Source: Chelativorans intermedius (GTDB taxonomy: Bacteria > Pseudomonadota > Alphaproteobacteria > Rhizobiales > Rhizobiaceae). From it: DNA of 64,000 nucleotides. The notes below the pieces were generated by a model. The model was given only the letters and a program-made list of their open reading frames with translations, was not told where the DNA came from and searched no databases. Positions 1 to 64,000 of this stretch are shown piece by piece. Each line of letters begins with the position of its first letter. Within the stretch, counting starts at the first letter, position 1. Location of the stretch: NCBI RefSeq assembly GCF_025398255.1, contig NZ_JAODNW010000021.1, positions 1 to 64,000 of the forward strand, in the 5' to 3' direction. Both the position numbers and the translations under genes were made by a program.

Positions 1-382
1 ACTCAATCTCGGCCGACGAATGCACAAACTACTTCGCTAATGCAGGATACGGACAAACCTAGATTCATCCCGCTCTAAAATGGGCGTTTTCCGACGCGAA
101 GCCCTGAAAAATACCGTCGCCCCAAAATGGCGCCGCTGACTATCAATTTTCTCTTTTATTTCAGTGTGATATGGACAAAAATATACCGTCAAGGCTTCCG
201 ACACCCTGACGGTATAAGAGATTTCCGCGCGATGCAACTTTGGGCGATACCGTCAGTCATGCCGTCAGATCACTCGCTAACGGGCCGAAAGCCGGCGATA
301 GGTCTCGGACACAATATTTGGTGATTTCAGTGCCTTATGTCGCCTTCTGGCGTGCTTCCGGATATTCCTGGCGCTGCCTGAA
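1..382. other. Gene-free, lower-GC flank with repeated 9-mers beyond guaA
   Basis: No convincing gene lies here. Base composition is clearly lower in G+C than the rest of the window (about 38% in 121-180, about 48% in 1-60). The 9-mer ATACCGTCA occurs at 183-191 and 247-255, as ATACCGTCG at 111-119, and inverted as TGACGGTAT at 207-215; a partial CCGTCA lies at 262-267. Repeated short sites next to a 3' gene end resemble arm-type sites of a tyrosine integrase, and guaA 3' ends are known island insertion sites. No integrase gene is visible, so this stays an inference. Confidence 0.45.
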
Positions 383-1945
<1,563 letters not shown>

Positions 1946-2048
1946 GGCGAGCCTTTAGAGAAGGAAGCGATTCGACGCAACGGTTTCAGCCTTCGGCTTC
2001 TGTAAAATCCTGTCGGTCTCCGGCGCTATGGCGTGGCGAACCACCCCG

Positions 2049-3335
2049 CTAGCGACGCTCGAAGGCGGCGAAATAGAAGCCGTCCGTGCCCGCGCTTGCC
2101 GGCGTCAGCATGATACCCGCCTCCCGGCGAATGTGCACGGCCTGCGGATGGTCGGGAAAGCGCTCCTGCCAGATGGCCTGATGATCGCAGGCGCGGAAGG
2201 CGGGATTGCGTGCAAGGAAGGCATGCGCCTGGTCGGCGTTCTCCTCCTCGAAGAAGGAGCAGGTTATGTAGACGAGCCGCCCGCCCGGCCTTACATAGCG
2301 GCTGGCTGCGTCGAGGATGGCCGTTTGCTCGCCCTGGCGCGCCTCGAGCTGCTGCGGGGTCAGCCGCCATTTGGCGTCGGGGCGCCGGCGCCACGTGCCC
2401 GACCCCGTACACGGCGCATCCACCACAACAAGGTCCATCCGGCCTTCGAGGGGCGCCAGCGCCGCCTCGTCGGCCAGCACCTGCACGTTGCGGCAGCCGG
2501 CGCGCTTCAGCCTGTCGAAGATCGGCGCCAGGCGCTGCCTGTCGGCGTCATGGGCATGAACCTGTCCGCGATTTTCCATCATCGCCGCCATGGCGAGCGT
2601 CTTGCCGCCCGCGCCGGCGCAGAAGTCGAGCACCTGGAAGCCGGGTTCCGCGCCTGCAAGCTCGGAGACGATCTGCGAGCCTTCGTCCTGCACCTCGAAC
2701 CAGCCCTTGTGGAAGGCGGGCTCCGCCTGCACGTGGGGGTGACGCCCGTCGCCCGCCACCGGCGGAATGCGCATGCCGCGGCTTGCGATGGCCGAGGCCG
2801 CAGCGCCGGCGCGCGCAAGTGCGGCGAGAACCTTCTCCCGGCTGGCCTTCAGGGAGTTGGCCCGCATGTCGAGCGGCGGGCGCGCGGCAAGGGCGGCACA
2901 TTCCTCGACCCACGCCGCGCCGAAAGCACGGACCGCCACGGGGCGGCACCATTCGGGAATGTTGGCGCGCGCAGCCTCCGGCAGCGGGGTGCCGAGGCGG
3001 GCGGCGAGGGCGCGCAGTTCCGCCTCGTCGAGCGGCGGCGGCGCGAAGCGGTCCTCGGCGAGCGCCTGGTTGACCGCTTCGGGCGCCATGCCGTTCTCCA
3101 GCATGTAGCCGCCGAAGGCGAGCGCGCGCGGCGTGTCGGCATCGAACAGCCAGCCGGCGGCGCTGCGCCGGCGCAGCCCGTCATAGACGATGTTGCCGAT
3201 CGCCGCGCGGTCTCCGGCTCCGGCGAAGCGGTGGTTCAGCCCCCAGTCGCGCATGGCCTCGGCGGCTGGGCGGTGGCGTGTCTCGATGTCGTGGAGAATG
3301 TCGATGGCTGCTGCGAGCCTGCCCCCTAGGCGCAT
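2049..3335 (-). CDS. rsmB: RsmB/Sun-family rRNA (cytosine-5) methyltransferase
   Basis: A SAM-dependent RNA m5C methyltransferase, probably acting on 16S rRNA. The 428-residue protein has an N-terminal NusB-like/linker portion, then a Rossmann methyltransferase domain with the SAM motif DFCAGAGGKT. Both family cysteines are present: VDAPCTGSG (motif IV, product release) and YITCSFFEEEN (motif VI, catalytic). I chose the ATG at 3335 because AAGGAG sits 5 nt upstream; a GTG at 3356 is in frame but lacks a Shine-Dalgarno. It follows guaA's upstream side on the same strand, about 100 bp away. The exact target base cannot be told from sequence; alphaproteobacteria have more than one member of this family. 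Confidence 0.9.
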   Translation of the reverse strand: MRLGGRLAAAIDILHDIETRHRPAAEAMRDWGLNHRFAGAGDRAAIGNIVYDGLRRRSAAGWLFDADTPRALAFGGYMLENGMAPEAVNQALAEDRFAPPPLDEAELRALAARLGTPLPEAARANIPEWCRPVAVRAFGAAWVEECAALAARPPLDMRANSLKASREKVLAALARAGAAASAIASRGMRIPPVAGDGRHPHVQAEPAFHKGWFEVQDEGSQIVSELAGAEPGFQVLDFCAGAGGKTLAMAAMMENRGQVHAHDADRQRLAPIFDRLKRAGCRNVQVLADEAALAPLEGRMDLVVVDAPCTGSGTWRRRPDAKWRLTPQQLEARQGEQTAILDAASRYVRPGGRLVYITCSFFEEENADQAHAFLARNPAFRACDHQAIWQERFPDHPQAVHIRREAGIMLTPASAGTDGFYFAAFERR

Positions 3336-3563
3336 CGTGGCTCCTTCTCGGTTCACCCGTCATGGCGCCTAGCTAAGCGCTCGCGAGCCGGCAGGCAAGG
3401 ACAAGATCGCCACAGGCCCTTTCGTGACGGCCGTTTTTCATTTCCGAAAAACGCCTTGCGAATTTCAGGACTTCTGACGACCGCCGCCCCAATGGGATGA
3501 ATGGTGGCGCGGCGCACCGCGCCGGACCGCAACACCATTCAGGACAAGGAGGGCGCTTCGCCC

Positions 3564-4574
3564 ATGACCGGAACGACAGCAGCACATCGCAGAACGTTGG
3601 GGCGCTCGGGCCTTTCGGCCGGCGCGGTGGGCCTCGGGGGCTGGGCGATCGGCGGGCATTTCATCTTGGACGGAAAGCCGGACGGCTGGGGTGAGGTGGA
3701 CGACGCGCAGTCCATCCGTGCCATCCATCTCGGCCTTGAGATGGGTGCCTCGCTGATCGACACCGCCGATGCCTATGGGACCGGGCACAGCGAGGAGGTG
3801 ATCGGACGCGCGCTGGCCGGCCGCCGGACGGATGCCATCGTCGCCACCAAGTTCGGCTTCACCCATGACCGCGCGACACGCACGCTGAACGGCATTGACG
3901 TCAGCCCCGCCTATATTGCGCGGGCCTGTGCGGCCTCGCTGAAGCGGCTCGCCACGGACCATATCGACCTCTATCAGATTCATGTGGGCGAGCTTGCCGA
4001 CGATCAGGCGGATGCGGCGGGCGAAGCTCTCGAAAAGCTGGCCGAGAAGGGCGCCATCCGCTTCTGGGGCTGGAGTACGGACAATGCGGGGGCGGCCCGC
4101 CGCATGTTGAAGTTCCCGCATTTCGTGGCCGTGCAGCAGGAGCTCAACGTCTTCGTGGACGGGCCGGAGATGCTTGCCCTGTGCGAGGAAAGCAATCTCG
4201 CAAGCCTCAATCGTTCGCCCCTCGGCATGGGATTTCTTACCGGCAAGTTCGGGGCCGGGGCGCGGCTTTCCCCAACCGAGGTGCGCGGCGCCGGCCATGG
4301 ATGGGTCCGGTTTTTCAGGGAGGGACGGCCGCATCCCGAATATCTCAGGCGGCTCGATGCGCTGCGCGCGCTGCTGCAGACCGGCGGACGCACCCTTGCC
4401 CAAGGCGCGCTCGGCTGGATTCTCGCCCGCTCGCCCAACACCTTTCCCATCCCCGGTTTCAAGACCGAGGCGCAGGTGCGCGAAAATCTCGCGGCCATGG
4501 AGAAGGGCCCCCTGCCCGCTTCAACAATGGCGGAGATCGACGCCATCCTCGCCGAGGAGATGGAGCCTTCCTAG
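3564..4574 (+). CDS. Aldo/keto reductase
   Basis: NAD(P)H-dependent aldo/keto reductase of 336 residues with a TIM-barrel fold. The catalytic tetrad is visible: Asp and Tyr in LIDTADAYGTGHSEE, Lys in VATKFGF and His in YQIHVGE. The C-terminal cofactor loop resembles the family consensus (FPIPGFKTEAQVREN). The ATG at 3564 has GGAGGG about 12 nt upstream; the open frame begins earlier at 3501 but without support. The substrate is unknown. It converges on the catalase gene with a strong hairpin between them. Confidence 0.88.
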   Translation: MTGTTAAHRRTLGRSGLSAGAVGLGGWAIGGHFILDGKPDGWGEVDDAQSIRAIHLGLEMGASLIDTADAYGTGHSEEVIGRALAGRRTDAIVATKFGFTHDRATRTLNGIDVSPAYIARACAASLKRLATDHIDLYQIHVGELADDQADAAGEALEKLAEKGAIRFWGWSTDNAGAARRMLKFPHFVAVQQELNVFVDGPEMLALCEESNLASLNRSPLGMGFLTGKFGAGARLSPTEVRGAGHGWVRFFREGRPHPEYLRRLDALRALLQTGGRTLAQGALGWILARSPNTFPIPGFKTEAQVRENLAAMEKGPLPASTMAEIDAILAEEMEPS

Positions 4575-4627
4575 GCGATGCGCCGAGAAGCGGCTGCCGG
4601 CTTTCGGCGCAGACTCCCGCAGGGACG

Positions 4628-4655
4628 AACGGGCGCGGAAGGCCCCGCGCCCGTT
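4628..4655. terminator. Hairpin between convergent aldo/keto reductase and catalase genes
   Basis: Perfect 11-bp inverted repeat AACGGGCGCGG / CCGCGCCCGTT around a 6-base loop, midway between two converging genes. There is no clear T-run on either strand, so it may be a weak bidirectional terminator or only an mRNA-stabilising hairpin. Confidence 0.5.
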
Positions 4656-4681
4656 CCCGGCTCCCAGCTTGGGCAACCCCT

Positions 4682-6172
4682 TTATTCCGCGGCCTGCGGC
4701 GTGGCTGCGGCCGCCCCTGCCTCGTAGCCGTAGTGCGCCTTCAGAGCCTTGCGCACGCCATTGCCGTAGTCCGGGTGGACCTTGTCGAAATGCGCGAGCT
4801 GGCGCTCGATGATCTCTCCGGGCACACCGGCCATCGCCGCGGCGATGTTGTTGAAGAGGCGGTTCTTCTGGCCTTCGTCGAAGAGGTTGAAGAGAGCGCG
4901 CGGCTGGGAATAGTCGTCGTTGCCGATGCGATGGTTGTAGCGGTCGGCATCGCCGGAAATCCTCAGCGGCGGCTCCTTGGCGGACGAATCCTCCACCGGG
5001 CCATTGAAGGAGTTCGGCTCGTAATAGGCATCGGGATTGCCCGCCCTGTGGCCGAAGAAGTTCATCTGCCCATCCTTGTGGTAGTGGTGGACGGGGCACC
5101 TCGGCGCGTTGACGGGCAGCGCCTCGTAATGGGTTCCCAGTCGGTAGCGGTGCGCATCGGCATAGGAGAAGATGCGCGCCTGCAGCATCTTGTCCGGCGA
5201 CCACGAGATGCCGGGCACGATGTTGGAGGGCGAGAAGGCCACCTGCTCGATCTCGGCGAAATAATTGTCCGGGTTGCGGTTCAGCTCCAGAATGCCGACG
5301 TCGATGGGCGGATAGTCCGCATGCGGCCAGACCTTGGTGAGATCGAAGGGATTATAGGGCGTCTTCTCCGCATCGAGCTCGGGCATGATCTGCACCTGCA
5401 TCTTCCACTTCGGAAACTCGCCGCGCTCGATGGCGCCGAACAGCGCCTCCTGGTAGCTCTCGCGGGTCTTGCCGACGACCTTCTCGGCTTCCTCGTTGGT
5501 GTGGAACTTGTGGCCCTGAAGCGTCTTGAAGTGGAACTTCACCCAATAGCGCTCGCCCTTGTCGTTCCAGAAGGAATAGGTGTGCGAGCCATAGCCGTTC
5601 ATGTGCATGGGGCTGACCGGCAAGCCGCGGTCCGACATCAGGATGGTGACCTGATGGAGGGACTCCGGGCTCAGCGACCAGAAATCCCACATGGCGGTGT
5701 TGGAGCGCAGATTGGTGCGAGGATGGCGCTTCTGGGTGTGGATGAAATCCGGGAACTTGTAGGGATCGCGCACGAAGAAGACCGGCGTGTTGTTGCCCAC
5801 CAGATCCCAGTTGCCGTCCTCGGTGTAGAACTTGATGGCAAAGCCGCGCACGTCGCGCTCGGCGTCGGCCGCGCCAAGCTCGCCGGCCACGGTGGAGAAG
5901 CGCAGGATCAGCGGCGTTTCCGCGCCGGGCTGAAGCGCCTTGGCCCTGGTAAACCTGGAAATGTCGCCGGTGATCTTGAGCGTGCCATAGGCGCCCCACC
6001 CCTTGGCATGAACCACACGCTCGGGGATGCGCTCGCGGTTCTGATGCGCCAGCTTCTCGATCAACTGGTAGTCCTGCAGGAGTACGGGACCGCGCTCGCC
6101 CGCCGTGATCGAATTCTGGTTGTCGGGCACAGGGGCGCCCGCCGTCGTGGTCAATCTCGGTTTGTCGGCCAT
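4682..6172 (-). CDS. katA: Monofunctional haem catalase
   Basis: Breaks hydrogen peroxide down to water and oxygen. The 496-residue length fits small-subunit (clade 3) catalases. Visible residues are catalytic His55 ([11 protein letters not shown]), the distal Asn in [14 protein letters not shown] and the proximal Tyr in [15 protein letters not shown] place the start at the ATG at 6172, giving MADKPRLTT and having AAGGAGAG just upstream; the frame opens earlier at a TTG. It is divergent from oxyR, the usual peroxide sensor, with 137 bp between the two start codons, so peroxide induction through OxyR is likely. Confidence 0.96.
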
Positions 6173-6274
6173 GGCAATCTCTCCTTGCTGGCGCGACCGG
6201 ACGGGCCGGCCGCGATCGATGGGCTGGGGTGCTTGGAACAAATCCAGAGTAGCGGGCCGCCACGATAAATTCCA

Positions 6275-6293
6275 ATTGCATTTGGTGTTCAAT
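6275..6293. promoter_or_regulatory. LysR-type box in the katA-oxyR intergenic region
   Basis: ATTG-N11-CAAT fits the T-N11-A core of LysR-family sites and lies 16-34 bp upstream of the oxyR ATG, inside the shared regulatory region with katA. It is flanked by CGATAA direct repeats at 6263-6268 and 6295-6300, 32 bp apart, which fits binding by a tetramer. Assignment to OxyR is inferred from position. Confidence 0.5.
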
Positions 6294-6309
6294 GCGATAA
6301 GTTTTTCTT

Positions 6310-7209
6310 ATGTTGCGACTGACCCTTCGCCAGATGCAGTATTTCGAGCGGCTGGCAGAACTTCTGCATTTCGGGCGCGCCGCCGAGGCTGTTGGCGTCA
6401 CCCAGCCTGCCTTGTCCGCGCAGATCGCCGAAATGGAGGCGCAGCTCGGCTACAGGCTGTTCGAACGGGGTGGCGGCAGCGTGCGGTTGACGGCGGAGGC
6501 ACACGCGCTGCGCCCGCGCATCGCGCGCATCCTGGCAGAGGTGGAGGATCTGGAGAACCTCGCCCAACGCGGGCGAAGCGTGCTGGAAGGCCGTTTCCGC
6601 CTTGGCGTCATCCCCACCGTGGCGCCCTATCTGCTGCCCCGCCTCCTGCCCCTGCTCAAGGAGCGCTTTGCCGATCTGCGTCTGGAGGTGCGGGAGGCGG
6701 TGACCGACACGCTGGTGGAGGAGACCGTCCATGGCCGGCTCGATGCCTTGATCGCAGCCGAGCCACTGGAGGAGACGCGCCTGAAAAGCAGTGCGCTCTT
6801 CGAGGACCGCTTCTACCTCGCGGTGCCGGAGGCAGAGGCGGGGCGCATCGCGCCGCCGGTGGCGGAGGAAAGCATGGCGCTGGAGCGGCTGATGCTTTTG
6901 GAGGACGGCCACTGCATGCGCGCCCAGGCCCTGGCCGTGTGCGGCAAGGTCACGCCGCGCACCATGGCAAGTTTCGGGGCGACCAGCCTTGCCACGCTTC
7001 TGCACATGGTCGCCCATGGCATGGGCGTGACACTGATCCCCGCCATGGCACGGCAGGCGGCGGAATGCATGCCCGGCGTGCGCGTTCTCCCCTTCATCGA
7101 ACCGGCGCCGGCGCGCACTGTCTGCCTGGCCTGGCGCAGGACGAGCCCGCGGCAGGCGGATTTCCCGGTGCTTGCGGAGGCGGTGAAGGATGCCTGCCCA
7201 ACCGGATGA
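6310..7209 (+). CDS. oxyR: OxyR-type LysR-family peroxide regulator
   Basis: Transcription factor of 299 residues with an N-terminal winged helix-turn-helix (about 1-60: FGRAAEAVGVTQPALSAQIAEME) and a LysR substrate-binding domain. Both redox cysteines of OxyR are present, Cys202 and Cys211 in GHCMRAQALAVC, the spacing seen in E. coli OxyR. This separates it from generic LysR proteins. It is divergent from katA, its probable main target, and probably represses itself from the shared intergenic region. Upstream of the ATG is T-rich and has no good Shine-Dalgarno. Confidence 0.95.
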   Translation: MLRLTLRQMQYFERLAELLHFGRAAEAVGVTQPALSAQIAEMEAQLGYRLFERGGGSVRLTAEAHALRPRIARILAEVEDLENLAQRGRSVLEGRFRLGVIPTVAPYLLPRLLPLLKERFADLRLEVREAVTDTLVEETVHGRLDALIAAEPLEETRLKSSALFEDRFYLAVPEAEAGRIAPPVAEESMALERLMLLEDGHCMRAQALAVCGKVTPRTMASFGATSLATLLHMVAHGMGVTLIPAMARQAAECMPGVRVLPFIEPAPARTVCLAWRRTSPRQADFPVLAEAVKDACPTG

Positions 7210-7277
7210 GCCTCGCGAGCACTACGGTTTTACAGTAATACAGTTTCCGTTCTGAATAAAATTCACGTTGCTCTTCC

Positions 7278-7299
7278 CAGGAAATCGGATAATTTCCTG
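7278..7299. promoter_or_regulatory. Perfect inverted repeat upstream of aqpZ
   Basis: CAGGAAAT-N6-ATTTCCTG, 8-bp arms with a 6-bp spacer, ends 31 bp before the aqpZ start codon. The size and symmetry suit an operator for a dimeric regulator. No regulator gene for it is obvious nearby. Confidence 0.4.
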
Positions 7300-7330
7300 T
7301 CCTCTTTAGCAACTTCAAGGTAATCTTGTT

Positions 7331-8032
7331 ATGAAAGCTTATGTTTCAGAATTGTTCGGCACCTTTTTCCTTGTCTTCATCGGGTGCGGAAGCGTTGTTC
7401 TCGGCGACTTCGGCGCGCTGATCCCTACCGGCGGTGCGCTTGCCATCGCGTTCGCCTTCGGCATCGCGGTGGTGGCGATGGCCTATGCGGTCGGGCCTGT
7501 CTCGGGCGCACATCTCAACCCGGCCGTCACCCTCGGTGCCTTTCTTGCCGGGCGCCTGCCGGCACGGGACGTGGCGCCCTACATGGCCGCCCAGGTGGTT
7601 GGGGGCGTTCTCGGCGCGCTTGTCCTGTGGATCATAGCCACGGGTGCCGCCTCCGGGGCGCCCACCAATCTGGCCGCCAACGGGTGGAGCGATTATTCCA
7701 CCGCGGCGGCCTTCATCGCAGAGATGGTGGCCACCTTCATCTTCGTGATGGTGATTCTCGGCGTCACGGCGGGCAAGCACATCACGGTCATGGCGGGCCT
7801 CGTGATCGGCCTGACGCTGACGGCCATTCACATCTGCTTCATCGCCGTGACCGGAACCTCGGTCAATCCGGCGCGCTCCATCGGGCCCGCCCTCTTCTCC
7901 GGCGGCACGGCAATGGCGCAGCTATGGCTCTTCATCGCGGCCCCGCTCATCGGTGGCGCGGCGGCCGGGCTCCTGTACAGGACCGGCGTCTTGGAGAAGA
8001 CAGAGATTGTCCTGAAAAAAGCGCGCGCCTGA
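7331..8032 (+). CDS. aqpZ: Aquaporin Z
   Basis: Water channel of the inner membrane, MIP family, 233 residues with six predicted membrane helices. The two pore-lining NPA motifs are at residues 63-65 (GAHLNPAVTLG) and 179-181 (GTSVNPARSIG). Arg182 and His167 fit the narrow aromatic/arginine filter of a water-specific channel rather than a glycerol facilitator. It follows oxyR on the same strand by about 120 bp, with a separate leader carrying a palindrome, and ends at a strong terminator. Confidence 0.95.
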   Translation: MKAYVSELFGTFFLVFIGCGSVVLGDFGALIPTGGALAIAFAFGIAVVAMAYAVGPVSGAHLNPAVTLGAFLAGRLPARDVAPYMAAQVVGGVLGALVLWIIATGAASGAPTNLAANGWSDYSTAAAFIAEMVATFIFVMVILGVTAGKHITVMAGLVIGLTLTAIHICFIAVTGTSVNPARSIGPALFSGGTAMAQLWLFIAAPLIGGAAAGLLYRTGVLEKTEIVLKKARA

Positions 8033-8045
8033 CCCGAGGAGACCG

Positions 8046-8072
8046 AAAAGCCCCGGGGAAACCGGGGCTTTT
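8046..8072. terminator. Rho-independent terminator after aqpZ
   Basis: AAAAGCCCCGG, loop GGAAA, CCGGGGCTTTT: an 11-bp perfect stem with a T-run on both strands, 14 bp after the aqpZ stop codon. It can act in both directions, also for guaB on the opposite strand. Confidence 0.88.
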
Positions 8073-8095
8073 CCACAAGTGGCCCGGCGCGCCTG

Positions 8096-9778
<1,683 letters not shown>

Positions 9779-10022
9779 TCAGGATTGGCGCTGGCTCGTA
9801 CCACGTCCGTTACGACTTGAAAAGACGCTGGGTCGACTCCGGCGAAAGAGCGCATCCGCGGAGGCGGAAATGCCGCAAGGCGCCACGTGCGCGGGCTGCG
9901 CCGGGCCGGTGGCGGCCCGTGCGGGGAGGCCTTTGACATCGCAGCCCTTTCGGCCGATATGGGGCGGGTCGGCGTTCTCCCCGCGCCGGCCGACCTCCAT
10001 TTCCCAGCCCGAGGCGCAGCCC

Positions 10023-11498
10023 GTGAACCGCTCCCTGCCGCTGATCCTCGCTGTTGCGCTCTTCATGGAGCAGATGGACTCCACGGTGATTGCCACCTCG
10101 CTGCCGGCGATTGCCGAGGACATCGGCACCAGCCCGGTGACGCTGAAGCTGGCGCTGACCACCTATCTGGTGGCGCTGGCCGTCTTCATTCCCGTCAGCG
10201 GCTGGATGGCGGACCGTTTCGGCGCCAAGCGGGTGTTCCGGCTGGCGATCGGCGTGTTCGTGATCGGCTCGGTGGCCTGCGCCATCTCCAACTCGCTTCT
10301 GGCCTTCGTTCTGGCGCGTTTCCTGCAGGGCATGGGCGGGGCGATGATGACACCGGTGGGGCGGCTGGTTCTGGTGCGTGCGACACCGAAGAACCGGCTC
10401 GTCTCCGCCATGGCGTGGCTGACGGTGCCGGCGCTTGTCGGCCCCGTGGTCGGGCCGCCGCTCGGCGGCTTCATCACAACCTATTTCTCCTGGCACTGGA
10501 TCTTTCTCATCAACGTGCCCATCGGGCTGGCCGGCATCCATCTCTCCGGCCGCGTGCTGCCGCAGTTCGAGCCGCAGGCGGAAGAAAGGCTGGATGTGAA
10601 GGGCTTCGTGCTCTCCGGCCTTGCCGCCTCCGGCCTTGTCTTTGGCCTTTCCGTGGTCAGCCTGCCGGCGCTGCCGCCGGCGGTGGGGCTGGCCACCGTG
10701 GCGGCGGGGCTGGCGATGGGCTGGCTTTACGCGCGCCATGCACGGCAGGCGCCGCAGCCGATTCTCGACCTGCGGCTGTTTTCCATCCGCGCCTTCCGCG
10801 CCGCCATCATCGGCGGCTCGCTGTTCCGCATCGGCGCGGGGGCGGTGCCCTTCCTGCTGCCGCTCATGTTCCAGATCGGTTTCGGCATGACGCCCTTCCA
10901 GTCGGGCATGCTGACCTTCTCCTCGGCGCTCGGCGCCATCGCGATGAAGTTCATCGCCACGGCGACCCTGCGGATGGCGGGCTTCCGCCTCACCCTTGTG
11001 CTTGCGGCGCTGCTGGGCAGCGTGCTGATTGCCGCCAATGCGCTGTTCACCCCAGCCACATCGGCCGCCGTCATCATCGCCGTGCTGGCGGCGGCGGGCT
11101 TCTTCCGCTCTCTGTTCTTCACCTCCGCCAATGCGCTGGTCTTCGCCGAGATCGGCGAACGGGAAGCGAGCCAGGCGACGGCGATCGCCGCAGCGAGCCA
11201 GCAGATCAGCATCGCGCTGGGCGTGGCGGTGGGGGCCGGCGTCCTGGAGGCGACGGTGCAGATGACGGGCGCCGAGCTGGGCCTCGACGCCTTTGCCAAT
11301 GCCTTCGTGATCGTGGCGTTGCTCACGGCGCTGGCCGCCCTGCCCTTCCTCAACCTGCCGGCCGATACGGGCAGCGCCGTCTCCGGCCACCGGCGCCGGC
11401 GCATGGAAAGCGAGGAGCCGGCGCTTGCCGCCGAGCGAAGCTCAGCGCCCGCTGCTCACTCTCCCGCCTTTCCCTTGAAGCCCTTGGCCAGCAGATAG
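10023..11498 (+). CDS. MFS drug-efflux-type transporter (DHA2-like)
   Basis: Inner-membrane proton antiporter of the major facilitator superfamily, about 491 residues. Near the N-terminus it has the DHA2 hallmark [17 protein letters not shown], followed by motif A-like [13 protein letters not shown]. Hydrophobic segments along the length fit 12-14 membrane helices. I choose the GTG at 10023 because hydrophobic sequence starts there; the open frame runs back to 9714 through low-complexity sequence unlike any transporter. The C-terminal 43 bp overlap the convergent rlmE gene. The substrate is unknown; export of a toxic compound is the usual role. Confidence 0.85.
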
Positions 11499-12160
11499 AG
11501 CTCCACCGATTCGCCGCGCGAGGCCGGCGGCTTGACATGGTGGACCGACTGGAAATTGCGCTTCAGCATGGAAAGCAGCTCCGTCTCCGCCCCACCCTGG
11601 AAGGTCTTGGCCAGGAAGTGACCGCCGGGCCGCAACACGCCGACGGCGAAATCCGCCGCCACCTCGCACAGATGCATGGTGCGCAGATGGTCGGTGCGGC
11701 GGTGGCCGGTGGTAGGGGCCGCCATGTCGGAGAGAACCACGTCGGGCGGGCCGGAAAGCAGCGCAAGAAGGCGGGCGGGAGCCGCATCCTCCAGAAAGTC
11801 CATCTTGAGGATGGCAGCACCCGGCACGGGATCCATCTCCAGATAGTCGATGCCCACCACCGAGGGATTTTCCGGGTCGGACCTCACTCGGGCCGCGGCC
11901 ACCTGGCACCAGCCGCCGGGGGCTGCACCCAGGTCGATCACCCTCATGCCGGGGGCGAGGATGCGGTGCCTGTCGTCGATTTCGGCAAGCTTGTAGGCCG
12001 CGCGCGAGCGCATGCCCTCGGCATTCGCCCGGTGCACATAGGGATCGTTCAAATGGCGCTCGAGCCAGCGGCGCGAGGAGGACTTCAGGCCGCGCTTCTT
12101 CTTCACCCGCGTCTTGAGGGCGCGGGGGCCGGCGCCCGGCTTGCCGCCGCCCCGGCTCAT
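11456..12160 (-). CDS. rlmE: 23S rRNA 2'-O-ribose methyltransferase RlmE (FtsJ)
   Basis: Methylates the 2'-OH of a conserved uridine in the 23S rRNA peptidyl-transferase region, using SAM. The protein is 234 residues. Features are [11 protein letters not shown], the SAM motif [15 protein letters not shown] and the later [17 protein letters not shown], which carries the catalytic Asp of the FtsJ K-D-K-E set. A basic N-terminal tail ([15 protein letters not shown]) is typical of the alphaproteobacterial form. Its ATG overlaps the ppx TGA by four bases, so the two are translationally coupled. Its 3' end overlaps the convergent MFS gene. Confidence 0.95.
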
Positions 12161-13479
12161 GGCCGACACCCCGCGAGACGGCGGCGACGGCGCCAAACGC
12201 CATCGCGCGCCATCATCTCGTTGAGCATGCCTTCGCGCAGGCCCCTGTCGGCCACGCGCAGGCGCTCGGCCGGCCAGTGGCGTCTTATGGCCTCCAGAAT
12301 TGCACAGCCGGCAAGCACCAGATCGGCACGCTCGGCGCCGATGCAAGGATTGGCCTTGCGCTCGTCGAAGCTCCAGCCGAGGATCGTGTCGATCATGCGG
12401 TCCACGCTCTCGCGCTCCATCCACAGCCCGTCCACCCGGCGCCTGTCATAGCGCCGGAGGCCCAGATGCACGCCGGCAAGGGTGGTGACCGTGCCCGAGG
12501 TGCCGAGCAGGTGGAAGCGGGCGGTGGAGGCGAGATGGGAGAGACGGCCGCGCCCTTCAAAACGCGCCAGCATGGCCGTCACTTCCGCCACCATGGCCTC
12601 GAAGGTCTCGCGCGTGACCGTGCGGCCGCCGAAGCGCTCGGCCAGCGAGACGACGCCGACGGGCAGCGAGGTCCAAGAGACGATGTGGTCGGCCAGGCGG
12701 GGCGTGCGATGGCGCGTCAGGTCGATGAGCGCAATCTCCGAAGAGCCGCCGCCGATGTCGAACAGCACCAGCCCATCCGTCTCCCGCGTGACCAGGGAGC
12801 TGCAGCCGGCGACGGCGAGCCTGGCCTCGGTGTGTCGGTCGATCACCTCCAGCGTCAGCCCGGTCTCGCGGCGCACGCGGCCCAGGAAATCCTCGCCGTT
12901 GCGGGCTGCACGGCAGGCCTCCGTGGCGATGGTGCGCACGCCGGCAAGGCGCAGGCCCGAAAGCTTCTCCGCACAGATGGCCAGCGCCTCGAGCGCGCGG
13001 TCCATGGCCGCCGGGCTGAGCCGGCCGGTGGCCGACAGCCCCTCGCCCAGCCGCACGATGCGCGAGAAGGCATCGACAACGCGAAAGCGGCCTGGCCGGC
13101 TGGGCGTGGCCACCAGGAGACGGCAATTGTTGGTGCCCAGATCGAGCGCGGCATAGAGTGTTTCCGGCAGCCGGCGCGCGGCCGGGGCGCGCCGGCCCGC
13201 CGCCGGCCCCGCAGGGACGGGCTGCGCGGCCTGCCCGTTTGCGCCGTCGCCGCCTTGCGGCTGCTGGCAGGGCGGCACCGCGCCACCCTGCACGAAAACG
13301 CGCCGGCGGCGCTTTCGCGCGCGCTTGCGCTTCGGCTTGTTCCGCCCCTCGGCCACGGCTGCTCGGGGGAGGCGCGACGCCTGCCCCCGCCCGTTTCCGG
13401 CCACGCCATCCCCCACCGAGACGTGATCGCCAACGCCGTCCGCGACCGGTGGCGCGTCACCCTGCTCGTGGTCGTCCAC
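12157..13479 (-). CDS. ppx: Exopolyphosphatase / guanosine pentaphosphatase family
   Basis: Ppx/GppA family enzyme that removes terminal phosphate from polyphosphate or pppGpp. The 440-residue protein has the ASKHA phosphatase motif [16 protein letters not shown] starting near residue 107 and the second signature [16 protein letters not shown]. The first roughly 105 residues are not part of the fold; they are low-complexity and strongly basic ([13 protein letters not shown]) and might bind nucleic acid or polyphosphate. The start at 13479 is tentative because such tails are poorly conserved. It is cotranscribed with rlmE, a pairing common in rhizobia. Confidence 0.92.
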
Positions 13480-13653
13480 CGTATGTCCTTCCGCGCCCGC
13501 ACATCGCCCGACGGCGCGCAGGCGCCCAATGCTGTCGTTGGCGCCACACTAACAGCGCCGCCGCCTTTGACCAAGAGCCAAGTTGCGGCGCCGACCGTAA
13601 GGCCCCCGCATGGCGCCCTGTGCAACAATCGGGATTTGAAAAACGCGGCGGGG

Positions 13654-13681
13654 TTGACTATTGAAAGGGCATGGCTAAATA
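13654..13681 (+). promoter_or_regulatory. Promoter of tRNA-Gln
   Basis: TTGACT at 13654-13659, a 16-bp spacer and TAAATA at 13676-13681, ending 36 bp before the mature tRNA 5' end. Position and near-consensus hexamers fit a strong sigma-70-type promoter. Confidence 0.65.
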
Positions 13682-13717
13682 GCTTGGCCCACGCACCGCG
13701 AAGCGCGGCGCGCCTGC

Positions 13718-13791
13718 TGGGGAATAGTTTAACGGTAGAACAGCGGACTCTGACTCCGTCAGTCCTGGTTCGAATCCAGGTTCCCCAGCCA
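13718..13791 (+). tRNA. tRNA-Gln (anticodon CTG)
   Basis: Complete 74-nt cloverleaf. The acceptor stem TGGGGAA pairs with TTCCCCA, followed by discriminator G and an encoded CCA. The anticodon stem GCGGA/TCCGT encloses the loop CTCTGAC with anticodon CTG, which reads CAG (Gln). The T arm CTGG-TTCGAATC-CAGG is canonical. Confidence 0.97.
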
Positions 13792-14014
13792 TCTTTTCCA
13801 AACAGAAATAATGGCTTAAAGAATTGGGAACGCCGCGCGCCAAACCCCGGCTGATGCGCACGGCTGTGGGGCGCGAAGTCTCTCAAAGGCGGATCCGGCC
13901 TGAAATTTTCGCCCATTGCCGGCAGAACGGGCGGGCCGGCGTGTGGTCGTGTATCGTTAAAATTATCTTGCCGCTTTTTCCGTTGCCGCAACCCTTCGGC
14001 TCTACCCTGCGGGC

Positions 14015-14356
14015 ATGAAGACTTTGGAACAATCAAGGTCGGGAGGCGGCCACCAGCGAGCGAAAAACCCGCGCCGCTCATCCGTGCCACCGCTGCTGAT
14101 CGGGCTGTTGCTCATGGGTTCTGCCGGAATCGGTTACACGGCAGATGGCCTTGCCGCGAGCCACATATGGGCAATGCTTCCGGGATCGGGCTGCAACATC
14201 AAAGGCAACATCAGCCACGCAACCGGCGAACGCATCTATCACGTGCCAGGCCAGCACTACTACTCCGCCACGCGAATCTCGTTGCTGCGGGGCGAGCGTT
14301 GGTTCTGCTCCGAGGAAGAGGCCCTGCAGGCGGGCTGGCGAAGATCAAGAATGTGA
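14015..14356 (+). CDS. Small exported protein with a sunset-like domain
   Basis: A 113-residue protein of unknown function. Residues about 26-50 form one hydrophobic segment (LLIGLLLMGSAGIGYTA), a signal peptide or membrane anchor. Residues about 59-112 run CNIKGNIS..GERIYHVPGQHYY..TRI..GERWFCSEEEALQAGWRRS. I recognise this pattern as the sunset-type domain, often found at the C-terminus of secreted nuclease-like proteins in alphaproteobacteria. Here it stands alone without a nuclease domain. The two Cys residues (in CNIKG and FCSEE) could form a disulfide outside the cytoplasm. It lies alone downstream of tRNA-Gln. Confidence 0.75.
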   Translation: MKTLEQSRSGGGHQRAKNPRRSSVPPLLIGLLLMGSAGIGYTADGLAASHIWAMLPGSGCNIKGNISHATGERIYHVPGQHYYSATRISLLRGERWFCSEEEALQAGWRRSRM

Positions 14357-14402
14357 AGACCCACCGGTGAACGGCAGGCTGCTCGCGCCGCTGCAGGGCG
14401 GT

Positions 14403-15212
14403 TCAGGCGTTGTCGCGCTGAAAGATCCAGTCGTGGTCCGGGTGGTTCCTGAAGCGCCAGGCGCGGCGGGGGCCGGCCATGACGTTGAGATAGTACATCT
14501 CGTATCCATAGGGCGCACCGCAGGGATGGTGGCCGCGTGGCACCAGCACCACGTCGTGATTTTCCACCGCCATGGTCTCGTCGAGCGTGCCGTCCTCGGT
14601 GAAGACGCGCTGAAAGCCGAAGCCCTGGGCCGGGTTCAGGCGGTGATAGTAGGTCTCCTCCAGATAGGTCATCCGCGGGTAGTCGTCCTCGTCGTGCCGG
14701 TGCGGCGGATAGGACGACCAGTTGCCCTGGGGCGTGTAGACCTCGGTGACGAGCAGGCTGTCGGCCACGTCGCGCTCTTCCATGGCGATGGCGTGGATGT
14801 AGCGCGTGTTGGCGCCCTTGCCGCGCTCGGCAAGCGAGATTCCGGCAGGGCCGATCACCTGGGCGGGACGGCCGCCCTTGCCCGGCGCCGCGCAGACGGC
14901 AAGCGTACAGTGGGTGGTGGCCCTGGCCTGCCAATGGGCACCGCCAGGCACATAGGCGGCGTGCGGCGGCAGGCGCTCGAACACATCCATCCGCTCGCCG
15001 AGTTCGCCGAAATCGCGGCCTGCTGCCGAAATCTCGGCCTTGCCCTCCACGAGCACCAGAATGACCTCGTTTTCGCCGGTCTCTTCCTGCGCCGTCTCGC
15101 CGGGCTTCAGGCGGTAGAGGCCGAAGCCGACATAGCGCCAGCCGGCGCTCTGCGGCGTGATGTCGTGCACCTTGCCCGCCTCGCCGGCGGGCTTGCGAAG
15201 GAGTTTCGGCAT
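14403..15212 (-). CDS. iolB: 5-deoxy-glucuronate isomerase
   Basis: Converts 5-deoxy-D-glucuronate to 2-deoxy-5-keto-D-gluconate in myo-inositol catabolism, after IolD and before IolC. The 269-residue cupin protein has the IolB signature GNWSSYPPHRHDEDDYPRMTYLEETYYHRLNPAQGF (in pieces: SSYPPHRHD and EETYYHR), whose His and Glu residues bind the metal. The ATG at 15212 is preceded by AGGA; the longer frame from 15263 is not supported. It is the last gene of the minus-strand iol operon, separated from iolE by a small membrane-protein gene. Confidence 0.95.
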   Translation of the reverse strand: MPKLLRKPAGEAGKVHDITPQSAGWRYVGFGLYRLKPGETAQEETGENEVILVLVEGKAEISAAGRDFGELGERMDVFERLPPHAAYVPGGAHWQARATTHCTLAVCAAPGKGGRPAQVIGPAGISLAERGKGANTRYIHAIAMEERDVADSLLVTEVYTPQGNWSSYPPHRHDEDDYPRMTYLEETYYHRLNPAQGFGFQRVFTEDGTLDETMAVENHDVVLVPRGHHPCGAPYGYEMYYLNVMAGPRRAWRFRNHPDHDWIFQRDNA

Positions 15213-15225
15213 CTTTTCCTGCTCC

Positions 15226-15438
15226 CTATTCCGTCTTGTTCTCGCCCTCGCCGCGCGGCTCATAGCCGACGAGGAAAACCCACGCGCAATAGGCGCCGAG
15301 CGCCGTGAACAGCATGCCCCAGAAGGGGCTGGCCATGACGAACTCGAAAATGCCCCAGCCGAGGCAGACCGCGATAATGGCCACCCTGCGCCACAGGGGC
15401 GCGAAGAACGGGTGGTGAAGATCGAGAAGCTTGTCCAT
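15226..15438 (-). CDS. Small two-helix membrane protein within the iol operon
   Basis: A 70-residue protein with two likely membrane helices (about 18-36, RVAIIAVCLGWGIFEFVMA, and 38-56, FWGMLFTALGAYCAWVFLV) and a charged tail EPRGEGENKTE. It resembles short DUF3329-type proteins common in rhizobia, recalled from memory and not searched. It lies between iolE and iolB, 14 bp before iolB, so it is probably cotranscribed with them. No role in inositol metabolism can be deduced. Confidence 0.7.
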   Translation of the reverse strand: MDKLLDLHHPFFAPLWRRVAIIAVCLGWGIFEFVMASPFWGMLFTALGAYCAWVFLVGYEPRGEGENKTE

Positions 15439-15458
15439 CGGCCAACTATAGAAGCTCG

Positions 15459-16358
15459 TCAGGCGCGGTCCAGCCCGACCGCGCGCGCCGCCTGGCGCAG
15501 CGCCTCAAGCCCCATCGACTGATACTTCACCGGATCGGCCTTCAGGGGGTCCTGTTCCGCCTCGATGACGAGCCAGCCCTCATAGCCGTGCTCGGCCAGC
15601 ACTTTGAGCACCGGCGCGAAGTCGATCTCGCCCTCGGGGTCGCCGGGAACGGTGAAGACACCGCGGCGCACGCCTTCGAGGAAGGAAAGGCCCTCCGCCT
15701 CCACCTGGCGGCGCACGGCGGGACGAATGTTCTTGGCGTGGAAGTGCTTCACCCGGTCCGCATAGGCGCGCGCCAGGTCGAGCGGATCGGCACCGCCGAA
15801 CCAGGCATGGCCGACATCGAGCAGAAGCTTGGTTGCCGGCCCCGTGCCGGCCATCAGGCGGTCGATCTCCTGGCGTGTCTGGACGACGGTGCCCATGTGG
15901 TGATGATAGACCAGGTGAATGCCCTGCTGCGCGCAGTAGGCGGCGATGGCCTCCACCCCGGCACAGAACTGCGGCCATTCCTCATGGGCAAGCACCGGCT
16001 TGTCGCGCAGCGCTACCCCGTCCCTGCCGTGAATGGCGTTCGACGTCTCGCAGACGATGCAGACCTCGCAGCCATTCGCCTTCAGCATGTCGAGATGCGG
16101 CTGGATGGCCCGCTTCTCGGTCTCGATGTCGTTGACGAGCAGGTTGAGCGAGTGCCAGCCGGAGACGAAGACGAGCCCGTGTTCGGCCAGAACATGCTTC
16201 AGCGTCTCGCCATCGGAGGGCATCTTGTGGCCCTTCTCGATACCGGCGAAGCCGATCTCTGCCGCCTCGCGCAGACACTGCTCCAGCGGAATGTGGGCGC
16301 CGATGGAATGGTCGTCGTCATTCGACCAGGCGATGGGGTTGGTGCCGTAGCGGATCAT
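15459..16358 (-). CDS. iolE: Myo-inosose-2 dehydratase
   Basis: Dehydrates 2-keto-myo-inositol (inosose) to a diketone, the second step of inositol catabolism. The 299-residue TIM-barrel protein belongs to the xylose isomerase-like superfamily. Start [16 protein letters not shown] and the metal-site segments [32 protein letters not shown] and [10 protein letters not shown] are typical of IolE. The ATG at 16358 directly abuts the iolD stop codon, so the two are coupled. Confidence 0.96.
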
Positions 16359-18182
16359 TCAAAGCCTCTCCTTCAGCGCCGCTTCGTAGCCGGCGCGCGC
16401 CTTCTTCACCTGTTCGCGTTCGGAGACCTCCGGCACGGCGACATCCCACCAGTGGCCGCCGGCCGCCGTGGAGGGATAGGGGTCGGTGTCGATGACCACG
16501 ACAAAGGGGCCATCGGCCTGCCGGGCACGTGCCAGCGCCTCCTCGAGCTCGGCGATGGAGCCCGCCTTCACCGCCTCGGCCCCCATGGAGGCGGCGTGGG
16601 CGACGAAGTCGATATGCGAGGGGTTCACGTGGTGCGCATGGTCGAGCAGGTTGTTGAACTCCGCCCCGCCCGTGGCCATCTGCAGCCGGTTGATGCAACC
16701 GAAGCCGCGATTGTCCGTGATGACGACGGTGATCTTGATGCCCATCATCGCCGCCGTGGCCAGCTCCGAGTTCATCATCATGTAGGAGCCATCGCCCACC
16801 ATCACGACGACATCGCGGTCGGGCTCGGCCATCTTGATGCCCATGCCGCCGGCGATCTCGTAACCCATGCAGGAATAGCCGTATTCCATATGGTAGGAGC
16901 CGGGGCGCCCCGCCTTCCACAGCTTGTGCAACTCGCCGGGCATGGTGCCGGCGGCGCACATGACCACCGTGTTGTCGCGCGCCGCGCGCTGCACGGCGCC
17001 GATGACCTGCATGTCGGTGGGCAGGGCGTTGGTGTCTTGCGGGGGCGCGGTCACGGCATCGGCGGCAGCGAACCACTCCTCCTTGAGCTTCGGGTCCGGT
17101 GGATCGAACCGCCTGTCGCCCAGCGCGTGCCGAAGCGCCTCCAGCCCCACGCGCGCATCGGCGCAGAGCGGCACGGCACCGTGCTTGACCGCGTCATGGG
17201 CGTTGACGTTGAGGCTGACGAGCCGGCGGCCGGGCCGCGAGAAGAGAGACCAGGAGCCGGTGGTGAAATCCTGGAAGCGGGTGCCGACACCGATGACCAC
17301 ATCGGCCTCGGCGCAACGCCGGTTGGCGCTGGATGCGCCGGTGACACCCACCGGGCCGAGGTTGAGCGGGTGGTCCCAGGGCAGCGCCGACTTGCCCGCC
17401 TGGGTCTCGACCACAGGGATCTGATGTGCCTCGACGAAGAAGCGGAACGCCTCGTGGGCGCCCGAATAGTGGACGCCGCCGCCGGCGACGATGACTGGCG
17501 TGCGGGCGGCGGCGAGGATTCCCGCCACCTGCTCCACCTCGACCGGATCGGGATGGGGGCGGCGCATGCGCCAGACCCTCTGCTCGAAGAAGCTTTCCGG
17601 CCAGTCGTAGGCTTCCGCCTGCACGTCCTGGCACAGGGCGAGCGTGACGGGGCCGCAATCGGCCGGATCCGTCATGGTGCGGAAGGCGCGCGGCAGCGCG
17701 GTCAAGAGCTGCTCGGGCCGCGTGATGCGATCGAAATAGCGCGAGACGGGACGGAAGCAATCATTGGCGCTCACCGTGCCGTCGCCGAAATCCTCGATCT
17801 GCTGGAGCACCGGATCGGGACCGCGATTTGCGAAGACATCGCCCGGCAGAAAGAGCACCGGCAGGCGGTTCACATGCGCCAGGGCGGCCGCCGTCACCAT
17901 GTTGGTGGCACCGGGGCCGATGGAGGAGGTGACGGCCATGGCGCGCCGGCGGCGAAGCTGCTTTGCATAGGCGATGGCGGCATGGGCCATGGACTGCTCG
18001 TTGTGGCCGCGATAGGTGGGCAGCCTCTCCCGCATGGCATAGAGTGCTTCGCCAAGGCCGGCGACATTGCCGTGGCCGAAGATCGCCCAAACACCGGCGA
18101 TGAAGGGCTCGCCATCCTCGTTCAACTGTGCCGCCAGATAGCGTGTGAGGGCCTGGGCGGCGGTCAGCCGGATCGTCTTCAT
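16359..18182 (-). CDS. iolD: 3D-(3,5/4)-trihydroxycyclohexane-1,2-dione hydrolase
   Basis: Thiamine-diphosphate enzyme that opens the inositol-derived ring to 5-deoxy-glucuronate. The 607-residue length is right for IolD. The N-terminal domain keeps IFGHGNVAGLGEAL and the catalytic-Glu region RGHNEQSMAHAAIAYAK; the C-terminal TPP/Mg motif is GDGSYMMMNSE followed by ITDNRG. The ATG at 18182 overlaps the iolC TGA by four bases. The frame stays open further upstream, but that part lies inside iolC. Confidence 0.96.
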   Translation of the reverse strand: MKTIRLTAAQALTRYLAAQLNEDGEPFIAGVWAIFGHGNVAGLGEALYAMRERLPTYRGHNEQSMAHAAIAYAKQLRRRRAMAVTSSIGPGATNMVTAAALAHVNRLPVLFLPGDVFANRGPDPVLQQIEDFGDGTVSANDCFRPVSRYFDRITRPEQLLTALPRAFRTMTDPADCGPVTLALCQDVQAEAYDWPESFFEQRVWRMRRPHPDPVEVEQVAGILAAARTPVIVAGGGVHYSGAHEAFRFFVEAHQIPVVETQAGKSALPWDHPLNLGPVGVTGASSANRRCAEADVVIGVGTRFQDFTTGSWSLFSRPGRRLVSLNVNAHDAVKHGAVPLCADARVGLEALRHALGDRRFDPPDPKLKEEWFAAADAVTAPPQDTNALPTDMQVIGAVQRAARDNTVVMCAAGTMPGELHKLWKAGRPGSYHMEYGYSCMGYEIAGGMGIKMAEPDRDVVVMVGDGSYMMMNSELATAAMMGIKITVVITDNRGFGCINRLQMATGGAEFNNLLDHAHHVNPSHIDFVAHAASMGAEAVKAGSIAELEEALARARQADGPFVVVIDTDPYPSTAAGGHWWDVAVPEVSEREQVKKARAGYEAALKERL

Positions 18183-20098
18183 ACGGGCCTCCCATGTCTT
18201 GCGCAGGCGCGGTCCCAAACCGCGCACAGGGTGCGATAGTTGGCGGCCATGGCGGCGACGGCCTCGCCGTCCTCCATCTCGCCGGCAAGCCAGCGGCGCG
18301 CCGGCTCGGCAAAGATGGTGCGCCCCACGGCAAAGCCTTTCACGAGATCGAAGCCGGCGGCAACCGCAAAACTCTCCTCCAGCTCCTCCGCCGGCGCGTC
18401 GAGCCCGAGCACGACGATGCCGCGCGTGCGCGGATCGTTGCGGGAGATCGCCTGGCAGGCGTTTTCCCACGCCCGCGTGGAGGTCATCGGCTCCAGCTTC
18501 CACCAATCGGGATAGACGCCGATTTCGTAGAAGCGCTCGATGACCGCGGCGGCCGCCTGATCGTCGGCAGGGCGCACCTTGGAGGGGATGATCTCCAGCA
18601 GCATTTCCAGACGATTGCGGCGGGCGGCGGAGAAAAGCCTCTTGACCACGTCCTCCTGGCGCGCCTTCGTCTCGGCATCGTCATCGGGATGATAGAAGCA
18701 CAGCACCTTGACCACATGCTCCAGCGGCCACTCGACGAGGCCGCCGAAATCCGGGCCGATCTCCGGCTCCAGCGTCAGCGGGCGGGAGCCCGGCCACTCG
18801 ACGGGGCGGCCGATCCAGAGGCCGCTGGCGGCCGCCCGATAAAGCGCCTCGCGGCCAAGCCGTCCGTCGCACAGGATGCCGTAGCCGTGGCGGTCGCCGG
18901 CGACCTGCCTGGCCGCCTCCAGGCACAGCGTCTTGAAGGCGCCGATGCGCGAATGGGGAGCACCCAGGGCATCCGCCATCTCCTCAAGCTGCTTGCGATG
19001 GTCGAAAGCGAAGACGCGCATCTGCGGCCAGTGGCCCTTGCGGTTGGTCGCCCAGTGCACCTGTTCGAGCGCCTCGTCCTTGCGCAGCGCGCGGTTCCTG
19101 ATGCCGGTGCGGAAGAAATATTGCAGCTCCTCCCATGAGGGATAGGCCGGCGTGCAGCCATGGCGGGAGACGGCGAAAGCGCCGCAGGCATTGGCGTATT
19201 TGAGTGTCGTCGGCCAGTCCTCGCCCGAAAGCCAGCCCTTGAGAAGCCCGGCCATGAAGCCATCGCCGGCGCCCAGCACGTTGAAGACCTCGATGGGGAA
19301 ATGTTCGCCCGCCTCGCCCTCGTCGAGCGTGTCGGGAATGGCGCCGGCAAAGGCGGCAGCACCCATGGGGCCGCGCTTGCACACCAGCACGGCGTCGGTG
19401 ATGCGGCGCACGGCGCGCAGCGCCTCGATGGTGTCGGTCGAGCCGCCGGCGATGTGGAACTCCTCCTCCGTGCCGACGATGAGGTCGAAGAGCGGAAGCG
19501 TGGCCTGGAGCTTCGCCGTAACGCGCTCGGACTGGATGAAGCGGCTCTCGCCGGCATCGTGGCCGGCCAGGCCCCACAGATTGGGCCTGTAGTCGATGTC
19601 GAGTGCCGTCCTGGCGCCGCTTTCGCGGGCAAGCCGCAGCGCCTTCAACACCGCCGCCTCCGTGCGCGGATGGGAAAGGTGGGTCCCGGTGGCACACACG
19701 CAACGCGCCTCGGCGATGAAGGCGGGGTCGATGTCGTCCTCGCTGAGCGCCATGTCGGCGCAGTTCTCGCGATAGAAGATGAGGGGGAACTGCTCCTGGT
19801 CGCGGATGCCGAGAAGGACAAGCGCGGTGAGACGCTCGGGATCTGTCTTGACGCCGCGCACATCCACGCCCTCGCGCTCCAGCTCCTCGCGGATGAAGCG
19901 GCCCATGTGCTCGTCGCCCACACGGGTGATCAGCGCCGACTTCAGCCCCAGCCGCGCCGCGCCGGCGGCGATGTTGGTGGGCGAGCCGCCGATATACTTA
20001 TTGAAGGAGGCCATGTCCTCCAGCCGGCCGCCGATCTGGGCGCCGTAAAGATCGACCGACGAACGGCCGATGGTGATGACGTCGAGGGGCTTCGTCAC
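18179..20098 (-). CDS. iolC: Fused 5-dehydro-2-deoxygluconokinase with aldolase-like C-terminal domain
   Basis: Two domains in 639 residues. The first half (about 1-320) is a PfkB-type kinase that phosphorylates 2-deoxy-5-keto-D-gluconate; it has GGSPTNIAAGAARLG and the catalytic signature NVLGAGDGFMAGL. The second half (about 330-639) is the DUF2090 aldolase-like barrel seen fused to IolC in alphaproteobacteria (MRVFAFDHRKQLEEMA), which may replace a separate IolJ aldolase. I choose the GTG at 20098 because GGGAGG lies 6 nt upstream; an ATG at 20137 is in frame but lacks a Shine-Dalgarno and lies only about 20 nt after the likely transcription start. Confidence 0.93.
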   Translation of the reverse strand: MTKPLDVITIGRSSVDLYGAQIGGRLEDMASFNKYIGGSPTNIAAGAARLGLKSALITRVGDEHMGRFIREELEREGVDVRGVKTDPERLTALVLLGIRDQEQFPLIFYRENCADMALSEDDIDPAFIAEARCVCATGTHLSHPRTEAAVLKALRLARESGARTALDIDYRPNLWGLAGHDAGESRFIQSERVTAKLQATLPLFDLIVGTEEEFHIAGGSTDTIEALRAVRRITDAVLVCKRGPMGAAAFAGAIPDTLDEGEAGEHFPIEVFNVLGAGDGFMAGLLKGWLSGEDWPTTLKYANACGAFAVSRHGCTPAYPSWEELQYFFRTGIRNRALRKDEALEQVHWATNRKGHWPQMRVFAFDHRKQLEEMADALGAPHSRIGAFKTLCLEAARQVAGDRHGYGILCDGRLGREALYRAAASGLWIGRPVEWPGSRPLTLEPEIGPDFGGLVEWPLEHVVKVLCFYHPDDDAETKARQEDVVKRLFSAARRNRLEMLLEIIPSKVRPADDQAAAAVIERFYEIGVYPDWWKLEPMTSTRAWENACQAISRNDPRTRGIVVLGLDAPAEELEESFAVAAGFDLVKGFAVGRTIFAEPARRWLAGEMEDGEAVAAMAANYRTLCAVWDRACARHGRPV

Positions 20099-20155
20099 AT
20101 CACGCCTCCCTGCCCGGTTGCGCGCGCGGGCCGGCATGGCCGCGGGCGCGTCTCG

Positions 20156-20177
20156 CTATGGAATATACTTTCCATAG
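20156..20177. promoter_or_regulatory. IolR operator upstream of iolC
   Basis: CTATGGAA-N6-TTCCATAG, 8-bp perfect arms. It contains exactly GGAA-N6-TTCC, the motif I recall as reported for IolR of Sinorhizobium. It covers the iolC promoter -10, so binding should block transcription of iolC-iolD-iolE-iolB. A further half-site TATATTCCA lies at about 20197-20205. Confidence 0.75.
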
Positions 20178-20191
20178 CAGATGAATTTCAA
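20162..20191 (-). promoter_or_regulatory. Promoter of the iolC operon
   Basis: On the minus strand, TTGAAA (20186-20191), an 18-bp spacer and TATATT (20162-20167). It starts right after the iolR stop codon and is overlapped by the operator palindrome. Confidence 0.6.
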
Positions 20192-20194
20192 TCT

Positions 20195-21025
20195 TTATAT
20201 TCCATTTTGGCGCTCGCGATTGGCCGTGCCGACGGCCACCACCAATGCCACGGCGAGCGACAGCGTGGCCGAGAGCAGGCGGAAATCACCGAAATCCGCC
20301 TCCTGAACGGTGAGGAGAAGCGGCGTGACGGGGCGCAGTGGGCTGGCCAGCGAATCGGTGATGGCCACCACGGAGGCCCCGGCACGCGCGCCCGCCTCCG
20401 CCAGCGCCACGGTCTCCGCCGAATAGGGGGCGAAGGTGATGGCGATCACCGCGTCGCCGGCGCGGATGGCATGGTGGCTGTCAAGCTTGCCGACATGATC
20501 GTGCAGCATGGTGGGCACATTCATCTTCTCGAAGCCGTAGGCCAGGTAGGAGGCGACGGAGAAAGCGCGGCGGAGGCCCACGATGTGCACCATGCTGGCC
20601 TCGGACAATGCCTTGACGGCAACGTCGAGCGTGCGCGGGTCGATGGTGCGCGTCAGCGTTTCCAGCGACAGCCGGCCGGCCTCCACGAACTCGGCCAGCA
20701 GCGCCGAGGGGCTGCCTGCCCCGCTCTGGCGCAGCTTTTCCAGGCGGGTGGAATAGTCCGGCCATGCCGGGATGTAGGAGTCGCGGAACAGGCGCTGCAT
20801 CTGCGAGAACCCGGAAAAGCCCAGCACCTGGCAGAAGCGCATGAAGGCCGAGGGCTGAACGCCCGCCGCCTCCGCCATTTCGGCGACGGTGGAGACGGCG
20901 ATGCGGTCCGGGTTCGCCACCACATAGTCGGCGCATTGGCGCAGCCGCTTGGGCAGGCCGTCGGAGACCTCCATGATGCGATCGAGCAGTTCCTCGATGC
21001 TGGCCGGTGCCGAAACCGCGTCCAT
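20195..21025 (-). CDS. iolR: RpiR-family regulator of inositol catabolism
   Basis: A 276-residue repressor with an N-terminal RpiR helix-turn-helix (about 1-80: ISTVAEMAEAAGVQPSAFMRFCQ region) and a C-terminal SIS domain (about 130-260: HIVGLRRAFSVASYLAYGFEK, then DAVIAITFAPYSAETV) that senses a phosphosugar. Family knowledge says such IolR proteins repress iol genes until an intermediate binds. It lies between iolG and iolC on the same strand, and an IolR-type palindrome follows immediately in the iolC promoter. Confidence 0.9.
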   Translation of the reverse strand: MDAVSAPASIEELLDRIMEVSDGLPKRLRQCADYVVANPDRIAVSTVAEMAEAAGVQPSAFMRFCQVLGFSGFSQMQRLFRDSYIPAWPDYSTRLEKLRQSGAGSPSALLAEFVEAGRLSLETLTRTIDPRTLDVAVKALSEASMVHIVGLRRAFSVASYLAYGFEKMNVPTMLHDHVGKLDSHHAIRAGDAVIAITFAPYSAETVALAEAGARAGASVVAITDSLASPLRPVTPLLLTVQEADFGDFRLLSATLSLAVALVVAVGTANRERQNGI

Positions 21026-21085
21026 GCGCCCTCTTTCCCTGGTGGTGATCGCCGCGATGCTATCGCTCCTGCAACGCAGATTCCA

Positions 21086-22090
21086 CTAACCCAGCACCTC
21101 GGCCACCTTTACCGCCCGGCCCTCCGCAAGCGAACGGTAGGCCGCATCGGCCAGCGCCAGCGCCTTCAAGCCGTCTTCGCCGCTGGGCGAAGGCGCCGCA
21201 CCGCCGGAGACGGCGGCGATGAAGGCGGCCATCTCGGCGGCATAGGCCTGGGTGTAGCGCGTCATGAAGAAGTCGTGCAGCGGCGGCTTCGTGAAGCCCT
21301 CGGCCGTGGCGATCTCGATGGAGACCGGCCGCTGGTTCTCGGCCGCGACGGCGCCCTTCTCGCCCAGCACCTCGATGCGCTGGTCGTAGCCATAGGTGGC
21401 GCGGCGCGAATTCGAGATGGCGCAATGTTTGCCCGATGCGGTGGTAAGCACCACGGAAACGCTGTCATGGTCGCCGAGGGCGCCGATTTCCGGGTCGACA
21501 AGCACCGAGGCGGTGGCAAACACCGTCTCCGGCTCCTCGCCCAGCAGGAAGCGGGCCATGTCGAAATCGTGGATCGTCATGTCGCGCAGGATGCCGCCGG
21601 AGGAGCGGATATAGGTGGCCGGCGGCGGGCCGGGATCGCGCGAGGTGATCTGCACCATCTCCACCTTGCCGATCCGGCCCTCGTCGATGGCCGCGCGCAC
21701 GGCCGCGAAATGGGCGTCGAAGCGCCGGTTGAAACCGACCATGAGGGTGGCGCCCGTCTCCTCCACCACCTTCAGGCAGGCCCTGACCCGACCGAGATCG
21801 AGGTCGATCGGCTTCTCGCAGAATACCGCCTTGCCGGCCCGCGCGAAACGCTCGATCAGGTCGGCATGGGTGTCGGTGGGAGTGCAGATCACCACGGCAT
21901 CGACATCGCCCGCCTTCTCGATCTCCTCGATGCTGCGCACCTGGCAGCCATAGGTGTCGGCGATGGCCTGAGCGGCCTCGGCAAAGGCGTCGGCGACGGC
22001 GACAAGTGCGGCATCGCGGTTGCCGGCAATCGCCTGGGCGTGCACCTTGCCGATGCGTCCGGCGCCCAGAAGTGCGAATCTTACGGTCAT
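21086..22090 (-). CDS. iolG: Myo-inositol 2-dehydrogenase
   Basis: Oxidises myo-inositol to 2-keto-myo-inositol with NAD+, the entry step of the pathway. The 334-residue Gfo/Idh/MocA protein has the nucleotide-binding LLGAGRIGKVHA at the N-terminus and the catalytic-Lys motif FCEKPIDLD near residue 95. The inositol-dehydrogenase-like DMTIHDFDMARFLLGEEP follows around residue 175. GGAAGAA precedes the ATG. Gene order places it between the SDR/ABC genes and iolR. Specificity for myo- over scyllo-inositol is inferred from the cluster. Confidence 0.93.
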   Translation of the reverse strand: MTVRFALLGAGRIGKVHAQAIAGNRDAALVAVADAFAEAAQAIADTYGCQVRSIEEIEKAGDVDAVVICTPTDTHADLIERFARAGKAVFCEKPIDLDLGRVRACLKVVEETGATLMVGFNRRFDAHFAAVRAAIDEGRIGKVEMVQITSRDPGPPPATYIRSSGGILRDMTIHDFDMARFLLGEEPETVFATASVLVDPEIGALGDHDSVSVVLTTASGKHCAISNSRRATYGYDQRIEVLGEKGAVAAENQRPVSIEIATAEGFTKPPLHDFFMTRYTQAYAAEMAAFIAAVSGGAAPSPSGEDGLKALALADAAYRSLAEGRAVKVAEVLG

Positions 22091-22140
22091 GGGAGTTCTT
22101 CCTGTCTCGCTTCTAGGGTTGGGACCAGCCGTTGCCGGGC

Positions 22141-22944
22141 CTATTCGGGATAGGCACCGGCGACGTTCTGGTCGCAGTCGATGATGGCGCCCGTCAACAC
22201 GCCCGAGCGCGGCGACAGAAGGTAGGTGGCAAGCGGTGCCACCTGCGCCGGCTTGACGAGCTGCCCGAAGGGTTGGGCCGCCTCTGCCTTCTCCAGCCAG
22301 TCGTCGGGTGCATTGTGAAAGCGCTTCTGGGTGGCATCCTCGCCGGGCGTGTCCATCCAGCCGCAGGCGATGGCATTGCAGCGTATGCGGTCATGGCGAT
22401 GGGCCTGCGCGGTGTTCTTGGTGATGTTGGCAAGCGCCGCCTTGGACGCCGAATAGGGCGCCAGATAGGACTGGCCGCAGTGAATGACCATGGACACGAT
22501 GTTGACGATCGAAGCCGGGATGCGGTGATCGAGCGCCTGGCGCACGAATGCCTGCATGGTGAAGAAGGGGCCGCGCGCATTCACGTCCATCAGCCTGGCC
22601 CAGACCTGCGGCGTCGTGTCGAGCAGGCTTCCCCGGTCGCAGGAGGCCGCCGCATTGACCAGCGCATCGAGCGGGCCGAGCAGCGCCACCGCACGGTCGA
22701 TCAGCATGCGGCAATCCTCGACGTCGGCCACGTCGGCGGCGACGAAATGCGCGTTGCCGCCCAGCGCCTTCAGCGCGGCAACGGCCTGCTCTCCCTTCGC
22801 CGGGTCGCGACCGGCAAGGACGACGCCCTCGCAACCTTCCCGCACGAGCTGCCGTGCGATGGCGAAACCCAACCCCTGAGTTCCCCCCGTGATGACGGCA
22901 TGCCGGGCCGCACCTTCCGTGTCTGCGCGGTCCTGCGGCATCAT
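22141..22944 (-). CDS. Short-chain dehydrogenase/reductase
   Basis: A 267-residue SDR with cofactor motif ITGGTQGLGFAIA near residue 18 and catalytic YSASK preceded by Ser in NIVSMVIH. Asp in ADVADVED fits an NAD+-using classical SDR. Its start overlaps the stop of the ABC ATPase gene by four bases and it is followed by iolG, so it probably oxidises a polyol or inositol derivative brought in by that importer. The precise substrate is unknown. A second ATG directly upstream (MMPQ) makes the start uncertain by one codon. Confidence 0.88.
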   Translation of the reverse strand: MMPQDRADTEGAARHAVITGGTQGLGFAIARQLVREGCEGVVLAGRDPAKGEQAVAALKALGGNAHFVAADVADVEDCRMLIDRAVALLGPLDALVNAAASCDRGSLLDTTPQVWARLMDVNARGPFFTMQAFVRQALDHRIPASIVNIVSMVIHCGQSYLAPYSASKAALANITKNTAQAHRHDRIRCNAIACGWMDTPGEDATQKRFHNAPDDWLEKAEAAQPFGQLVKPAQVAPLATYLLSPRSGVLTGAIIDCDQNVAGAYPE

Positions 22945-23714
22945 GCGGCGTCCTGATACTCGGCGCCGGTCTTGGCGCCGGTGATGTAGGCCACGACGTC
23001 CTGGGGATCCGTCTCCTGCTTGTTGAGGTTGGCCACGATGCGGCCGCGGCGGAAGACGACGATTCGGTCCACCAGATCGAAGACCTGGCGCATGTTATGG
23101 CTGATGAGAATGAGCGGCTCGCCGGTCTCCTTCAGGGTGCGGATGATGTTCTCGACCTGCGCCGTCTCCTGAACGCCGAGCGCCGCCGTCGGCTCGTCCA
23201 TGATCGTCAGCTTGGAGTGGAAGGTGGCGGTGCGCGCGATGGCCACGCATTGGCGCTGTCCGCCGGACATGTTGCGGATCTTGTTGCGGATGTTGGGTAT
23301 CTTCACCGCCGTGCGCTCCAGCCCGCGCAGGGTGGCCTCCCGCATGGCCCGATAGTCGAGAATGGAGAAGGGGCCGAGGTTGAACAGCGTCTTCTCGCGC
23401 CCCAGGAACAGGTTGTCCGGCACGTCGAGATCGTCGGCGAGCGCCAGCGTCTGGAAGACGGTTTCGATACCGGCTTCGCGCGCGTCGATCGGCCCGGAAA
23501 ACTGGCGGGGAATCCCGTCGAAGATGATCTGGCCGCGGGTGGGCTGCTCGACGCCGGTGATCTGGCGCACGAAGGTGGACTTTCCGGCGCCGTTGTCGCC
23601 CATGATGGCAACATGCTCGCCGCGCCGCAGGATGAAGTTGGCGCCTTCCAGCGCATGGACACCGCCATAGTGCTTGGTCAGGTCGCGGGTCTCCAGAATG
23701 ACGTCGTCGCTCAT
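22941..23714 (-). CDS. Sugar/polyol ABC importer, ATP-binding subunit
   Basis: A 257-residue ABC ATPase with Walker A GDNGAGKST, signature MSGGQR, Walker B LTIMDEPTAALG and switch His in LILISHNM. It is a single-domain CUT2-type ATPase like FrcA, not the double-domain RbsA form. It works with the permease and binding protein upstream. From context the cargo is an inositol or O-methyl inositol; rhizobial inositol importers belong to this class. GGAGG precedes the ATG, and the gene lies 13 bp after the permease. Confidence 0.92.
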   Translation of the reverse strand: MSDDVILETRDLTKHYGGVHALEGANFILRRGEHVAIMGDNGAGKSTFVRQITGVEQPTRGQIIFDGIPRQFSGPIDAREAGIETVFQTLALADDLDVPDNLFLGREKTLFNLGPFSILDYRAMREATLRGLERTAVKIPNIRNKIRNMSGGQRQCVAIARTATFHSKLTIMDEPTAALGVQETAQVENIIRTLKETGEPLILISHNMRQVFDLVDRIVVFRRGRIVANLNKQETDPQDVVAYITGAKTGAEYQDAA

Positions 23715-23727
23715 AGTCTCCTCCCTG

Positions 23728-24807
23728 CTAGCGTTGCGAAGCGAAGCGCTGGCGATACTGATCGAGCACCACGGCGCCGACGATGATCGCGCCCTTCACC
23801 ATCTCCTGATAGTAGGCGTCGAGCCTGAGGAAGGTGAAGCCGGAGATGATGACGCCGAAGATCAGCGCGCCGAGCACCGTGCCGACGACGGAGCCGCGCC
23901 CGCCGGAAAGCGAGACGCCGCCGATGACGGCCATGGCGATGGCGTCGAGCTCGTACATGACGCCCATGCCGGCCTGGGCCGTCAGGTTCTTGGAGCTGAG
24001 GACCAGGGCGGCCAGGGCAGCCAGCATGCCCGCAATCACATAGACCAGCACCTTGTGACGGGCGACCTTGATGCCCGACATGCGCGCGGCATCCTCGTTG
24101 GAGCCGATGGCATAGGTGTGCTTGCCATAGACCGTGTATTTCAGGATGAGCTGAAACAGGATCGCAAGTCCCACGAAGATGAACACCGGCATCCAGCCGC
24201 CAAGCCCGTTTCCGATCATCGCGTAGCTGTCGGTGGGAAAGGAGATCGGCTGGCCCTTGGACCACCACTTGGCAACGCCGCGCGCCGTGACCATCATGCC
24301 GAGGGTGGCGATGAACGGGGGAATGCGCGTATAGGCGATCAGAAGGCCGTTGATCAGGCCCGCCACCAGACCGCAGGCAAGCCCCACCACCACCGGCACG
24401 ATGACCGGCAGATCCATGAAGGCAGGGCCGAAGACCGCCTTCGGATTGGGATGCCCGTTGACCTCCGCCACCTGTGCGAAACTCATGGCGATCATCGCGG
24501 TGGCGCCGACGACCGAACCGGAGGACAGGTCGATGCCGCCGGAGATGATCACCTGCGTCACGCCAATGGCGATGATGCCGACGATCGAAACCTGGAGGAT
24601 GATGATGTAGAGGCGCTGCTCGTTGAAGATGCTGCCGAAGCGGCCCTGCGTGTCGAACAGGAAGCTCTGGCCCATCAACAGGGCGCCCAGCACCTCGAAG
24701 ATCAAGACGATCAACACCAGCGCGCCGAATATGTTCAATTCGTTCGGCCACACCCGCCTCGAGGCGTCGAAGGTCAGGCCGCCGGTGCCATGAGTGGTCT
24801 CGGACAT
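23728..24807 (-). CDS. Sugar/polyol ABC importer, permease (CUT2)
   Basis: A 359-residue permease of the RbsC/FrcC type with about ten hydrophobic segments. Recognisable CUT2 sequences are GVTQVIISGGIDLSSGSVVGA near residue 85 and the later GINVARHKVLVYVIAG-like stretch followed by MYELDAIAMAVIGGVSLSGG. It pairs with the ATPase 13 bp downstream and the binding protein upstream, forming one importer. A strong hairpin with a T-run separates it from the binding-protein gene. Confidence 0.92.
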   Translation of the reverse strand: MSETTHGTGGLTFDASRRVWPNELNIFGALVLIVLIFEVLGALLMGQSFLFDTQGRFGSIFNEQRLYIIILQVSIVGIIAIGVTQVIISGGIDLSSGSVVGATAMIAMSFAQVAEVNGHPNPKAVFGPAFMDLPVIVPVVVGLACGLVAGLINGLLIAYTRIPPFIATLGMMVTARGVAKWWSKGQPISFPTDSYAMIGNGLGGWMPVFIFVGLAILFQLILKYTVYGKHTYAIGSNEDAARMSGIKVARHKVLVYVIAGMLAALAALVLSSKNLTAQAGMGVMYELDAIAMAVIGGVSLSGGRGSVVGTVLGALIFGVIISGFTFLRLDAYYQEMVKGAIIVGAVVLDQYRQRFASQR

Positions 24808-24861
24808 CGTCTATCCTCCCAATATCCATCTGCGATCGCCGCACAGGCAGCCCGTGCCTTC

Positions 24862-24893
24862 AAAAATGGGCGGCACCTGCCGCTGCCGCCCAT
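24862..24893 (-). terminator. Attenuator-like terminator between binding protein and permease genes
   Basis: Perfect 10-bp stem ATGGGCGGCA / TGCCGCCCAT with an 8-base loop; reading the minus strand it is followed by TTTTTG. It lies just after the binding-protein gene and before its permease, so it probably makes binding-protein mRNA more abundant than the rest of the operon. Confidence 0.78.
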
Positions 24894-24917
24894 CTTCGCA
24901 TATCAGCGCAGGCGCGA

Positions 24918-25862
24918 TCAGTTCTTTGCGAGGTAGTCGTCGATATTGGCCGGCGTGACCAGCTCGAAGGGGATGTAGACCTTCTGCGCCACATCCTCTC
25001 CCCGCGCCAGCTTCAGCGCCGTATCGACGGCACCCCTGCCCTGACCGGCGGCGTTCTGGAAGACCGTCACGTCAAGGTCGCCCTCGCGCATGGCAACCAG
25101 CGCGTCCTGCGTGGCATCGACGCCGGTGACCACGACATCCTCCATCGAAATGCCGGACGCCTTCATGGCCTGAATGGCGCCGATGGCCATCTCGTCATTG
25201 TTGGAGAACACGCCGTCGAACTGTGTGCCGGAGGACAGCCAGTTGGTCATCAGGTCCTGCGCCTCGTCGCGCGACCAGTTGGCCGTCTGCTCGTCGATGA
25301 CGTTGATGAAGCTGCACATGTCCATGGCAAGCACGTCATGGAAGTCCTTGGTACGCTGAACGGCGGCCTGGTTGGAGAGCTCGCCCATCATGATGTAGAT
25401 GTTGGCGCCCTCGCTCTTGCCCATGCTGCGCAGGAGCTTGCAGCCCTCGAACGCGGCAAGCGTGCCGGATTCGATCTCGTTGGAAGCGACGAAAGCCTGG
25501 TTCTCCGGCAGGCTGTCGACATTGATCGGCTGGCGGTTAACATAGACCAGCGGCACACCGGCAGACGCGGCGGCATTGGTCATCGCCTCGGTCGCGGAGG
25601 TGTCCACCGGGTTGACGATGATCGCATCGACGCCGGAAGCGATGAAATTGTTGATCTGATCGAGCTGCTTGGCGACGTCGTTCTGCGCGTCTTCAACCTG
25701 CAGATCGACGCCTTCGAGCTCGTCGGCGTATTCGATCATGCCATTGCGCAGAACGGTCAGGAAGTTGTCGTCGAACAGTGCCATCGTGACGCCGATGGTC
25801 TCGGCCATGGCCGAGGTCGTCATCAGCGCCGATACGGCAACACCCATAATAAGCTTCTTCAT
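24918..25862 (-). CDS. Periplasmic sugar-binding protein of the ABC importer
   Basis: A 314-residue periplasmic-binding protein type 1 (RbsB/FrcB/MocB-like). Residues about 1-21 are a signal peptide (KKLIMGVAVSALMTTSAMA). The mature part has the family pattern TMALFDDNFLTVLRNGM, ASGVDAIIVNPVD and FSNNDEMAIGAIQAMKASG. The ATG at 25862 has GGAGGAG upstream. It is the first gene of the importer operon. Likely ligands from context are inositols, methyl inositols or rhizopine; the known rhizopine-binding protein MocB belongs to this family. Confidence 0.92.
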   Translation of the reverse strand: MKKLIMGVAVSALMTTSAMAETIGVTMALFDDNFLTVLRNGMIEYADELEGVDLQVEDAQNDVAKQLDQINNFIASGVDAIIVNPVDTSATEAMTNAAASAGVPLVYVNRQPINVDSLPENQAFVASNEIESGTLAAFEGCKLLRSMGKSEGANIYIMMGELSNQAAVQRTKDFHDVLAMDMCSFINVIDEQTANWSRDEAQDLMTNWLSSGTQFDGVFSNNDEMAIGAIQAMKASGISMEDVVVTGVDATQDALVAMREGDLDVTVFQNAAGQGRGAVDTALKLARGEDVAQKVYIPFELVTPANIDDYLAKN

Positions 25863-26070
25863 GAGACTTGCTCCTCCACACGAGGGGTGTCCGGCAGCAC
25901 CCTTCATTATGCCGGAAATCCCGAACACGGGAATTCTCCCGACGCCTGCGGCAGCCGCTCCCCGGGCTTTCGGCCCATGCCGCCCCTCCCGAAATAGAAC
26001 GTCACCACCGTTTCGGCGTCCATAATGAAATATCTATTCTATTTTTTGCTCCGGCGTCAAGCGCCTTCGA

Positions 26071-26904
26071 TCACGCCGCGCGGCGGCGCACGCGCTCGCA
26101 GACCAGCGCCATGCTGTCGGCGAGCGCGCGCCGCAGATCCGGCGCCCGGTGCACCGTTTCTGAGAACGGCTCGAAGGAAAGCGGGCCGGCATAGCCGGCG
26201 GCACGCAGCGCGGCGACCTGGCCCACATTGTCCAGCCGGTCCTGATCATCGACGAGCACGCGATGGCCATCGCGCATCACCGCCCTGCCGAGGCTGCCAT
26301 CGGTAACGCCGGAAAGATGAACCAGCCCCGTATGGGCGGGGAAAAACGCGCTCTCGCCGGCCACGAAGTGGTGAAAGGTGTCGTGCACGAGGCGGAATGT
26401 TCCGCCCAGGCCAAGCGATTCGATCGCCTCCACGGCCTCGCTCTTGTGGCGCAGCGAGCAGCTCTCGAAGCCCAGCGGCTCGACGAGGCCGACGATGCCC
26501 GCCTCGGCGAGCAGGGGCGCCAGCGCCTTGAGCGCGATGCGCAGATTGGCCTGGCGCTCGCCATTGGCGCGGCCCGTGCCATCATTGGTGGGCACCAGGA
26601 CGAGCGCCTGCGCGCCACATGCCCTGGCCTGGCCGATCAGCGCCCTGGCCTCCCGCTCGCGCACGCCGTCCCAGGCGTTGAAGCGCTGCAGGGCATTGAT
26701 GGAGAAGATGTGCAGGCCCCGTGCCGCGGCGGCGCGCCCGACGTCCGCCGGGTCCGTGCCGTCGGCAAGCGCGTTGCCTTCGATGTCGTTGCGGATCTCC
26801 ACGCCTTCCGCGCCGAGCGCCTGGGCAAGATCCAGAAAATCGGATACCGAAAGCTGCGGCGCGCACATATGGTTGAGCGCAAAAACAGGGCTGTTCTCGG
26901 ACAT
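26071..26904 (-). CDS. iolI: Sugar isomerase/epimerase, IolI-like
   Basis: A 277-residue TIM-barrel protein of the xylose isomerase-like superfamily that resembles IolI (inosose isomerase). The start region FALNHMCAPQLSVSDFLDLAQALGAEGVEIRND and the metal-site segments GLVEPLGFESCSLR, RLVHDTFHHF, GLVHLSGV and LSFEPFS fit. IolI interconverts 2-keto-myo-inositol and 1-keto-D-chiro-inositol, so it would let chiro-inositol (for example from demethylated pinitol) enter the pathway. The ATG at 26904 follows AGGAAAGG. Name and activity rest on family resemblance and context. Confidence 0.8.
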   Translation of the reverse strand: MSENSPVFALNHMCAPQLSVSDFLDLAQALGAEGVEIRNDIEGNALADGTDPADVGRAAAARGLHIFSINALQRFNAWDGVREREARALIGQARACGAQALVLVPTNDGTGRANGERQANLRIALKALAPLLAEAGIVGLVEPLGFESCSLRHKSEAVEAIESLGLGGTFRLVHDTFHHFVAGESAFFPAHTGLVHLSGVTDGSLGRAVMRDGHRVLVDDQDRLDNVGQVAALRAAGYAGPLSFEPFSETVHRAPDLRRALADSMALVCERVRRRAA

Positions 26905-26936
26905 TCGTGCCTTTCCTCCATGCGGCGCGCAGGCGC

Positions 26937-26949
26937 CATTCATGGAATG
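26937..26949. promoter_or_regulatory. Palindrome just upstream of the iolI-like gene
   Basis: CATTC-ATG-GAATG, 33-45 bp before the start codon. It shares the CATTCATG core with the larger palindrome at 26988-27011; the two may be sites for the same regulator. Confidence 0.35.
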
Positions 26950-26987
26950 AAAATGCTGCCCGGGTCAGGGACGGTCAATTTCATTTC

Positions 26988-27011
26988 ATCATGAATGCCA
27001 TCATTCATGAT
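26988..27011. promoter_or_regulatory. Perfect 10-bp inverted repeat between lacI-type and iolI-like genes
   Basis: ATCATGAATG-CCAT-CATTCATGAT, upstream of a possible minus-strand promoter (TTGACC then CATTTT with a 17-bp spacer) of the iolI-like gene. The LacI-family gene immediately upstream is the obvious candidate regulator. Confidence 0.5.
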
Positions 27012-27042
27012 AGATTCAGGCAGGAAAGGCTTTCAAACTCCC

Positions 27043-28074
27043 TCAAAGACTTTCCGGCACATAGAGCACCGGCGGCAGGAAGAGCTGGCCCGGCGTTTCC
27101 GAAGGGCCGTTGCGCACCGCACTTGCCATATGCTCCATCAACGACCGGCAGAGCGCGCCCAGAGGGGTGGCGATGGCGGCAACGATCAGATGTTCCTGCA
27201 GGGCGGTGGAGGAGTCGGGGGTGAGCTCGTTGACCACGACCGCCGGCAGAGGGTCACGCGTCTCCTCGCGCAAGGCGCTGATGGCGCCTTCCATGCCGCC
27301 GCCCGCGACATAGAAGCCGGCGATGTCGGGATGCCGGTCGAGCAGGTTCAGCGTGGCCTCGTGGGTGACCTGCCGCGTTTCCAGATTGACCAGCGTCTCC
27401 AGAATCTCGAATCCCGGGGCGTATTCGCGGAAATAGCTGCGAAAGCCGGTCTCGCGCAGCTCGTGCCCGTGCCAGCGGTGGCTGCCGACGAAGATGGCCA
27501 CCTTGCCGACGCGCGGCGCGGTGCGCGAGATGAACCAGGCGGCGGTGCGCCCCACCTTGAGATTGTTGAGGCCGACATAGCTCTCGCGCACGCCCTGGGC
27601 AAAATCCGACAGCAGGGAGAAGACCGGCTTGCCCTCCCCCTTCAACGCCTCCACCGCCTGCGTGACCGAGTGGTGATCCAGGCTGGTTGCGGCAATCGCC
27701 TGCGTCCTCTGCCCGAGCGCCGCCAGCCGCTCCACCACCTCGGCGGGCGTCTGGTGCTTCACATATTCGATGTGAGCGCGCACGCGCATGCCGGGCATCG
27801 CATCCGCCGCCTCCTGCAACGCCCTGCCGAACGCCTTATAGAATGGCTGGCTCTCCTTCTGCAGCAGGAAGCCGAAGTCCATCTGCGGCAGGTCCTGGGT
27901 GAGCCGCCGGTGGATGAGCGCCGCGGCGTGATAGCCGATCTCGCTGGCCGCCTCGTAGACGCGGCGCGCCGTCTCCTCGCGCACCCGGTGCCGGCCATTG
28001 AGAACACGATCCACCGTGGCCACGCTGACGCCGGCCGTCCTTGCTACGTCTGCGATGGTCGGACGCTTGCCCAT
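27043..28074 (-). CDS. LacI-family transcriptional regulator (inositol locus)
   Basis: A 343-residue repressor with the LacI headpiece at the N-terminus (RPTIADVARTAGVSVATVDRVLNGRHRVREETARRV in pieces: TIADVARTAGVSVATVDRVL) and a periplasmic-binding-protein-like effector domain. VATVDRVL instead of the usual VATVSRVL is typical of a subgroup regulating inositol and rhizopine genes, where MocR-neighbour regulators look alike. It is divergent from the mocD-like operon with 137 bp between them and heads the minus-strand inositol gene set, so it could control both. Confidence 0.9.
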   Translation of the reverse strand: MGKRPTIADVARTAGVSVATVDRVLNGRHRVREETARRVYEAASEIGYHAAALIHRRLTQDLPQMDFGFLLQKESQPFYKAFGRALQEAADAMPGMRVRAHIEYVKHQTPAEVVERLAALGQRTQAIAATSLDHHSVTQAVEALKGEGKPVFSLLSDFAQGVRESYVGLNNLKVGRTAAWFISRTAPRVGKVAIFVGSHRWHGHELRETGFRSYFREYAPGFEILETLVNLETRQVTHEATLNLLDRHPDIAGFYVAGGGMEGAISALREETRDPLPAVVVNELTPDSSTALQEHLIVAAIATPLGALCRSLMEHMASAVRNGPSETPGQLFLPPVLYVPESL

Positions 28075-28096
28075 TCTCGCCTCCGTGATCGTAATC

Positions 28097-28157
28097 CATC
28101 AAGCTTTCGGACCAGGGCGTGATGGAAAATGATAGAAAAATTGCATGAAACTTGATG
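28097..28157. promoter_or_regulatory. Divergent regulatory region with long-range inverted repeat
   Basis: CATCAAGCTTTC (28097-28108) and GAAACTTGATG (28147-28157) face each other 38 bp apart in the AT-richer space between the LacI-type gene and the mocD-like gene. They could be paired operator half-sites or two separate sites. Weakly supported. Confidence 0.3.
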
Positions 28158-28211
28158 TCTGTCAAAAGCCCTCATAACATCCCGCCTGCCAATCGGAGGA
28201 GATGCTTAGAG

Positions 28212-29300
28212 ATGGGCAAGCGCAACTACAGCCTGATCGGCCCGGACGCCAGGCGCGCCGTGGAGACCGGCCTCGCCTCGGCCGAATGGTACCACACGGA
28301 TGTTCCGCGCAAGGAGATGAAGGCGCTGATGAAGCGCAGCGACGGCCCGGCCATTCGCGACACCATCGTCTGGCTGGGCAGCATGGCGGCCCTTGCCGGC
28401 GTCGCCGTTTGGCTATGGCCTTCTGCCTGGTCGATCCCCTTCTTCCTGGCCTATGGCGTGCTCTATGGCTCGGCAGGAGACTCGCGCTGGCACGAATGCG
28501 GGCACGGCACCGCGTTCAAGACGCGCTGGATGAACGACGCGGTCTACCAGATCGCCTCCTTCTTCATGATGCGCAATCCCGTCACGTGGCGCTGGAGCCA
28601 TGCCCGCCACCACACCGACACCATCATCGTCGGGCGCGACCCCGAGATCGCGGTGATGCGGCCGCCGGACCTGCTGCGCCTGATCCTCAACTTCTTCGGA
28701 ATCATCGACCTGTGGCACGCGACCATCGACATGCTGCGCAACGCCGCCGGCGTGGTGAGCGCCGAGGAGAAGACCTTCATTCCCGAGCAGGAGCAGCCCA
28801 AGGTGGTGCGCATCGCCCGCATCTGGCTGGCGATCTATGCAGCCACCGCCGCGACGGCCGTCTATACGGGCTCGATCCTGCCCTTCCTGCTGATCGGCGG
28901 CCCGCGCCTCTATGGCGCCTGGCACCACGTGATGACCGGCCTGCTGCAGCATGGCGGGCTGGCGGACAACGTGACCGACCATCGGCTCAACAGCCGTACG
29001 GTCTACATGAACCCCATCAGCCGATTCATCTATTGGAACATGAACTACCATGTGGAGCATCACATGTTTCCCATGGTGCCCTACCATGCGCTGCCCCGGC
29101 TGCACGAGCTGATCAAGCACGACCTGCCGGCGCCGAACACCTCGATCCTCGACGGCTATCGTGAGATGATCCCCGCCTTCCTGCGGCAGCTGCGCTACGA
29201 GGATTACTTCATCAAGCGCGCATTGCCGCCGACCGCGAAGCCCTACCGGGCCGAGTTCCACGAGGTGGCGCCGCAGGCGGCAGCGGCGGCAGCAGAATAG
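28212..29300 (+). CDS. mocD: MocD-like membrane diiron oxygenase (fatty-acid desaturase family)
   Basis: A 362-residue membrane protein of the desaturase/alkane hydroxylase superfamily with three histidine boxes: HECGH (94-98), HARHH (130-134) and HVEHH (280-284), which hold a diiron centre. Hydrophobic segments around 52-88 and 203-235 anchor it. Together with a Rieske ferredoxin and a reductase directly downstream it matches the rhizobial MocD-MocE-MocF set linked to rhizopine (O-methyl-scyllo-inosamine) use, where oxidative O-demethylation is the proposed step. The ATG at 28212 lies about 10 nt after GGAGGAG. A lipid desaturase is the alternative, but the context argues against it. Confidence 0.85.
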   Translation: MGKRNYSLIGPDARRAVETGLASAEWYHTDVPRKEMKALMKRSDGPAIRDTIVWLGSMAALAGVAVWLWPSAWSIPFFLAYGVLYGSAGDSRWHECGHGTAFKTRWMNDAVYQIASFFMMRNPVTWRWSHARHHTDTIIVGRDPEIAVMRPPDLLRLILNFFGIIDLWHATIDMLRNAAGVVSAEEKTFIPEQEQPKVVRIARIWLAIYAATAATAVYTGSILPFLLIGGPRLYGAWHHVMTGLLQHGGLADNVTDHRLNSRTVYMNPISRFIYWNMNYHVEHHMFPMVPYHALPRLHELIKHDLPAPNTSILDGYREMIPAFLRQLRYEDYFIKRALPPTAKPYRAEFHEVAPQAAAAAAE

Positions 29301-29325
29301 AACGGAAATTCCAAGGGAGGTCTCC

Positions 29326-29640
29326 ATGGCGCGTTGGGTTGAAGCGTGCGGCGTCGAGGATGTGGACGAGGAGGACCTGATCCGGTTCGACCACGAGGGC
29401 AGAACCTATGCGATCTATCGCAGCCCGGACGACGAGTTCTATGCCACGGACGGAATCTGCACCCATGAACATGCCTTCCTCTCCGACGGGCTGGTGATGG
29501 ACTACATCATCGAATGTCCGAAGCACAATGGCCGCTTCGACTACCGCACGGGCGAGGCCAAGGGGGCGCCGGTGTGCGTCAACCTGAGGACCTATCCGGT
29601 GAAGGTGGAAGACGGCCGCGTGTTCATCGATCTGGGCTGA
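29326..29640 (+). CDS. mocE: Rieske [2Fe-2S] ferredoxin, MocE-like
   Basis: A 104-residue soluble Rieske protein with CTH at 45-47 and CPKH at 64-67, the complete Cys-X-His and Cys-X2-His ligand set. It has no oxygenase alpha domain, so it is an electron carrier. It lies between the diiron oxygenase (25 bp upstream) and a flavin ferredoxin reductase (7 bp downstream), and should pass electrons from the reductase to the oxygenase. AGGGAGG precedes the ATG. Confidence 0.93.
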   Translation: MARWVEACGVEDVDEEDLIRFDHEGRTYAIYRSPDDEFYATDGICTHEHAFLSDGLVMDYIIECPKHNGRFDYRTGEAKGAPVCVNLRTYPVKVEDGRVFIDLG

Positions 29641-29647
29641 CGCGGCG

Positions 29648-30841
29648 ATGGGCGACATCGTGATCATCGGCGCCGGCGAATGCGGCGTGCGGGCCGCCTT
29701 CGCACTGCGCGAGGCGGGCCATGACGGCGCCATCCTGCTCGTCGGCGAGGAGCCGCACCTGCCCTATGAACGCCCGCCCCTTTCCAAGAACTGCCCCGTG
29801 GCGGCCAAGCCCATCGCCGAGGAAGCCCGGTATGCACAGGCGCAGATCGAGCTTCTGCAGGCCAGCCGGGCGGAAGCGATCGACCGGGCGGCGAAGCGGG
29901 TGCATCTGGCGGATGGCCGCAGCCTGGTCTACGACAAGCTGCTGCTGGCCACGGGCGCGCGGGCGCGGCGCTTTCCCGGCATGGAGGCGGCGCTGACCCT
30001 GCGCAGTCTCGACGACGCACACGCCATACTGGAGGCGCTCGGCCCGGGGCTGAAGCTTGCGATTGTCGGCGGCGGCTTCATCGGGCTGGAGCTTGCGGCC
30101 ACGGCGCGGGGTCGGGGCGCGGCAGTGACGGTGATCGAAGCGGCCCCCCGGCCGATGGCGCGCATCGTGCCGGGCGAGATCGCCGAGGCGGTCGCCGCGC
30201 GGCACCGGGCGGCGGGGGTGGAGCTGATCCTCGGGACAGGTGTGACGCAGGTGCGCGAGGACGGCGTTGCGCTGAGCGACGGGCGCACGATCGACGCCGA
30301 CATGGTGGTGGCCGGCGTTGGCGCGGCACCGGAAACGCGGCTTGCCGAGGCGGCGGGCCTGAAGGTCGACAACGGCATCCTGGTCGATGGCCGGCTGGCC
30401 ACCAGCGATCCGCACATCTTCGCCGCCGGCGATTGCTGCCGCTTTCCTTTCGACGGGCGGCTGGTGCGCCTGGAAAGCTGGCGCGCCGCGCAGGACCAGG
30501 GAACGCATGCCGCCCGCGCCATGCTGGGCAGCCAGGAGCGATATGCCAGCCCGCCCTGGTTCTGGTCCGACCAGTACGACCTCACGCTGCAGGTGGCGGG
30601 CCTGCCCGACCCGGCGCGCACCCATGTGCGGCGGGCGCTCGGCGACGGTGCCTTCGTGCTGTTCGAGCTCGACGATGCGGGCCGGCTCGCGGCGGCCAGC
30701 GGCATTGGAATCGGCAACGCTGTGGCGAAGGACATCCGGCTTGCCGAGATGATGATCGAGAAGGGGCTGCGGCCCGATCCGGCACGGCTTGCCGATCCGG
30801 CCGTCAATCTGAAGACGCTCTTGAAGGAGGAGACGGCATGA
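29648..30841 (+). CDS. mocF: NAD(P)H-ferredoxin reductase (FAD), MocF-like
   Basis: A 397-residue FAD-dependent reductase of the type serving Rieske and putidaredoxin-like ferredoxins. It has an FAD motif VIIGAGECGVRAA at the N-terminus, then LPYERPPLSK, an NAD motif IVGGGFIGLELAATARGRG near residue 140, and IFAAGDCCRFP near residue 260. C-terminal domain is typical of the family. It completes a three-component electron chain with the two upstream genes. Its TGA overlaps the next ATG by four bases. Confidence 0.92.
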   Translation: MGDIVIIGAGECGVRAAFALREAGHDGAILLVGEEPHLPYERPPLSKNCPVAAKPIAEEARYAQAQIELLQASRAEAIDRAAKRVHLADGRSLVYDKLLLATGARARRFPGMEAALTLRSLDDAHAILEALGPGLKLAIVGGGFIGLELAATARGRGAAVTVIEAAPRPMARIVPGEIAEAVAARHRAAGVELILGTGVTQVREDGVALSDGRTIDADMVVAGVGAAPETRLAEAAGLKVDNGILVDGRLATSDPHIFAAGDCCRFPFDGRLVRLESWRAAQDQGTHAARAMLGSQERYASPPWFWSDQYDLTLQVAGLPDPARTHVRRALGDGAFVLFELDDAGRLAAASGIGIGNAVAKDIRLAEMMIEKGLRPDPARLADPAVNLKTLLKEETA

Positions 30842-31650
30842 AGCGGCCGAACCGCAAGACGATCGCCGAGCTGCGCGCGCTCAGGGGCGAGCGCCAGCTC
30901 GCAATGCTGCGCGTGGAGACGCTGGAGGAAGCGGAAGCCGCCGAGCGGGCCGGCATCGACATGGTCTCCGTGCCGCCCGAGCTGATGCTCGAAACGGCCT
31001 TCCGCGAGGCGGCGCCGACGGTGTTCGCCATCCCGGGCGTCAACTTCTTCGAGGTGGGCACCAGCGACGACTTCGTCCGCTGGGCCTTCCGCCTCTACAA
31101 GGCCGGTGCGGATGCCGTCTACTGCTCGGCAGGCACGCGCACCATCCGGCAGCTTGCCGAGGAGGGCATTCCCGTGTGCGGCCATGTCGGCCTCATTCCT
31201 TCCAAGGCGACGTGGACGGGCGGCTTCCGCGCCGTCGGCAAGACGCTCGAAACCGCCCAGCTCGTCTGGCGGCAGGTCAAGGCGCTGGAAGAGGCGGGCG
31301 CCTTCGCCGCCGAGATCGAGGTGGTGCCGGAGGCCATCGCCACGGAGATCGCCAGCCGGACTTCGCTCTTCATGATCTCCATGGGGGCGGGGGCGGGCTG
31401 CGACGCGCAGTATCTCTTCTCCGACGACGTGCTGGGCGCCAACACCGGCCATGTGCCGCGCCACGCCAAGACCTATCGCAACTTCGCCGCCGAATATGCG
31501 CGCCTGCAGGAGGAACGGGTGAGCGCCTATCGCGAGTTCGCCGATGATGTGCGCTCCGGCGCCTATCCCGAAACCGGCCACAAGGTGGCGGTGGAGGAGG
31601 AGACGCTTGCGCGCTTCCGCGATTGGCTCGAAAAACAGCCGCCGGCGTGA
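30838..31650 (+). CDS. PanB-like protein lacking the metal-binding residues
   Basis: A 270-residue protein that aligns along its length with ketopantoate hydroxymethyltransferase (PanB), the enzyme that transfers a one-carbon unit from 5,10-methylene-tetrahydrofolate. Conserved parts are VCGHVGLIPS, the catalytic-Glu region AAEIEVVPEA and GAGAGCDAQYLFSDDVLG. But by eye all three Mg ligands of E. coli PanB are changed: VGDS reads SVPPE, LADLPF reads FAIPGV and KIEGG reads YCSAG. It is therefore unlikely to make ketopantoate. It is coupled to the reductase gene and followed by purU, so a role in handling the C1 unit or a ring product is plausible. Confidence 0.82.
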   Translation: MKRPNRKTIAELRALRGERQLAMLRVETLEEAEAAERAGIDMVSVPPELMLETAFREAAPTVFAIPGVNFFEVGTSDDFVRWAFRLYKAGADAVYCSAGTRTIRQLAEEGIPVCGHVGLIPSKATWTGGFRAVGKTLETAQLVWRQVKALEEAGAFAAEIEVVPEAIATEIASRTSLFMISMGAGAGCDAQYLFSDDVLGANTGHVPRHAKTYRNFAAEYARLQEERVSAYREFADDVRSGAYPETGHKVAVEEETLARFRDWLEKQPPA

Positions 31651-31705
31651 AGCCGCCCGCCGGCGTTTGCCCCGTCCGTTCCCAAAATCCGATCAAGGCC
31701 AGCCG

Positions 31706-32566
31706 ATGAGTGAGAAGAGCTTCGACATCAATATCTCCTGCGAGGACCGGCCCGGCATCGTCGCCGCCGTGACGCGGGAGCTTGCCGGGCTCGGCGCCAA
31801 CATCGCCGAATCCAACCAGTTCTGGGACCGGCAGACCAACCGCTTCTTCATGCGGATCTCCTTCACCGTTCCCGAGGCGGTGGACCGCGGGCGCATCGAA
31901 CGCGCGCTGGAGCCGGCCATTGCCCGCTTCGACATGAAGACGCGGCTTGCCGACCGCTCGCGCCGCCCGAAGATCATCATCATGGTCTCGAAATTCGACC
32001 ACGCGCTCCTCCACCTGCTCTACCAGATCCGCGTCGGCTGGCTGGATGCGCAGGTCGCGGCCATCGTCTCCAACCATGAGGATTCGCGCGGGACCGCCGA
32101 GGCAGAGAACATTCCCTACCACTGCTGGCCGGTGAACAGGCAGAACAAGGCCGAACAGGAGGAGCGGCTGCTCAAGCTGGTGCAGGAGACGGAGGCCGAT
32201 CTCGTCATCCTCGCGCGCTACATGCAGGTGCTTTCCGACCAGCTTTCCAACCGCCTGTTCGGCAAGGTCATCAACATCCACCACTCCTTCCTGCCGAGCT
32301 TCAAGGGCGCCAAGCCCTACCACCAGGCGCATGAGCGCGGGGTGAAGCTCATCGGCGCCACCGCACACTATGTGACGCCCGACCTCGACGAGGGCCCGAT
32401 CATCGAGCAGGAGACGGAGCGCGTGACCCACGCCATGAGCGTCGAGGACTTCATCGCCGCCGGCCGCGACATCGAGAGCCGCGTGCTTGCGCGCGCCGTC
32501 AAGCTGCACCTGGAAAATCGCGTGATGCTGAACGGGCATAAGACCGTGGTCTTTGCCAAGGGGTGA
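31706..32566 (+). CDS. purU: Formyltetrahydrofolate deformylase
   Basis: Hydrolyses 10-formyl-tetrahydrofolate to formate and free tetrahydrofolate. The 286-residue protein has an N-terminal ACT domain (about 5-85: NISCEDRPGIVAAVTREL) and a formyltransferase-fold catalytic domain with the Asn-His-Asp set in KVINIHHSFLPSFKG and DLDEGPIIEQ. PurU commonly sits beside demethylases that load tetrahydrofolate with C1 units; here it ends the mocD-mocE-mocF-like gene set. It starts 55 bp after the PanB-like gene. Confidence 0.95.
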   Translation: MSEKSFDINISCEDRPGIVAAVTRELAGLGANIAESNQFWDRQTNRFFMRISFTVPEAVDRGRIERALEPAIARFDMKTRLADRSRRPKIIIMVSKFDHALLHLLYQIRVGWLDAQVAAIVSNHEDSRGTAEAENIPYHCWPVNRQNKAEQEERLLKLVQETEADLVILARYMQVLSDQLSNRLFGKVINIHHSFLPSFKGAKPYHQAHERGVKLIGATAHYVTPDLDEGPIIEQETERVTHAMSVEDFIAAGRDIESRVLARAVKLHLENRVMLNGHKTVVFAKG

Positions 32567-32737
32567 GCGCAGCGCCCGCGCGTTCGCCGCTGCCGGTCGC
32601 GGATGACGGCGCCGCAGTTCATGACGGCGATCCTTGCCGCCGTGCGGCTTTCACGCGGTCTCCAGCACCTCGCGCCCCTGGAAGGTGCGGATCTTCCGTA
32701 AGGAACCGGTTATCGCCGCCCCTTCTCTCGCCTCTCT

Positions 32738-33775
32738 TCATCCTGCTGCGGGGCCGGGCGGCGCGGCGCTGCGGCGCGCCGCCAGCTCCACCGCCAACAC
32801 CTCCTCCACCGGCGGCGCGTCGGCGGTCCCAGCGCCCATCTGCGCGATGAGAAGGCGCGCCGCGGCAGCGCCGATGGCATTGCGCGGCTGGCGTACCGTC
32901 GTGAGCGGCGGAATGAAGTGGCGGGCGATGTCGATGTCGTCGAAGCCGACCACCGATACGTCCCGCGGCACCGTGTAGCCCTCCATGCTCAACTGCGAGA
33001 TGAAACCACAGGCCATCTGGTCGCTGGCGCAGAAGACGGCTGTCGGCCGCTCGTCGAGGGCGAGCCAGGCACGGGCCGCCTCGGCGCCCGACTGCAGGGA
33101 AAAATCACCGTCGAAGAACCATTCGCGGCGCACGGGCAGGCCCAGCTCGGCGAGTGCTGCGCGTGTGCCCTGCAGCCTGGTGTCGGTGAGCACATTGCCG
33201 CGCGGACCGCTGACATGGCCGATGCAGCGGTGTCCGAGACCATGGAGATGGCGGATGGCCATGGCCGCCCCCGCAGCGTTGTCGATCATCACCTTCGAGA
33301 ACGGGCTGCCGGCGATCCACTCGCAGGCGAAGACGACGGGCGGCAGGCCGCCTGCCGTGCCCCGCCGCTCGAAGAGCGCGACGGGCAACGAGCCGTCGAG
33401 CACGATCAGGCCATCGGCGCGCGAGCTGCTGAGATAGGTGAAGAGCTGCCCCTCGTTGGCATGCGGCTGCTTGGTGTCGACGATGAGCACCGAGAAACCG
33501 GCGGAGGCGGCCACCTGCTCGATGCCGGCAAGGATGTGCGAGAAGAACGGATTGCCCAGATTGGGCACCAGCACAACGATGGCGCGGGTGCGCCGCTGCC
33601 GCAGATTGCGGGCGGTGAGATTGATCTGGTAGCCGGTGCTGCGGATTGCCTCGAACACCGCATTGCGCGTGGCCTCCGAGACCACCGAGGGATTGCTGAT
33701 CGCCCGGCTGACGGTGGCGGTGGAGACGCCCGCGGCGCGCGCGACGTCCTGAATCCTGGGCGTTTTCCTGTCCAA
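32738..33775 (-). CDS. LacI-family regulator of the carbohydrate locus
   Basis: A regulator of about 345 residues with a LacI headpiece (IQDVARAAGVSTATVSRAISNPSVVSE in pieces: DVARAAGVSTATVSRAI) and a sugar-sensing domain (VLVPNLGNPFFSHILAGIE, VVGFDDIDIARHFIPPLTTV). No ATG lies near the start. I choose the TTG at 33775 because family members begin about here; an in-frame TTG at 33856 would add 27 unusual residues. It is divergent from the ABC importer operon, whose promoter carries two perfect palindromes that are its probable operators. Confidence 0.88.
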   Translation of the reverse strand: MDRKTPRIQDVARAAGVSTATVSRAISNPSVVSEATRNAVFEAIRSTGYQINLTARNLRQRRTRAIVVLVPNLGNPFFSHILAGIEQVAASAGFSVLIVDTKQPHANEGQLFTYLSSSRADGLIVLDGSLPVALFERRGTAGGLPPVVFACEWIAGSPFSKVMIDNAAGAAMAIRHLHGLGHRCIGHVSGPRGNVLTDTRLQGTRAALAELGLPVRREWFFDGDFSLQSGAEAARAWLALDERPTAVFCASDQMACGFISQLSMEGYTVPRDVSVVGFDDIDIARHFIPPLTTVRQPRNAIGAAAARLLIAQMGAGTADAPPVEEVLAVELAARRSAAPPGPAAG

Positions 33776-33862
33776 TGTCCGTATATTGTTCGAGTCGCGA
33801 AAAAAATATTTGATGGAGGCGGAAAAATGGTTGACACTTATGTCATCCCAAATCAAGCTATA

Positions 33863-33876
33863 TGTAATCGATTACA
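33863..33876. promoter_or_regulatory. LacI-type operator O1
   Basis: Perfect 14-bp palindrome TGTAATCGATTACA with a central CG, as usual for LacI-family sites. It overlaps the putative -35 (33872-33877) of the importer promoter. Confidence 0.85.
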
Positions 33877-33900
33877 AGCAGCCTGTGCAAGTGCTGTAAT
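33872..33900 (+). promoter_or_regulatory. Promoter of the carbohydrate importer operon
   Basis: TTACAA (33872-33877), a 17-bp spacer and TGTAAT (33895-33900; five of six match TATAAT). Each hexamer is overlapped by one of the two operators, so repression would block RNA polymerase binding. The leader would be about 70 nt. Confidence 0.55.
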
Positions 33901-33908
33901 CGATTACA
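33895..33908. promoter_or_regulatory. LacI-type operator O2
   Basis: Second identical copy of TGTAATCGATTACA, centred exactly 32 bp (three helical turns) from O1, so two dimers would bind on the same DNA face. It overlaps the putative -10. Confidence 0.85.
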
Positions 33909-33976
33909 CCGGTGTGGAGGCCGGTGTGCCGGGTTTTCGGATCCCGCTTGATGGACATCCGAATGGGAGGATAGAC

Positions 33977-35212
33977 ATGAAATCTTTCAAAGCATTGCTG
34001 ACTGCATCGACCTTTCTGGGGGCTGCTGCCGTGGCCTCCGCTGCCGAGATCGAGGTTACCCATTGGTGGACCTCCGGCGGCGAGGCGGCGGCCGTGGCCG
34101 AGTTCGCCAAGGCTTTCGAGGAAAAGACGGGCCACACCTGGGTGGACGGCGCCATTGCCGGCGGCGGCAACACGGCGCGGCCCATCATGGTGAGCCGCAT
34201 TACCGGCGGCGACCCGATGGGCGCCACACAGTTCAACCATGGCCGCCAGACGGAGGAGCTGATCGAGGCGGGCCTGATGCGCGACCTTACGGAGCTTGCC
34301 GAGAAGGAGGGCTGGCGGGACTTCATCCGCCCGACGAGCCTGCTCGATTCCTGCACCGTCGACGGGCGCATCTACTGCGTGCCGGTCAACATCCATTCCT
34401 GGCAGTGGCTGTGGCTGTCCAACAAGGCCTTCGAGGATGCCGGCGTGCCGGTTCCCACCAACTGGGACGAGTTCGTCGCCGCCGCACCGGCGCTGCGCGC
34501 CGCCGGCAAGATCCCGCTCGCGCTGGGCGGCCAGCCCTGGCAGAGCTCGGGTCTCTTCAACGTGCTGATGGTGGCGCTCGCCGGGCCGGACGTGCTCGTC
34601 AAGGTCTATGGCGACAAGGACACCGAGGTGGCCGCGGGTCCGGAGATCGCCCGCGTGTTCAAGGCGGCCGAGGACGCCCGTGAGATGACCCAGGGCTCCA
34701 ACGTGCAGGACTGGAACCAGGCGACCAATCTCGTCATCACCGATCAGGCCGGCGGCCAGATCATGGGCGACTGGGCGCAGGGCGAGTTCCAGGTGGCCGG
34801 CGAGGTGGCGGGCGAGGACTACACCTGCCTGCCGGGGCTCGGCGAGAACGAGATCATTTCCACCGACGGCGATGCCTTCTACTTCCCCGTCACAGACGAC
34901 CCGGAGGTGCAGGAAGCCCAGCTTGCGCTGGCCTCCACCATGCTGCAGCCGGATGTGCAGGTGGCCTTCAACCTGAAGAAGGGCTCGCTGCCGGTGCGCG
35001 GCGACGTCGACCTCCAGGCGGCCAACGACTGCATGCGCAAGGGCCTGGAAATTTTGGCCGAGGGCAAGACGATGCCCGCCGTCAACCAGCTCAACACCGA
35101 AGACACGAACAATCAGCTCAACGACCTGTTCGTGGAGTTCTTCAACGATACGAGCATCACGGCGGAAGAGGCGCAGAAGCGCTTCGTCGACATCGTCGCC
35201 CAGGCAGACTGA
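33977..35212 (+). CDS. Extracellular solute-binding protein, family 1 (carbohydrate)
   Basis: A 411-residue periplasmic binding protein with a signal peptide at about 1-22 (FKALLTASTFLGAAAVASAA). The mature part begins AEIEVTHWWTSGGEAAAVAEF, typical of CUT1 sugar-binding proteins for di- and oligosaccharides. Later features are GKIPLALGGQPWQSSGLF and QIMGDWAQGEF. GGGAGG lies 6 nt before the ATG. It is the first gene of an operon with two permeases and an ATPase. Ligand unknown; the GH43 enzyme downstream hints at a xylose- or arabinose-containing plant oligosaccharide. Confidence 0.93.
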   Translation: MKSFKALLTASTFLGAAAVASAAEIEVTHWWTSGGEAAAVAEFAKAFEEKTGHTWVDGAIAGGGNTARPIMVSRITGGDPMGATQFNHGRQTEELIEAGLMRDLTELAEKEGWRDFIRPTSLLDSCTVDGRIYCVPVNIHSWQWLWLSNKAFEDAGVPVPTNWDEFVAAAPALRAAGKIPLALGGQPWQSSGLFNVLMVALAGPDVLVKVYGDKDTEVAAGPEIARVFKAAEDAREMTQGSNVQDWNQATNLVITDQAGGQIMGDWAQGEFQVAGEVAGEDYTCLPGLGENEIISTDGDAFYFPVTDDPEVQEAQLALASTMLQPDVQVAFNLKKGSLPVRGDVDLQAANDCMRKGLEILAEGKTMPAVNQLNTEDTNNQLNDLFVEFFNDTSITAEEAQKRFVDIVAQAD

Positions 35213-35293
35213 TCACCCAGGGAGCGAGCGCCGCCGGCCTGCCGGAGGTTGGCGGCGCTCACACCGTGGCCGGGCAATCCGGGAGGTGCCGTC

Positions 35294-36190
35294 ATGCCAG
35301 CCCATGCGCGTCCAAACCAGCTTTTCCGCAACCTGTCGGCAAAGATCGCTTCCATCCCGATGATCCTGACCGCCCTTGTGGTGTTCGTCGGCGGCACGGG
35401 ATGGACGATCGTCTACTCGTTCACCAATTCCAAGCTGCTGCCGCGGCTGAATTTCGTGGGCCTCGACCAGTACGACCGGCTGTGGTCGACCAGCAAGTGG
35501 ATCATCTCGCTTCAGAATCTCCTGATCTACGGCGTCTGCATGCTGGTGCTGTCGCTCGTCATCGGCTTCGTGCTGGCAGCACTGCTCGACCAGAAGATCC
35601 GCTTCGAGAACACCTTCCGCACCATCTTCCTCTATCCCTTCGCGCTGTCCTTCATCGTCACCGGCCTCGTGTGGCAATGGATTCTCAATCCCGATTTCGG
35701 CATCCAGAGTATCGTGCGGGGGCTGGGATGGGAGAGCTTCAACTTCGATCCGCTCTACAATGCCGACATCGTGATCTTCGGCATCCTCATCGCCGGGCTC
35801 TGGCAGAGCAGCGGACTGATCATGTGCATCATGCTGGCGGGGCTGCGCGGCATCGACGAGGAAATCTGGAAGGCAGCGCGCATCGACGGCATCCCGACGT
35901 GGAAGACCTATCTCTTCATCGTCATTCCCATGATGCGGCCGGTCTTCATCACCGCCCTGGTGCTGATTTCCACGGGCATCGTGCGCGTCTACGACCTCGT
36001 GGTGGCGCAGACGGGCGGCGGCCCGGGCATCGCGTCGGAAGTGCCAGCGAAATATGTCTACGACTCCATGTTCCTGGCGCAGAATCTCGGCCAGGGCTTC
36101 GCCGCCTCGACCATGATGCTGCTGGCCGTCATCATCGTCATCGTGCCATGGGCCTATCTCGAGTTCGGAGGGAGGAAACGTCATGGCTGA
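35294..36190 (+). CDS. Carbohydrate ABC permease (MalF/UgpA-like)
   Basis: A 298-residue inner-membrane permease with about six membrane helices. The family EAA loop reads EEIWKAARIDGIPTWKTYLFIVIPMM, in short EEIWKAARIDG around residue 205. GGGAGG precedes the ATG at 35294. It pairs with the next permease, whose start codon lies inside this gene's last eight bases (ATGGCTGA), indicating translational coupling. Confidence 0.94.
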   Translation: MPAHARPNQLFRNLSAKIASIPMILTALVVFVGGTGWTIVYSFTNSKLLPRLNFVGLDQYDRLWSTSKWIISLQNLLIYGVCMLVLSLVIGFVLAALLDQKIRFENTFRTIFLYPFALSFIVTGLVWQWILNPDFGIQSIVRGLGWESFNFDPLYNADIVIFGILIAGLWQSSGLIMCIMLAGLRGIDEEIWKAARIDGIPTWKTYLFIVIPMMRPVFITALVLISTGIVRVYDLVVAQTGGGPGIASEVPAKYVYDSMFLAQNLGQGFAASTMMLLAVIIVIVPWAYLEFGGRKRHG

Positions 36191-37124
36191 CACCGGCGCC
36201 ATCAACGACACCGGCATCGCTGCCGAAGCCGCCTCCGAGGCGATGGTCGGCCCGCGCGGCGCCCGCCCCCGCCGCATGCTGTCGCGCCGCAACATCTTCC
36301 TCTACGGCACGCTCATCGTCGTGGCGGTCTACTACCTGCTGCCGCTCTACGTGATGATCGTGACCTCCGTGAAGGGCATGCCCGAGATCCGCATGGGCAA
36401 CATCTTCGCACCGCCCGTCGAGATCACCTTCGAGCCCTGGGTGAAGGCCTGGGCGACGGCCTGCACGGGGCTCAATTGCGACGGGCTGTCGAGAGGCTTC
36501 TGGAACTCGGTGAGGATCACCATTCCCTCCGTCCTTCTGTCCATCGCCATTGCCTCGCTCAACGGCTATGCGCTCGCCCACTGGCGCTTCAAGGGTGCCA
36601 ACACCTTCTTCACCATCCTCATCGTCGGCGCCTTCATCCCCTATCAGGTGATGCTCTATCCGCTGGTCATCATCCTGCGCGAGATGGGCATCTACGGCAC
36701 CCTGACCGGGCTCGTGCTGGTGCACACCATCTTCGGCATGCCAATCCTCACCCTGCTGTTCCGCAACTACTTCACCTCGGTGCCGGAGGAGCTGTTCAAG
36801 GCGGCGCGCGTGGACGGGGCGGGCTTCTGGGCCATCTATTTCAAGATCATGCTGCCGATGAGCCTGCCAATCTTCGTGGTGGCGATGATCATCCAGGTGA
36901 CGGGCATCTGGAACGACTTCCTGTTCGGCGTCGTCTACACCAAGCCGGACACCTATCCGATGACCGTCCAGCTCAACAACATCGTCAATTCCGTCCAGGG
37001 CGTGAAGGAATACAACGTCAACATGGCAGCGACGATCATCACCGGTCTGGTGCCGCTGATCGTTTACTTCGCCTCGGGAAAACTGTTCGTGCGCGGCATC
37101 GCCGCCGGCGCGGTAAAGGGATAA
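36183..37124 (+). CDS. Carbohydrate ABC permease (MalG/UgpE-like)
   Basis: A 313-residue permease with an extended cytoplasmic N-terminus of about 40 residues and then six membrane helices. The EAA loop reads EELFKAARVDGAGFWAIYF. It forms a heterodimer with the upstream permease, with which it overlaps by eight bases. The ATPase gene follows after three bases. Confidence 0.94.
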   Translation: MADTGAINDTGIAAEAASEAMVGPRGARPRRMLSRRNIFLYGTLIVVAVYYLLPLYVMIVTSVKGMPEIRMGNIFAPPVEITFEPWVKAWATACTGLNCDGLSRGFWNSVRITIPSVLLSIAIASLNGYALAHWRFKGANTFFTILIVGAFIPYQVMLYPLVIILREMGIYGTLTGLVLVHTIFGMPILTLLFRNYFTSVPEELFKAARVDGAGFWAIYFKIMLPMSLPIFVVAMIIQVTGIWNDFLFGVVYTKPDTYPMTVQLNNIVNSVQGVKEYNVNMAATIITGLVPLIVYFASGKLFVRGIAAGAVKG

Positions 37125-37127
37125 GCC

Positions 37128-38216
37128 ATGGCCAGCGTCTCGGTTAAGAACCTCGACCTCAACTTCGGCGATGTGAAGGTCCTGCAGAACCTCAACCTGG
37201 ACATCAGGCAGGGCGAGTTTCTGGTGCTGCTGGGCTCGTCGGGCTGCGGCAAGTCCACGCTTCTCAACTGCATCGCCGGGCTGCTCGACATCACCGACGG
37301 GCAGATCTTCATCAACGACCGCAACGTCACCTGGGAACAGCCCAAGGACCGCGGCATCGGCATGGTGTTCCAGTCCTATGCGCTCTATCCGCAGATGACG
37401 GTGGAGGGGAACCTTTCCTTCGGGCTCAAGAACGCCGGCGTGCCGAAGGAGGAAATCAAGAAGCGCATCGAGCGCGCCGCGGCGCTTCTGCACATCGAGC
37501 CGCTTCTCAAACGCAAGCCGGCGCAGCTTTCGGGTGGCCAGCGCCAGCGCGTGGCCATCGGGCGGGCCCTGGTGCGCGACGTCGATGTCTTCCTCTTCGA
37601 CGAGCCGCTGTCGAACCTCGACGCCAAGCTGAGGGCCGAGCTCAGGGTGGAGATCAAGCGCCTGCACCAGCAGCTCGAAAACACCACCATGATCTATGTC
37701 ACCCACGACCAGATCGAGGCGATGACACTGGCCGACCGCATCGCCATCATGCGTGCCGGCGCCATCCAGCAGCTTGCCGATCCCGCCACCATCTACAACC
37801 GGCCGGTCAACAAGTATGTCGCCGGCTTCATCGGCTCGCCCAGCATCAACTTCATCGACGGCACGCTGGAGGTGAACAGCGACCCGGTCTTCAGGGCCGG
37901 CGAGACGGCGATCGAGCTTTCCGGCTACGCGTTCTCCGGCAACGGCCCGAAGCCGGGGCCGGTGAGCTTCGGCATCCGGCCGGAGCACATCTTCACCGAC
38001 AAGGTGGCCGCCGACCTGCCCTTCCAGTGCGAGGTGGAGGTGGAGGTGGTGGAGCCGATGGGCGCGGACACGCTGGTCTGGTCGCGGCTCGACGGCCACG
38101 AGCTGCGCTTCCGCGTCGATGGCCAGACGCCGGTGAAGGAGGGCGAGCGCATGAAGATCGGCTTCGATCCGGCGCGCGCCTCGATCTTCGACGCGGAGAC
38201 GGAGATGCGGGTCTGA
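37128..38216 (+). CDS. Carbohydrate ABC importer ATPase (UgpC/MalK-like)
   Basis: A 362-residue ATPase with Walker A GSSGCGKST, Q-loop MVFQSYALYP, signature LSGGQRQRVAIGRALVR, Walker B FLFDEPLSNLD and switch His in VTHDQIEAMTLADR. After about residue 240 it has the OB-fold (TOBE) regulatory domain of MalK-type ATPases, with GIRPEHIF. It energises the importer formed with the three preceding genes. Confidence 0.95.
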   Translation: MASVSVKNLDLNFGDVKVLQNLNLDIRQGEFLVLLGSSGCGKSTLLNCIAGLLDITDGQIFINDRNVTWEQPKDRGIGMVFQSYALYPQMTVEGNLSFGLKNAGVPKEEIKKRIERAAALLHIEPLLKRKPAQLSGGQRQRVAIGRALVRDVDVFLFDEPLSNLDAKLRAELRVEIKRLHQQLENTTMIYVTHDQIEAMTLADRIAIMRAGAIQQLADPATIYNRPVNKYVAGFIGSPSINFIDGTLEVNSDPVFRAGETAIELSGYAFSGNGPKPGPVSFGIRPEHIFTDKVAADLPFQCEVEVEVVEPMGADTLVWSRLDGHELRFRVDGQTPVKEGERMKIGFDPARASIFDAETEMRV

Positions 38217-38329
38217 GAACCATTGCCGGTGGGGGCGCGGCCTGCGCCGTCTGCGGCGGTCGGGGCTCAGGCCTTAAGCGTTGACGACAACCCGGTGCCC
38301 GGCTGCGGCGCCGAATTCTGGAGAGATGC

Positions 38330-39079
38330 ATGACCGAGTTTTCCTATCAGCTCTATTCCTCCCGGGAATTTCCGCCCCTTGCGCAGACGCTCAAGATGCT
38401 CAGGTCGCTGGGCTATGCGCAGGTGGAGGGCTATGGCGGCGTCTATGGCGACCTTCCGGCACTCAAGGCGGCGCTCGACGAGGCCGGCATTGCCATGACC
38501 TCCGGCCATTTCAGCCTCGATATGCTGGAAAACGAGCCGGACCGCGTGCTGGAGATCGCGCAGACCGTGGGCATGCAGGCGGCCTATTGCCCGCATCTGG
38601 CTGCCGACCAGCGGCCCGCGGACGGAGCCGGCTATGCCCGCTTCGGCGAGCGGCTGCAGAAGGCAGGCGAGCCGCTGGTCAAGGCCGGGCTCATCTTTGG
38701 CTGGCACAACCACGATTTCGAGTTCCGCCCGCTTGCCGACGGCGCCGTTCCGCAGGCCGAGATCTTCCGCGGCGGGCCGGAGCTTTCCTGGGAGGCCGAC
38801 ATTGCCTGGATCGTGCGCGGCGGCGCCGATCCGCTCGAATGGATCGAGGCGCACGGCGCGCGAATCTCCTCCGTCCACATCAAGGACATCGCGCCGGAGG
38901 GCGAGAAAGCGGACGAGGACGGCTGGGCCGATGTGGGCACCGGCATCATGGACTGGAGGGGGCTGATGGCCGCGGTGCGGGAAAAGACGAAGGCCCGCTT
39001 CTTCGTCATGGAGCACGACAAGCCGAGCGACCACGAGCGCTTTGCCCGCCGGTCGATCGAGAACGCCGGCAGATTCTAG
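38330..39079 (+). CDS. Sugar phosphate isomerase/epimerase family protein
   Basis: A 249-residue TIM-barrel protein of the xylose isomerase-like superfamily. Likely metal-site segments are FGWHNHDFEF, EADIAWIVRGGADP, SVHIKDIAPEGEKADE and FFVMEHDKPSDH. It follows the importer ATPase by about 110 bp and precedes an oxidoreductase of the Gfo/Idh/MocA family; this pairing is common in loci where a sugar is oxidised to a keto form and then isomerised or cleaved. GGAGAG precedes the ATG. Substrate unknown. Confidence 0.85.
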   Translation: MTEFSYQLYSSREFPPLAQTLKMLRSLGYAQVEGYGGVYGDLPALKAALDEAGIAMTSGHFSLDMLENEPDRVLEIAQTVGMQAAYCPHLAADQRPADGAGYARFGERLQKAGEPLVKAGLIFGWHNHDFEFRPLADGAVPQAEIFRGGPELSWEADIAWIVRGGADPLEWIEAHGARISSVHIKDIAPEGEKADEDGWADVGTGIMDWRGLMAAVREKTKARFFVMEHDKPSDHERFARRSIENAGRF

Positions 39080-39217
39080 GAAACGACTCACGAAACAGCG
39101 GCCGCAGCGCAGCCCGGACCGTGGCGAGGATGGTGCCGCCGGGAACCCTTCCCCGGCGCGGGCTCGCACCCCGGAGACATCGGTGCCGCAGAGGCCGCGC
39201 TAGGGAACAGGAAAGGC

Positions 39218-40372
39218 ATGACCATGTCCGACAAACTTGGAGTAGGCGTCATCGGCTGCGGCAACATCTCCGCCGCCTATATGCGGCTTGCGCCGCTGTT
39301 CCGCGGCATCGAGATGCGCGCCTGTGCCGACGCGCTCCCGCAGGCCGCCAAGGCGCGCGCCGAAGAGTTCGGCCTGCGCCAGGAGACGGTGGAGGGGCTT
39401 CTCGAAGCCGACGACATCGACATCGTCGTCAACCTGACCATACCGGCCGCCCATTACGAGGTCTCCAGAAAAGCCATCGAGGCAGGCAAGCATGTCTACT
39501 CGGAAAAGCCCTTCGTGCTCTCCGTCGAGGAAGGCAAGGCGCTTGCCGCCCTGGCACAGGAGAAGGGCGTGCGCGTGGGCTCGGCACCCGACACCTTCCT
39601 GGGCGGCGCGCATCAGCTTGCCCGTCACCTGATCGACAACGGCGCCATCGGCAAGGTGGTGAGCGGGACCTGCCACGTGATGAGCCACGGGATGGAGCAC
39701 TGGCACCCCAATCCCGATTTCTTCTTCAAGCCGGGCGCAGGGCCGGTGCTCGATGTCGGCCCCTACTATGTGACGAACCTGATCCAGCTCATCGGGCCGG
39801 TCAGGCGCGTGGCCGCCCTCGCCTCCATTCCCGCGAAGGAGCGCACCATCCTCTCGGAGCCGCGGCGTGGCGAAAAGATCAGCGTCGAGACCCCAACAAC
39901 CATCCATGCGGTGATGGAGTTCGAGAACGGCGCGATCATCACCCTTGGCGCCTCGTGGGACGTCTGGCACCATAGGCACACCAACATGGAGCTTTACGGC
40001 GAGAGGGGCTCGCTGCATGTTCCCGATCCGAACTTCTTTGGCGGCGAGCTGACGCTTACCGACGAGGCGACGGTGGCCGCGCTGCCGCAGTGGGAGCATC
40101 CGCTGGGCGTGGCCAACCAGGAAGGGCGCGACGGCAAGGGACTTGCCAACTACCGCACCGCCGGGCTCGCCGACATGGCGCTCGCCATTCTGGAGGGGCG
40201 GCCGCACCGCTGCTCGCTCGAGATGTCGCTGCATGCGGTGGACGTGATGACGTCGATCCTGAAATCGGCGGAGAGCGGCGGCTTCGTTGCGCTTTCGACC
40301 CGCTGCGAGCGCCCGGCAGCGCTCGACATCGAAGCGGCGCGCCGGCTGCTCGAGGACAGGGTGCCCACATGA
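39218..40372 (+). CDS. Gfo/Idh/MocA-family oxidoreductase (first of two)
   Basis: A 384-residue NAD(P)-dependent dehydrogenase with nucleotide-binding VGVIGCGNISAAYM at the N-terminus and catalytic-Lys motif VYSEKPFVLS near residue 95. The downstream GPVLDVGPYYVTNLIQLIGPV fits the family's substrate domain. Acts on a pyranose or polyol; which one cannot be told. A second in-frame ATG lies at 39224; AGGAAAGG favours 39218. Part of the LacI-controlled carbohydrate locus. Confidence 0.88.
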   Translation: MTMSDKLGVGVIGCGNISAAYMRLAPLFRGIEMRACADALPQAAKARAEEFGLRQETVEGLLEADDIDIVVNLTIPAAHYEVSRKAIEAGKHVYSEKPFVLSVEEGKALAALAQEKGVRVGSAPDTFLGGAHQLARHLIDNGAIGKVVSGTCHVMSHGMEHWHPNPDFFFKPGAGPVLDVGPYYVTNLIQLIGPVRRVAALASIPAKERTILSEPRRGEKISVETPTTIHAVMEFENGAIITLGASWDVWHHRHTNMELYGERGSLHVPDPNFFGGELTLTDEATVAALPQWEHPLGVANQEGRDGKGLANYRTAGLADMALAILEGRPHRCSLEMSLHAVDVMTSILKSAESGGFVALSTRCERPAALDIEAARRLLEDRVPT

Positions 40373-40420
40373 TGGATACCGCGCCATGCACGGCAAATCG
40401 TTGATCGAAAGGGAAATCGC

Positions 40421-41467
40421 ATGAACTGGATGCCCGCAGAAAACCGCTATGAGACGATGCCGTACCGGCGCTGCGGGCGCTCGGGCCTCAAGCTGCCGGC
40501 GGTCTCGCTGGGCCTGTGGCACAATTTCGGCGAGGATCGCCCGCACGAGACGAAGCGGGCGATTTGTCGCCGGGCCTTCGACCTCGGCATCACCCATTTC
40601 GACCTCGCCAACAATTATGGGCCTCCCCCGGGCGCCGCGGAGGCGGCTTTCGGCGAGATCCTGCGGCAGGACTTCGCAGGCCACCGCGACGAGCTCATCA
40701 TCTCCTCCAAGGCGGGCTACGGCATGTGGCCGGGCCCCTATGGCGAGTGGGGCAGCCGCAAATATCTGATCGCAAGCTGCGACCAGAGCCTGAAGCGGCT
40801 GGGGCTCGACTATGTGGACATCTTCTATTCCCACCGCTTCGACCCCGACACGCCGCTGGAGGAAACGATGGCGGCGCTCGACCACATCGTTCGCTCGGGC
40901 CGCGCGCTCTATGTGGGCATCTCCTCCTACAATTCCAGACGCACGCGCGAGGCGGCCGCCATCCTCAAGGAGCTCGGCACGCCCTGCCTCATCCACCAGC
41001 CCAGCTATTCCATGATCAACCGCTGGGTGGAGGAGGACGGGCTGCTCGACACGCTGGAAGAGCTGGGCATCGGCTCAATCGTCTTCTCGCCGCTGGCGCA
41101 GGGCATGCTGACAAACAAGTATCTGAACGGCATTCCCGAAGACAGCCGGGCGGCGCAGGGCAAGTCCCTGCGGCAGGAATTTCTGAACGAGAAGACCGTC
41201 GAGAACATCCGCGGCCTGAACGAGATCGCCAGACGCCGCGGCCAGAGCCTGGCGCAGATGGCGGTGGCCTGGGTGCTGCGCGGCGGCCGCGTGACCTCCG
41301 CGCTCATCGGCGCAAGCCGGCCGGAGCAGGTGGAAGACATCGTGCAGGGGCTGACCAACCTCGAATTCAGCGAACAGGAACTGGCCGAGATCGACACCTA
41401 TGCCCGCGAAGCGGACATCAACCTGTGGGCAGCCTCGGCCGAACGCAAGGGGCCGAAACGGAAATGA
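40421..41467 (+). CDS. Aldo/keto reductase, YghZ-like
   Basis: A 348-residue aldo/keto reductase closest in pattern to YghZ (L-glyceraldehyde 3-phosphate reductase, AKR14). Tetrad residues are in HFDLANNYGPPPGAAE, ISSKAGYGMWPGPYG and IFYSHRFDP. The segment MWPGPYGEWGSRKY is diagnostic of this subgroup. The ATG follows GAAAGGGAAA. Its stop overlaps the GH43 start (ATGA), so it is translated together with the glycosidase. It may reduce an aldose or reactive aldehyde from sugar breakdown. Confidence 0.9.
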   Translation: MNWMPAENRYETMPYRRCGRSGLKLPAVSLGLWHNFGEDRPHETKRAICRRAFDLGITHFDLANNYGPPPGAAEAAFGEILRQDFAGHRDELIISSKAGYGMWPGPYGEWGSRKYLIASCDQSLKRLGLDYVDIFYSHRFDPDTPLEETMAALDHIVRSGRALYVGISSYNSRRTREAAAILKELGTPCLIHQPSYSMINRWVEEDGLLDTLEELGIGSIVFSPLAQGMLTNKYLNGIPEDSRAAQGKSLRQEFLNEKTVENIRGLNEIARRRGQSLAQMAVAWVLRGGRVTSALIGASRPEQVEDIVQGLTNLEFSEQELAEIDTYAREADINLWAASAERKGPKRK

Positions 41468-43071
41468 TCGTCAATCCCATCCTGCCGGGCTTCAATCCCG
41501 ATCCCTCGATCTGCCGGGTGGGCGAGGACTACTACATCGCCACCTCCACATTCGAGTGGTATCCCGGCGTGCAGATCCACCATTCGCGCGACCTGGTGAA
41601 CTGGAAGCTGGTCAAGCGGCCGCTCGACCGGGCCAGCCAGCTCGACATGCGCGGCAACCCCGATTCCTGCGGCATCTGGGCACCCTGCCTGTCCCATGCG
41701 GACGGACGCTTCTGGCTGGTCTATACCGACGTCAAGCGCTACGACGGCAATTTCAAGGACGCGCACAATTACATCGTCACCGCGCCGGCCATCGAGGGGC
41801 CGTGGTCGGAACCGGTCTATGTCAACTCCTCGGGTTTCGATCCCTCGCTGTTCCACGACGATGACGGGCGCAAGTGGTTTCTCAACATGGTGTGGAACCA
41901 CCGCACCGAATCCATCGGCGGCAACCCCAAGAGCCCTGCCTTCGCGGGCATTCTCCTGCAGGAGTTCGACGCCCGGACCGGCCGGCTGGTGGGCGCGGCG
42001 AAGAACATCTTCCGCGGCAGCCCGCACGGGCTGGTGGAGGGGCCGCACCTCTTCAAGCGCAACGGCTGGTACTACCTGACGGTGGCCGAGGGCGGCACGG
42101 GCTATGGCCATGCGGTGACCATGGCGCGGTCGCGCAGCATCGACGGGCCCTATGAGCTGCATCCCGACACCCACCTCATCACCTCCAAGGACGCGCCGGA
42201 TGCGCCCCTGCAGCGGGCAGGCCACGGCCAGATCGTCGAGACACCGGAGGGAGCCGTCTATCACACGCATCTCACCTCCCGGCCCCTGCCCGGCACGCGG
42301 CGCTCGCCGCTCGGCCGCGAGACCGCCATCCAGAAGTGCGTGTGGAAGGAGGATGGCTGGCTCTATCTGGAGGCCGGAGGGCAGGTTCCGCAGGTGCATG
42401 TGCCTGCCCCCGTCGCCGCCGAGCCCGAGCCGCCGCAGGCTGCCGTGCATATCTTTGACGGGCGCAGCCTGCCGGAAGAATTCCAGTGGCTGCGCACGCC
42501 CTATCCCGAGCGCATCTTCACCTTCACGGGATCGGCGCTGCGCCTCATCGGCCGCGAATCCATCGGAAGCTGGTTCGAGCAGGCGCTGGTGGCGCGGCGG
42601 CAGGAGCATTTCCGCTACCGGGCGGAGACGGAAGTCGCCTTTCAGCCTACGACCTTCCAGCAGGCGGCGGGGCTGACCGCCTATTACAACCGCCACAAGT
42701 TCCACTTTCTGGCGGTGACCTGGCACGAGGAAGCGGGGCGCTCTCTCACCATTCTGAGCTGTCCCGGCGACTGGCCGGACGGGCGGCTGCGCTTTCCGCT
42801 GGAAAAGCCCGTCCCACTGCCGGCGGAGGGGCCGGTGGGGCTGGCCGTCGAGGTGCGCGAGGCGGAGCTGCAGTTCTTTTATCGCGCCGGGCACGGCGCC
42901 TGGCAGGCGGTCGGTCCGGTGCTGGACGCCAGCGTGATCTCCGACGAGGGCGGGCGCGGCGAGCACGGCTCGTTCACTGGTGCCTTCGTGGGCATGGCCT
43001 GCTTCGACACCAGCGGCAGCGCGCTGCCGGCCGATTTCAGCCGCTTCTCCTACATTCCCGAGGCGGACTGA
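41464..43071 (+). CDS. Glycoside hydrolase family 43 (beta-xylosidase/arabinosidase-like)
   Basis: A 535-residue enzyme. Residues about 1-310 form the five-bladed GH43 propeller with general base Asp13 (FNPDPSI), pKa modulator Asp126 (GFDPSLF) and general acid Glu192 (GLVEGPHLF). Residues about 325-535 are a beta-sandwich domain typical of subfamily 11 beta-xylosidases. There is no signal peptide, so it should act in the cytoplasm on short xylo- or arabino-oligosaccharides brought in by the upstream importer. Overlaps its neighbours on both sides by 4 and 1 bases. Confidence 0.93.
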
Positions 43072-43919
43072 TGGCGAGCTTTCTGGAAATCCACGACTGC
43101 CGCACGGGCAGGAGCCGCCTCGTCCACCAGACGGCGGCGCTTATCGAAGCGCCCAACTGGTCGCCGGACGGGCGCTTTCTGATCTTCAATGGCGGCGGGC
43201 TGATCTACCGGCTCGACCTCGAAGAGGGGGCCACGCCGCAGCGCATCGACACCGGCTTTGCCGTCAACTGCAACAACGACCACGGCATCTCGCCGGACGG
43301 GCGGTGGCTGGCCATCAGCGACAAGACGGAGACCGGCAAGTCGTGCATCTACATCCTGCCCATCGAGGGCGGGGTGCCGCGCCGCGTGACGCAGAACGTG
43401 CCCTCCTGGTGGCACGGCTGGTCGCCGGACGGCAGGCGCCTTGCCTATACCGCGCTTCGCGACGGGGCCTTCGCCATCCATACGATCGGCGTGGAAGGCG
43501 GCGCGGAAACGCGGGTGAGCGACGGGACGGGCCACAATGACGGCCCCGACTACAGTCCCGACGGGCAATGGATATGGTTCAACTCCAGCCGCGGCGGCAC
43601 GATGCAGCTCTGGCGCATCCGCACCGATGGCAGCGACCTGCAGCAGATGAGCAATGACAAGCGGGTGAACTGGTTTCCCCATCCCGCGCCCGACGGGCAC
43701 TGCGTGCTCTATCTGTCCTACGCGCCCGGCGTGGAGGGCCACCCGCGCGACCACGAGGTGGAGCTGCGGCTGATGGACATGGACGGCGGCAATTGCCGCA
43801 CGGCGGTGGCGCTGTTCGGCGGTCAGGGCTCGATCAACGTGCCGTGCTGGGCGCCCGATTCGAGCGCCTTTGCCTATGTGCGTTATTCGCGCGACAGCGC
43901 ATCCGAAAAGGGAGGTTGA
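43071..43919 (+). CDS. PD40/TolB-like beta-propeller protein
   Basis: A 282-residue protein built of repeated PD40 (WD40-like) blades: the motif SPDGR or a close variant recurs ([66 protein letters not shown]). There is no signal peptide, unlike true TolB, so it is probably cytoplasmic and unrelated to the Tol-Pal system. It starts one base inside the GH43 stop codon. It may be a lyase or ligand-binding propeller (oligogalacturonate lyases share this fold), but no catalytic residues are recognised. Confidence 0.85.
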
Positions 43920-43921
43920 AA

Positions 43922-44980
43922 ATGCCCAAGACGATGAAGGGACCGGCCATCTTTCTGGCGCAGTTCGCCGGCGACGAGGCCCCGTTCAACACATTGCCCA
44001 ACATCGCCCGGTGGGCGGCAGGGCATGGCTACAAGGGCATCCAGATCCCCTCCTGGGACGGACGGCTGTTCGACCTGAAGAAGGCGGCGGAATCGAAAGC
44101 CTATTGCGACGAGGTGAAGGGCATCTGCGCCGAGGCCGGCGTGGAGATCACCGAGCTTTCCACGCATCTCATCGGGCAGCTCGTCGCCGTGCATCCCGCC
44201 TACGATATCCCCTTCGACGGCTTTGCGCCGGAGGCTGTGCGCAACAACCCCAGGGCGCGCCAGGAATGGGCGGTGGAGAACATGCTGTTTGCCGCCAAAG
44301 CCTCGCGCAATCTGGGGCTCGACGTGTCCGTCTCCTTCTCCGGTGCGCTGGCCTTTCCCTATCTCTATCCCTGGCCGCAGCGCCCGCAGGGGCTGATCGA
44401 AGAGGCGTTCGACGAGCTTGCCCGGCGGTGGAAGCCGATCTTCGATGCCTATGAGGAACAGGGGGTGGACGTGGCCTTCGAGCTGCATCCGGGCGAGGAC
44501 CTGTTCGACGGTGCGACCTTCGAGATGTTCCTCGACAGGGTGGGCGGCCACCGGCGCTGCACGATCAACTACGACCCCTCGCACTTCCTCCTGCAGCAGC
44601 TCGACTATCTGGCCTTCATCGACATCTATCACGAGCGCATTTCGGCCTTCCACGTGAAGGATGCGGAGTTCAACCCCGATGGGCGGCAGGGCGTCTATTC
44701 CGGCTATCAGGGCTGGGTGAACCGCGCCGGACGCTTCCGTTCGCTGGGCGACGGGCAGGTGGACTTCGTCGGCATCTTCTCCAGGCTCGCCCAGTACGAC
44801 TACGATTCCTGGGCGGTGCTGGAGTGGGAGTGCTGCCTGAAGCATCCCGAGCAGGGAGCGGCGGAGGGCGCGCCCTTCATCGCCGACCACATCATCCGCG
44901 TCACGGAGAAGGCGTTCGACGACTTCGCCGGCGGCGAAACCGACACGGGCAAGCTGAAGAAGATGCTCGGCATTTCCTGA
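43922..44980 (+). CDS. Sugar phosphate isomerase/epimerase family protein
   Basis: A 352-residue TIM-barrel protein, longer than the one at 38330. Likely metal-site segments are VAFELHPGEDLFDG, TINYDPSHFLLQQ, SAFHVKDAEF and AVLEWECCLKHPE. It starts two bases after the propeller gene (GGGAGG upstream) and is followed by a second Gfo/Idh/MocA dehydrogenase, 12 bp away. The pair again suggests oxidation plus isomerisation of one sugar. Substrate unknown. Confidence 0.88.
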   Translation: MPKTMKGPAIFLAQFAGDEAPFNTLPNIARWAAGHGYKGIQIPSWDGRLFDLKKAAESKAYCDEVKGICAEAGVEITELSTHLIGQLVAVHPAYDIPFDGFAPEAVRNNPRARQEWAVENMLFAAKASRNLGLDVSVSFSGALAFPYLYPWPQRPQGLIEEAFDELARRWKPIFDAYEEQGVDVAFELHPGEDLFDGATFEMFLDRVGGHRRCTINYDPSHFLLQQLDYLAFIDIYHERISAFHVKDAEFNPDGRQGVYSGYQGWVNRAGRFRSLGDGQVDFVGIFSRLAQYDYDSWAVLEWECCLKHPEQGAAEGAPFIADHIIRVTEKAFDDFAGGETDTGKLKKMLGIS

Positions 44981-44992
44981 AGGGAGGCAGAC

Positions 44993-46183
44993 ATGGTTTC
45001 CGCATCCACAAGCACACAAACCGCCGCGCCCATTCGCCTCGGCATGGTGGGCGGCGGCCAGGGCGCCTTCATCGGCGCCGTCCACCGCATGGCGGCGCGC
45101 CTCGACGGCCACTACACGCTGGTGGCCGGGGCGCTGTCCTCCGATCCGGAACGGGCCAAGGCATCCGCCGCCGAGCTCGGGCTCGATCCGGCGCGTTCCT
45201 ATGGCAGCTTCGAGGAGATGGCGCAGGCGGAGGCAGCGCGCGAGGACGGCATCGAGGCGGTCAGCATCGTCACGCCCAATCACGTGCACTACCCGGCGGC
45301 CAAGGTCTTTCTGGAAGCCGGCATCCACGTCATCTGCGACAAGCCGCTGACATCGAGCCTGGAAGACGCCAAGGCATTGGTGGAGGTGGCGAGGAAGAGC
45401 GGCAAGCTGTTCGTGCTGACCCACAACTATTCCGGCTATCCGATGATCCGCCAGGCGCGGCAGATGGTGCAGGAGGGCGCGCTGGGCGAGATCGTGCTCG
45501 TGCAGGCGGAATATCCGCAGGACTGGCTGGCCGAGCCCATCGAGCGGGAGGGTCAGAAGCAGGCGTCCTGGCGCACCGATCCGGCGCGTTCCGGCGCCGG
45601 CGGCGCCATCGGCGACATCGGCACCCATGCCTATCAGCTCGCCAGCTTCGTCACCGGGCTTGCCGCGGAAAGCGTGGCGGCGGATCTCGACAGTTTCGTG
45701 CCCGGCCGGCAGCTCGACGACAACGCCCATGTGATGCTGCGCTTCAAGGCGCGGGGCGGCCGGCAGGCCAAAGGCACGATCTGGGTGAGCCAGGTGGCGC
45801 CCGGCAACGAGAACGGGCTGAAGCTGCGCGTCTATGGCACCAAGGGCGGGCTGGAATGGGTGCAGGCCGATCCCAACTATCTGTGGTACACCCCGCTGGG
45901 CGAGCCGAAACGGCTGATCACCCGCGGCGGGGCGGGCGCCAACGCAGCGGCAAGCGCCGTCACCCGCATTCCCGGCGGGCATCCGGAGGGCTATCTCGAA
46001 GCCTTTGCCACGCTCTACACCGAAGCGGCGCAGGCCATCCGCGCGATGCGCGACGGCAGCACGCTGCCCGAGGGGCTTGTTCTGCCCACGGCGGAGGACG
46101 GGCTGGCCGGAATGCGCTTTATCCAGGCCTGCGTCACCTCCTCGCGCAACGATGCGGCCTGGACGCGGCTCGACACACTGTAG
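44993..46183 (+). CDS. Gfo/Idh/MocA-family oxidoreductase (second of two)
   Basis: A 396-residue NAD(P)-dependent dehydrogenase with LGMVGGGQGAFIGAVHRMAARLDG near the N-terminus and catalytic-Lys motif VICDKPLTSSLEDAK near residue 120. The segment GGAIGDIGTHAYQLASFVTGL is typical of the family's catalytic His/Asp region. GGGAGG precedes the ATG. It ends the carbohydrate operon; a dispersed repeat and the convergent stress-protein gene follow. Confidence 0.9.
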   Translation: MVSASTSTQTAAPIRLGMVGGGQGAFIGAVHRMAARLDGHYTLVAGALSSDPERAKASAAELGLDPARSYGSFEEMAQAEAAREDGIEAVSIVTPNHVHYPAAKVFLEAGIHVICDKPLTSSLEDAKALVEVARKSGKLFVLTHNYSGYPMIRQARQMVQEGALGEIVLVQAEYPQDWLAEPIEREGQKQASWRTDPARSGAGGAIGDIGTHAYQLASFVTGLAAESVAADLDSFVPGRQLDDNAHVMLRFKARGGRQAKGTIWVSQVAPGNENGLKLRVYGTKGGLEWVQADPNYLWYTPLGEPKRLITRGGAGANAAASAVTRIPGGHPEGYLEAFATLYTEAAQAIRAMRDGSTLPEGLVLPTAEDGLAGMRFIQACVTSSRNDAAWTRLDTL

Positions 46184-46259
46184 GACGCAACGCACGGGCA
46201 CCCTGCCGGCGGCGGGCGCAGGCAGCGCCGCAGCCGCCGGCGTGGCCCGGAAAAGGCTA

Positions 46260-46359
46260 CAGCATTTTGCAGCCAGATGGAATCATCTGTCTGCAAAATG
46301 CCGCAAAAACAAATAGATGGACCGGATCAGCGTTTCATTGAAACGATGAACCGGTCTAG
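46260..46359. repeat. Dispersed two-hairpin intergenic repeat, copy 2
   Basis: About 100 bp matching 8096-8198. This copy is better preserved: hairpin one has an 11-bp outer stem GCATTTTGCAG (46262-46272) / CTGCAAAATGC (46291-46301) and inner CAGATG-GAAT-CATCTG. Hairpin two has GACCGG (46320-46325) / CCGGTC (46351-46356) around CGTTTCA-T-TGAAACG. Its terminal CTAG supplies the TAG stop codon of the universal stress protein gene. Like copy 1 it lies between convergent genes. Confidence 0.85.
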
Positions 46360-46781
46360 CGCACCACCAGAACCGAGATCGCGGCGTGGCGGACGACGCG
46401 GGCGGCATTGGGGCCGATCAGATAGTCCTGCGGGCCCGGCCGCATGGCCGACAGCACGATGAGATCGGCCTTGACGACCTCCGCATAGTGCAGAATTTCG
46501 CGATAGATCGACCCGTGGCCGACGATGTGGCGGTGCTTCACGTCGGCGGGAATGTGCTTCTTGGTAAACTCGTGCAGTTCCTTGTTGGCGTGGTCGAGGG
46601 CCTGCTTCTCGTGCTCCTTGGGGAAGAAGCCGCCGACGATGGACATGCCGTAATCGGGCACCACGGTCATGACGTGCAAGCGGCTGCCAAAGGTGCGGGC
46701 ATAGTCCACTGCCGTCTCCAGCGTGCGCAGCTCGCTGTCGGCATGGCCCAGATCAATGGAAACGAGGATGTCCTTGTACAT
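46356..46781 (-). CDS. Universal stress protein (UspF/UspG-like)
   Basis: A 141-residue UspA-superfamily protein: N-terminal MYKDILVSIDLGHADSELR, C-terminal LIVLSAMRPGPQDYLIGPNAARVVRHAAISVLVVR, in short RPGPQDYLIGPNA, the nucleotide-binding loop of the UspF/UspG type. It lies 11 bp after the TRAP permease on the same strand. Usp proteins paired with TRAP transporters are known (TeaD with TeaABC), where they bind ATP and regulate uptake. The ATG at 46781 has GAGGAG 8 nt upstream. Confidence 0.92.
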   Translation of the reverse strand: MYKDILVSIDLGHADSELRTLETAVDYARTFGSRLHVMTVVPDYGMSIVGGFFPKEHEKQALDHANKELHEFTKKHIPADVKHRHIVGHGSIYREILHYAEVVKADLIVLSAMRPGPQDYLIGPNAARVVRHAAISVLVVR

Positions 46782-46792
46782 TCCCTCTCTCC

Positions 46793-49474
46793 TCAAGCGG
46801 CCGCGGGCCTGGGCTTCGGATTTCCTGCCAATGTGCCGCCGCGGCGGCGCTGCAGGAAGACGACCAGCCCCAGGAGAAGCACGGCCGGGATGTAGAAGAC
46901 CTCGCGCGGCATGCGCTCGGTGGAGACCTCCACGGCGGTGATCTGCACGGGCTCGTCGGCATAGAAATCCATGCTGGACAGCGCGCGGCCGGCGAGGCTG
47001 TTCATGTCGAGCGGCTCGTCGAGAATGACGATGCCATTCTCGATGCGCACCGGCAGGCCGATCGCCTCCTCGAAGCGCGTCTCGCCGTCGCGGCCCGCCT
47101 CGCCCAGGCCGAAGGCCATGGTACGCTCCAGCATCCGGTCGGGATTGTCGAAGTCCGGCCCGCGGATGACGAGACGGATCTGCGCCCCGTCCGGCTCGCT
47201 CTCCACCGCCTCGAAAATCTGCTGCGGCTCCACCTGGTGGAACGGCGGCTGCACGAGATCAAGGAAGAAGCCGGGCCTGAGCAGCATGAAGGTCACGAGC
47301 AACAGTGCCGCCGACTCCCACATGCGCGACTTGACCATGAAGAAGCCCTGCGTGGCGGCGGCGAAGATGAGCATGGCCACCGTTGCCAGGCAGAAGATCC
47401 AGACGGCACCCAGGAAGCCGACGTCGATCAACAGCAGGTCGGTGTTGAAGACGAAGATGAAGGGCAGCAGCACCGTCCTCAGCGAATAGAAGAAGGCGGT
47501 GAAGCCAGTCTTCAGCGGGTCGCCGCCGGAGACGGCGGCCGCCGCGAAAGAGGCAAGCCCCACGGGCGGCGTAACGTCTGCCATGATGCCGAAATAGAAG
47601 ACGAACATGTGGGCGGCGATCAGCGGGATGAGCACCCCGTTGGCCGCCCCGAGCTGCACGATGACCGGCGCCATGAGCGAGGAGACGACGATGTAGTTGG
47701 CTGTCGTCGGCAGGCCCATGCCGAGCACCAGGCTGATGGCGGCCGTGAACACCAGAATCAGGAAGATGTTGCCGCCGGAGAGAAACTCCACGAACTCCGC
47801 CATGACCTGGCCAATGCCGGTCAGCGTGACGGTGCCGACGATGATGCCGGCGGCGGCGGTGGCGCAGGCGATGCCGATCATGTTGCGTGCGCCTGTGATG
47901 AGGCCGGCCACGAGATCGGAGACGCCTTCCATGAAGGCTGCCCGCGTCTCGGCGGATTGCAAACCGCGGAACAGCGCCTTCAGCGGCTTCTGGGTGAGGA
48001 TGATGAAGATCAGGAGCAGCACCGCATAGAAGGCCGAAAGGCCGGGCGATGCGCGCTCGATCATCAGGAACCAGATGAGCACGATGAGCGGCAGCAGATA
48101 GTGCAGCCCGGTCTTCAGCACCTCCGTGGCCTGCGGCAGCTCGACCACCGGCGCCTCCGGGTCGTCGAGCTCCAGATCCGGGGCCTGCGCGGCATACCAC
48201 ACGAGGCCCATATAGACGGCGACGAGGGCCAGGATCAGCACCGGGCCGGACAAGCCGGGAATGAGCCAGCGCACGAAGGCGATGCCGTAGTAGATGGCGC
48301 CGGCCAGGATGACGATCGAAGCGATGGAGATGCCGGCGCGCAGGAGCGCGATCGTCGCCGGATGCGTCTGGCGCTTCTCCAGCACCGGCATGTCGTGCTT
48401 CACCGCCTCCAGATGCACCAGATAGAGCAGCGCGATGTAGGAGATGACGGCCGGCAGGAAGGCATGCTTGATGACCTGCAGATAGGGGATGCCGACATAC
48501 TCCACCATCAGGAAGGCGGCTGCCCCCATGACGGGCGGCATGATCTGCCCGTTAACGGAGCTCGCCACCTCCACCGAACCCGCCTTTTCCGGCGTGAAGC
48601 CGACGCGCTTCATGAGCGGGATGGTGAAGGTGCCGGTGGTGACGACATTGGCGATGGAGGAGCCGGAGATGACACCCGTCATCATCGAGGCCAGCACCGC
48701 CGCCTTGGCCGGCCCGCCGCGCAGGTGGCCAAGCAGCGCAAAGGCGAGCTTGATGAAGAAATTGCCGGCCCCTGCCCGGTCGAGCATCGAGCCGAACAGC
48801 ACGAACAGGAACACGAAGGCCGAGGACACGCCGAGCGCGACGCCGAAAACGCCGTTCGGCGACAGCCACATCTGGTCCATGGCACGCGGGAAGGAGGCAC
48901 CGCCCCAGCGGATGATGTCGGGCACCAGCGTCGATGAGCCGAAGAAGACATAGGCGAGAAAGACCAGCGCCACGATGACGAGCGGCGGCCCGAGCGCGCG
49001 GCGCGTGGCCTCCAGAAGCAGCACCATGCCGATGCCGGAGACGATGAGGTCCTGCGTGATCGGCAGGCCCGGCCGCTGCGCCAGATCGCGATAGAAGACG
49101 AAGATGTAGAGCGCGCTGCACGCCGCCACCAGCGCCAGCACCCAGTCGAGCGCGGGGATGCGGTCGCGCGGGCTACGGGCAAGCGCCGGAAAGGCCATAT
49201 AGGCGAGGAAAAGACCGAAAGCCAGGTGAATGGCGCGCGACTGCGCATCGTTGAGAACGAGGCCGAGGCCCGTCAGGCTCGACAGCATGTAGGGCACCGG
49301 CGAGGCGATATAGAGCTGGAAGAGCGACCAGCACAGCGCCACCAGGGCAATGATCTTGCCGGACGCGCCCGCCGGCGCGCGCGCCCCCGTATCCGTGGAG
49401 GCGACGAGATCCTGAAGCTCGTCGCTGGAAAGCTGGGTCTGCGCGCCGCCTGCGCCCTTCCTGTCGTCAGCCAT
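46793..49474 (-). CDS. Fused TAXI-type TRAP transporter permease
   Basis: An 893-residue inner-membrane protein with many membrane helices, in which the small (DctQ-like) and large (DctM-like) TRAP permease parts are fused, as is usual for TAXI-type systems. The large-subunit part includes GASFPRAMDQMWLSPNG, SSIANVVTTGTFTIPLMKRVGF and MADVTPPVGLASFAAAAVSGGDP. The last ~200 residues (from about LDLVQPPFHQVEPQQIF) are the extra soluble C-terminal domain (DUF3394) of this subgroup. It works with the binding protein encoded upstream, using an ion gradient. Confidence 0.93.
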   Translation of the reverse strand: MADDRKGAGGAQTQLSSDELQDLVASTDTGARAPAGASGKIIALVALCWSLFQLYIASPVPYMLSSLTGLGLVLNDAQSRAIHLAFGLFLAYMAFPALARSPRDRIPALDWVLALVAACSALYIFVFYRDLAQRPGLPITQDLIVSGIGMVLLLEATRRALGPPLVIVALVFLAYVFFGSSTLVPDIIRWGGASFPRAMDQMWLSPNGVFGVALGVSSAFVFLFVLFGSMLDRAGAGNFFIKLAFALLGHLRGGPAKAAVLASMMTGVISGSSIANVVTTGTFTIPLMKRVGFTPEKAGSVEVASSVNGQIMPPVMGAAAFLMVEYVGIPYLQVIKHAFLPAVISYIALLYLVHLEAVKHDMPVLEKRQTHPATIALLRAGISIASIVILAGAIYYGIAFVRWLIPGLSGPVLILALVAVYMGLVWYAAQAPDLELDDPEAPVVELPQATEVLKTGLHYLLPLIVLIWFLMIERASPGLSAFYAVLLLIFIILTQKPLKALFRGLQSAETRAAFMEGVSDLVAGLITGARNMIGIACATAAAGIIVGTVTLTGIGQVMAEFVEFLSGGNIFLILVFTAAISLVLGMGLPTTANYIVVSSLMAPVIVQLGAANGVLIPLIAAHMFVFYFGIMADVTPPVGLASFAAAAVSGGDPLKTGFTAFFYSLRTVLLPFIFVFNTDLLLIDVGFLGAVWIFCLATVAMLIFAAATQGFFMVKSRMWESAALLLVTFMLLRPGFFLDLVQPPFHQVEPQQIFEAVESEPDGAQIRLVIRGPDFDNPDRMLERTMAFGLGEAGRDGETRFEEAIGLPVRIENGIVILDEPLDMNSLAGRALSSMDFYADEPVQITAVEVSTERMPREVFYIPAVLLLGLVVFLQRRRGGTLAGNPKPRPAAA

Positions 49475-49524
49475 GCTCTATCCCCTGAAGACTGTTGTTC
49501 TTTCTTGCGCCGCGGTCGGCGGTC

Positions 49525-49554
49525 AAAAAAAGGGCGCCCCGGGGCGGGGCGCCC
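49525..49554 (-). terminator. Intraoperon terminator/attenuator between TAXI binding protein and permease
   Basis: Nine-base arms GGGCGCCCC / GGGGCGCCC with a short G-rich loop; on the minus strand the stem is followed by seven T. It is a full rho-independent terminator just after the binding-protein gene, so the permease is probably made at a lower level by read-through. Confidence 0.85.
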
Positions 49555-49565
49555 TCTGGGGCTTT

Positions 49566-50543
49566 CTAGTTCAGCCAGCCTTGCTCCCGATAGTACTTCT
49601 CGGCACCCGGATGCATCGGCGCCGAGTTGCCCTGGCTGATCATCTGCTCAGGCGTCAGATTGGCAAGGGCGGGGTGCAGGTTCTTGAAGTTGTCGAAGTT
49701 GTCGAACACCGACTTGACGAGGATGTAGACGACATCCTCGGGAACATTGGCCGAGGTGACCAGCGTGGCGCCGACACCGAAGGTATTCACGTCCGAATCC
49801 GTGCCGCGATACATGCCGCCGGGAATCACCGCCTTGAAGTAGTAGGGGTTCTCCTCCACCAGGGCATCCACGACCTCGCCCTCCACGGGCACGATCACGC
49901 TGTCGCAGGTGGTGGTGGCCTCCTCGATGGAGCCGGCCGGATGGCCGACCGTGTAGGCGAAGGCGTCGATGTTGTTGTCGCACAGCGCGGCACTCTGCTC
50001 GGCCGGCGCCAGCTCCGCGGCGAGCGCGAAGTCGGCGTTCGTCCAACCCTTCCTGTCAATCAGGATGTCCATCAGCGCCCGCTGGCCGGAGCCGGGATTG
50101 CCAATGTTCACCCGCTTGCCCTTCAGATCGTCGAAGCTGGCGATGCCGGCATCGGCGCGGGCCACCACCGTCAGCGGCTCGGCGTGCAGCGAGAAGACCG
50201 AGCGCAGATCCTCATGCGCGCCGCCTTCGGCGAAATTGGCCTCGCCGTTATAGGCGTTGAACTGCACGTCCGACTGGACGACGCCGAACTCCAGATCGCC
50301 GCCCCTGATGGCGTTGACGTTGAAGACCGAGCCGCCGGTGGATTCCACCGAGCAGCGAATGCCGTGCTCGCGGCGCGTCTGGTTGACCAGCCGGCACATG
50401 GCGCCACCCACCGGATAGTAGACGCCGGTCACGCCGCCCGTGCCGACCGACACGAAGCGCTGATCCTGGGCCGTGGCCTGGCCGGCCAGCGCACCCAGCA
50501 TGGCGGCGGCAATGCCGAAACCGAGAATTCGATTTGGTTTCAT
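49566..50543 (-). CDS. TAXI-family TRAP solute-binding protein
   Basis: A 325-residue periplasmic protein with a signal peptide at about 1-25 ([20 protein letters not shown]). The mature start [27 protein letters not shown] is diagnostic of the TAXI family (TRAP-associated extracytoplasmic immunogenic). The ATG at 50543 has GGGAGA upstream. Ligands of characterised members are few and include glutamate; from the downstream enzymes an amino or keto acid is plausible. Confidence 0.93.
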
Positions 50544-50739
50544 GTTGCGTCTCCCTTGCTCTTTCAATTTCCTGAGATTGAACGTTACGGTATGCGGCCC
50601 GCCTTCATTTTCCAAGGCCATTGCGCCTGCACCACCCGATTGGGGGTGCCTGGCCGGCCCCTTCCTGCGCAGTCCAGGCGGGAGGGTGAAGTGCCCTGTT
50701 TCCAAAGTCAAAGGGTAGACTGCGCAATTCGGTGAAAGA

Positions 50740-50756
50740 TGCAACATATTGTTGCA
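50740..50756. promoter_or_regulatory. RpiR-type operator upstream of the TAXI transporter operon
   Basis: TGCAACA-TAT-TGTTGCA, 7-bp perfect arms with a 3-bp centre. It matches the palindrome at 53064-53079 beside the RpiR gene, so both are probably bound by that regulator. It lies about 200 bp upstream of the binding-protein ATG and close to the end of the aminotransferase gene. Confidence 0.7.
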
Positions 50757-50820
50757 ATCGCGGTCATGTCCGACGCGTGCCATGGACAGCCTCTCTCCCA
50801 TCCTTCCCCCTCCCCGCCCG

Positions 50821-52143
50821 TCAGGAAAGAGCGGCGTCGAGCGCCTGGCCGAGGCGCTCGACGATCGTCTCCGCGGTGGGGGCATCAAGGATGAAGGGCG
50901 GCGCAAGAAGCACATGGTCGCCGCGGCTGCCGTCGATGGTGCCGCCTGCGGGATAGACCATCAGGCCGCGCGCCATGGCCTGCGTCTTGACACGGGCGTG
51001 CAGCTTCAGCGCCGGGTCGAAGGGCTCCTTCGTTTCGCGATCGGCCACCAGCTCAAGCCCGAGAAAGAGGCCGCGGCCGCGAATGTCTCCCACATGGGGG
51101 TGATCGGCGAAACGCATTTCCAGACGCTCGCGCAGATAGGCCCCCATCTCGCGCACATTCGCAAGCAGGCCGTCGCGCGCGATCACCTCCTGCACGGCAA
51201 GGGCGGCCGCGCAGGCCATGGGATGGCCCATATAGGTGTGGCCATGCTGGAAAAAGCCCGAGCCTTCGGCAAAGGCATCGAAGATGCGGCGGGACAGAAG
51301 CACCGCGCCAATGGGCTGGTAGCCGCCGCCAAGCCCCTTGGCGATGGCGAGGAGATCGGGCGCCACGCCATCCTGCTCGCAGGCATGCATCGTGCCGGTG
51401 CGGCCCATGCCGCACATCACCTCATCGAGGATGAGGAGTACGCCGTAGCGGTCGCAGATCTCGCGGATGCGGGCGAGATAGCCGGGCGCGGCGGGCACGG
51501 CGCCGGCGGTCGCCCCCACCACCGGCTCGGCGACGAAGGCCATGACCGTTTCGGGGCCGAGTTCCAGAAGCTTCGCCTCCAGCGCGTCGGCGGCGCGGCG
51601 GCCATAGGCTTCCTCGCTCTCGCCGGGCTGCCGGTAGCGATAGGCATAGCAGGGGTCGATGTGGTGGGTTTCCACAAGCAGCGGCTGAAAGGACGCCCGC
51701 CGCCACGCATTACCCCCTGCGGCGAGCGCGCCAAGGGTGTTGCCGTGGTAGCTCTGACGACGGGCGACGATCCTGCCCCTCTGCGGCTCACCCTTTTCGA
51801 CGAAATATTGCCGCGCCATCTTGAGCGCGGCCTCCACGGCCTCCGATCCGCCGGAGACCAGATAGGCATGGCTGATGCCGGCCGGCGCATCCGCCACCAG
51901 CCTTTCGGCCAGCGCCTCTGCCGGCTCGCTGGTGAAGAAGCTGGTGTGGGCATAGGCGAGCTTCTCCGCCTGCCGCTGGAGCGCGGCAACGACATCGGGA
52001 TGGCCGTGGCCGAGGCAGGAGACGGCAGCCCCGCCGGAAGCGTCGATATAGGCACGGCCATGGCTGTCGAACAGCTCGACGCCGCGCCCGCCCACGGCCA
52101 TGGGCAGCTCGGCATGAATCTGGCGATGCAGGAGACGTGTCAT
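50821..52143 (-). CDS. Class III PLP-dependent aminotransferase
   Basis: A 440-residue omega-amino acid type aminotransferase. Features are [37 protein letters not shown], the PLP-ring Asp in [15 protein letters not shown] and the Schiff-base Lys in [18 protein letters not shown]. It converts an amino acid (often beta or omega) and pyruvate or 2-oxoglutarate to the keto acid. Its ATG overlaps the rpiR-type regulator's stop by four bases. The neighbouring beta-keto acid cleavage enzyme suggests a beta-amino acid substrate. Confidence 0.92.
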
Positions 52144-53033
52144 CGGTGCTTTTCCCGGCGCTTGCGCGCAAAGACGTGGACCTTGAGGTTGGTGAGATGG
52201 CGCTCGGTGCGAAAAATCGCATCGAGCGCCTCCTCCCCGCCCTCACCGGCCACCAGCGCGGCGAGCACCTCGACCGCGGCGAAGGCCGGCGCCATGGTGT
52301 GAAAGAAGGACGGACTCTCGGTGGAGACCAGAATGGCATGGCGGGCAAGACCGGCCACCGGCGAGGCCGCGCTGTCGGTGAGCGCCACCACGACCAGGCC
52401 GGCCTCGCGGGCATGGCGGGCCGCCTCGACGCTGGCCCGCGTATAGGGCGCAACGGTGACCACGAAAAAGACGTCGCCAGGAGCGGCGAAACGCAGCGCA
52501 TCGAGGCCACCGCCATCTCCCGTGTCGGGCAACACGGCCTTCTCTCCCAGGAAGGAGAGCATGTAGGCCAGATGGGCGGCCACCGGCCGGCTGGAGCGCA
52601 GACCGAAGCAATAGACACGCCGGGCGCGCGCCATGGCAGCCGCCGCGGCGGTGAGTGCATCGAGCGCACCGGCCTCTGCGAGGGCGGCGATGTGGGCAGC
52701 AGTGGAAGCGGCGATCTCGCCGGCAAAGGCCCGCTCGCCGGCCCGGCGCTGGCGCGCAACCTGGACGCCGGCACGCCCGGAAAAGCCGAGCGCCTGCTCC
52801 TTGAGCGCCTGGCCGTGCAGGCGTCGCACCTCCTCATAGCCCTCAAGCCCCAGCCGCTTGGCAAGGCGGGTCATGGTCCACGGCTGCACGCCGGCACGCC
52901 GTGCCTGCTCGCGCATCGACAAAAGCGCCACGTCGCCGGGATTTTCCATGACATAGCGGGCAGCGGCCCCCAGTTGCCCGGGAAGCGCGTCGACAGAGCG
53001 GGCGATACGCTCGGCAAGGGCTGCGCGATCCAT
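52140..53033 (-). CDS. RpiR-family transcriptional regulator
   Basis: A 297-residue regulator with an N-terminal RpiR helix-turn-helix (about 1-80: LLSMREQARRAGVQPWTMTRLAKRLGLEG in short REQARRAGVQPWTMTRLAKR) and a SIS domain (about 130-265: VYCFGLRSSRPVAAHLAYML, GDVFFVVTVAPYTRASVEAA). It is divergent from the beta-keto acid cleavage gene, with a perfect 16-bp palindrome in between, and cotranscribed with the aminotransferase. It probably controls those genes and the TAXI transporter. Confidence 0.92.
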   Translation of the reverse strand: MDRAALAERIARSVDALPGQLGAAARYVMENPGDVALLSMREQARRAGVQPWTMTRLAKRLGLEGYEEVRRLHGQALKEQALGFSGRAGVQVARQRRAGERAFAGEIAASTAAHIAALAEAGALDALTAAAAAMARARRVYCFGLRSSRPVAAHLAYMLSFLGEKAVLPDTGDGGGLDALRFAAPGDVFFVVTVAPYTRASVEAARHAREAGLVVVALTDSAASPVAGLARHAILVSTESPSFFHTMAPAFAAVEVLAALVAGEGGEEALDAIFRTERHLTNLKVHVFARKRREKHR

Positions 53034-53063
53034 GAAGACATCCTAGACGGCGTTTGGCGGACA

Positions 53064-53079
53064 TGCAACATATGTTGCA
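53064..53079. promoter_or_regulatory. RpiR-type operator between divergent rpiR and beta-keto acid cleavage genes
   Basis: Perfect 16-bp palindrome TGCAACATATGTTGCA, 31 bp from the regulator's start codon and 25 bp before the GTG start chosen for the opposite gene. It shares both 7-bp arms with 50740-50756. Confidence 0.78.
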
Positions 53080-53104
53080 CACAATGCAATGAATGGAGAA
53101 AAAT

Positions 53105-53956
53105 GTGACGGCGAACCGGGACGGCATGGAGGCGCAGCCCGTGGCGATCGCCGCCGCCCCCAATGGCGGGCGGCGCACGAAAGCCGACCACCCGGCCCTG
53201 CCGATGACGGCGGGCGAAATCGCCGGGGCGGCGGCCGCCTGCCTGGAGGCGGGCGCTGCCATGCTGCACTGCCATGTGCGCGACCGGGACGGCCGGCACA
53301 CGCTCGACGCGGCGGCCTATCGGGGCGCGCTCGATGCCGTGCACCGGGCGGTGGGCGACCGCCTTGTCCTGCAGATCACCACCGAGGCGGTGGGTCGCTA
53401 CCGGCCGGACGAACAGATGGCGGCGGTGCGTGCCGTCAGGCCCGAGGCGGCCTCGCTGGCGCTTTGCGAGCTGGCGCCCGACACCGCCCACGAGGCGGCG
53501 TTCGCCCGCTTCCTTGCCTTCATGCGCAGGGAGCGGATCGTGCCGCAGATCATTCTCTATCGACCGGAGGAGGCGGTGCGCCTGAAGGGAATGATGGCGC
53601 GCGGGCTCATCCCCTTCGAGGATGTGCCGGTGCTCTATGTCCTTGGCCGCTACAGGCGAAACCAGCGCTCGCAGCCGGCCGACCTTCTGCCCTTTCTGGC
53701 GCCAGAGGCGCCACGCTTCGGCCATTTCATGGTCTGCGCCTTCGGGCCGCGGGAGATGGCCTGCGTGGCCACGGCCGCGGCACTCGGCGGGCATGTGCGG
53801 GTGGGCTTCGAGAACAATCTCCACCTGCCGGACGGCCGGCTGGCGCCCGACAATGCGGCGAGCGTGCGCGCGGCGGCCGGGGCGCTTGCCGCGCTGGGGC
53901 TGAAGACGGCGGATGCCGACGGCCTGCGCGCGGTGTGGGCGGCCAGCATGAATTGA
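53105..53956 (+). CDS. Beta-keto acid cleavage enzyme (BKACE, DUF849)
   Basis: A 283-residue TIM-barrel zinc enzyme. The family cleaves a beta-keto acid with acetyl-CoA, giving acetoacetate and a new acyl-CoA. Zinc ligands are His55 and His57 in LHCHVRD and a Glu in VRVGFENNLHLPDG; APNGGR and LQITTEAVG also fit. The GTG at 53105 has GGAG 6 nt upstream; an in-frame ATG at 53093 lacks a Shine-Dalgarno, so the start is a judgement. It is divergent from the RpiR gene and 50 bp upstream of a PcaD-like hydrolase. The true keto acid is unknown. Confidence 0.9.
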   Translation: MTANRDGMEAQPVAIAAAPNGGRRTKADHPALPMTAGEIAGAAAACLEAGAAMLHCHVRDRDGRHTLDAAAYRGALDAVHRAVGDRLVLQITTEAVGRYRPDEQMAAVRAVRPEAASLALCELAPDTAHEAAFARFLAFMRRERIVPQIILYRPEEAVRLKGMMARGLIPFEDVPVLYVLGRYRRNQRSQPADLLPFLAPEAPRFGHFMVCAFGPREMACVATAAALGGHVRVGFENNLHLPDGRLAPDNAASVRAAAGALAALGLKTADADGLRAVWAASMN

Positions 53957-54006
53957 CGCGCAGCGCGGTTTTTCCCATACAGGGTGCACGACAGGAAGGG
54001 GCGCCG

Positions 54007-54801
54007 ATGCGATTTGCACGGGTGAACGGGATTGTGCTGCACCATGCGGTGCGCGGCCCGGCGGACAGGCCGACGCTGGTGTTCGCCAATTCGCTGGGCA
54101 CCGACTTCCGCATCTGGGATGCGGTGGCCGGGCGGCTGGAGCGCGACTGGCGCCTCGTGCTCTACGACAAGCGCGGCCACGGGCTTTCCGAGGCGCCGCA
54201 GCCGCCCTATGCGATGGCCGATCACGTGGCCGACCTTGAAGCCCTGCTCGACCATCTGGGCGTGCGCGAGGCCGCGGTGGTGGGCCTTTCGGTGGGCGGC
54301 ATGATCGCCCAGGGGCTGGCCGCGGCAAGGCCCGACCTCGTGCGCGCGCTGGTGCTCTGCGACACCGCGCACAAGATCGGCACGCAGGCGCTTTGGAACG
54401 GGCGCATCCAGGCGGTGATGCAGGAAGGAATCGCGGCCATCGCCGACGGTGTGATGGAGCGCTGGTTCACGCCGGCCTTCCGCTCGCCATCCAACCCCGA
54501 CTATGCGGGCTATCTGGCCATGCTGACGCGCACGCCGGCGGCCGGCTATGCCGGCACCTGCGCAGCCCTGCGCGATGCCGACCTGACCCGATCCACGCAG
54601 GCGCTGAAGATGCCGGTGCTGTGCCTGGTGGGAGACCAGGACGGCTCGACACCGCCCGATCTCGTGCGCGAGATGGCGGGACTCATCGAAGGCGCGCGCT
54701 TCGAGATTGTCGAGCATGCCGGGCACCTGCCCTGCGTCGAGCAGCCGGAGAAGACGGCAGCCCTCATCCGCACCTTCCTCCAGGAAGTGCGGATCGCCTG
54801 A
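54007..54801 (+). CDS. pcaD: Alpha/beta hydrolase, 3-oxoadipate enol-lactonase-like
   Basis: A 264-residue alpha/beta hydrolase resembling PcaD. Nucleophile Ser is in VVGLSVGGMIAQ near residue 97, the acid Asp in LVGDQDGSTPP near 217 and the His in EHAGHLPCVEQP near 245. FANSLGTDFRIWD and YDKRGHGLSE are typical of PcaD. PcaD makes 3-oxoadipate, itself a beta-keto acid, which fits the neighbouring BKACE gene upstream. No other protocatechuate genes are present, so another ester or lactone remains possible. Confidence 0.78.
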   Translation: MRFARVNGIVLHHAVRGPADRPTLVFANSLGTDFRIWDAVAGRLERDWRLVLYDKRGHGLSEAPQPPYAMADHVADLEALLDHLGVREAAVVGLSVGGMIAQGLAAARPDLVRALVLCDTAHKIGTQALWNGRIQAVMQEGIAAIADGVMERWFTPAFRSPSNPDYAGYLAMLTRTPAAGYAGTCAALRDADLTRSTQALKMPVLCLVGDQDGSTPPDLVREMAGLIEGARFEIVEHAGHLPCVEQPEKTAALIRTFLQEVRIA

Positions 54802-54858
54802 AACTTGCTATAGGGAGAATGGCCGCGGTACGGCGGCGCTTTCTGGAAAGGACGTTTG

Positions 54859-55194
54859 ATGGACATTCGCCAGGTCAGCGAGGACTTCGCCGTGACGGCA
54901 CAGATCAGCCCCGCCCAGGTGAGCGAAATCGCCGCGGTAGGCTTCAAGAGCATCATCTGCAACCGGCCAGACACGGAAGACGGCGCCGTACCGCACGAGG
55001 CGGTGGAGGAAGCGGCGCGTGCGGCGGGTCTCGCCTTCCGCTTCCTGCCCGTCGTCTCAGGCGCCATCACGCAGGAGAACGTGCGCGACATGGCGGCCGC
55101 GCTGCAGGAGTTGCCGCGCCCCGTGCTCGCCTATTGCCGCAGCGGCGCACGCTGCCTCAACCTCTTCGCCCTGGTGCGGGAGATGCACGCCTGA
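54859..55194 (+). CDS. TIGR01244/DUF442 family phosphatase-like protein
   Basis: A 111-residue protein matching the N-terminal domain of Blh-type proteins (DUF442): start MDIRQVSEDFAVTAQISPAQV, then SIICNRPDTED and the active-site loop YCRSGARC with Cys93 and Arg98. The loop resembles tyrosine phosphatases and rhodaneses; a function in sulfide or persulfide handling has been proposed for the family. Here it stands without the metallo-beta-lactamase domain. The ATG at 54859 follows GGAAAGGA; an in-frame TTG lies one codon earlier. Confidence 0.87.
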   Translation: MDIRQVSEDFAVTAQISPAQVSEIAAVGFKSIICNRPDTEDGAVPHEAVEEAARAAGLAFRFLPVVSGAITQENVRDMAAALQELPRPVLAYCRSGARCLNLFALVREMHA

Positions 55195-55200
55195 CAGCGC

Positions 55201-55668
55201 CTAAAGCGGCAGCGCCGCCTGCTCCTTCAAGGTCTCCAGGACGATGGCAGTCTTCACATGCTGCACGGATTCGTGCGGCAGGAGCACGGCGCTGACGAAT
55301 TCCGACAGGCTTTTCAGATCGGGCGTGACCACCTTCAGGATATAGTCCATCTCGCCCGTCAGCGCATAGGCTTCCTGCACCTCCGGCAGGCGCGCCACGA
55401 GATCTGCGAAGCGGCGGGCATTGTCCGGGTTGTGGGTGGCAAGCGTGACGGTGATGATGTTGACGAGCGCAAAACCCAGCCGCTCGCGGTCGAGCTCGGC
55501 CCGATACCCCCTGATGAGCCCCTCCTCCTCCAGCCTCTGGCGGCGGCGCGAGCATTGCGACGCCGACAGGTTGACCCGCTCCGAAAGGTCGTTGTTGGTG
55601 AGCCGCCCATCGGCCTGCAAGAGGGACAATATCTTGCGGTCATAGCTGTCGATATGCGCATTGTTCAT
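55201..55668 (-). CDS. Lrp/AsnC-family transcriptional regulator
   Basis: A 155-residue regulator with an N-terminal helix-turn-helix (YDRKILSLLQADGRLTNNDLSERV, in short LTNNDLSERVNLSASQCSRR) and a C-terminal RAM/ACT-like amino acid-sensing domain (ITVTLATHNPDNARRF to LTGEMDYILKV). It is divergent from hppD with 126 bp between them, so it probably senses an aromatic amino acid and controls hppD. I choose the ATG at 55668; the open frame extends eight residues upstream. Confidence 0.92.
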   Translation of the reverse strand: MNNAHIDSYDRKILSLLQADGRLTNNDLSERVNLSASQCSRRRQRLEEEGLIRGYRAELDRERLGFALVNIITVTLATHNPDNARRFADLVARLPEVQEAYALTGEMDYILKVVTPDLKSLSEFVSAVLLPHESVQHVKTAIVLETLKEQAALPL

Positions 55669-55794
55669 GCATTCATTCCGTTCTTCGCACACTTCATGCG
55701 AGAAGGATGCATTTCATGCCTGACAATGCAACCTCCGTGCGGGTCGGCAGCGCTAGAATGGCGGCAAGATGGTTTCAGCAGAGGAGGAGACGAT

Positions 55795-56907
55795 ATGGGC
55801 CCGTTTCCGCACGACGCGCCGCCGGCCAGGATCAGCGACGAGAACCCGGCGGGCACAGACGGCTTCGAGTTCGTCGAGTTCGCGCATCCAGAGCCTGAGA
55901 AGCTTGCCGATCTGTTCGCCATGATGGGCTACACCGAGGTTGCCCGGCACAGGAGCAAACGGATCTCGGTCTGGCGGCAGGGCGACATCAACTATCTGGT
56001 GAATGCCGAGCCCGGCAGCCATGCCATGCGCTTCGTCGAGGCGCATGGACCCTGCGCGCCCTCCATGGCATGGCGCGTGGTGGATGCCCGACATGCCTTC
56101 GAGCATGCGGTGGCGAAGGGCGCAGAGCCCTATCACGGCGACGGCAAGACGCTCGACGCACCGGCCATCGTCGGCATCGGCGGCTCGCTTCTCTACTTCA
56201 TCGACCAATATGGAGAGAAGGGCTCGGCCTATGCTCAGGAGTTCGAATGGCTGGGCGCGCCCGACCCGAAGCCGCAGGGCGTGGGCTTCTACTATCTCGA
56301 CCACCTCACCCACAATGTCTATCGCGGCAACATGGACAAGTGGTGGGACTTCTACCGCAATCTCTTCGGCTTCAAGCAAATCCACTATTTCGACATCGAC
56401 GGGCGCATCACCGGGCTGGTGAGCCGTGCCATCACTTCCCCCTGCGGCAAGATCCGCATCCCGCTCAACGAATCGAAGGACGATACCAGTCAGATCGCCG
56501 AGTATCTGAAGCGCTACCGGGGAGAAGGCATCCAGCACATCGCCGTGGGCACCGAGAACATCTACGACGCGACGGACAGGCTGGCCGAAAACGGGCTGAA
56601 GTTCATGCCCGGCCCGCCCGACATCTATTACGAGATGTCGCACGAGCGGGTGCGCGGCCACGACGAGCCCATCGAGCGCATGAAGAAGCACGGCATCCTG
56701 ATCGATGGCGAAGGCGTGGTGAACGGCGGCATGACGAAGATCCTGCTGCAGATCTTCTCGAAGACCGTGATCGGGCCGATCTTCTTCGAGTTCATCCAGC
56801 GCAAGGGCGATGAGGGCTTCGGCGAAGGCAATTTCCGCGCCCTGTTCGAATCGATCGAGCAGGATCAGATCCGGCGCGGCGTGCTGAAGGTGGACGCGGC
56901 GGAGTAG
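55795..56907 (+). CDS. hppD: 4-hydroxyphenylpyruvate dioxygenase
   Basis: Converts 4-hydroxyphenylpyruvate to homogentisate in tyrosine breakdown, using Fe(II) and oxygen. The 370-residue protein has the complete metal triad His170 (LDHLTHNV), His248 (GIQHIAVG) and Glu332 (FFEFIQRKG), and the C-terminal gate helix region FGEGNFRALFESIE. GAGGAGGA precedes the ATG at 55795. The next enzyme, HmgA, is encoded 1 kb further on the opposite strand. Confidence 0.96.
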   Translation: MGPFPHDAPPARISDENPAGTDGFEFVEFAHPEPEKLADLFAMMGYTEVARHRSKRISVWRQGDINYLVNAEPGSHAMRFVEAHGPCAPSMAWRVVDARHAFEHAVAKGAEPYHGDGKTLDAPAIVGIGGSLLYFIDQYGEKGSAYAQEFEWLGAPDPKPQGVGFYYLDHLTHNVYRGNMDKWWDFYRNLFGFKQIHYFDIDGRITGLVSRAITSPCGKIRIPLNESKDDTSQIAEYLKRYRGEGIQHIAVGTENIYDATDRLAENGLKFMPGPPDIYYEMSHERVRGHDEPIERMKKHGILIDGEGVVNGGMTKILLQIFSKTVIGPIFFEFIQRKGDEGFGEGNFRALFESIEQDQIRRGVLKVDAAE

Positions 56908-56914
56908 GCCGCGA

Positions 56915-57457
56915 TCACGGCGCAAGCCGCAACCGTTCCATCTCCGCCTTCCGCCGCGGCATGTCGAAGTCGAGAAAGAATTCGTCGAGCTGCGGCGGCG
57001 CGACAGAGGTGCCGGCAAGCATCGCGTGGACCTGCCCCCGGTGGTGAACCTGGTGCAGGAAGAGGTGGGCGAGCAACGCGTCGATGCGCTCGGGAAACTT
57101 CCCGGCGTTACCCCGGTCGGTGATCACGCGGCGCGCCATGTCCTCCTGGCGCAGGGCGGAGCAGAAGGCCATCAGCCGTTCGTCCTGGGCGCGCTGTGCA
57201 TCGGCAAGCGCAGCCGGACTGTCGAACGGCACGAAATCGTGGAAGGCGGCGGGGCCGATGCCCCCTTCTTCCAGCGCGTCGAGATAATAGAGATCGACGG
57301 CCAGGATGTGGTTCAGCGTCTTGGCGATGGACGGGAAGAAGCCTACGCGCTCGGCCTCGAACTCGCCCGGCTTGAGTGCCAGCACGGCACGGTGGAGGCG
57401 GTGATTGGACCACAGGTTGTTGGCCGCCATCTTCCGAAAATGGTCTGGAAGCTGCAT
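56915..57457 (-). CDS. DinB-family putative metalloenzyme
   Basis: A 180-residue four-helix-bundle protein of the DinB/YfiT type. The presumed metal triad is His in LNHILAVDLYY near residue 48 and two His in FLHQVHHRGQVHAM near 130-134. DinB-like proteins are often thiol-dependent transferases or isomerases. Its location among tyrosine-catabolism genes is suggestive, since maleylacetoacetate isomerisation is a thiol-dependent step, but there is no direct support. ATG at 57457; ends 7 bp from hppD. Confidence 0.85.
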   Translation of the reverse strand: MQLPDHFRKMAANNLWSNHRLHRAVLALKPGEFEAERVGFFPSIAKTLNHILAVDLYYLDALEEGGIGPAAFHDFVPFDSPAALADAQRAQDERLMAFCSALRQEDMARRVITDRGNAGKFPERIDALLAHLFLHQVHHRGQVHAMLAGTSVAPPQLDEFFLDFDMPRRKAEMERLRLAP

Positions 57458-57465
57458 GGGAAGTT

Positions 57466-57807
57466 CTACCAGCTTTCGAGGACGGTGGAGAGAACCCAGG
57501 TAAAGACCGCCGCTGCCGCCGCGGCATAACCCGCCGAGAGCGCAAGACGGGCGTTGCGGTGGCGCCGCCACTGGCCCGTCGCCTCCGCATGGGCGCGCAG
57601 GTCCTCGCGGATGTAGCGGTGCATCCGCTTCCTGCCCTGCCGGCCGCGCGGGCGGCGCAGGGAAACGAACTTCGTCAGCGCCTCCTCGTCCGACCAGCCG
57701 AAGCGCCGCTTTTCGAGATGGAAGGCCAGGGCGAGAATCTGCCACCAGCCATAGAGGACAAGCGCCATGGACAGAAGAAAGATGATGACGAGGAGCCGGC
57801 CCGGCAT
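57466..57807 (-). CDS. Small membrane protein of unknown function
   Basis: A 113-residue protein with two likely membrane helices, about 4-28 (LLVIIFLLSMALVLYGWWQI) and 88-108 (LSAGYAAAAAAVFTWVLSTV), and a strongly basic middle (RRPRGRQGRKRMHR). It is not recognised. It lies 8 bp upstream of the DinB-like gene on the same strand, so they are probably cotranscribed. Confidence 0.65.
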   Translation of the reverse strand: MPGRLLVIIFLLSMALVLYGWWQILALAFHLEKRRFGWSDEEALTKFVSLRRPRGRQGRKRMHRYIREDLRAHAEATGQWRRHRNARLALSAGYAAAAAAVFTWVLSTVLESW

Positions 57808-57921
57808 CCTACCGCCGCCCGCCCGTGCGCCCGAAAACTGGTGAGGGATGCATTCTTCCTCCTCTCCGGCCTGACCGATTGTAGCCCAACCGGCGGCGGA
57901 TGCGAATGCCAGGATCCGGCC

Positions 57922-59235
57922 TCAGTCCCAGTTGCCCTGCGGCGTGCCGTCGAAGCGCTTCTTCAGGCCCTTCCAGCAGTCGATATAGTCCTCCTGCAGC
58001 GTATCCGTCTCCGCCGCATAGCGCGTCAGGTGCTGGGGGAAGCGGGTTTCAAACATGAAGGCCAGGGTGTCGTCGAGCTTGACCGGCGCAAGCTCGGCCC
58101 GCGTCGCCTTCTCGAAACTGTCGGCATCCGGCCCGTGCGGCAGCATCATGTTGTGCAGGCTCATGCCGCCCGGCAGGAAACCCTCCTCCTTGGCGTCGTA
58201 CCGGCCGCGGATCAGGCCCATGAACTCGCTCATCACATTGCGGTGGAACCAGGGCGGGCGGAAGGTGTGTTCGGCCACCTGCCAGCGCGGCGGAAAGATG
58301 ATGAAGTCGACATTGGCCGTGCCCTCCTCGCCGCTCGGCGAGGTGAGCACCGTGAAGATCGACGGGTCAGGGTGGTCGAACAGAACGGCACCGACGGGCG
58401 AAAAGGTGGAAAGATCGTATTTCCAGGGCGCGTAGTTGCCGTGCCAGGCCACCACGTCGAGCGGCGAGTGGCCGATCTCGGTGCGGTAGAAGCGACCGCA
58501 CCACTTGACGGTCAGCCGGCAATCGGCCTCGCGATCCTCGTACCAGGCGACGGGCGTCTTGAAATCGCGCGGGTTGGCCAGGCAGTTGGCGCCGATCGGG
58601 CCACGGTCGGGCAAGGTGAACTTGGCGCCGTAATTCTCGCAGAGATAGCCGCGCGCCGGCCCGTCGACAAGCTCCACCTTGAAGATCATGCCGCGTGGCA
58701 CCAGGCATATCTCCCCTGGCGCGACCTCCATCACCCCCATCTCCGTGACAACGCGCAGGCTGCCCTCCTGCGGCACGAAGAGCAGCTCGCCGTCGGCGTT
58801 GAAGAAATGGTCGTCCACCATGGAGGCGTTCACGGCATAGACATGAGCCGCCATGCCCGTCTGGCCCATCGCGTCGCCCGCCGTCGTCATGGTCAGGACG
58901 CCGGAGAGGAAGTCCGTATCGGCTTTCGGCATCGGCACGGGATCCCAGCGAAGCTGGCCAAGCGGCAGCTCGTGGTCGCCCAGATTGGGCGCAGTCTTCC
59001 AATGGGAAAAGGCTGTCGGGCGGAAGCGGGCGGCGTGGCGCACGCTGGGGCGGATGCGATAGAGCCAGGAGCGCTCGTTGGCGCCGCGCGGCGCGGTGAA
59101 GGGCGAGCCCGAAAGCTGCTCCGCATAAAGACCGTAGGGCGGGCGCTGCGGCGAGTTCTGCCCCTGCGGCAGGGCGCCTGGCAGGCACTCGGTCTCGAAA
59201 TCATTGCCGAAGCCGGGCATGTAGCGGCAGGTCAT
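57922..59235 (-). CDS. hmgA: Homogentisate 1,2-dioxygenase
   Basis: Opens the homogentisate ring to maleylacetoacetate. The 437-residue length is standard. Recognisable parts are [19 protein letters not shown] at the start and the Fe-ligand region [18 protein letters not shown], ending [20 protein letters not shown]. The ATG at 59235 has GGAGG 5 nt upstream; the frame opens four codons earlier. It is divergent from a MarR-type regulator. The following pathway genes (isomerase and fumarylacetoacetase) are not in this window. Confidence 0.96.
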
Positions 59236-59279
59236 GGCTTCCTCCATGGGACTTGCGGGGCGAACATATTTGTTTCATT

Positions 59280-59303
59280 TGTAACCATTGAAAATGTAAC
59301 CAT
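59280..59303. promoter_or_regulatory. Direct repeats in the hmgA-marR intergenic region
   Basis: TGTAACCAT occurs at 59280-59288 and again at 59295-59303, 15 bp apart, in an AT-rich stretch between the divergent hmgA and MarR-type genes. Likely binding sites of the MarR-type protein, though MarR sites are usually inverted repeats. Confidence 0.4.
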
Positions 59304-59322
59304 CAATGCCGCGAGAACCGCC

Positions 59323-59766
59323 ATGACGAACGATGTCCTGATCCTCGAAGATTTCATGCCGTACCGGCTGAACCGGCTGGCGGATGCAATCAGCCGCGAG
59401 TTCGCGAGGATCTATCGGGACCGCTATGGCCTCACGCGGCCGGAATGGCGCACGCTGGCAGCGCTCGGCCAGCACGGCACCATGACGGCGACGGAAATCG
59501 GCGCGCATTCGGCGATGCACAAGACCAAGGTGTCGCGCGCGGTCGCAGCGCTGGAAAAGCGCCGATGGCTGGTGCGCAAGGCGGATGCGAACGACCGCCG
59601 GGTGGAGCGCCTGAGCCTCACGAAGGCCGGCCAGCGCGTCTATGGAGAGCTCATCCCGGTGGCGGCCGCATTCGAGGCCGGGATGCTGGACAAGCTCGGC
59701 GCACGCCAGCGCGAGGCCGTCCTGAAGGGCCTTGCGGCGCTGGAGAAGGCGGTCCTGAGGGCGTGA
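59323..59766 (+). CDS. MarR-family transcriptional regulator
   Basis: A 147-residue winged-helix regulator: YGLTRPEWRTLAALGQHG, recognition region TATEIGAHSAMHKTKVSRAVAALEKR (short form HKTKVSRAVAALEKR) and the wing DANDRRVERLSLTKAG. It starts 88 bp from the divergent hmgA gene, which it probably represses until homogentisate or a related acid accumulates. No good Shine-Dalgarno precedes the ATG. Its end faces the tdh gene from the opposite strand. Confidence 0.92.
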   Translation: MTNDVLILEDFMPYRLNRLADAISREFARIYRDRYGLTRPEWRTLAALGQHGTMTATEIGAHSAMHKTKVSRAVAALEKRRWLVRKADANDRRVERLSLTKAGQRVYGELIPVAAAFEAGMLDKLGARQREAVLKGLAALEKAVLRA

Positions 59767-59806
59767 GCAGCGGCCCACCCGGCCGTGCAAGGCCGAGGGA
59801 GCACGC

Positions 59807-60841
59807 CTACCAGTCCATCACGACCTTGCCCGCCTCGCCGCTTCTCATGGCGCTGAAGCCGTCGCGGAAGTCGTCTGCCGGAAGGCGATGTGTGATGAGG
59901 CCCGAAACGTCGAGCGGCCCCTGGACGAGCGCGATCATCTTGTACCAGGTCTCGAACATCTCGCGGCCGTAGATGCCCTTCAGGTGCAGCATCTTGAAGA
60001 TGACCTTGTTCCAGTCGATCTCGAAGCCGGTAGGCGCGATGCCCAGGATGGCGATCTTGCCACCATTGTTCATCGCGTCGATCATGTCCCGGAAGGCGGG
60101 CGCGGCACCCGACATCTCCAGCCCCACATCGAAGCCCTCCGTCATGCCGAGCCGCTGCATCACCCGGGCAAGGCTCTCCTCCCTCGCATTCACCGTGTTC
60201 CGGACGCCGAGCCTGCTTGCCAGCGCGAGGCGGGCGGGATTGATGTCGGTGATGACCACCTTTCGCGCACCGACGCACTGGGCGACGAGCGCCCCCATGA
60301 TGCCGATGGGGCCGGCGCCGGTGACGAGGACATCCTCGCCCACCAGATCGAAGGAAAGGGCCGTGTGGACGGCGTTGCCCAAGGGGTCGAAGATGGCGGC
60401 GATCTCGTCGGGCACGTCGTCGGGAATGGCCACCACATTGTGCTGCGGCAGCGCCAGATATTCGGCGAAGGCGCCAGGGCGCTGCACGCCCACGCCCAGC
60501 GTGTTGCGGCAAAGGTGCCCCCGGCCTGCGCGGCAGTTGCGGCAATGACCGCAGACGATGTGCCCTTCGCCGGAAACGCGCTGGCCGACGCGGTATTCCG
60601 TCACCGCCGCGCCGACATCGGCCACCTCGCCGACAAATTCATGGCCGGTGATGAGTGGCACGGGCACGGTCTTTCGGGCCCATTCGTCCCAGTTCCAGAT
60701 ATGCACGTCGGTGCCGCAGATGGCGGTCTTCTTCACCCTGATGAGCACATCGTTGGGGCCGATCTCGGGGACGGGCACGCGCTCCATCCACAGCCCCTCT
60801 TCGGGCCTCGATTTCACCAGAGCCTTCATCATGTTGGACAT
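59807..60841 (-). CDS. tdh: L-threonine 3-dehydrogenase
   Basis: Oxidises threonine to 2-amino-3-ketobutyrate with NAD+. The 344-residue zinc medium-chain dehydrogenase has catalytic Cys42 ([14 protein letters not shown]) and His67-Glu68 (GHEFVGE). Structural-zinc Cys are at 97, 100, 103 and 111, and the NAD motif is [22 protein letters not shown] is diagnostic of Tdh. kbl, the next enzyme, lies 26 bp upstream on the same strand, so the two form the usual kbl-tdh operon. Confidence 0.96.
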
Positions 60842-60867
60842 CGGCCAGCCTCCTTGCCTGACGCCGC

Positions 60868-62055
60868 TCAGGAAATCACGCCCAGTTCCCGCCCCACGGC
60901 CACGAAGGCCTCCACGGCGCGGTCGATGTCCTGCGGCGCGTGGGCGGCCGACATCTGGGTGCGGATGCGCGCCTGGCCTTTCGGGACCACGGGGTAGGAG
61001 AAGCCGATCACATAGATGCCGTGGTCGAGCAGCCGGTCGGCCATCTGCGCGGCAAGCGCGGCATCGCCCACCATGACGGGAATGATGGGGTGGCCCTCGC
61101 CGGCGAGGCGGAAGCCCGCCCCTGTCATCTTCTCGCGGAAATGGCGCGCATTGTCATAGAGCCTGCGTCGCAGGGCCTCGCCATGCTCGATCAGGTCGAA
61201 GACCTTGAGCGAGGCAGCGGCGATCACCGGCGCCAGCGTATTGGAGAAAAGATAGGGGCGCGAGCGCTGACGCAGCCACTCGACGATCTCGCGCCGGCTG
61301 GCCGTGTAGCCGCCGGAGGCACCGCCCAGCGCCTTGCCCAGCGTGCCGGTGACGATATCCACCCGCCCTTCCACGCCGCAGGCCTCCGGCGTGCCGCGGC
61401 CGTTTTCACCCACGAAGCCCACGGCGTGGCTGTCGTCCACCATCACCATGGCGTCGTACTTCTCCGCCAGATCGCAGATGCCCCGCAGATCGGCGATGAT
61501 GCCGTCCATGGAGAAGACGCCGTCCGTTGCAATCAGGCGGAAGCGGGCATCGGCCGCCTCCTTCAGCTTCGCCTCCAGATCGGCCATGTCGTTGTTGGCA
61601 TAGCGCAGCCGCCGCGCCTTGCTGAGCCGCACGCCGTCGATGATGGAGGCGTGGTTGAGTGCGTCGGAGATGATCGCGTCCTGCTCCCCGAGCAGGGTCT
61701 CGAAAAGGCCCGCATTGGCATCGAAGCAGGAGGAATAGAGGATCGTGTCCTCATACCCGAGAAAATCGGATATGCGTGCCTCGAGCTGCTTGTGCTCTTC
61801 CTGCGTGCCGCAGATGAACCGCACCGAAGCCATGCCGTAGCCATAGGTATCGAGCGCCGCCTTGGCGGCCTCGCGCAGCTCCTGGTTGTCGGCCAGGCCC
61901 AGATAGTTGTTGGCGCAGAAATTGAGCACCCGCCTGCCACCGCTTTCGATCTCGGCGGACTGCATGGAGGTAATGACGCGCTCGTGCTTGTAGAGGCCGG
62001 CGGCCTTCAGGCCGTCGAGCTCGGCGGAAAGATGCTTGAGAAACGCTTCGGTCAT
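60868..62055 (-). CDS. kbl: 2-amino-3-ketobutyrate CoA ligase (glycine C-acetyltransferase)
   Basis: Splits 2-amino-3-ketobutyrate with CoA into glycine and acetyl-CoA. The 395-residue PLP enzyme of the alpha-oxoamine synthase family has Schiff-base Lys241 ([15 protein letters not shown]), [13 protein letters not shown] and [10 protein letters not shown]. The ATG at 62055 gives the standard MTEAFLKHL start. First gene of the kbl-tdh operon; its promoter region is shared with the divergent mutL gene. Confidence 0.96.
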
Positions 62056-62224
62056 GCTCACCCCGTCGGCACCTTTTGCATCACATATAGCGGAAAGAGC
62101 GCGCCTTGCCGAATGGGCCAGGAAGACCGCAAGGCGCAATCCAGCCCGCCTTTACGGTGGACGGCGCCCGGCCACGGCATCTTGCGCCCTCCACCCCCCA
62201 GCCGAATCCCGCTATAAGGGCGCC

Positions 62225-64000
62225 ATGCCCATTCGCCCCCTTTCCGAGACCGTCATCAACCAGATCGCCGCCGGCGAGGTGATCGAGCGGCCGGCAAGCG
62301 TCGTCAAGGAGCTGGTCGAGAACGCGCTGGATGCCGGCGCGCGCCGCATCGAGGTGGCGACGGCGGGCGGCGGCCTCAATCTCATCCGCGTGGTTGATGA
62401 CGGCACCGGCATTCCCCCCCAGGAGCTGCCGCTGGCCGTGTCGCGCCACTGCACATCGAAGCTTTCCGACGACATCCACGACATTCGCTCGCTGGGCTTT
62501 CGCGGTGAAGCGCTGCCCTCCATCGGTTCGGTGGCGCGGCTTTCGCTGAGCTCGCGCACGGCGGAGGGCGATGCGGGCGCGCAGATCGTGGTGGAGGCGG
62601 GCAGGACAGGCCCCGTGAAGCCCGTTGCGGCCAATCGCGGCACCACGGTGGAGGTGCGCGACCTCTTCTTCGCCACGCCGGCCAGGCTGAAGTTCATGAA
62701 GAGCGAGCGCGCCGAGGCGGCGGCGATCACCGATGTGATCAGGCGCGTGGCGCTGGCCTTTCCCGCCGTGCGCTTCACGCTTTCGGGCACGGACCGCAGC
62801 ACGCTCGACCTGCCCGCCGTGCCGGCCGACGGCGAGGGACTGCTGCGCCGCATGGGGCAGGTGCTGGGCCGCGAGTTCGCCGACAACGCGCTGGCGATCG
62901 AGGCGGAACGGGAGGGCGTGCGGCTGACCGGCTATGCCTCCATCCCCTCCTTCTCGCGCGGCAACGCGCTGCATCAATTCGCCTATGTCAACGGTCGCCC
63001 GGTGCGCGACAAGCTGATTGCCGGCGCAATTCGCGGCGCCTATCAGGACGTGCTGGCGCGCGACCGCCACGCGGTGGCGGTGCTTTTCCTCGCCCTCGAC
63101 CCCGCTCTGGTGGACGTCAATGTGCATCCGGCCAAGGCCGATGTGCGGTTTCGCGACCCGGGGCTCGTGCGCGGGCTGATCGTCGGTGCCATCCGCCAGG
63201 CGCTGGAGGAGCAGGGACTGCGCGCCTCGACGCGCGGGGCGGCGGCGATGCTGGGCGCCTTCCGCGCGCCAAGGGGCGGCGCGCACCGCGCTTTCGAGGC
63301 TGGCGATCGACGCCCCGCGGGCGGCTGGAGTGCGCAGACATCGCCCGGCCGTCCGCTCGACCTGGACGGACAGACAGGCGGCGGGAGCGTCACAGGCGGC
63401 TTTCGCGAAGGCGCGCAGGCGGCCTTCCATGTGGGAGGGGCGGTCAGCGCCGACGCGCGGGGCGATGCCGCGCCGGCCGAGACGCTGCGCCATCCCCTGG
63501 GCGCTGCACGCGCGCAGGTTCACGAAAACTACATCGTCGCGCAGACGGAGGACTCCCTCATCATCGTCGACCAGCATGCCGCCCATGAGCGGCTGGTCTA
63601 CGAGGCGTTGAAGCAGGCGATCCACGCCCGTCCCCTGCCCTCCCAGATGCTGCTCATGCCGGAGATCGTTGACCTGCCGGAGGAGGATGCCGAGCGGCTG
63701 TCGGCGCATGCGGACTTCCTGGCGCGGCTGGGGCTGAGGCTCGAACGCTTCGGCCCCGGCGCCGTGGCGGTGCGCGAAACGCCGGCCATGCTGGGCGAGA
63801 TCGACGCGGCGGCGCTGGTGCGGGACCTTGCCGACGAGATCGCAGAGAACGATACGGCGGAAGGGCTCAAGGAACGCATCGACCGCATCGCCGCCACCAT
63901 GGCCTGCCACGGCTCCGTGCGCGCCGGCCGCCGGCTCAAGCCGGAAGAAATGAACGCGCTTCTGCGGCGGATGGAAGCGACCCCCGGCTCCGGCACCTGC
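62225..64000 (+). CDS. mutL: DNA mismatch repair protein MutL (3' end beyond window)
   Basis: Links mismatch recognition by MutS to strand incision and excision. The visible 592 codons start [30 protein letters not shown] (short form [13 protein letters not shown]) and show the GHKL ATPase motifs [16 protein letters not shown] and [12 protein letters not shown], then the transducer domain with [12 protein letters not shown] near residue 297. The C-terminal dimerisation domain includes DQHAAHERL and ACHGSVRAG, and the window ends at GSGTC, where family members continue with NHGRPT. About 25-35 residues are missing. No gene disruption is seen. Confidence 0.97.

Follow-up and report, generated by a model that had tools for sequence, protein, structure and literature searches.

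To our knowledge, how rhizobia and their relatives open methylated inositols has only been sketched, and mocDEF acting together with the inositol pathway is reportedly the rhizopine model that Bahar published in 1998. The mocDEF rhizopine genes of Rhizobium leguminosarum and Sinorhizobium meliloti L5-30 encode the same oxygenase, Rieske ferredoxin and reductase as the locus analysed here, with the same dependence on the inositol pathway (PMC5789663, PMC10107442). In contrast, the window (the whole stretch of 64,000 nucleotides that we analysed) encodes no rhizopine-binding protein above cut-off, has a LacI-type rather than a MocR regulator beside mocD, and carries additional panB-like and purU genes. 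Closer in layout are the fixV/msi360 - msi119 - mocDEF clusters, in which a LacI-family gene also points away from mocDEF and is backed by a PF01261 gene, and for which the authors infer an inositol derivative (PMC3538637). Unlike these clusters, the window has an iol operon and purU joined on, and the available text of that paper holds no mention of panB or hydroxymethyltransferase. The preliminary description had taken the combination of genes to be undescribed; mocDEF with LacI and a TIM-barrel protein is already in print in that paper, while no open-licence PMC paper was found for the full combination, which is weak evidence of absence because coverage was restricted to such papers. The purU-mabO-folD operon of pAO1 nicotine catabolism follows the C1 route proposed here, from methylene-tetrahydrofolate (THF) via FolD and PurU (PMC3891541). 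There, the demethylating oxidase yields methylene-THF, whereas formaldehyde would be the expected product of the oxygenase in the window, which also differs in having a PanB-fold protein and no adjoining folD, that gene being located elsewhere in the genome. The mocC and mocD of PMC6341043 are mannopine genes, a clash of names that is irrelevant to the MocD discussed here.

Five genes, mocD-mocE-mocF-panB-like-purU, are found close-packed in the same direction at 28212-32566, with gaps of 25, 7, -4 and 55 bases and an ATGA overlap at the mocF/panB-like junction (Table 1). Coordinates, spacing and family models thus agree with the five co-directional genes proposed earlier, as does the divergent LacI gene with which the inositol locus starts (27043-28074 on the minus strand, mocD on the plus strand). 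MocD combines PF00487 membership with three His boxes (HECGH at 94, HARHH at 130 and HVEHH at 280), as expected of a MocD-type diiron membrane oxygenase, and MocE is a MocE-family member with the Rieske C-H/C-H motif, so that the His boxes and Rieske ferredoxin claimed for the locus are both present. The nearest NCBIfam models of MocF are dioxygenase ferredoxin reductases, with scores under cut-off. The inositol locus comprises 12 genes, from 28074 down to 14403, instead of the thirteen first counted, and its iol pathway is complete, as iolG, iolE, iolD, iolB and iolC/J each score above cut-off. The iolD reading frame overlaps iolC and its true start is probably internal. By inference, the RpiR-type regulator controls the iol operon. 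The LacI-family regulator resembles the FixV-type regulators described in PMC3538637 by position alone, without sequence comparison; a relative of it lies within the stretch in 44 of the 80 named PanBL loci (the top 80 among 578 confirmed stretches), mostly adjoining mocD.

Table 1. Genes of the moc-purU block and of the divergent inositol block, with the models that place them.
Gene	Position	Strand	Assignment	Evidence
mocD	28212..29300	+	membrane diiron oxygenase, fatty-acid-desaturase family	PF00487 121.4 bits, three His boxes
mocE	29326..29640	+	MocE-family Rieske [2Fe-2S] ferredoxin	TIGR02377 182.3 bits, cut-off 136.15
mocF	29648..30841	+	FAD/NAD(P) ferredoxin reductase	PF07992 + PF14759
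panB-like (PanBL)	30838..31650	+	PanB fold without ketoacid/Mg site; proposed formaldehyde-tetrahydrofolate step	PF02548 149.5 bits
purU	31706..32566	+	10-formyl-tetrahydrofolate deformylase	TIGR00655 334.4 bits, cut-off 285.95
LacI-family regulator	27043..28074	-	regulator, divergent from mocD	PF00356 + PF13407
TIM-barrel protein	26071..26943	-	isomerase/epimerase-like	PF01261 77.9 bits; best PDB 2q02, 4hgx
binding protein	24918..25928	-	sugar-type periplasmic binding protein	PF13407; best PDB 4yo7
permease	23728..24807	-	sugar ABC transporter permease	PF02653
ATPase	22941..23714	-	sugar ABC transporter ATPase	PF00005
SDR	22141..22944	-	short-chain dehydrogenase	NF004847 358.8 bits, cut-off 240
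iolG	21086..22090	-	inositol 2-dehydrogenase	TIGR04380 424.7 bits, cut-off 355
RpiR-type regulator	20195..21025	-	regulator	HexR/MurR model matches below cut-off
iolC-iolJ fusion	18179..20137	-	5-dehydro-2-deoxygluconokinase/aldolase	NF047869 730.1 bits, cut-off 600
iolD	16359..18506	-		TIGR04377 933.5 bits, cut-off 715, match from residue 113
iolE	15459..16358	-		TIGR04379 366.9 bits, cut-off 290
iolB	14403..15263	-		TIGR04378 330.8 bits, cut-off 205

We propose that together these genes serve the inducible use of an O-methylated inositol, such as pinitol or ononitol. Import would fall to the ABC transporter. MocF and then MocE would relay electrons from NADH to MocD, the diiron oxygenase in the membrane, for hydroxylation of the O-methyl group; the resulting hemiacetal would collapse, giving formaldehyde and the free inositol. 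The inositol would be converted by IolG, the SDR and the TIM-barrel protein into an inosose, the entry compound of IolE-D-B-C/J. PanBL, as we call the panB-like protein, would aid the loading of formaldehyde onto tetrahydrofolate, equivalent to a ketoacid-independent half-reaction of PanB, a housekeeping FolD would carry out the oxidation to 10-formyl-THF, and PurU would then free formate and THF. For this model as a whole, an inducible O-methyl inositol module with PanBL-assisted C1 capture, we consider the chances even.

What is the substrate of the MocDEF system? The moc enzyme set is of a known type and its probable task is to demethylate inositols of plant origin, and demethylation of an inositol ether by MocDEF is the likely reading here. 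The uptake and demethylation of an O-methyl inositol suggested in the preliminary description is partly supported, in that a MocDEF-type oxygenase lies beside inositol uptake genes and a complete iol set. The binding protein matches 4yo7 in the PDB with 214.7 bits (next match 133.9), a structure that we take to contain myo-inositol, and probably accepts an inositol-type ligand; its single-sequence AlphaFold model (mean pLDDT 47.9) was set aside. A non-inositol O-methyl sugar is brought to mind by a second Mesorhizobium locus type, in which MocD-MocE-PanBL occurs with DUF4432 and a different transporter, but appears improbable given iolG, the full iol operon and the inositol-type binding protein in the window. 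A role of MocD in lipid desaturation or hydroxylation, with the iol genes as coincidental neighbours, would agree with its PF00487 membership and with weak DesA/DesB model matches far under cut-off. This reading was rejected on gene neighbourhood and seems to us extremely improbable: sugar-type transport and dehydrogenase genes recur nearby, and among 10 neighbour representatives scanned the sole fatty-acid-type matches are alternative oxygenases.

Rhizopine (3-O-methyl-scyllo-inosamine) had also been put forward as a substrate; the locus contains mocDEF-type genes, which owe their name to rhizopine use, and in Azorhizobium with the receiver plasmid rhizopine induced the S. meliloti L5-30 mocD promoter (PMC10107442). 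However, the best match to the rhizopine-binding protein model NF052284 in the genome scores 53.3 against a cut-off of 420 bits, and the binding protein of the window 38.8. Because no rhizopine-binding protein is found above cut-off, a pinitol-type methylated inositol fits better. Across 297 genomes of the family, seven have the binding protein above cut-off, and neither MocD nor PanBL occurs at any of these seven loci (14-20 kb per locus), a set distinct from the rhizopine loci on record in which mocDEF adjoins mocB (PMC10107442); in one genome (G105) mocDEF and the rhizopine-binding protein share a contig, ~35 kb apart. From the NF052284 checks in the own genome, the 297 genomes and the seven loci, we judged rhizopine the less likely substrate, indeed a very unlikely one. 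Legume root exudates can contain pinitol and other methylated inositols among their major solutes; the mocDEF homologues of R. mesoamericanum respond with a 1.5-2.1-fold rise to a root exudate in which pinitol is the listed component of highest concentration, although the authors think of rhizopine (PMC5789663).

The gene block is not a chance assembly: synteny extends to Nitratireductor sp. ZSWI3, with all five genes at 68-87% identity, and to Chelativorans sp. YIM 93263, with four of the five at 74-89% and no purU match in the stretch examined. In Nitratireductor rhodophyticola, the same locus includes purU but lacks the panB-like gene. Nonetheless, the full set of five genes is not what is conserved, since MocD-MocE-PanBL with a transporter is the commoner set; among the 80 named PanBL loci (the top 80 of 578 stretches), MocF occurs in 39 and iolG relatives (at least 71% identity) in 10. 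The co-occurrence with iol genes holds in part: RpiR-iolCDEB lies ~3-31 kb from mocDEF in four of 19 further extended loci (G136, G244, G105 and G209, the last cut by a contig end), but in these four no PanBL is found within 10 kb of MocD. For this reason, PanBL is directly joined to an iol operon solely at 28212-32566 among the loci inspected, with L054 as a weaker case.

PanBL, an unstudied relative of PanB (ketopantoate hydroxymethyltransferase), is the newer part of the locus. It has the PanB fold: its AlphaFold model (pLDDT 89.8) matches 3vav, a PanB, best in the PDB, and the top matches are all PanBs (E 4.8e-19, TM 0.6-0.7), the next fold family following at 7e-8. In sequence, however, it falls below the PanB family cut-offs (TIGR00222, 114.6 against 207.55 bits; NF001452, 133.9 against 272), lacks the D45-S46 loop of E. 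coli PanB and has D84, K112 and E114 replaced. We take these five residues to be the ketoacid/Mg site. All five are missing from 116 of 116 PanBL relatives, while the active-site part formed by H136 and E181 is kept (116/116 and 115/116), in an alignment with two canonical PanBs that is weakest at the D45-S46 loop. These 116 remained of 118 sequences after two identical ones were removed, and have at least 37% identity, at least 235 aligned residues and no stop in the aligned part, L086-L090 being left out. Nine more sequences (L192-L200) have the same pattern, none keeping the ketoacid/Mg residues. Since a canonical PanB with all seven residues intact is encoded elsewhere in the genome (contig C27) and PanBL has lost the ketoacid residues, we rejected a role of PanBL as a second pantothenate enzyme. 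A panB gene has been said to be involved in nicotine use by Pseudomonas putida J5, which was explained via pantothenate (PMC3891541).

The preliminary description assigned the panB-like protein no particular role; the company that PanBL keeps points to formaldehyde handling. Of 55 MocD genes (at least 55% identity) from 297 genomes of the order, 32 lie within 10 kb of a PanBL gene, and for 31 of them at least one such PanBL is co-directional; conversely, MocD occurs within 10 kb of 34 of 51 PanBL genes; these counts are among the matches listed, matches beyond them being weaker than listed ones that by then had <45% identity over part of the protein. PanBL is not essential, because, among the same matches, 23/55 MocD genes (20 of these 23 loci were fetched and inspected) and 15 of 41 MocD genomes at the threshold used are without it. 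Across 59 PanBL loci, many of which are close relatives and hence not independent, MocD is near in 39 (alone in 37, in two together with PF04116, a fatty-acid-hydroxylase type in Pfam) and another oxygenase in 13 more, one weakly placed: PF04116 alone is found in 10 and a Rieske oxygenase in two (in L195 3 kb from PanBL on the opposite strand), and at one of the eight loci with none of these a PhyH dioxygenase is encoded in the same direction. No recognised oxygenase was found at the full PanBL genes L069, L076, L079 and L200 (one to four neighbours Pfam-scanned), or at the partial gene L085, whose neighbours lie outside the Pfam scan. In a quick PanBL tree, the oxygenase label switches at least eight times over 53 leaves (L085 omitted from the tree, and six loci labelled 'none' from the count); L113, with a short open frame, was left out of one comparison. 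As formaldehyde would be the product common to the adjoining oxygenases, we infer that PanBL handles formaldehyde.

The usual neighbours of PanBL also include sugar ABC transporters, Gfo/Idh dehydrogenases and PF01261 isomerases, which would suit a PanBL that acts on the carbon skeleton, by an aldol, retro-aldol or isomerase step on a sugar or inosose, while MocDEF demethylates the methylated inositol. Yet the sugar genes vary by locus (IolG/TIM1 type, Gfo10/TIM12/DUF4432 type, a PfkB kinase in L082), whereas the oxygenase is usually constant. At L196, an OpuAC quaternary-amine binding protein comes after MocD-MocE-MocF-PanBL, which shows that a sugar is not what all PanBL loci share; at L084, a Rieske oxygenase is present and the genes searched or scanned include no sugar transporter. 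An aldol step would use the ketoacid/Mg site that is lost, and we regard action on the carbon skeleton as unlikely. For action of PanBL on the C1 unit itself, we see the balance as level; it probably helps to dispose of the released formaldehyde, judging from these comparisons.

The assignment of PurU to C1 disposal accords with the place of purU in known demethylation routes such as purU-mabO-folD (PMC3891541). The gene is the sole purU over cut-off, and the only full-length one, in the genome. It adjoins moc genes above background in records of Nitratireductor, Devosia and Mesorhizobium and is present in 14/159 MocD or PanBL loci against a background of ~0.2% per 20 kb (our own arithmetic, from 24 genes in 61 genomes). 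Among moc/PanBL loci it is thus recurrent yet minor, and PurU as an obligatory part was rejected on these 14/159 loci and on 11 of the best 80 of 578 stretches. The genome has folD on contig C27 only, folD is near none of the 159 MocD or PanBL loci, and a C1 drain operon holding both folD and purU is not present. Formaldehyde could instead leave by the glutathione route, with purU a housekeeping gene incidentally downstream and PanBL minor or protective (folate-binding). The genome indeed encodes an FrmA-type, glutathione-dependent formaldehyde dehydrogenase (601.3 bits, cut-off 543.95), a MocD locus without PanBL (L191) carries an FrmA relative, and the single purU copy, its rarity among the loci and the MocD genes that lack PanBL point the same way. 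Weighed against the recurrence of purU beside moc genes above background, this route is a minority reading of rather low probability, and drainage of the C1 unit by PurU at this locus is somewhat favoured.

If PanBL does act on formaldehyde, it may be a dedicated formaldehyde:tetrahydrofolate condensing enzyme that arose when a PanB lost the ketoacid part of its active site, and that serves, mainly in Alphaproteobacteria, as a common C1-capture part for demethylating oxygenases from two or more, perhaps four, unrelated families; we put this forward tentatively, from sequence comparison, as a possibility with the odds somewhat against it. Such an enzyme would be the THF counterpart of Fae, the formaldehyde-activating enzyme of methylotrophs, to which PanBL is likened by job and not by sequence: both would place formaldehyde on a folate-type carrier, tetrahydromethanopterin for Fae and, as proposed, tetrahydrofolate for PanBL (PMC539335). 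The condensation of formaldehyde with THF has been called apparently nonenzymatic in M. extorquens (PMC539335), and capture by PanBL would mean that this step can have an enzyme. It would also mean that the annotation 'ketopantoate hydroxymethyltransferase', carried by the PanBL gene in 16/40 plasmid records among the matches listed (258 matched), is wrong in those records.

All five genes claimed for the module in the preliminary description are present, co-directional and closely packed, as judged by coordinates and model searches (see table). A LacI gene starts 137 bases from mocD on the opposite strand, and behind it follow a PF01261 TIM barrel, a sugar-type ABC transporter, an SDR, iolG, an RpiR-type regulator, iolC/J, iolD, iolE and iolB; the five iol genes pass their cut-offs in profile searches. 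This inositol locus, previously put at thirteen genes, comprises 12 by our count. With reasonable confidence, we read the module as a moc-type operon for the demethylation of methyl-inositols that feeds the adjacent iol operon.

Genes of the module in the window
Gene	Position	Strand	Observation
mocD	28212-29300	+	PF00487 with three His boxes
mocE	29326-29640	+	passes MocE-family model
mocF	29648-30841	+	third gene of module
panB-like gene	30838-31650	+	ATG overlaps mocF stop; fails both PanB models widely
purU	31706-32566	+	passes PurU model

The mocDEF genes are known rhizopine genes, and the model of Bahar in 1998 reportedly combined a ferredoxin oxygenase complex with the inositol pathway. 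PMC3538637 describes several rhizobia in which mocDEF lies divergently from a LacI gene of FixV type; in R. etli and R. leguminosarum this regulator gene is followed by a PF01261 gene, and the authors infer an inositol derivative. The LacI, TIM barrel and mocDEF arrangement of the window is the same. Mimosa root exudate, in which pinitol is the most concentrated listed component, raises the Rhizobium mesoamericanum mocDEF homologues 1.5-2.1-fold, and the authors consider rhizopine (PMC5789663). The demethylation idea for mocDEF loci is thus not new. The terms panB and hydroxymethyltransferase have 0 matches in the available running text of PMC3538637, as distinct from its figure, and searches of open-licence papers aimed at the combination found none.

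What is the substrate? A profile search of the genome yielded no rhizopine-binding protein over the cut-off (best 53.3 versus 420), and on that model the binding protein of the window reaches 38.8. Its closest structure, by a margin of 80 bits, is PDB 4yo7, which we take to hold myo-inositol. Seven of 297 genomes of the family have a rhizopine-binding protein over the cut-off, and the stretches fetched around those genes contain MocD or PanBL (our label for the panB-like protein and its relatives) in 0 of 7 loci; in one of the seven genomes, G105, mocDEF lies ~35 kb from the rhizopine-binding protein on contig C76. At ~169-206 kb of this contig (L174, L208, L237), mocDEF, iolBEDC and the over-cut-off binding protein fall within ~37 kb. 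Our best guess for the substrate is a methylated inositol, such as pinitol, ononitol or similar. RpiR-iolCDEB lies within ~3 to 31 kb of MocD, mostly on one side, in 4 of 19 further loci extended (genomes G136, G209, G244 and G105); no PanBL match was seen near MocD in any of the four, G209 being truncated by a contig end. Near PanBL, iolG relatives (at least 71% identity) occur in 10 of 80 named loci (the best 80 of 578 stretches), and locus L054 holds PanBL together with weaker iolC/iolD relatives.

An AlphaFold model of PanBL was built from 36 sequences that share 59-85% identity with the protein of the window; its mean pLDDT is 89.8, with a weak stretch at 124-127. Its best structural matches are solved PanBs (E 4.8e-19, TM 0.6-0.7), with isocitrate-lyase-type folds far worse (7e-8); superposition on PanB is partial, the rmsd being 13-15 Å for most chains and 4.4 Å for 1oy0. 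Residues D45, S46, D84, K112 and E114 presumably constitute the ketoacid/Mg site of E. coli PanB. Aligned to that enzyme, all 116 PanBL sequences lack the loop carrying D45-S46 and have G, A or S at the D84 position; K112 is replaced by Y in 112 and is K in none, E114 is E in 0 of 116, H136 is retained in 116 and E181 in 115. Nine further sequences show the same pattern, and the genome also encodes a canonical PanB that retains all seven residues. The PanB metal is reported to catalyse ketoacid enol formation (PMC7770189). Judging by its residues, PanBL is not expected to form ketopantoate by the usual route, but it may still exchange formaldehyde with THF.

Among 297 genomes of the order, we found 51 PanBL genes in 31 genomes (at least 38% identity; one partial) and 55 MocD genes in 41 (at least 55% identity). 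MocD lies within 10 kb of 34 of the 51 PanBL genes; PanBL lies within 10 kb of 32 of the 55 MocD genes and is absent within that distance from 23. Both occur in 26 genomes, MocD without PanBL in 15. The best 80 of 578 named stretches contain MocD in 75 cases, MocE in 73 and MocF in 39, some misses being contig-end cuts. A phylum survey of 398 genomes returned PanBL at the threshold used in 19, all within the window's class; one named locus, L094, is labelled as a beta-proteobacterial metagenome bin.

Partner oxygenases in 59 PanBL loci, assigned with models built in this analysis, were MocD alone (37), a PF04116 fatty-acid-hydroxylase type alone (10), both (2), Rieske (2) or none (8). Pfam confirmed PF04116 in all four such proteins scanned and PF00848 in the Rieske oxygenases of L084 and L195, the latter 3 kb from PanBL on the opposite strand and so weakly supported as a partner. 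Within the "none" class, L082 has a PhyH dioxygenase by Pfam, L064 and L070 lie at contig edges, L085 is a partial gene, and L069, L076, L079 and L200 showed no recognised oxygenase among the part of their neighbours scanned with Pfam. On a quick PanBL tree of 53 leaves, oxygenase labels cluster yet switch, since parsimony requires 8 changes, where shuffled labels averaged 12.2 and never fell below 8; single Rieske or PhyH leaves account for three of the 8. Most of these loci share an oxygenase that could release formaldehyde. The loci with a PF04116-type oxygenase and no MocD (L060, L071-L075, L077, L078, L083, L199), all but L075 with MocE, apparently represent a second, unstudied demethylase class. 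The substrate likely varies as well, as in L196 (genome G310, 7584-12185), where the gene after MocD-MocE-MocF-PanBL encodes a quaternary-amine (OpuAC) binding protein and an amino acid permease is encoded close by; this may be an N-demethylation version. A second locus type, seen in Mesorhizobium, combines MocD-MocE-PanBL with DUF4432 (L099, L103-L107, L109, L114, L122, L125, L127) and, if the contig extends far enough, with another Gfo/Idh enzyme, TIM barrel and transporter, with purU following in L114, L122, L125 and L127; it probably acts on another O-methyl sugar.

Apart from the purU of the module, the genome has no full-length copy of this gene, and folD is a single gene elsewhere. Folate drains of the folD-purU kind are known in demethylation (PMC3891541, PMC8235418). 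Of the 159 MocD or PanBL loci fetched, 14 carry purU, with identities of 75-87% in seven, 69.9% in one and 50-55% in six; two of the 14, L039 and L114, may be one locus sampled twice. This compares with a background of ~0.2% per 20 kb by our own arithmetic (24 copies in 61 genomes). It also occurs without the panB-like gene, as MocD-MocF-PurU in L184 and as mocDEF-purU beside the same inositol locus on a Nitratireductor rhodophyticola plasmid (L204). Formaldehyde need not pass exclusively via THF: a glutathione route may also operate, given a glutathione-dependent formaldehyde dehydrogenase in the genome (601.3 bits) and an FrmA-type relative (61% identity) at a MocD locus without PanBL (L191, 15746-16882). 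The comparative data are best read, at roughly even chances, as pointing to a formaldehyde-handling role for PanBL; that it is a true formaldehyde:THF condensing enzyme is a tentative suggestion. Such enzymatic condensation would be of interest because the reaction is described as apparently nonenzymatic in M. extorquens (PMC539335).

Beyond purU, a second sugar cluster at 32738-46183 has a LacI gene (-), an ABC transporter of glycerol-phosphate/maltose type, and two each of IolE-like TIM barrels and Gfo/Idh-type dehydrogenases, the last TIM/Gfo pair being 85-88% identical to its counterparts in Chelativorans locus L092. At 46793-50915 lie a fused TRAP permease and a binding protein of TAXI type.
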